Positions 1-17,912 of a DNA stretch of 17,912 bases are shown here, in pieces. Each line of letters starts with the position of its first letter. The first letter of the stretch is position 1. The position numbers and the translations under genes are program-made. Under the pieces are notes generated by a model that saw only the letters and a program-made list of their open reading frames with translations, was not told the origin of the DNA and made no database searches. Source of the DNA: Candidatus Scatomorpha stercorigallinarum (lineage in GTDB: Bacteria; Bacillota_A; Clostridia; Oscillospirales; Oscillospiraceae); the NCBI GenBank assembly GCA_018713375.1, contig DVOV01000061.1, forward strand, positions 1 to 17,912, read 5' to 3'.

Positions 1-361
1 AGCGGAGGCGCTGCCCTCCGGTCATTTTCATAAAAAGCGGGGCCGGAGAATTGAAAACATAGCAATCCATGCCGTTGCGCGATCCCCTCGCTTCCGCTTT
101 CCGGTTATAGCTCACCATCTGCCCCTCTTCCGTAAAGCTGAGCCCTATATACCGCTGCCGGATCTGTGAGCGTATCACCAGGTCTTTGGGAAATACGACA
201 TCGGCCGAAGCTACGCAAAACCCATGCAGGTCTCCCCAAAACCGGACATAAGACGTCGCGTCAAAAAAACTGAACAGGGTGCAGTTCCCGGTCTCTTTCC
301 GCTCAGCCCCCAAAGAGCCGTAAAACAATATCGTTTCGTCTACATCGTGGATCGTGATCAT
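1..361 (-). CDS. AraC-type transcriptional regulator, N-terminal part (cut by window start)
   Basis: Reading the complement from an ATG at 361 gives 120 uninterrupted codons that run off the window edge, beginning MITIHDVDETILFYG. A purine-rich AGAGGT lies about 8 bases before the ATG. The visible part has no helix-turn-helix. Its feel (a stretch with YIGLSFTEEGQ, then NSPAPLFMKMTGG) is that of the N-terminal effector domain of AraC/XylS regulators, which carry their two HTH motifs at the C-terminus, so the DNA-binding part would lie outside the window. It is divergent from the transporter operon at 643, the usual place for a local activator such as YbtA in yersiniabactin loci. The family call is an inference from the N-terminus and context; the existence of the gene is much surer than the name. 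Confidence 0.62.
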   Translation of the reverse strand, partial: MITIHDVDETILFYGSLGAERKETGNCTLFSFFDATSYVRFWGDLHGFCVASADVVFPKDLVIRSQIRQRYIGLSFTEEGQMVSYNRKAEARGSRNGMDCYVFNSPAPLFMKMTGGQRLR

Positions 362-420
362 CTGGCGCTGACCTCTATATCGAAATGGCACGCGGGCTCC
401 TGTTTTGGCACGGTTTGCAA

Positions 421-439
421 TTAGTCATGCCTAACCCAT
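421..439. promoter_or_regulatory. Candidate operator, copy 1 (TTAG-N6-CTAACC)
   Basis: TTAGTCATGCCTAACCCAT covers roughly +1 to +20 of the predicted AraC-gene transcript. A near copy is at 570-588. The TTAG and CCTAACC blocks match the two sides of the DtxR/IdeR iron-box consensus, although the middle differs. The repeat is seen directly; the regulator is unknown. Confidence 0.45.
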
Positions 440-446
440 TGGATAG

Positions 447-475
447 AGTATACCAGAGAAAACGCCAGAAATCAA
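447..475 (-). promoter_or_regulatory. Promoter of the AraC-type gene
   Basis: On the complement, TTGATT (470-475) is followed after 17 bases by TATACT (447-452), with an extended -10 TGG directly before it. The predicted start is near 440, giving a leader of about 80 bases. Confidence 0.7.
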
Positions 476-531
476 GGCTTTCCTGAACATTGCCGGTCAA
501 TGGCGCCGCCCTCCGGGTATGGCCGCTGCAC

Positions 532-560
532 TTGACAGGGAAAGGGCTTTTCCGCATAAT
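532..560 (+). promoter_or_regulatory. Promoter of the transporter operon
   Basis: A perfect TTGACA (532-537) is followed after 17 bases by CATAAT (555-560). The predicted start is near 567, leaving a leader of about 76 bases before the first gene, which has GGAGAAG at 628-634, 8 bases before its ATG. Confidence 0.72.
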
Positions 561-566
561 AGGCGC

Positions 567-588
567 TGGTTAGACATTACTAACCAAT
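567..588. promoter_or_regulatory. Candidate operator, copy 2 (dyad TGGTTAG-N6-CTAACCA)
   Basis: A 7-base inverted repeat, TGGTTAG (567-573) and CTAACCA (580-586), sits exactly at the predicted start point of the operon promoter. Within it, 570-588 resembles 421-439 (TTAG, CAT, CTAACC shared in register). A protein bound here would block initiation or early elongation. Alternatively it could form a small RNA hairpin at the 5' end. Confidence 0.48.
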
Positions 589-642
589 GGCGGTGCCGCC
601 TTCGCGCTCTTTATCCTGTTTAAAGATGGAGAAGAAGAAAAC

Positions 643-2478
643 ATGAAAGAGGCAACAAAAAACATTGTTCTGCGGGTATTTCAGACCGCACAGTGCAGTT
701 CTGCCCGGTATATATGGGGCCTGGCCTGCTCCGCTGTCAGCATATTGCTGTCGGGCCTTCCGTTCTATACGGTCTATCGGATCGTCCGCATCTTTCTGGA
801 AGCGTCCTTAAACGATACGGCTGTAGACGTATCCGCTGCATGGCTGTGGGCGGGTATCACGGTGGCAGGCATCGTCGTTGGCATCGCGCTCTCGATCGCC
901 GGCAGCTTCATCTGCCACTCCTGCGCCTTCCATGCGCTCTATGGCCTGCGTATGCGTATCCTCGATCACATGGGCAGGCTGGACCTGGGCTTCTTCACGG
1001 GCGGGCAGTCCGGCGCAGTACAAAAGGCCATGAGCGACAACATCGAGAAAATGGAAAGCATTATTGCCCACGATGTATCAAACCTCATTGGCGCCGGCCT
1101 TTTGCTGGTCTCCCTGTCGGCGCTGCTGTTCTCCATCAATGTACCGCTCGCCTTGACGATCGTTGCCGCGTTGGCGCTTGCGTTCATCATTCAGTTTTCG
1201 GCTTTTGGCGGGAAGCGGGGGCAGAAGATCTGGACGGATCTCAACCGCTCATCTACGGAAATGGACGCGGCATTTTCAGAGTATGTGTCCGGGATGGAAG
1301 AAGAAAAGATCTTTGGCAGGCCGGAGGCCGCGGCTTTGCGGCTGACCAGCCTGATAGAAAAGAATCGAAAAAGCCTGATGGCCTACCTGAAACGGGTGAC
1401 GCCCATTTACGGCGCCTACAAGACCATCACGCTCTCTGTGCCGGCCTTCCTTTTAGCCGTGGGGTGTGTCCTGCTGTATCTGGACCCCGGCGACCACGGC
1501 CTGATGATGGAGCTGCTGATGTTCCTGATCGTCGGCCCGGCGGTGATCAGCCCGCTGATGGAACTGGTGGAGTTTGGAGCGGACCTGCGGGACCTGGCCG
1601 TGCGGATGGACCAGATCGAGGGCGTTATGAAGATGGAGCCGGTAGCGGAAGGCGCGTGCGGCGCCCCGCCGGGCCCTGCGGAGCTTGCGTTCAAGGACGT
1701 GAGTTTTTCCTATCAGAATGCGGCGGACCCCCTGCGGCGCATGGCGCTGGAACATGTCACGATGCGCATCCCGGCAGGTTCCTTCGCGGCCCTAGTCGGC
1801 CCCTCGGGCGGCGGGAAATCGACGGCCGGGCAGCTGCTGGCGAGGTTCTGGGATGTGGAGAGCGGGAGTATCTGCATTGGAGGAAAGGATATACGGGACT
1901 ATTCCACCAAGGCCCTTATGGATACGGTCGCTTTTGTGTTCCAGGATACCTACATATTCGCGGAGAGCATTTATGACAATATCGCCATGCACCGGGATGT
2001 GACATGCGGGGAAGTGGAGCGGGCCGCGAAGGCTGCGCGCTGCCACGATTTTATTCAGGCACTGCCGGAAGGCTATAAAACAAGGGTCGGCGACGGCGGG
2101 CACAAATTATCCGGCGGGGAGGCGCAGCGCATCGCCATTGCAAGGGCGATGCTGAAAAACTCCCCCATCGTCGTGCTGGATGAAGCGATGGCCTTTGCGG
2201 ACGCGGAAAATGAGCTGGCGCTGCGGGAGGGCATGGCAGGATTGCTGAAGGGTAAGACCGTCCTGATGATCGCGCACCGCCTCTATTCCATCCGGGACGC
2301 AGATATCATCTTCGTTCTGGACTGCGGGAAGCTGAAAGAACAGGGGACGCACCAGGAACTGCTGCAGAAAGGCGGCCTGTATGCGCACTTATGGGCGCTC
2401 CAAAATGAAACTGAAAACTGGCGGATGAAAGGAGGCGCGGCGAATGTTTCAGATGGTCCGGCAGTTCACCTTTCATAA
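643..2478 (+). CDS. ABC half-transporter (membrane + ATPase), YbtP/YbtQ-like, first of pair
   Basis: 611 residues with an N-terminal six-helix exporter-type membrane domain (about 20-320) and a C-terminal ATPase. Walker A GPSGGGKST is at 386-394, the Q-loop FVFQDTY near 432-438, the signature LSGGEAQR at 489-496, Walker B IVVLDE at 509-514 and the switch His at 545. The D-loop region reads DEAMAFADAENE instead of the usual DEPTSALD. The AFAD-ENE pattern is one I know from the YbtP/YbtQ/IrtAB group, exporter-fold proteins that import iron-siderophores in the inner membrane. It probably pairs with the next gene, whose start lies 35 bases inside this one. Import rather than export is inferred from that motif and the ECF genes downstream; multidrug or peptide export remains possible. 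Confidence 0.88.
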   Translation: MKEATKNIVLRVFQTAQCSSARYIWGLACSAVSILLSGLPFYTVYRIVRIFLEASLNDTAVDVSAAWLWAGITVAGIVVGIALSIAGSFICHSCAFHALYGLRMRILDHMGRLDLGFFTGGQSGAVQKAMSDNIEKMESIIAHDVSNLIGAGLLLVSLSALLFSINVPLALTIVAALALAFIIQFSAFGGKRGQKIWTDLNRSSTEMDAAFSEYVSGMEEEKIFGRPEAAALRLTSLIEKNRKSLMAYLKRVTPIYGAYKTITLSVPAFLLAVGCVLLYLDPGDHGLMMELLMFLIVGPAVISPLMELVEFGADLRDLAVRMDQIEGVMKMEPVAEGACGAPPGPAELAFKDVSFSYQNAADPLRRMALEHVTMRIPAGSFAALVGPSGGGKSTAGQLLARFWDVESGSICIGGKDIRDYSTKALMDTVAFVFQDTYIFAESIYDNIAMHRDVTCGEVERAAKAARCHDFIQALPEGYKTRVGDGGHKLSGGEAQRIAIARAMLKNSPIVVLDEAMAFADAENELALREGMAGLLKGKTVLMIAHRLYSIRDADIIFVLDCGKLKEQGTHQELLQKGGLYAHLWALQNETENWRMKGGAANVSDGPAVHLS

Positions 2479-4201
2479 GCCGAAGGAGCTCATCCAGCCC
2501 ACCGTCTGGCTGTTCCTTTCGCAGGCGTGCAGTATGCTCCCGGCCATTTTGGCATACATGGCGATCTATACTCTGGGGCAGGCTTTTGTGCCGCCGTACA
2601 CATTGGATCTGCGGCGCCTTATCGTGCTTGCGGCGATCGCTCTGGGGTATATCCTGCTCCAATACGCGGTAGAGCTGGTCTCCTACTACTTCACCTATGG
2701 GCGCGCTTACAGCGATACGGCCAGAAAGCGCGTGGCATACATCCAAAAACTGCGCAGCCAGCCGCTGGGTTTCTTTTCGTCCAAGGAGTCGGGCGAATTG
2801 ATCAGTTCCTTTGCCGGCGATTTCGCAAACGTGGAATACGCGCTCTGCTACTGGCTGCCCTATCCCATTGGCGTGGGGGCGCTGCTGATGATCTCGATCG
2901 TATGGATCGGCGTTTATGACTGGCGCATGGGGATCGCCATGTTCGGGATGCTGCCGGTCTGCGCGGCGCTTATGTTTGTCATCGCCCGTATCAAGGAAAA
3001 ACACAGCCGGCAGGTCATGGCGGCGAAGTCCCGCGCGGCCACGCAGGTCAACGAATATCTCCACGGTATGAAAGACCTGAAGGCCTACCATCGCACGGGG
3101 GAGGGCTTTCATTCTCTGGAAACGGCCATGCGGAGATTGCGGGATGAGTCGCTAAAAGAAGAGGCGGTGGCGGGCAGCCTGTCCACGCTGTGCTCCTCTT
3201 TGGTAAAGTTCATCGTCCCCGTCACGGCTGCGGCCGGGCTTTATCTGCTGATCGGCGGCACGCTGTCTGTTCTGGACCTTGCGGGCTTTCTCGTTTTGGC
3301 GGCCAAGCTGGTGGACTCGGAGTTGATGGTCGTCGTCAGCATATCCGCGCTGCGCGGGATGAGGCCCTCCGGCGAGCGGTTGGACAAGGTCATGACGGCA
3401 GACGAGCCCCCCGGCACGGAAACGCTCGAAGAAGGCGCTTCTTATCAGTTTGAAAATGTGTCTTTTGGATATGGGGCAGCCGCAGATGTTGTAAAGGATG
3501 TCTCGTTCACTGCCCCGTCCGGTTCACTAACGGCTTTGGTGGGCCCCTCGGGCAGCGGGAAATCCACCCTGCTTCGCCTGATGGCGCGGTTTTGGGACTA
3601 TCGCTCCGGACACATCCGCATGGATGGCAGGGACATAAAAGATGTCAGGCCGGACAGCCTGCTTTCCCGCGTCTCCATGGTCATGCAGAGCGCCTATTTG
3701 TTCCGGGGGACCATCCGGGAAAACCTTTGCTTTGGCGATGACGGCATCACCGAGGAACAGATGATAAAGGCGTGCAGGCTGGCCCGCTGCCATGGTTTTA
3801 TCTCGGCGCTGCCTGAAGGGTACGACACGGTCGTCGGGGAAGGCGGGGCTACGCTCTCCGGCGGCGAGCGTCAGCGCATCTCGCTTGCCAGAGCATTTTT
3901 AAAAGATGCGCCGGTCCTCCTGCTTGACGAGCCGACCGCCTCCCTGGATGCAGATAATGAGGCAATGGTGCAGAAGGCATTGGACGGCATTTCCAAAGAG
4001 CGCACGGTCGTCATGATCGCGCACCGGTTAAAGACTGTGCGCAATGCAGAGCAGATCATCGTATTGCAGGATGGAAAGGTAGTACAGAAAGGCACCCATG
4101 ACCAACTTGCCGGGCAAGAAGGGCTCTACGCCCGGCTGTGGGCGCTGCAGAGCCAGGCCGGGGGCTACACATTCAAACGATCCGAGGAGGTTTTTAAATG
4201 A
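2444..4201 (+). CDS. ABC half-transporter (membrane + ATPase), YbtP/YbtQ-like, second of pair
   Basis: 585 residues with the same architecture as its neighbour: six-helix membrane domain (about 15-310), then an ATPase with Walker A GPSGSGKST at 367-375, signature LSGGERQR at 471-478 and Walker B VLLLDEP at 491-497. The D-loop TASLDADNE is canonical, so the two partners have different D-loops, as in asymmetric heterodimers. The start is set by AAAGGAGG a few bases before the ATG at 2444. The reading frame overlaps the previous gene by 35 bases and the next by 4 (ATGA), indicating translational coupling and fixed stoichiometry. Family membership is sure; the transported molecule is inferred from context to be a metallophore or similar small ligand. 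Confidence 0.88.
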   Translation: MFQMVRQFTFHKPKELIQPTVWLFLSQACSMLPAILAYMAIYTLGQAFVPPYTLDLRRLIVLAAIALGYILLQYAVELVSYYFTYGRAYSDTARKRVAYIQKLRSQPLGFFSSKESGELISSFAGDFANVEYALCYWLPYPIGVGALLMISIVWIGVYDWRMGIAMFGMLPVCAALMFVIARIKEKHSRQVMAAKSRAATQVNEYLHGMKDLKAYHRTGEGFHSLETAMRRLRDESLKEEAVAGSLSTLCSSLVKFIVPVTAAAGLYLLIGGTLSVLDLAGFLVLAAKLVDSELMVVVSISALRGMRPSGERLDKVMTADEPPGTETLEEGASYQFENVSFGYGAAADVVKDVSFTAPSGSLTALVGPSGSGKSTLLRLMARFWDYRSGHIRMDGRDIKDVRPDSLLSRVSMVMQSAYLFRGTIRENLCFGDDGITEEQMIKACRLARCHGFISALPEGYDTVVGEGGATLSGGERQRISLARAFLKDAPVLLLDEPTASLDADNEAMVQKALDGISKERTVVMIAHRLKTVRNAEQIIVLQDGKVVQKGTHDQLAGQEGLYARLWALQSQAGGYTFKRSEEVFK

Positions 4202-4806
4202 AAGGAAAAATGCTGAGCCTGAAGGAATTCGTCATCGTTCTGCTGCTGGCCTGCGTGGAAGCGGCTATCGCGCTCGTGGCCACCGTACCGTTTGCTGCAA
4301 ATATGCAGCTCGTCTATTTCCTCGCGCCCGGCCTTGCGGGCCTGATAAACGGCATTGTCTACGTACTGCTTGTAAAGAAGTGCCCGAAGATCGGCACGCA
4401 GTTCATCGTCCCCATGGTCTACGGCCTGTATTTCCTTTTTACGGGCAGCGTCTATGTATTCGTGTTTTTCGCGATCCTGGCGGTCGCAAACGAACTCATC
4501 ATGCTGGGCGGCGGCTACCAGAGCAGGATACGTCCCGCCATCCCTCATGCGCTTACCTGGATGCTGAATGCGATGGGCAGCACGCTGACCATGCTGCTGT
4601 TCCGCGACAGTTTGGTGCAGAGCTATGTGGCCATGGGGATGGACGCCGCCGGTGCGGACGCGGCCATCGCGTCTCTGGAAGGGTTCTGGCTGGCTCCGCA
4701 GAACATCGCCGCCGCCCTGGCTGCCGCCGCGGCTTTGTCCATTGCCGGATATGCGCTGGGCATGAAAATGCTGGGCAAGCACTTCAAGCCCGCCGGGGTT
4801 GCGTAA
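4198..4806 (+). CDS. ECF transporter substrate-binding (S) component, MptD/Trep_Strep-type
   Basis: 202 residues and strongly hydrophobic, with about five or six membrane spans (roughly 10-32, 36-60, 68-85, 86-104, 118-135, 168-190). It lacks any ATPase motif. The sequence fits the MptD-family putative ECF S component (TIGR02185), which gives the ECF module its ligand specificity. The position directly before the T and A subunits supports this. GAGGAGG at 4184-4190 sets the start, and the ATG overlaps the stop of the preceding gene. The ligand is unknown: members are named only provisionally, and other S components bind vitamins or metal ions. Linkage to YbtPQ-like genes suggests a role in the same uptake process. 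Confidence 0.82.
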   Translation: MKGKMLSLKEFVIVLLLACVEAAIALVATVPFAANMQLVYFLAPGLAGLINGIVYVLLVKKCPKIGTQFIVPMVYGLYFLFTGSVYVFVFFAILAVANELIMLGGGYQSRIRPAIPHALTWMLNAMGSTLTMLLFRDSLVQSYVAMGMDAAGADAAIASLEGFWLAPQNIAAALAAAAALSIAGYALGMKMLGKHFKPAGVA

Positions 4807-5537
4807 TGGAAAAACGAAAGCAGGGCCATTTCCGGCCCGACCCCCGCACATGGCTGCTGCTCTGCCTGCTGGGGACCGCCTCGGTCCTGCTGGTACGCTC
4901 TGAGATCGGAGGGGCCTGCCTGTTCCTGGGGTGCCTGCTGGTCCATCTTCTGTCGGGAAACGGGAACAGGCTCCTTCCTTGCATGCTGTATTACCTTGTT
5001 TTTTATGCCGTCGGCTGGGCGGGCGTACGGCTGCTGGATGGCGGCGTGGCCTTTTCCGTAAGCTCCATGCTCTCCAGCATGGGTATCGTCGGGAGGAAAA
5101 CACTGATCCCCTTGTCCTTCGCCGCCGCCCTTGCCGGAGAGCCGACCGGTTCTTTGATGGCGGCTTTGCAGGCCATGCGCTTTCCGAAAACGGTCGGGAT
5201 AGCGGCCTCGGTAGTCCTCCGCTTTTTTCCGACCATAGCCGGGGAATACCGGGCCATCCGCTCGTCCCAGCGCTTCCGGGGGATCGGGGTGGGCGTTATC
5301 CACACGCTCACCCATCTGCCTTCTACGGTGGAGTATATTTTGATACCGCTGATCCTGAGGACGGCAAGGGTGGCAGAGGAACTTTCCGCATCTATGACCG
5401 TGCGCGGCGTGCGCTTTTCCGGCGAGACCGTCAGTTACCGCCCCATTCATTTCAGCTGGAAAGACGGCGCCATTTGCGTATCCATGGCGGCGATCGCCGG
5501 CGCGGTCTTCGCGCTGGAGAAAGGAGGGGCCCTGTGA
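4806..5537 (+). CDS. ECF transporter transmembrane (T) component, EcfT/CbiQ family
   Basis: 243 residues, beginning MEKRKQGHFR. The start ATG shares one base with the stop of the S-component gene (TAATG), so translation is coupled; an open frame extends further upstream but only as a shadow of the preceding gene. Hydrophobic spans occur near 16-31, 36-50, 57-77, 100-112 and 221-238. Two arginine-containing motifs typical of EcfT coupling helices are visible: SQRFRG at 154-159 and MTVRGVR at 197-203. In the family these dock onto the two ATPase domains and pass movement to the S component. Length is close to that of other EcfT proteins. Confidence 0.85.
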   Translation: MEKRKQGHFRPDPRTWLLLCLLGTASVLLVRSEIGGACLFLGCLLVHLLSGNGNRLLPCMLYYLVFYAVGWAGVRLLDGGVAFSVSSMLSSMGIVGRKTLIPLSFAAALAGEPTGSLMAALQAMRFPKTVGIAASVVLRFFPTIAGEYRAIRSSQRFRGIGVGVIHTLTHLPSTVEYILIPLILRTARVAEELSASMTVRGVRFSGETVSYRPIHFSWKDGAICVSMAAIAGAVFALEKGGAL

Positions 5538-6985
5538 TCGAACTGCAAAACATCTCCTTCTCCTATGCAAACAGCCGAGAGAACAGCGCGCTGCGCCGCA
5601 TCGATCTGACTGTAAAAAAGGGCGAGCTGGTGATCCTGGCCGGGAAAAGCGGCTGCGGAAAAACGACTTTGATAAGGGTCCTCAACGGGCTTTGTCCGCA
5701 GTTTTATCCGGGAGACCTTACAGGAAGCTATCTTCTGGATGGGCAGGACGCCCTTAAAATGACCATCCATCAGTTAGGTACGATGGTGGGCAGCGTATTC
5801 CAGGACCCGCGCAGCCAGTTTTTTGCCACCAACACGACCGACGAGATCGCACTGGGGATGGAGAACATCCCATTGGCGCGCCCGGTCATGCGGAAGCGGG
5901 TAGAGGCAGTATGCGCGCAGATGAACATCGGCCGGCTGCTCGACCGCCGGATATTCCATCTGTCCAGCGGGGAAAAGCAGCTTATCGCCCTTGCGTCCAT
6001 CTGCGCCATGGAGCCAAAGGTCATCGTCATGGATGAGCCTTCCGCGAACCTGGACAGCGACGCCATGGCGCGGCTGGGCGCGCTGCTCTACCGGCTGAAA
6101 GCAGCCGGGCATACCATTGTCCTGTCGGAACACCGTTTCCATTATGTGCGCGATTCCTTTGACCGGCTTATTTTTATGGAGGACGGCGCGATCTCCGCCA
6201 TCTACGGCCATGACGAGGCATTAAAGCTCCCTGAAAAACAGCTTACAGCCATGGGACTGCGCCCCTTCGACGCGCCGGCTTTTCATGTGGGCGGCGCTTT
6301 TCGGCCAAAGCCGGAGGATGCCCTGCAGGTTTCCGAGATATCCTGTATGCTGGACGGGCGGCAGATCCTGGAGGAGGTCTCTTTCTCGGCGGGAAGCGGA
6401 AAGGTCCTCGCCATTGCGGGGCCAAATGGCGCCGGGAAGTCTACATTATGCCGGGCGGTGACCGGGCTTTACCGGGCGATGGGAACGGTGCGGCTCGACG
6501 GGGAGTATCTGAAGCGTAAGCGGCGCACGGACCGCTCCTTTTTTGTGCAGCAGGACCCCGATCACCAGCTCTATGCCCCTACGGTCTTGGATGAGTTCTG
6601 GATAGGAAAAAGAAAAACGCCCGCCCTGGGGGCGGCCGCGTTGGCGAGGTCAAAAGAAATGGGCTTGGACGCTTTTCAAGGCAGGCACCCGGCCTCGCTC
6701 TCCGGCGGCCAGAAGCAGCGGCTGCTTTTAGCGATCGCGGCGGCCAGCAACAGGAGCCTTCTTGTATTCGATGAGCCCACAAGCGGGTCGGATGGCTACC
6801 ACATGCATCTGACAGCGCAGCTTTTCAAACGGCTTGCAGCCGAAGGGAAGTGCATCCTGCTGATCACACACGACATGGACCTGATCGCAAAAGCCGCCGA
6901 CAGTGTGCTCTACCTCGAACAGGGAAAAGTGCGCTACCACCGCAATGTCCTGCGGCAGGCACAGGCGGTATCCGCAGGATATTAG
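5534..6985 (+). CDS. ECF transporter ATPase with two fused ABC domains (A-A')
   Basis: 483 residues from a GTG start that overlaps the preceding stop (GTGA), with AAGGAGG at 5521-5527. Domain 1 has Walker A GKSGCGKTT at 37-45, Q-loop near 90, signature LSSGEKQ at 143-149, Walker B IVMDEP at 164-169 and switch His 200. Domain 2 has GPNGAGKST at 296-304, LSGGQKQR at 389-396, LLVFDEP at 409-415 and switch His 446. Both sites look catalytically complete. Many ECF systems use two separate ATPases (EcfA and EcfA'); here they are joined in one chain. It powers the S/T module encoded just upstream and is the last gene of the operon. Confidence 0.88.
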   Translation: MIELQNISFSYANSRENSALRRIDLTVKKGELVILAGKSGCGKTTLIRVLNGLCPQFYPGDLTGSYLLDGQDALKMTIHQLGTMVGSVFQDPRSQFFATNTTDEIALGMENIPLARPVMRKRVEAVCAQMNIGRLLDRRIFHLSSGEKQLIALASICAMEPKVIVMDEPSANLDSDAMARLGALLYRLKAAGHTIVLSEHRFHYVRDSFDRLIFMEDGAISAIYGHDEALKLPEKQLTAMGLRPFDAPAFHVGGAFRPKPEDALQVSEISCMLDGRQILEEVSFSAGSGKVLAIAGPNGAGKSTLCRAVTGLYRAMGTVRLDGEYLKRKRRTDRSFFVQQDPDHQLYAPTVLDEFWIGKRKTPALGAAALARSKEMGLDAFQGRHPASLSGGQKQRLLLAIAAASNRSLLVFDEPTSGSDGYHMHLTAQLFKRLAAEGKCILLITHDMDLIAKAADSVLYLEQGKVRYHRNVLRQAQAVSAGY

Positions 6986-7051
6986 TTCACCCATTTTTCG
7001 CCTGCGGCAAAAAATGACGCCATCCACTCCGTTACATCTGTCCCTCTTCTC

Positions 7052-7091
7052 AAAACCGGACCCGCTGCGCTGGGCTTCGGTTTTGTTTTTT
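7052..7091 (+). terminator. Terminator of the transporter operon
   Basis: The arms AAAACCGGACCC (7052-7063) and 7072-7084 pair with one bulged C and one G-T pair around an 8-base loop. They are followed by a T-rich tract GTTTTTT. The hairpin lies 66 bases after the last operon gene. Confidence 0.7.
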
Positions 7092-7144
7092 GCTGTGCTC
7101 ATATGCTTTGGGCCGGCGGACTCTTGCGCCGCGGGCGCAGGCAT

Positions 7145-7181
7145 AAAAAATCGTCGGAACAGAGTGAACTCTGTTCCGACG
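7145..7181 (-). terminator. Terminator of the tRNA-Leu gene
   Basis: A perfect 13-base-pair stem (7152-7164 with 7169-7181) around a 4-base loop, followed on the complement by ATTTTTT. It starts two bases past the tRNA CCA end, so it is a textbook intrinsic terminator for this transcript. Confidence 0.92.
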
Positions 7182-7182
7182 C

Positions 7183-7270
7183 TGGTGCGCGAGGCGGGAC
7201 TTGAACCCGCACGTGCGTAGTGCACACTAGAACCTGAATCTAGCGAGTCTGCCAATTCCACCACTCGCGC
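7183..7270 (-). tRNA. tRNA-Leu (anticodon CAG)
   Basis: On the complement an 88-base cloverleaf can be folded. The acceptor stem GCGCGAG pairs with CTCGCGC, followed by discriminator A and an encoded CCA. The anticodon stem CTAGA/TCTAG encloses the loop TTCAGGT, so the anticodon is CAG (reads CUG). A long variable arm (GTGC/GCAC) shows the class II type used by leucine. The T arm contains GGTTCAAGTCC. The 3' end points toward the transporter operon. Confidence 0.96.
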
Positions 7271-7299
7271 ATTTTTTCACATCTCGTGGATGCTCGATT

Positions 7300-7328
7300 A
7301 TAATAGCACCTCCGGCGCGTCTTGTCAA
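7300..7328 (-). promoter_or_regulatory. Promoter of tRNA-Leu
   Basis: On the complement, consensus TTGACA (7323-7328), 17 bases, then TATTAT (7300-7305), about 30 bases before the mature tRNA 5' end. Confidence 0.85.
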
Positions 7329-7344
7329 CATTTTTTTCGCGCAC

Positions 7345-7373
7345 TTGTCATATATTCATCCGTCTGCTATAAT
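7345..7373 (+). promoter_or_regulatory. Promoter of the DUF975 gene
   Basis: TTGTCA (7345-7350), 17 bases, TATAAT (7368-7373). Transcription would start near 7380, and AGGAGG follows just before the ATG at 7403. Confidence 0.85.
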
Positions 7374-7402
7374 CCAGTTATCAGTCCATCAGGAGGCAGG
7401 AA

Positions 7403-8128
7403 ATGTATCAACAAATAAACCGCGCCGCCCTCAAGGCCGACGCCCGCGCGGCCATGCGCGAGTCGCGCGCCAATCCATATGTCACGGCCCTGGTGCTCGT
7501 CGCGGTGAGCTATCTGCTAAATTATCTCTCCATGCGCGTCACGGGGCTATATGAGCTGATGCCGCAGATCTACGCCTACCTTGCGGGCGCGCATTTCACC
7601 GAGGAGGAGCTTTTGCAGCTCTATTACCGGCTGAACGAGCCGCGGCTGGGCGGGCAGCTCATCGACCTGCTCATCAGCGCCGTGCAGCTGATGCTGAACA
7701 CGGGCTTCATGCTCTTCTGCCTGCTGGCCGTGCGCCGCGCGGCCAACGCCCTGGGCAACCTGCTGGACAGTTTCGGCATGTTCTTCCGCATCCTCGGCCT
7801 CAGCATCGTCACCGGCGTGTTCACCTTCCTCTGGAGCCTGCTGCTCTTTGTCCCCGGCATCATCGCCGCTTACAGCTACCGGCAGGCCTATTACCTGCTG
7901 CTGGAGCACCCGGAGATGGGCATCATGGAGTGCATACGCGAGAGCAAGGCGCTCATGTACGGCCACAAGGCCGAGCTCTTCGTGCTCGACCTCTCCTTCC
8001 TCGGCTGGATGCTCCTGACGGCCATACCCTTCGTCTCGGTATACGTCCTGCCCTATACGGAGACGACCTACGCCGCCTATTACGTGGCCATCAGTACCCG
8101 GCACGGCGCATGGCAGCGGCAAATGTGA
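7403..8128 (+). CDS. DUF975-family integral membrane protein
   Basis: 241 residues with hydrophobic spans near 27-44, 92-112, 126-152 and 193-216. The stretch 151-202 (PGIIAAYSYRQAYYLL, later SKALMYGHKAELFVLDLSFLGW) is the hallmark of DUF975 proteins, which are common in Firmicutes and have no firmly known function. AGGAGG shortly before the ATG supports the start. It appears to be a single-gene unit with its own promoter and a hairpin terminator immediately after the stop. Family assignment is confident; no role can be read from the neighbours. Confidence 0.88.
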   Translation: MYQQINRAALKADARAAMRESRANPYVTALVLVAVSYLLNYLSMRVTGLYELMPQIYAYLAGAHFTEEELLQLYYRLNEPRLGGQLIDLLISAVQLMLNTGFMLFCLLAVRRAANALGNLLDSFGMFFRILGLSIVTGVFTFLWSLLLFVPGIIAAYSYRQAYYLLLEHPEMGIMECIRESKALMYGHKAELFVLDLSFLGWMLLTAIPFVSVYVLPYTETTYAAYYVAISTRHGAWQRQM

Positions 8129-8144
8129 CGGATGATCAAACAGC

Positions 8145-8173
8145 AAAGCCCGCCCGGGGCCCGGGCGGGCTTT
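8145..8173. terminator. Bidirectional terminator between convergent genes
   Basis: A perfect 13-base-pair GC-rich stem AAAGCCCGCCCGG / CCGGGCGGGCTTT with a 3-base loop, lying between the stop of the DUF975 gene and the stop of the convergent gene at 8176. The A and T ends of the arms give partial T-runs on both strands. Confidence 0.82.
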
Positions 8174-8175
8174 CT

Positions 8176-9015
8176 TTATCTCTGTGCGATGCCGCGGAAC
8201 ACGTCCGCCGTGCGGTAGAGGTACACCAGCTTGACGATGCCCAGCACCGTCAGCGCAAGGGCGGCGGTGATGGTGGCCAGCATGGCCAGCAGCATCAGCC
8301 CCGAGAGCAGCAGCGCAGCCACCGCCGTGCCGGTGAACAGCGCGTACCAGCGCAGCAAATTGCGCCATTTGTCCGCCAGCTCGTCGTCCAGGGCGCTGAG
8401 CAGGGCGGCGTGCGCCAGGTATTCATAGCACTCGCCGCCAAACGCGGCGGCCAGCGCCGCCAGCGACAGGAAGAGCGCGCCGCTGACGCTGTATACGCCG
8501 GAGGTGACGAAGCTCAGCGCCGTCTCGAGCACGACGGCCAGCAGCGTGAGCGCGCCGGCGTGGCGGTAGCGGCTGTCGCTGCTCCCCAGGCTCAGCAGCA
8601 GGGCGGCATAGGCCGCGCGCGAGAGCACGGACACAATGAGCCCGGCCAGCACGAGCGCCGGCAGCCGGGCGTTCTGCGCCAGCGCGGAGAGCAGGCCGGG
8701 GATGATGAGCCAGAACAGCAGCTGCAATTTGCGCGCCACGGGACGCGCGCTTTCCGCCCCCTCGCTGCGCCCGCGATACGCGGCCGCGCGTTTTGCGAGC
8801 CGGCGCTCCGGCTCGCGCGAGCGCCAGCCCAAGCGCTCGCAGCAGCGGTTCTGCGGGCAGGCGGAGCAGTTGCCGTAGTGCAGCTCCACGCAGCAGCGGG
8901 CGATGGGGCACCCGGCGTTGGACGGCTCGCCCGGCCCCTGACGGCAGCCGGGACAGCTTATCTCCCCGCGCCGCGCGCAGACGCCGCAGTCTTTGCCGCA
9001 ATAGCCTGTATCCAC
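8176..9015 (-). CDS. Cys-rich N-terminal domain (DUF3795-like) fused to a membrane domain
   Basis: About 279 residues from a GTG at 9015; a TTG at 9030 would add five residues. The GTG is favoured because the promoter at 9045-9073 puts the RNA start near 9038, leaving almost no leader for the TTG, while a GGGGG tract precedes the GTG. The first 60 residues hold about a dozen Cys in CxxC-like spacing (YCGKDCGVC, CPGC, CSACPQNRCC), resembling DUF3795-type putative metal-binding domains. A basic linker follows, then about four or five hydrophobic helices to the C-terminus. The Cys cluster probably binds zinc or an Fe-S cluster on the cytoplasmic side. Function is not recognised. Confidence 0.72.
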   Translation of the reverse strand: MDTGYCGKDCGVCARRGEISCPGCRQGPGEPSNAGCPIARCCVELHYGNCSACPQNRCCERLGWRSREPERRLAKRAAAYRGRSEGAESARPVARKLQLLFWLIIPGLLSALAQNARLPALVLAGLIVSVLSRAAYAALLLSLGSSDSRYRHAGALTLLAVVLETALSFVTSGVYSVSGALFLSLAALAAAFGGECYEYLAHAALLSALDDELADKWRNLLRWYALFTGTAVAALLLSGLMLLAMLATITAALALTVLGIVKLVYLYRTADVFRGIAQR

Positions 9016-9044
9016 CGTGAACGCCCCCAACTCAATTTTATCCC

Positions 9045-9073
9045 ATCATAGCACGCGCCTGAGCGTCCGTCAA
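9045..9073 (-). promoter_or_regulatory. Promoter of the Cys-rich membrane protein gene
   Basis: On the complement, TTGACG (9068-9073), 17 bases, TATGAT (9045-9050). Its -35 box lies only 7 bases from the -35 box of the divergent lipoprotein promoter. Confidence 0.78.
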
Positions 9074-9080
9074 GCGCCGC

Positions 9081-9109
9081 TTGTGTGAGCCGCCGGGATG
9101 TGCTACAAT
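9081..9109 (+). promoter_or_regulatory. Promoter of the lipoprotein gene
   Basis: TTGTGT (9081-9086), 17 bases, TACAAT (9104-9109). A short inverted repeat, CAAGC-GCC-GCTTG (9071-9083), touches the -35 boxes of both divergent promoters. Confidence 0.72.
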
Positions 9110-9146
9110 GGCTTTACACACCCGACTTGAGAAGGAGGCGCCCCCT

Positions 9147-9764
9147 GTGAAAAAACTGTTTGCGCTCGTTCTGGCGGCCTTCGCGGCGCTGGCGCTCGCG
9201 GCCTGCGGCGGGGAGGAGGCGCCGGCGATGTACGTTGAGCCGGCGGAGCTGACGGCGGAGGAAGATGCGGTGGCCGGCCTGCTGGGGCTGGACACGGAAC
9301 AGCACATCTACGACGTTGTGCTCGATGAGGATGTGCAGTCCATGAGCGTCCGGGTCTACGAGCTGGAAGACGGCGAGTGGCACGAGCGCGTCGGCGGCTG
9401 GACGCAGTACACGGAGCCGTCCGGGCGCATCGCCCTGGGATTTGACAGCATCCCGGAGGGCATACGCATCGCCGTGCAGCAAAGCGGCGGCAACACCGGC
9501 GCGACGACTTATACGCCGGAGGCCACGGAGAGCCTTGACGGCCTGGCCCGCGGGACTTCGCTGCTCTCGCAGCGCGCAGAGCTCGCCTATGGCCGGGAGC
9601 AGCCGCTGGCCATCCAGGTGTTCACAAGCGGCAGCGAGATGCGTACCTTCCAGCCGGAGAGCTTCTTCGAGCCGGAGCTCTACGAGGGATATGAGCACGT
9701 CTGCGCCGTGACCGTGGCCTTCAGCGACCGGAGCGTGGCAGAGCTGACGGCAAGCGGGGATTGA
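9147..9764 (+). CDS. Small secreted lipoprotein of unknown function
   Basis: 205 residues from a GTG at 9147, preceded by AAGGAGG at 9132-9138; the frame is open further upstream but that part overlaps the promoter. The N-terminus is a lipoprotein signal peptide: KK at 2-3, a hydrophobic run, then the lipobox LAAC with Cys at residue 20, followed by Gly-Gly-Glu-Glu. The mature part is acidic and shows no domain I recognise; it has no obvious solute-binding or enzyme motif. It would be anchored to the outer face of the membrane. The divergent Cys-rich membrane protein may be co-regulated, but a functional link is only a guess. Confidence 0.8.
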   Translation: MKKLFALVLAAFAALALAACGGEEAPAMYVEPAELTAEEDAVAGLLGLDTEQHIYDVVLDEDVQSMSVRVYELEDGEWHERVGGWTQYTEPSGRIALGFDSIPEGIRIAVQQSGGNTGATTYTPEATESLDGLARGTSLLSQRAELAYGREQPLAIQVFTSGSEMRTFQPESFFEPELYEGYEHVCAVTVAFSDRSVAELTASGD

Positions 9765-9833
9765 GCCCCGTCCGGCCGGCGGCCCTGCGGCTGTGCGCTT
9801 TTGCCGGCAGGGCTGCCATATGTGAAAACACGC

Positions 9834-9867
9834 AAAACCGCCCCGGTTCGCACCGGGGCGGTTTTTT
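9834..9867. terminator. Terminator after the lipoprotein gene (also serves the convergent regulator operon)
   Basis: A 14-base-pair stem AAAACCGCCCCGGT / ACCGGGGCGGTTTT with loop TCGC, running into six Ts on the + strand and four Ts on the complement. It lies between convergent stops at 9764 and 9887. Confidence 0.9.
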
Positions 9868-9886
9868 GCGCGGGTCTTACGCCCGC

Positions 9887-11119
9887 TCAGCCCTCTGTTG
9901 CGGCGAGCTTCCCCCTCAGGCGGTGGACGGCGATGGCCAGCTGCAGGCGGCGGGCGGTGGCCGGGTCGTCGGTGTCCGCGCCCAGCAGGTCGCCGATCTT
10001 CTGCAGGCGGTATTTCATCGTGCTGCGGTCGATGAACATGCTGGCCGCCGCGCCGGAGAGGCGGTTGCCGAAGGCGAGGTATTTTTCCAGCGTGTCCAGG
10101 TACTCGGTGTGGTTGCGCTCGTCGTATTCGGCCAGCGCGCGCACCTCGGAGAGCTCCAGCACCGTGGGGCCCACCTGGGCCAGCGCGCCGGCGAGCATCA
10201 GCTCCTGATAACTGTCGCGGGCCGTGCGCATGCGCCCCGAGCCGGGCAGCGCGGCCAGCGTCAGCGCACCCATGGCCTGCCGGCGGTAGCCGCCGCGCTC
10301 GTTGAGGTCCGAAAAGCGGTCGGATACGCCGCAGCGCAGGGCGCGCCCCTCCGTCAGGCAGCGGAGCTTGTCCTGCAGTATGGGCGTCTCCCCCTCCGGC
10401 ACCGAGCAGCAGAGCGCGAGCAGCCGCCCGTCGCTGACGAGGTGGAAGCTGTGCGGCAGCAGGCGCGAAAGGCTCTGCTCGGCTTCGTGCAGCGCGGAGG
10501 CGTCGCGGCCGCCCTCCAGCGCCGCGAACACATAGCCGCCCCGGAGCGAGCCGCCGCCTTCGCCGTCCAGCCGCAGGTCGTAAAGGTTGCCGAAAACGCT
10601 GCGGGAGAGGTCGCCGTCCCCCAGCAGCAGCTCGCGCGCCACGCCGGACTCCAGGTAGCTGGCCTTGTATCCGCCCGGCTCCCAGTCCGGGACGCGGTCG
10701 TAGTAGTCATAGAGCTGCGTCAGGCGCTCGAGCGTGCGCTCCAGCACGCCCTGCGGCAGCCCCGGCGGGGCCGCAACGCCCAGTATGTGCCGCGGCTCGC
10801 CGCCGGCGGGCAGCAGGCGGCAGAGCACGGGGCCGTCCCCCGCCTCGCCGGGCAGGAACGCGGCCGCGCGGCCGCGGAAAAGGTCCCTGGCCCGCTCGTC
10901 CCGGCGCTCAAGCAGGGCGCGCAGCGCCGACCGGAGCGCCTCCTGCCCCTCCCCGGCCGCGGGGACGCTCATCGTCTCCAATCCGCCCGTGTCCAATATG
11001 ACCGTGGACATGCCGGTGAGGGAAAAGAGGCCCTCCAGCGTCTCGCGCAGCTCCAGGCCATCCGTCAGCGCGCCGAGCAGCAGCTCGTCCAGCCTGGCGG
11101 AAAGATCTTTTTCAGGCAT
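9887..11119 (-). CDS. PucR-type transcriptional regulator (second gene of tandem pair)
   Basis: 410 residues from an ATG at 11119, preceded on the complement by GAGGAGGGG. The C-terminus (about 356-376, SMFIDRSTMKYRLQKIGDLLG) is the PucR/CdaR-type helix-turn-helix: residues that select a half-site followed by the RxxTxxYRLxKI core. The rest has no helix-turn-helix and is presumably a ligand-sensing region and a degenerate GGDEF-like middle domain. The ATG lies inside the end of the upstream regulator gene (8-base overlap), so the two are co-translated. This family typically controls catabolic genes in response to the substrate. Here the natural target is the divergent dehydrogenase operon at 12634. 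Effector unknown. Confidence 0.8.
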   Translation of the reverse strand: MPEKDLSARLDELLLGALTDGLELRETLEGLFSLTGMSTVILDTGGLETMSVPAAGEGQEALRSALRALLERRDERARDLFRGRAAAFLPGEAGDGPVLCRLLPAGGEPRHILGVAAPPGLPQGVLERTLERLTQLYDYYDRVPDWEPGGYKASYLESGVARELLLGDGDLSRSVFGNLYDLRLDGEGGGSLRGGYVFAALEGGRDASALHEAEQSLSRLLPHSFHLVSDGRLLALCCSVPEGETPILQDKLRCLTEGRALRCGVSDRFSDLNERGGYRRQAMGALTLAALPGSGRMRTARDSYQELMLAGALAQVGPTVLELSEVRALAEYDERNHTEYLDTLEKYLAFGNRLSGAAASMFIDRSTMKYRLQKIGDLLGADTDDPATARRLQLAIAVHRLRGKLAATEG

Positions 11120-12302
11120 TGGCGCCCCTCCTCTCCGCGTCGGACAGCTCCGCCAGTTCCAGCCCCAGCTGCAGCGCCGACGCCGTCTCCGCGTCCGAAA
11201 GGTCGGCATGCAGCAGCTCCTCCACCTTGCGGATGCGGTTGATGACCGTATTGCGGTGCAGGCCCTGGGCCTCCGCCACGGCGGCGGGGCGGCGGAAAAG
11301 CTGCAAATAGAGCCGCAGCGTTTGCAGGTATTCGCCGTCCAGCCCCGCCAGCGCTTCCAGCGGGGACGAGCGCGAAGCGGCCGCGCCATAGCGCCCCAGG
11401 GCGCAGCGGCCGACGATGGCGGCGTAGCTGCCGCTGAACGTGCTCACCGGCCCGCCGCCCCCGGCCGAGAGGGCCAGCAGCGCCTGCGCGCGGCGCTCGG
11501 AAGTCTCTTCCAGCGAATCGAATATGTCGCTGGTGCCGGCGCGCACCTCGCACAGGCGGGCGACGGACTCCAGCCGCTCCAGCGCGCGCCCCCGTTCGCC
11601 GGCGCTGAGGCCGCTCTGCAATATGTAGAGCCGCTCCTCGCCCGCGAGGCAGCCGACAGCGCCGCTTCCCCCCTGGCAGAGGCGCCCGCGCAGGTATTCC
11701 AGCGTGCTCACCCCGCGCCCTTCCGCCGAGACGATGACGAAGGCGTAAGGCGGCTGATGCAGCGCGCCGGAGAGGGCCGCGAGCGTCTCCGGGCCGTATT
11801 CGTTGCGGATCAGCAGCCGCTCCACGGCGCCACCTCGCCCGTCGCGGCTGCGGTCGAGTATCAGCCGTGCGGCGGCGCGGGCGATGAGGTCGTTGGCGCG
11901 CAGGGCGTCCTCCCGGCGGCAGTCCTCGATCATGATGCCGCAGTAGGCCGCCAGCCGCCCGTCGGCCATCACCGGCCCGCAGGCCTGCGGATAGCCCTCG
12001 CAGGTGCCGGAATCGAACAGCTGAGAGCGCCCGTGCTCGTACATTTTTTCCTGGTACTCCAGATAGTTATAGCCGATGATGGCGCTCTCGGCGGCGTTGC
12101 CGCGCTCGGCCATGTCCTCCCAGTGGCTGTAATAAAACGGCCGCGGAAAGGCGTAGGCCAGCACGTGGAACGTGGTGTCGAAGCACACCAGCGGCAGTTT
12201 GATACATTCGTACACCCGGTCGAAGAGCTCCTGAAGGCTACCGCCGCTGAGGATGGCGTCCAGCAGCACGCTCTCCAACCGCTCGTGGTCGATGCTTTTC
12301 AC
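11112..12302 (-). CDS. PucR-type transcriptional regulator (first gene of tandem pair)
   Basis: 396 residues from a GTG at 12302, with AAGGAGG about 8 bases before it on the complement. The C-terminal helix-turn-helix (about 340-364, AEAQGLHRNTVINRIRKVEELL) is the PucR type, where HRNTVxxRIxKI is the recognition core. The N-terminal 150 residues look like a sensor domain and contain several Cys in SGTCEGYPQACG and YCGIMIEDC, which might bind a ligand or sense redox state. It is similar in layout to its downstream partner but clearly diverged, so the pair looks like an old duplication that may act as a heterodimer. Its promoter fires away from the dehydrogenase operon. Confidence 0.82.
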   Translation of the reverse strand: MKSIDHERLESVLLDAILSGGSLQELFDRVYECIKLPLVCFDTTFHVLAYAFPRPFYYSHWEDMAERGNAAESAIIGYNYLEYQEKMYEHGRSQLFDSGTCEGYPQACGPVMADGRLAAYCGIMIEDCRREDALRANDLIARAAARLILDRSRDGRGGAVERLLIRNEYGPETLAALSGALHQPPYAFVIVSAEGRGVSTLEYLRGRLCQGGSGAVGCLAGEERLYILQSGLSAGERGRALERLESVARLCEVRAGTSDIFDSLEETSERRAQALLALSAGGGGPVSTFSGSYAAIVGRCALGRYGAAASRSSPLEALAGLDGEYLQTLRLYLQLFRRPAAVAEAQGLHRNTVINRIRKVEELLHADLSDAETASALQLGLELAELSDAERRGANA

Positions 12303-12348
12303 GTCCCTCGCCTCCTTCTTACGACAGCGTTTTCACAATTTCCCTACT

Positions 12349-12377
12349 ATAATATATAAAGAACACGTCCATGTCAA
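12349..12377 (-). promoter_or_regulatory. Promoter of the tandem regulator operon
   Basis: On the complement, consensus TTGACA (12372-12377), 17 bases, TATTAT (12349-12354). This near-consensus promoter should give steady expression of both regulators. The leader is about 40 bases. Confidence 0.85.
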
Positions 12378-12402
12378 CCGGTGCCCCCGTCAGAATCAAC
12401 AT

Positions 12403-12445
12403 ATCCGCTGTGCAATGCGAGGAATCCGCGGCGGGGAGAATCCGC
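12403..12445. repeat. Three direct ATCCGC copies in the divergent intergenic region
   Basis: ATCCGC occurs at 12403-12408, 12424-12429 and 12440-12445 (start-to-start 21 and 16 bases), the last two as GAATCCGC. They lie upstream of both divergent promoters. The rest of the 331-base gap (12303-12633) holds the regulator promoter, a candidate -10 and the leader of the dehydrogenase operon, and no gene. Regulatory meaning is a guess. Confidence 0.3.
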
Positions 12446-12555
12446 ATTTTTGATATTTACCCCAAAAAGCTGAAAGCCGCATATTTACTTGATTCCTGCC
12501 GCGCGCTGTGCGTTTTGCTGTAAACCGCCCTCCTGTTTCCGCGCCGCTGACAGTG

Positions 12556-12561
12556 TATAAT
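12556..12561 (+). promoter_or_regulatory. Candidate -10 box of the dehydrogenase operon
   Basis: TATAAT at 12556-12561 would start RNA near 12568, about 65 bases before the first gene. No good -35 hexamer lies 16-18 bases upstream (the region reads CTGTTTC). That fits a promoter needing an activator, for example one of the divergent PucR-type proteins. Confidence 0.5.
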
Positions 12562-12633
12562 GACGGGCGCTGTGTTAAAATGCAGTCAATCAAGCCGGGA
12601 GACCGGTGTTTTAAGAAAGGATGCTGAATTATC

Positions 12634-13419
12634 ATGGATTACGGCCTCAAGGACAAGGTAGTGCTCATCACCGGCTCCACCGGCGGCATCGGCCAGGCCC
12701 TGTGCCGGGCTTTCGCGGCCGAGGGCTGCAAGCTGGCCATCTCCTCCACCGCCCAGGAAAAGCTGGACGCCTTCGTCCCCACCCTGGACATCGCCCCCGA
12801 GAAGCTGGCGACCTTCATCTGCGACGTCACCAAGGAGGACGAGGTCAAGGCCTTTGTGGACGGAGCATACGCCGCGTTCGGCTCCATCGACGTGGTCATC
12901 CCCAACGCCGGCTATGAGGGCGAATACCAGCTCATCCAGGACTGCACCTACGAGTCCTACATGAAGGTCTACGGCGTAAACGTCTTCGGCGTTGTCTACA
13001 CCTGCAAATACGCCGCCAAGTACATGATCCCGCAGGGCAAGGGCGCGGTCGTGGTCATAGCCTCCAACGGCAGCTACACCACCGCGGCCGGCATGAGCGC
13101 CTACTGCTCCAGCAAGCACGCCGTCGCCGGCGTGGCGAAGAGCGTGGCCCTCGAGCTCGGCCCCCACGGCATCCACTGCAACTACATCTGCCCGGGCGGA
13201 GTTGAGACCCCGATGATCCACCGCATCGAGAAGAACACCTTCGGCGACACCAAGACCCACGAGGAGTGCGAGCAGATATTCGGCGCCGCCTATCTCGATA
13301 AGCGCTACTGCCGCGCGGACGAGGTCGCCAACCTGGCCCTCTATCTCGCCAGCGACGTGAGCAGCCACATCATGGGCAGCGGCATCCGCATGGACGCCGG
13401 CATGGACGCCCTCTGCTGA
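12634..13419 (+). CDS. Short-chain dehydrogenase/reductase (SDR), first of two
   Basis: 261 residues, a normal length for a classical SDR. The nucleotide-binding TGSTGGIG motif is at 13-20, NAG at 91-93, and the catalytic set Asn116, Ser144, Tyr157, Lys161 is complete (YCSSK). PGGVETPM at 187-194 follows as expected. The cofactor pocket after strand 2 reads AISSTAQEK and has neither a clear Asp for NAD nor the usual Arg for NADP, so preference is open. SDRs oxidise an alcohol to a ketone or the reverse. AAAGGA lies about 12 bases before the ATG. The next two genes follow closely with no visible terminator, so it heads a three-gene operon. The family is related to bile-acid and sugar dehydrogenases; substrate unknown. 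Confidence 0.88.
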   Translation: MDYGLKDKVVLITGSTGGIGQALCRAFAAEGCKLAISSTAQEKLDAFVPTLDIAPEKLATFICDVTKEDEVKAFVDGAYAAFGSIDVVIPNAGYEGEYQLIQDCTYESYMKVYGVNVFGVVYTCKYAAKYMIPQGKGAVVVIASNGSYTTAAGMSAYCSSKHAVAGVAKSVALELGPHGIHCNYICPGGVETPMIHRIEKNTFGDTKTHEECEQIFGAAYLDKRYCRADEVANLALYLASDVSSHIMGSGIRMDAGMDALC

Positions 13420-13481
13420 GCGTTTTTCCACATTTGTCAGTAAAGCCCTCAGATATCACTCAAAAACAGGAGGAAGAAAAA

Positions 13482-14237
13482 ATGTTCGATCTTCACGGTA
13501 GAGTAGCAGTCGTCACCGGCGCTTCCGCCGGCCTGGGCCGTCAGTTCGCCCTTGCTCTCGCCCGCCAGGGCGCCGACCTCGCCATCCTCGCCCGCCGCGA
13601 GTGGAAGCTGAACGAGGTCGCCGAAGAGATCCGCGCCGTCGGCGTGAAGTGCCTCGTCGTCCGCTGCGACGTCAGGGAGCCCGAGGACGTGGCCAACGCC
13701 GTCAAGGCCGTCATTGCCGAGTACGGCAAGGTCGATATTCTGGTCAACAACGCCGGCGGCGGCAAGAGCAAGCCCCTGGACGAGTTCCCCGAGGAGGACT
13801 GGATCGACACCGTCAACACCGACGTTTTCGGCGTCATGCGCTGCACCCGTGATTTCGGCCGCGAGATGCTGAAGGCCGGCTATGGCCGCATCATCAACAT
13901 CGCCTCCATCCTCGGCAAGGGCGGCCTGCCGGAGATCCCCATCAGCGACTACGCCGCCAGCAAGGGCGCCGTTATCAACTTCACCCACCAGATGGCCACC
14001 GAGTGGGCGCAGAAGGGCATCACCGTCAACTGCATCTGCCCGGGCTTCTTCCCCAGCGAGGCCAACAACCCCGAGGCCATGAAGGCCATGGACTACTTCA
14101 TCAAGGACCGCACTCCGATGGGCCGTCCCGGCCGCGACGGCGAACTCGACTCCACCGTCGTCTACCTCGCCGCCGACGAGAGCAGCTACGTCACCGGCAA
14201 CATCTGCACCTGCGACGGCGGCTGGACCGCCATCTGA
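13482..14237 (+). CDS. Short-chain dehydrogenase/reductase (SDR), second of two
   Basis: 251 residues from an ATG at 13482 with AGGAGG just before; an open frame 16 codons upstream lacks such a site. TGASAGLG is at 12-19, NNAG at 89-92, and Asn112, Ser142, Tyr157 and Lys161 are in place; the Ser-Tyr spacing is 15 rather than 13, from a two-residue insertion. ARR at 37-39, after strand 2, suggests NADP(H). It is well diverged from its SDR neighbour, so the two probably act on different hydroxyl/keto positions or different intermediates. General likeness is to gluconate-5-dehydrogenase or 3-oxoacyl-reductase type SDRs. It lies 62 bases after the first SDR and 29 before the ene-reductase. Confidence 0.88.
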   Translation: MFDLHGRVAVVTGASAGLGRQFALALARQGADLAILARREWKLNEVAEEIRAVGVKCLVVRCDVREPEDVANAVKAVIAEYGKVDILVNNAGGGKSKPLDEFPEEDWIDTVNTDVFGVMRCTRDFGREMLKAGYGRIINIASILGKGGLPEIPISDYAASKGAVINFTHQMATEWAQKGITVNCICPGFFPSEANNPEAMKAMDYFIKDRTPMGRPGRDGELDSTVVYLAADESSYVTGNICTCDGGWTAI

Positions 14238-14266
14238 GCGCAAAACAAAAGGGAGGAACACACCAA

Positions 14267-16228
14267 ATGTCCTGCTGCGATAAGAAATACGACTACAGCA
14301 TACTCTGGCGCCCCATCGACATCAACAAGTGCCGCATCCGCAACCGCATAAGCATGTCCGGTATGGGCACCTTCACCCCGACCACCGTCGACCAGGTTGA
14401 GACCGAGAGCGGCCTGCGCTACTACGAGGAGCGCGCCAAGGGCGGCATCGGCCTTATCCACACCGGCGCTTACTTCATAGACGAAAAGACAGCCCAGGGC
14501 GGCCGCACCCTCGACTTCTCCACCGACAAGAGCATCCCGAGCGGCACCCAGCTCACCGAGCGCGTGCACCGCTGGGGCGCTAAGATATTCGCCCAGCTCT
14601 CCTGCGGCACCGGCCGCAACGGCATGCCCCAGATCGGCGAGCGCGTGCCCATCTCCTCCAGCGAGAACCCGAGTTTCTACAACCCCGACATGATCTGCCG
14701 CGCCCTCACCGTGGACGAGATCCACGAGATGATGGAGCACTGGAAAGTCGCCGCGCAGAACGCCGTTTATATGGGCTTCGACGGCATCCAGATCCACGCC
14801 CACGCCGGCTACCTGATGGACCAGTTCATGAGCGAGATCTGGAACCACAGCACCGACAAGTACGGCGGGAGCTTTGAGAACCGCTGCCGCTTCACCATGG
14901 AGACCGTCGACGCCATCCGCTCCGTCGTCGGCCCCGACTTCCCGATAACCTACCGCATCAGCCTCGACCACCGCTTCCCCGGCGGGCGCACCATCGAGGA
15001 GAGCATGAAGATACTCGACGTGCTCGACAAGTGCGGCATCGACGCTTTCGACATCGACGCGGCCTGCTACGAGACGATGGACTACATCTTCCCCACCCGC
15101 TACACCGGCGAGGCCTGCATGGCCTATGTCTGCGAAGAGGCCCGCAAGCACATCACCCACCCCATCATCAACACCGGCAACCACAGCATGGAGAGCGCCG
15201 TTGCCCTGCTCGAGAGCGGCAACGCCGATATCGCCCAGTTCGGCCGCCAGTCCATCGCCGACCCGCAGTTCGCCAACAAGCTGCGTGAGGGCCGCCGCGA
15301 GGATGTCCGCCCCTGCATCGTCTGCAACGAGGAGTGCATCGGCCGCATCTTCGGCCGCCTGACCCAGCTGAGCTGCACGGTCAACCCCTCCGTCGGCTTT
15401 GAGACCGCCATGGAGGTCAAGCCGGTCAGCAAGCCCACCAACGTCGTCGTCATCGGCGGCGGCCCCGGCGGGCTCGAGGCCGCGCGCTGCGCCGCCGAGC
15501 GCGGCTGCTCCGTCACCCTGTACGAGAAGGGCGACAAGATCGGCGGCACCTTCCTCACCATCGCCACGGGCGACTTCAAGTGGCGCATCCCGCAGCTCAT
15601 CGAGTGGTACGGCGTGCAGCTCAAAAAGCTGGGCGTGAAGGTCGTCCTGAACGCCGAAATCAAGGCCGACGACCCCGTGCTCAAGAGCGCCGACGCCATT
15701 TTCGTGGCCACCGGCTCCAAGTCCGTCATGCCCAATATCCCCGGCATCGACAACAAGAAGGTCGTCGACGTGGTCGATATCCACAAGAACGGCATGCCCG
15801 AGGGCGAGCGCGTCGTCATCTGCGGCGGCGGCCTTTCCGCCTGCGACACCGCAATCGAGTACGGCGCCAAGGGCGGTAGGAAGTTCACCATCGTTGAGAT
15901 GCTGCCCCAGCTCGCCAGCGACGTCATGGTCGTCAACAAGATCAGTATCGACCGCCTGCTCAACGAGTACGGCGTGGAGCAGCTCACCAGCACCAAGGTC
16001 ATCGGCATCACCGACGAGGGCGTCGAGGTAGAGCACGAGGGCGAAAAGCGCGTCATCCCCGCCGATGTCATCGTCGCCGCCTTCGGCCGCGGCCGCAGCC
16101 TCGAGCTGGCCGACGCCGTCCAGAACGAGCATCCGACCAAGACCGTCATCATCGGCGACTGCATGAAGCCCGCCAAGGCCGGCAGCGCCATCCGCGAGGG
16201 CTTCTACGCGGCCATGTCCCTGAAGTAA
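14267..16228 (+). CDS. FMN/4Fe-4S/FAD ene-reductase, BaiCD/BaiH/2,4-dienoyl-CoA reductase type
   Basis: 653 residues with three parts. An old-yellow-enzyme barrel occupies about 10-345, including IHAHAGYLMDQF (176-187) and TDKYGGSFENR (196-206). A cluster motif follows, with Cys 350, 353, 357 and 370 (CxxCxxxC-x12-C). A flavin/NAD domain begins with VVIGGGPGG (394-402) and has a second dinucleotide motif CGGGLSACD (519-527) and the closing GDC (630-632). Family members pass hydride from NAD(P)H through FAD, the cluster and FMN to a conjugated C=C bond in ketosteroids, bile acids, isoflavones or dienoyl-CoA. GGGAGG before the ATG sets the start. Position after two SDRs suggests a multi-step reduction of one compound. 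The family is sure, the substrate is not. Confidence 0.9.
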   Translation: MSCCDKKYDYSILWRPIDINKCRIRNRISMSGMGTFTPTTVDQVETESGLRYYEERAKGGIGLIHTGAYFIDEKTAQGGRTLDFSTDKSIPSGTQLTERVHRWGAKIFAQLSCGTGRNGMPQIGERVPISSSENPSFYNPDMICRALTVDEIHEMMEHWKVAAQNAVYMGFDGIQIHAHAGYLMDQFMSEIWNHSTDKYGGSFENRCRFTMETVDAIRSVVGPDFPITYRISLDHRFPGGRTIEESMKILDVLDKCGIDAFDIDAACYETMDYIFPTRYTGEACMAYVCEEARKHITHPIINTGNHSMESAVALLESGNADIAQFGRQSIADPQFANKLREGRREDVRPCIVCNEECIGRIFGRLTQLSCTVNPSVGFETAMEVKPVSKPTNVVVIGGGPGGLEAARCAAERGCSVTLYEKGDKIGGTFLTIATGDFKWRIPQLIEWYGVQLKKLGVKVVLNAEIKADDPVLKSADAIFVATGSKSVMPNIPGIDNKKVVDVVDIHKNGMPEGERVVICGGGLSACDTAIEYGAKGGRKFTIVEMLPQLASDVMVVNKISIDRLLNEYGVEQLTSTKVIGITDEGVEVEHEGEKRVIPADVIVAAFGRGRSLELADAVQNEHPTKTVIIGDCMKPAKAGSAIREGFYAAMSLK

Positions 16229-16336
16229 GTCCAAAGCGCACAAACACACAACGCCCCCGCCATTACACGGGTGCTCATAAGAAAGTAATCCGGAAATTGC
16301 GATTATGGCATCTGTCAGACGGGATTGGTAAACGAG

Positions 16337-16380
16337 ATAACGGGTATTCGGTGTAAAAGCCGAGTACTCGTTATTTTTTT
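16337..16380 (+). terminator. Terminator after the dehydrogenase operon
   Basis: A 15-base-pair stem (16337-16351 with 16360-16374, two G-T pairs) around an 8-base loop, followed by a T-run to 16380. It lies 108 bases after the ene-reductase stop and is already inside the more AT-rich DNA, so it may belong to the incoming element rather than to the operon. Confidence 0.85.
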
Positions 16381-16421
16381 GTCCTTAACTGAAAGCAATA
16401 GATTTATTCACAGGTTTCGAG

Positions 16422-16438
16422 TATAATGAAACTATAAT
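16422..16438 (+). promoter_or_regulatory. Two candidate -10 boxes before the sigma-like gene
   Basis: TATAAT occurs at 16422-16427 and again at 16433-16438 in an AT-rich leader. Neither has a convincing -35 hexamer at 17 bases. The whole 338-base gap 16229-16566 holds the terminator, these boxes and the palindrome at 16459, and no gene that I can support. Confidence 0.4.
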
Positions 16439-16458
16439 CATCCTATCCCAACCATTCC

Positions 16459-16479
16459 GAGATTTTTTCAAAAAATCTC
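16459..16479. repeat. Perfect AT-rich palindrome in the leader of the sigma-like gene
   Basis: GAGATTTTTT and AAAAAATCTC flank a single C (10+1+10). An imperfect outer pair (CCAACCATTCC and GGAAACATTGG, 8 of 11 matching) surrounds it. No T-run follows on the + strand, so an operator or RNA hairpin is more likely than a terminator. Confidence 0.6.
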
Positions 16480-16566
16480 AAAAATTTTGGAAACATTGGA
16501 ACAATTCAGCCCTTCTTATGCCATATATAGTAGAGGGCTATTTCAAAACGATTGGAGGTGACGCTT

Positions 16567-17496
16567 TTGGACAGGCAGAAAGGCCCGACAGCTTTTATTG
16601 TAGTGCTGCCCGGCGAGATCATCGAGATACCGCAGGACAGCGACAAATCATGGTTGACCCTGTTTTACAGCCTACCGAGGGAACTTGCGGAAAAGTGGAA
16701 GTCTGCCTATGAACTGCCCCGCTGCCCCTACGAAGTTCTGAGGACGGACAAGTACGACAACATCGTATGTGACGATATGTTCAAGCTACTTGTGTGGGAC
16801 TGCTACGCATGGAGCGCATGGCAGTTCTTCCAAGTGAAAGACAGCAAGGGAAATTATCGTGACATACCCGGCAACTGGACGCAGTATGCAGGATATTTCC
16901 CTTTGTGGCGTTTGTCGTACAGCATTATCCCCTACATCCGAATGAAGTTTGAGCAGAACGGGCTCGGATTTCAAGAGCTTTACAGCATCCCGCAAGGTGT
17001 GGAAGTGCCGTGGCTGACCTATCAGCAATTCAGCAATCTGATCGGCAATGTCACCGATATGGTTGTTTCAGAACAGAACTGGCAGCCCATGATCGACGCT
17101 ATCTGGGAAAGCAGGACAGTCGAAGACTACGAAGCCACAAGCAGCACCGTCAAGACCGATTTCATGCGGAAGTGGCATCACAACCGTTCCGGTAAGCCGA
17201 TCTCTCTGGATGAAATGATGGAGAGTGAGGACGGGGACATTTTCGATGTGGCAGACCCACGGGGTGAGTTTGAGCAATCGGTTATTTCCGAAATGCAGGT
17301 AGCTACCTTTGCGGAGAGCACCATCACCGAGAAAGACCGGGAGATATTGAAGCTACGTATGGAGGGATACACCGAGCAGGAGATCGCAGACAAGGTTGGC
17401 TACAAGACAGCCAGTGCAGTCCATAAGCGGATCGCCAAGATTGCTGCCGCTTATGAGGACTTTGTAACAGCGGAATATCAGAAGTATTTAGGATAA
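16567..17496 (+). CDS. Sigma-70-like helix-turn-helix protein of a mobile element
   Basis: 309 residues from a TTG at 16567, chosen because GGAGGTGA (16554-16561) sits 5 bases before it; the TTG at 16552 would place this site inside the gene. The last 58 residues (252-309: TEKDREILKLRMEGYTEQEIADKVGYKTASAVHKRI) form a sigma region-4-like helix-turn-helix. Just before, SLDEMMESEDGDIFDVADPRGEFE resembles linkers of sigma factors. The N-terminal 200 residues are rich in Trp and Tyr and not recognised; no clear region 2 (-10 binding) is visible. Such proteins occur in conjugative and integrative elements of Firmicutes. Base composition is lower in GC than the operon to the left. It may be a transcription factor rather than a true sigma. 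Confidence 0.7.
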   Translation: MDRQKGPTAFIVVLPGEIIEIPQDSDKSWLTLFYSLPRELAEKWKSAYELPRCPYEVLRTDKYDNIVCDDMFKLLVWDCYAWSAWQFFQVKDSKGNYRDIPGNWTQYAGYFPLWRLSYSIIPYIRMKFEQNGLGFQELYSIPQGVEVPWLTYQQFSNLIGNVTDMVVSEQNWQPMIDAIWESRTVEDYEATSSTVKTDFMRKWHHNRSGKPISLDEMMESEDGDIFDVADPRGEFEQSVISEMQVATFAESTITEKDREILKLRMEGYTEQEIADKVGYKTASAVHKRIAKIAAAYEDFVTAEYQKYLG

Positions 17497-17514
17497 AGGG
17501 GGGATGGATCACAA

Positions 17515-17912
17515 ATGATAGAATCAAAAAACGATATATTGCCTTTGTTAAACGAATATATTGACACTCAACATGAGTGGATATATCAATTTTGGATGGG
17601 AGATGCAGAGGAATGGAGTGGCACGAGACAAGCTATATATTCCAATGGTGTTGTCCTCGGAAAATTCCGAGAAAGCGATATTCTTACTATTCAAACCCTT
17701 AAACTAGGAGTTTCTGACACGGCCTTGCATAACGAAATACAACAGTACTATGAACGCAAAATCAAAGCACAAAAGGAATTAGAGCATCCTGACATCATGC
17801 AACAAGGAATGTTAGAAATTTATGAAAAGCAATTTCGAGATTTCCTGATACTCCCGATTGATGAATGGATAGAGAATAATTGTACATGGATACAAAACGA
17901 TGTTGCCGATTT
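17515..17912 (+). CDS. Unrecognised protein, N-terminal part (cut by window end)
   Basis: An ATG at 17515 opens 132 codons with no stop up to the window edge, beginning MIESKNDILPLLNEYIDTQ. AAAGGGGGG (17496-17504) precedes it and the gap to the sigma-like gene is 18 bases, so the two are probably one operon. The protein is acidic and rich in Glu, Gln and Ile, with likely helices (EIQQYYERKIKAQKELEH), and no membrane span or known motif. It is among the most AT-rich coding sequence in the window, supporting foreign origin. No function can be offered. Confidence 0.65.
   Translation, partial: MIESKNDILPLLNEYIDTQHEWIYQFWMGDAEEWSGTRQAIYSNGVVLGKFRESDILTIQTLKLGVSDTALHNEIQQYYERKIKAQKELEHPDIMQQGMLEIYEKQFRDFLILPIDEWIENNCTWIQNDVAD

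Follow-up and report, generated by a model that had tools for sequence, protein, structure and literature searches.

A divergently regulated SDR-SDR-ene-reductase cassette in a mosaic region of a Scatomorpha genome, with a possible role in redox conversion of a small molecule

The window (the whole 17,912-nucleotide stretch of Candidatus Scatomorpha stercorigallinarum DNA that was analysed) carries what we regard, with moderate confidence, as a resident copy of a patchily distributed cassette that moves laterally and, under the control of a regulator switch, carries out redox chemistry on a single imported small molecule. Two PucR/CdaR-type regulator genes lie on the minus strand, REG2 (9887-11119, 410 aa) and REG1 (11112-12302, 396 aa, GTG start), with reading frames that overlap by 8 bp. 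Across a control region at 12303-12633, the plus strand encodes two classical short-chain dehydrogenases, SDR1 (12634-13419, 261 aa, used here as the cassette marker) and SDR2 (13482-14237, 251 aa), followed by ER (14267-16228, 653 aa), an OYE-type FMN/4Fe-4S/FAD ene-reductase. For SDR2 and ER these starts are likelier than the mechanically called ones at 13434 and 14003. Pfam domains and coordinates thus bear out the original prediction of two PucR-type regulators divergent from an SDR-SDR-ene-reductase operon. Gene families, conservation, clade membership, mosaic structure and the predicted regulator fold are all assigned from sequence.

The grouping of these genes is not due to chance, as other genera have them side by side too, arranged in one of two orders. 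Further Oscillospiraceae carry the block, and so do Lachnospiraceae-type genomes (Lactonifactor longoviformis, Schaedlerella). SDR2 lies immediately 5′ of ER in all 11 testable loci, SDR1 is present in 9 of 9, and all 6 loci testable for it have a divergent PucR-type regulator, so that regulators and enzymes do co-occur in other genomes, a conservation the original prediction had proposed as a check. SDR1 is 77-83% identical in the six loci L006-L011, and each of six cassette genomes has a single SDR1 match at E≤1e-50. Its distribution is patchy by species. At E≤1e-60, SDR1 occurs in at least 3 of 394 and at least 1 of 392 genomes of two order-level draws, at least 1 of 398 genomes of a phylum-level draw (each of these three counts includes the centre genome and rests on at most 6 scored candidates per genome), and in 2 of 13 and 5 of 58 genomes of two genera; the taxonomic ranks and names of the draws are inferred. 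In six further genomes SDR1 stands alone, with none of the remaining cassette genes close by, so SDR1 need not work with ER. Only 5 of 18 branches of the SDR1 tree are well supported and its bootstrap is unsettled; we used it solely to judge how solo and cassette copies nest within the genus of G005.

In 10 of 12 relatives, an MFS transporter gene follows ER on its 3′ side. The cassettes of L010 and L011 lack it, and none was found elsewhere in those two genomes. At E≤1e-20, MFS was present in four of six cassette genomes, solely at the cassette, and in none of six genomes with SDR1 but without other cassette genes nearby. The earlier statement that no transporter is present therefore holds for this window but not for the relatives. 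The sole NCBIfam matches of MFS are lactate and oxalate/formate transporter models, at 75.6 of 320 and 49.3 of 375 bits; these scores are far below the curated cut-offs, which makes an acid substrate a weak lead. The bai operon of bile-acid metabolism includes genes for a CoA ligase, a hydratase and a CoA transferase. Positions 9887-16228 contain none of these, confirming that this is not a bai operon, and visual inspection of the L007 and L009-L011 cassettes revealed none either.

Both dehydrogenases match adh_short in Pfam, and the glycine-rich motif and YxxxK of classical SDRs can be read from sequence (TGSTGGIG and YCSSK in SDR1, TGASAGLG and YAASK in SDR2). SDR2 is closest to the gluconate 5-dehydrogenase subfamily model PRK08213, at 246 bits against a cut-off of 279. 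ER combines Oxidored_FMN and Pyr_redox_2 domains (Pfam) with a CxxCxxxC...C motif, which places it in the OYE/Fe-S/FAD flavoenzyme superfamily. The motif cysteines (C350, C353, C357 and C370) are invariant among 17 aligned proteins, and Tyr182 is conserved in the protein alignment. From the domains and motif, the cofactors of ER would be FMN, a 4Fe-4S cluster and FAD.

Within the superfamily, ER stands apart from the named enzymes. ER and 13 relatives form one clade (support 100/100), six BaiCD-model matches form another (100/100), and the ER clade is also apart from E. coli dienoyl-CoA reductase, in a tree that was built without daidzein reductase, bilirubin reductase or a characterised BaiH. 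Bilirubin reductase is absent because searches of 6 and of 146 genomes gave no reference sequence above the cut-off. Scores to the nearest models are about half the curated cut-offs: 396.8 of 825 bits for BaiCD (NF041087, the best NCBIfam model), 391.8 of 793 for mycofactocin OYE 2 (TIGR03997), and 387.9 of 750 for the long form of bilirubin reductase (NF045599), even though ER matches nearly the whole length of the last. Three cassette genomes also carry BaiCD-model genes elsewhere.

His252 has a recognised role in 2,4-dienoyl-CoA reductase, where it is paired with Tyr166. ER shares domain order and Fe-S cysteines with this enzyme (E. coli FadH) but is only 28% identical to it; ER keeps the Tyr (Y182) and has a Tyr in place of the His of the FadH WHEAR motif. 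We dropped a dienoyl-CoA reading on clade, score and residues. The reductase falls outside the E. coli enzyme's clade; a place inside it would have spoken against the original prediction. BaiCD, like ER, is an OYE-type Fe-S flavoenzyme of gut Clostridia that keeps the active-site Tyr, but three aligned BaiCD-model matches have HCAHNY-LPHS where ER has HAHAGY-LMDQ. Two specificity positions of delta-4-3-ketosteroid 5-beta-reductase are Asn166 and Ser171, and the bile-acid clade has mostly Tyr/Ser and Glu there (Arp et al. 2025, PMC12238238). ER carries Gly and Gln at these columns of the alignment, which fit neither the steroid set nor the bile-acid set. The label "BaiCD-type" is apt at the level of the superfamily and fails beyond it (397 against 825 bits, with both Arp et al. 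positions mismatched).

Both regulators match HTH_30, the PucR C-terminal domain, well above the cut-off of 27 bits (REG2 56.3 bits, E 2.8e-15; REG1 57.7 bits, E 9.9e-16), and both fall just under the GGDEF_2 cut-off of 24.5 (22.6 and 24.2 bits). An AlphaFold2 model of REG1, the only regulator modelled, reached a pLDDT of 87.8 and a pTM of 0.78 from an alignment of 26 rows that included three Lachnospiraceae-type regulators and one REG2. In Foldseek, its best match is the C-terminal fragment of Rv2242, and the N-terminal part resembles the GAF domain of CodY. The predicted fold is compatible with a GGDEF-like middle domain, giving the REG1 model a GAF-like N-terminal part, a putative GGDEF-like middle and an HTH_30 end, as in the PucR/CdaR family. 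What sets the locus apart from that family is that two deeply diverged copies are neighbours and are tied to this cassette. REG1 and REG2 form separate clades more than 4 changes per column apart, which rules out a recent tandem duplication, and REG2 clades with its partners in L004 (another Scatomorpha genome) and L001. The adjacent pair is real, as had been proposed, but its members are deeply diverged paralogues, and Lachnospiraceae-type loci have a single regulator.

The control region contains direct repeats TGTGCAATGCG (12409) and TGTGCGTTTTG (12507), 98 bp apart, as candidate operators. The same pair occurs in the corresponding gaps of L004 and L001, 97 and 100 bp apart. Two plus-strand TGTGC copies are present in all three gaps, a result matched by none of 1000 shuffles, for a motif picked after inspection. 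A search for inverted repeats gave no palindrome common to the loci.

Comparison with L004 shows the window to be a mosaic. Identity is 73.4% for REG2, 73.5% for REG1 and 62.2% for the gap, against 98.5% for SDR1 after base 140, 98.8% for SDR2 and 98.2% for ER, with sharp steps at about 12,780 and 16,264. Since the enzymes are 98-99% identical and the regulators 73%, recombination probably brought the enzyme genes in from another Scatomorpha species and placed them under resident regulators. The 36 bases after ER (16229-16264, plus strand) are all identical to L004, and the similarity ends inside the ER-MFS intergenic hairpin, of which the window retains the 5′ arm together with some of the loop. 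In L004 (11979-12020) this is an 11-pair hairpin of -23.1 kcal/mol (z -4.15), and its L001 counterpart has a z of -4.35; the window version has lost it (-8.8 kcal/mol, z -1.5). Foreign, phage-like DNA begins from 16265 and extends to 17912, at the position of MFS in relatives, and the window has no MFS gene. A sigma-like ORF in this DNA (16552-17496, plus strand) is about 50% identical to a product of an IMG/VR contig on which the next ORFs look, by eye, like a portal and a ClpP-like protease, and 55% identical to one of MT836816 ("Bacteriophage sp."). Its Pfam and PHROGs matches are weak. A plasmid search with the window tail gave no match.

An assembly chimera could mimic the mosaic as well as the phage junction. 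If two Scatomorpha strains and a phage contig had been joined during metagenome assembly, the pairing of regulators and enzymes seen here would not be real. The sharpness of the two identity steps fits such an origin, as does the fact that the window's species lies outside the 13 searched genomes of the genus (best flank match 78%). However, L001 and L004 have the same layout, REG1-REG2 divergent to SDR1-SDR2-ER, which makes the existence of the block independent of this contig, and we consider a chimera unlikely.

Our preferred reading of a regulator-switched redox cassette leads to the following model, in which we infer the order and direction of the reactions, the acid nature of the substrate and induction. 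Import of the compound would fall, in relatives, to the MFS protein, whose closest though weak matches are lactate and oxalate/formate transporters. One SDR would convert a hydroxyl to a ketone or the reverse, conjugating or deconjugating a C=C bond; ER would reduce that bond with NAD(P)H via FAD, the 4Fe-4S cluster and FMN; and the second SDR would set the final hydroxyl. The divergent GAF/PucR-type regulators may respond to the compound or to a product of it, controlling the operon through sites within 12303-12633. In the window, recombination would have placed enzyme genes from another Scatomorpha species under regulators already resident there, with phage-like DNA now at the MFS position. 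Hydroxyl/ketone and C=C chemistry on one compound is a reasonable reading of these gene families, and the compound is probably diet-derived. As to its nature, there is a weak lead to a plant acid that may be hydroaromatic. It is tempting to speculate about an undescribed gut pathway in which cells import a plant hydroxy-acid, which could be a hydroaromatic one, and use it as an electron sink via SDR1, SDR2 and ER under GAF/PucR control, with the enzyme block moving between species by recombination while each species' own fast-evolving regulators stay; taken whole, this is improbable. We recognised no description of the cassette in literature on the gene combination or reductase type, and found no substrate for the clade of ER or for other gut clades of the superfamily besides those acting on bile acids and steroid hormones, in a search that most subscription papers lay outside.

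Among specific substrates, quinate- or shikimate-type hydroaromatics would fit if the acid were oxidized to an enone, ER reduced the ring double bond and an SDR gave a dihydroxycyclohexane carboxylate, an electron sink on plant diets. The weak lactate and oxalate/formate matches of MFS agree with this, and in G836 a second shikimate dehydrogenase paralogue directly adjoins a solo SDR1. That adjacency is seen in only 1 of 12 genomes, and no such paralogue lies by the cassette in any of the six cassette genomes; nor was a dehydroquinate dehydratase noticed in passing near the cassette. On a Lactobacillus plantarum plasmid (NZ_CP139652.1), a separate gene set has a divergent regulator in front of an SDR1 relative (58%), a second SDR and a flavoprotein reductase, and it also speaks for the general cassette model. 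It differs in that the flavoprotein is of flavocytochrome-c/fumarate-reductase type (FAD_binding_2 and FMN_bind), the regulator is LysR, and no MFS stands beside the set in the incomplete gene table of PLSDB. L. plantarum reduces quinate and shikimate, although our search of literature on lactobacilli and gut bacteria, with most subscription papers outside it, did not find this reaction. We regard hydroaromatic reduction as distinctly unlikely.

A lignan role is very unlikely. The cassette or part of it would be the enterodiol-oxidising system of L. longoviformis, with two SDRs forming the lactone like plant secoisolariciresinol dehydrogenase. This species converts enterodiol to enterolactone, and a review table names DSM 17459, our L007, for an enterodiol lactonizing enzyme. 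Among the PDB matches of SDR1, secoisolariciresinol dehydrogenase ranks second, but 681 sequences pass the threshold, so the match reflects the general SDR family. Lactone formation does not need an ene-reductase, and the cassette is present as well in genera with, to our knowledge, no described enterodiol-type reaction. The gene paper for the enterodiol system is reportedly that of Bess et al. 2020.

Bile acids and steroid hormones are substrates of gut ene-reductases in this superfamily. One could read a 3-keto/delta-4 reduction module with a pair of hydroxysteroid dehydrogenases from BaiCD as the best model of ER (396.8 bits) and from 7-alpha-hydroxysteroid dehydrogenases among the PDB matches of SDR2, but we dropped this most improbable reading on clade (separate from the six BaiCD-model matches), score (less than half the BaiCD cut-off) and residues (Gly/Gln at the N166/S171 columns, fitting neither set). 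No result here favours steroids or flavonoids.

The cassette, in our reading a switched redox conversion of one imported compound, joins this reductase clade to a pair of dehydrogenases, to regulators of its own and, in most cases, to a transporter. Strains with culture-collection numbers carry it (L. longoviformis DSM 17459, at NZ_FQVI01000004.1:136155-142560, and Schaedlerella arabinosiphila DSM 106076), which opens a way to look for the substrate through induction. Finally, near-identical enzymes beside diverged resident regulators offer a testable case of enzyme genes that may have moved without their switch.

All five genes of the block were found, in the divergent arrangement originally predicted. 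The minus strand carries two PucR/CdaR-type regulators, REG2 (9887-11119) and REG1 (11112-12302), with an 8-bp overlap. Each has the HTH_30 domain of the PucR C terminus, and in each a GGDEF-like domain scores slightly below threshold. Two classical short-chain dehydrogenases, SDR1 (12634-13419) and SDR2 (13482-14237), and the ene-reductase ER (14267-16228; Oxidored_FMN plus Pyr_redox_2) occupy the plus strand, separated by short gaps.

The block recurs in other genomes. Scanning genome contigs with ER gave 16 loci; every count excludes L014-L016, where the match (E about 5e-4) is confined to a short FAD-binding stretch. ER orthologues at least 61% identical occur at L001-L011, and L013 has an incomplete orthologue that is 81% identical across 385 residues. 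SDR2 lies directly 5′ of ER at 11/11 testable loci. SDR1 is inside the cluster at 9/9 (it is truncated by a contig end in L002; L003 and L005 end too early), and a divergent PucR-type regulator is present at 6/6, with two copies in L001 and L004 and one in L007, L009, L010 and L011. The original prediction saw no transporter, which is true of the window but not of most of its relatives: an MFS gene lies 3′ of ER at 10 of 12 loci. In L003 and L005 the contig ends within this gene, and L010 and L011 have none. Oscillospiraceae loci have the order SDR1-SDR2-ER-MFS, and those of the Lachnospiraceae type SDR2-ER-MFS-SDR1. Because gene content survives this altered order, the comparison argues for a common function of the cassette genes. 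The ER relative at L012 is 49% identical, and SDR1 and SDR2 are absent from the DNA examined there. L013 has an SDR1 paralogue at 47%; its cassette is an extended one, with another ER paralogue (51%), paralogues of SDR2 and SDR1, and a DUF3237 protein encoded downstream of the MFS gene (L013:2569-6749). A REG1 search found at least 49 proteins at E<=1e-8 among 7,996 candidates scored. Two are on contigs equal in size (3,861 and 221,377 bases) to contigs of SDR1 relatives, with overlapping sources, which suggests that regulator and SDR1 relative may be linked there too.

ER is a member of no characterised family among those tested. The label "BaiCD-type" applies at superfamily level only: BaiCD is the top NCBIfam model, with 396.8 bits against a cut-off of 825, followed by the mycofactocin OYE (391.8, cut-off 793) and bilirubin reductase (387.9, cut-off 750) models. 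In a 38-protein tree built without daidzein reductase, bilirubin reductase or characterised BaiH, ER groups with 13 relatives (100/100), six BaiCD-model hits from three genomes, all cassette carriers too, form a separate clade (100/100), and the E. coli 2,4-dienoyl-CoA reductase FadH falls outside both. The block is not a bai operon. All four Fe-S cysteines are conserved in ER, as is the catalytic Tyr. According to Arp et al. (PMC12238238), positions N166 and S171 distinguish steroid-hormone from bile-acid enzymes, the latter having mostly Tyr/Ser and Glu; ER differs from both with Gly and Gln. Three aligned BaiCD-model hits (L032-L034) carry Asn and Ser in these columns, so the BaiCD model extends beyond bile-acid enzymes. 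A Schaedlerella genome and one from an uncultured Lachnospiraceae each have, besides the cassette, a BaiCD-model reductase that directly adjoins another reductase of this superfamily (L034/L045 and L038/L061).

The window is a mosaic relative to L004, from Candidatus Scatomorpha intestinavium. Identity is 73.4% in REG2, 73.5% in REG1, 62.2% in the gap and 90.7% in the first 140 bases of SDR1, then 98.5% in the remainder of SDR1, 98.8% in SDR2 and 98.2% in ER. Protein constraint alone is insufficient for this contrast, because 27 of the 35 ER mismatches (in 1,962 bases) are at third codon positions. The simplest reading is that the enzyme block was gained by recombination while the resident regulators were retained; chimerism of the contig would give an identical picture. 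Within the left flank, the stretch 7140-8107 matches the L004 genome at 78% identity and has the opposite orientation there. Upstream of a tRNA-Leu gene, a stretch of about 100 bases (6994-7092) is a dispersed repeat, with copies in 11 or more of the 13 genus genomes among the matches listed. Farther left (643-6985), two ABC exporter-type genes precede genes for a Trep_Strep membrane protein and a CbiQ-type protein, followed by an ORF with ABC ATPase motifs (read by eye), perhaps an ECF-type uptake system.

A second discontinuity follows ER. In L004, an 11-pair hairpin (z -4.15) precedes the MFS gene, and L001 has a hairpin of different sequence at the equivalent place (z -4.35). The window matches L004 up to 16264, inside the loop of this hairpin, and diverges beyond into phage-like DNA (16265-17912). 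ORF 16552-17496 there shares about 50% identity with a protein encoded on the IMG/VR contig L063, whose next ORFs were read by eye as a portal and a ClpP-like protease, and 55% with a protein of MT836816 "Bacteriophage sp."; its PHROGs and Pfam matches are weak only, in part sigma-factor-like. Thus either phage-like DNA breaks the operon here or the contig is misassembled.

REG1, REG2 and the Lachnospiraceae-type regulators form three clades in a 14-regulator tree (98/96, 100/100 and 100/100), although the program warned that the long branches of REG2 and of the Lachnospiraceae type may be joined falsely. The top Foldseek match of the REG1 model (pLDDT 87.8) is a C-terminal fragment of Rv2242 (E 6.6e-7, TM by target 0.46). 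The N-terminal part of the model resembles the isolated CodY GAF domain (2gx5, 2b18; TM by target 0.63-0.68; other CodY GAF chains, 0.50-0.59), and is modelled as a GAF-like, ligand-binding fold. Two TGTGC-type direct repeats lie in the REG1-SDR1 gap, spaced by 98 (window), 97 (L004) and 100 bp (L001). Not one of 1000 shuffles placed two TGTGC copies in each of the three regions, but the motif was picked after inspection and the three sequences are related.

The cassette is patchy across species. With the centre genome included and up to six candidates scored per genome, SDR1 (E<=1e-60) occurs in at least 3/394 genomes of the order of genome G001, at least 1/392 of the order of G004 and at least 1/398 of the phylum; genus counts are 2/13 (G001) and 5/58 (G005). 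In metagenomes, ER near-copies are frequent: identity falls no lower than 92% among the best 120 of 5,997 relatives (E<=1e-30). Four of the five SDR1-bearing genomes of the G005 genus, plus G295 and G156, have a solo SDR1, with the other cassette genes absent from the 13-20 kb read around it. In the SDR1 tree, the four solo copies from the G005 genus cluster with the cassette copy of that genus (100/100), a grouping that fits loss of the other genes or reuse of SDR1. Solo SDR1 is evidence against strict dependence of SDR1 on ER. Among 12 genomes searched, MFS (E<=1e-20) occurs in 4/6 cassette genomes, always at the cassette, and was not found in the six with solo SDR1.

From the enzyme families, we infer a chain in which an SDR would oxidize the substrate, the C=C bond would be reduced, and an SDR would then reduce the product. 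The only hint of a carboxylate substrate is that the MFS protein weakly matches the lactate-type (75.6 bits, cut-off 320) and oxalate/formate-type (49.3 bits, cut-off 375) models. In one of 12 genomes, from the G005 genus, an extra shikimate dehydrogenase paralogue is divergent from solo SDR1 (L076:6454-8512). The L. plantarum plasmid NZ_CP139652.1 (L031), which comes from sow faeces, has a LysR gene followed by genes for an SDR1 relative, another SDR and a flavoprotein of the fumarate-reductase type. This adjacency and the plasmid set suggest a hydroaromatic acid as a possible substrate. L. plantarum reduces quinate and shikimate; our literature search found no paper on this reduction. L. longoviformis, a cassette carrier (L007, DSM 17459), is reported to convert enterodiol to enterolactone (PMC7317467, PMC9560768); lignan conversion is an unlikely alternative role for the cassette.

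We found no description of the cassette in the literature, mostly non-subscription, on the gene combination or reductase type. The cassette is real, a conserved and patchily distributed set of genes from known enzyme families, and it is probably mobile.
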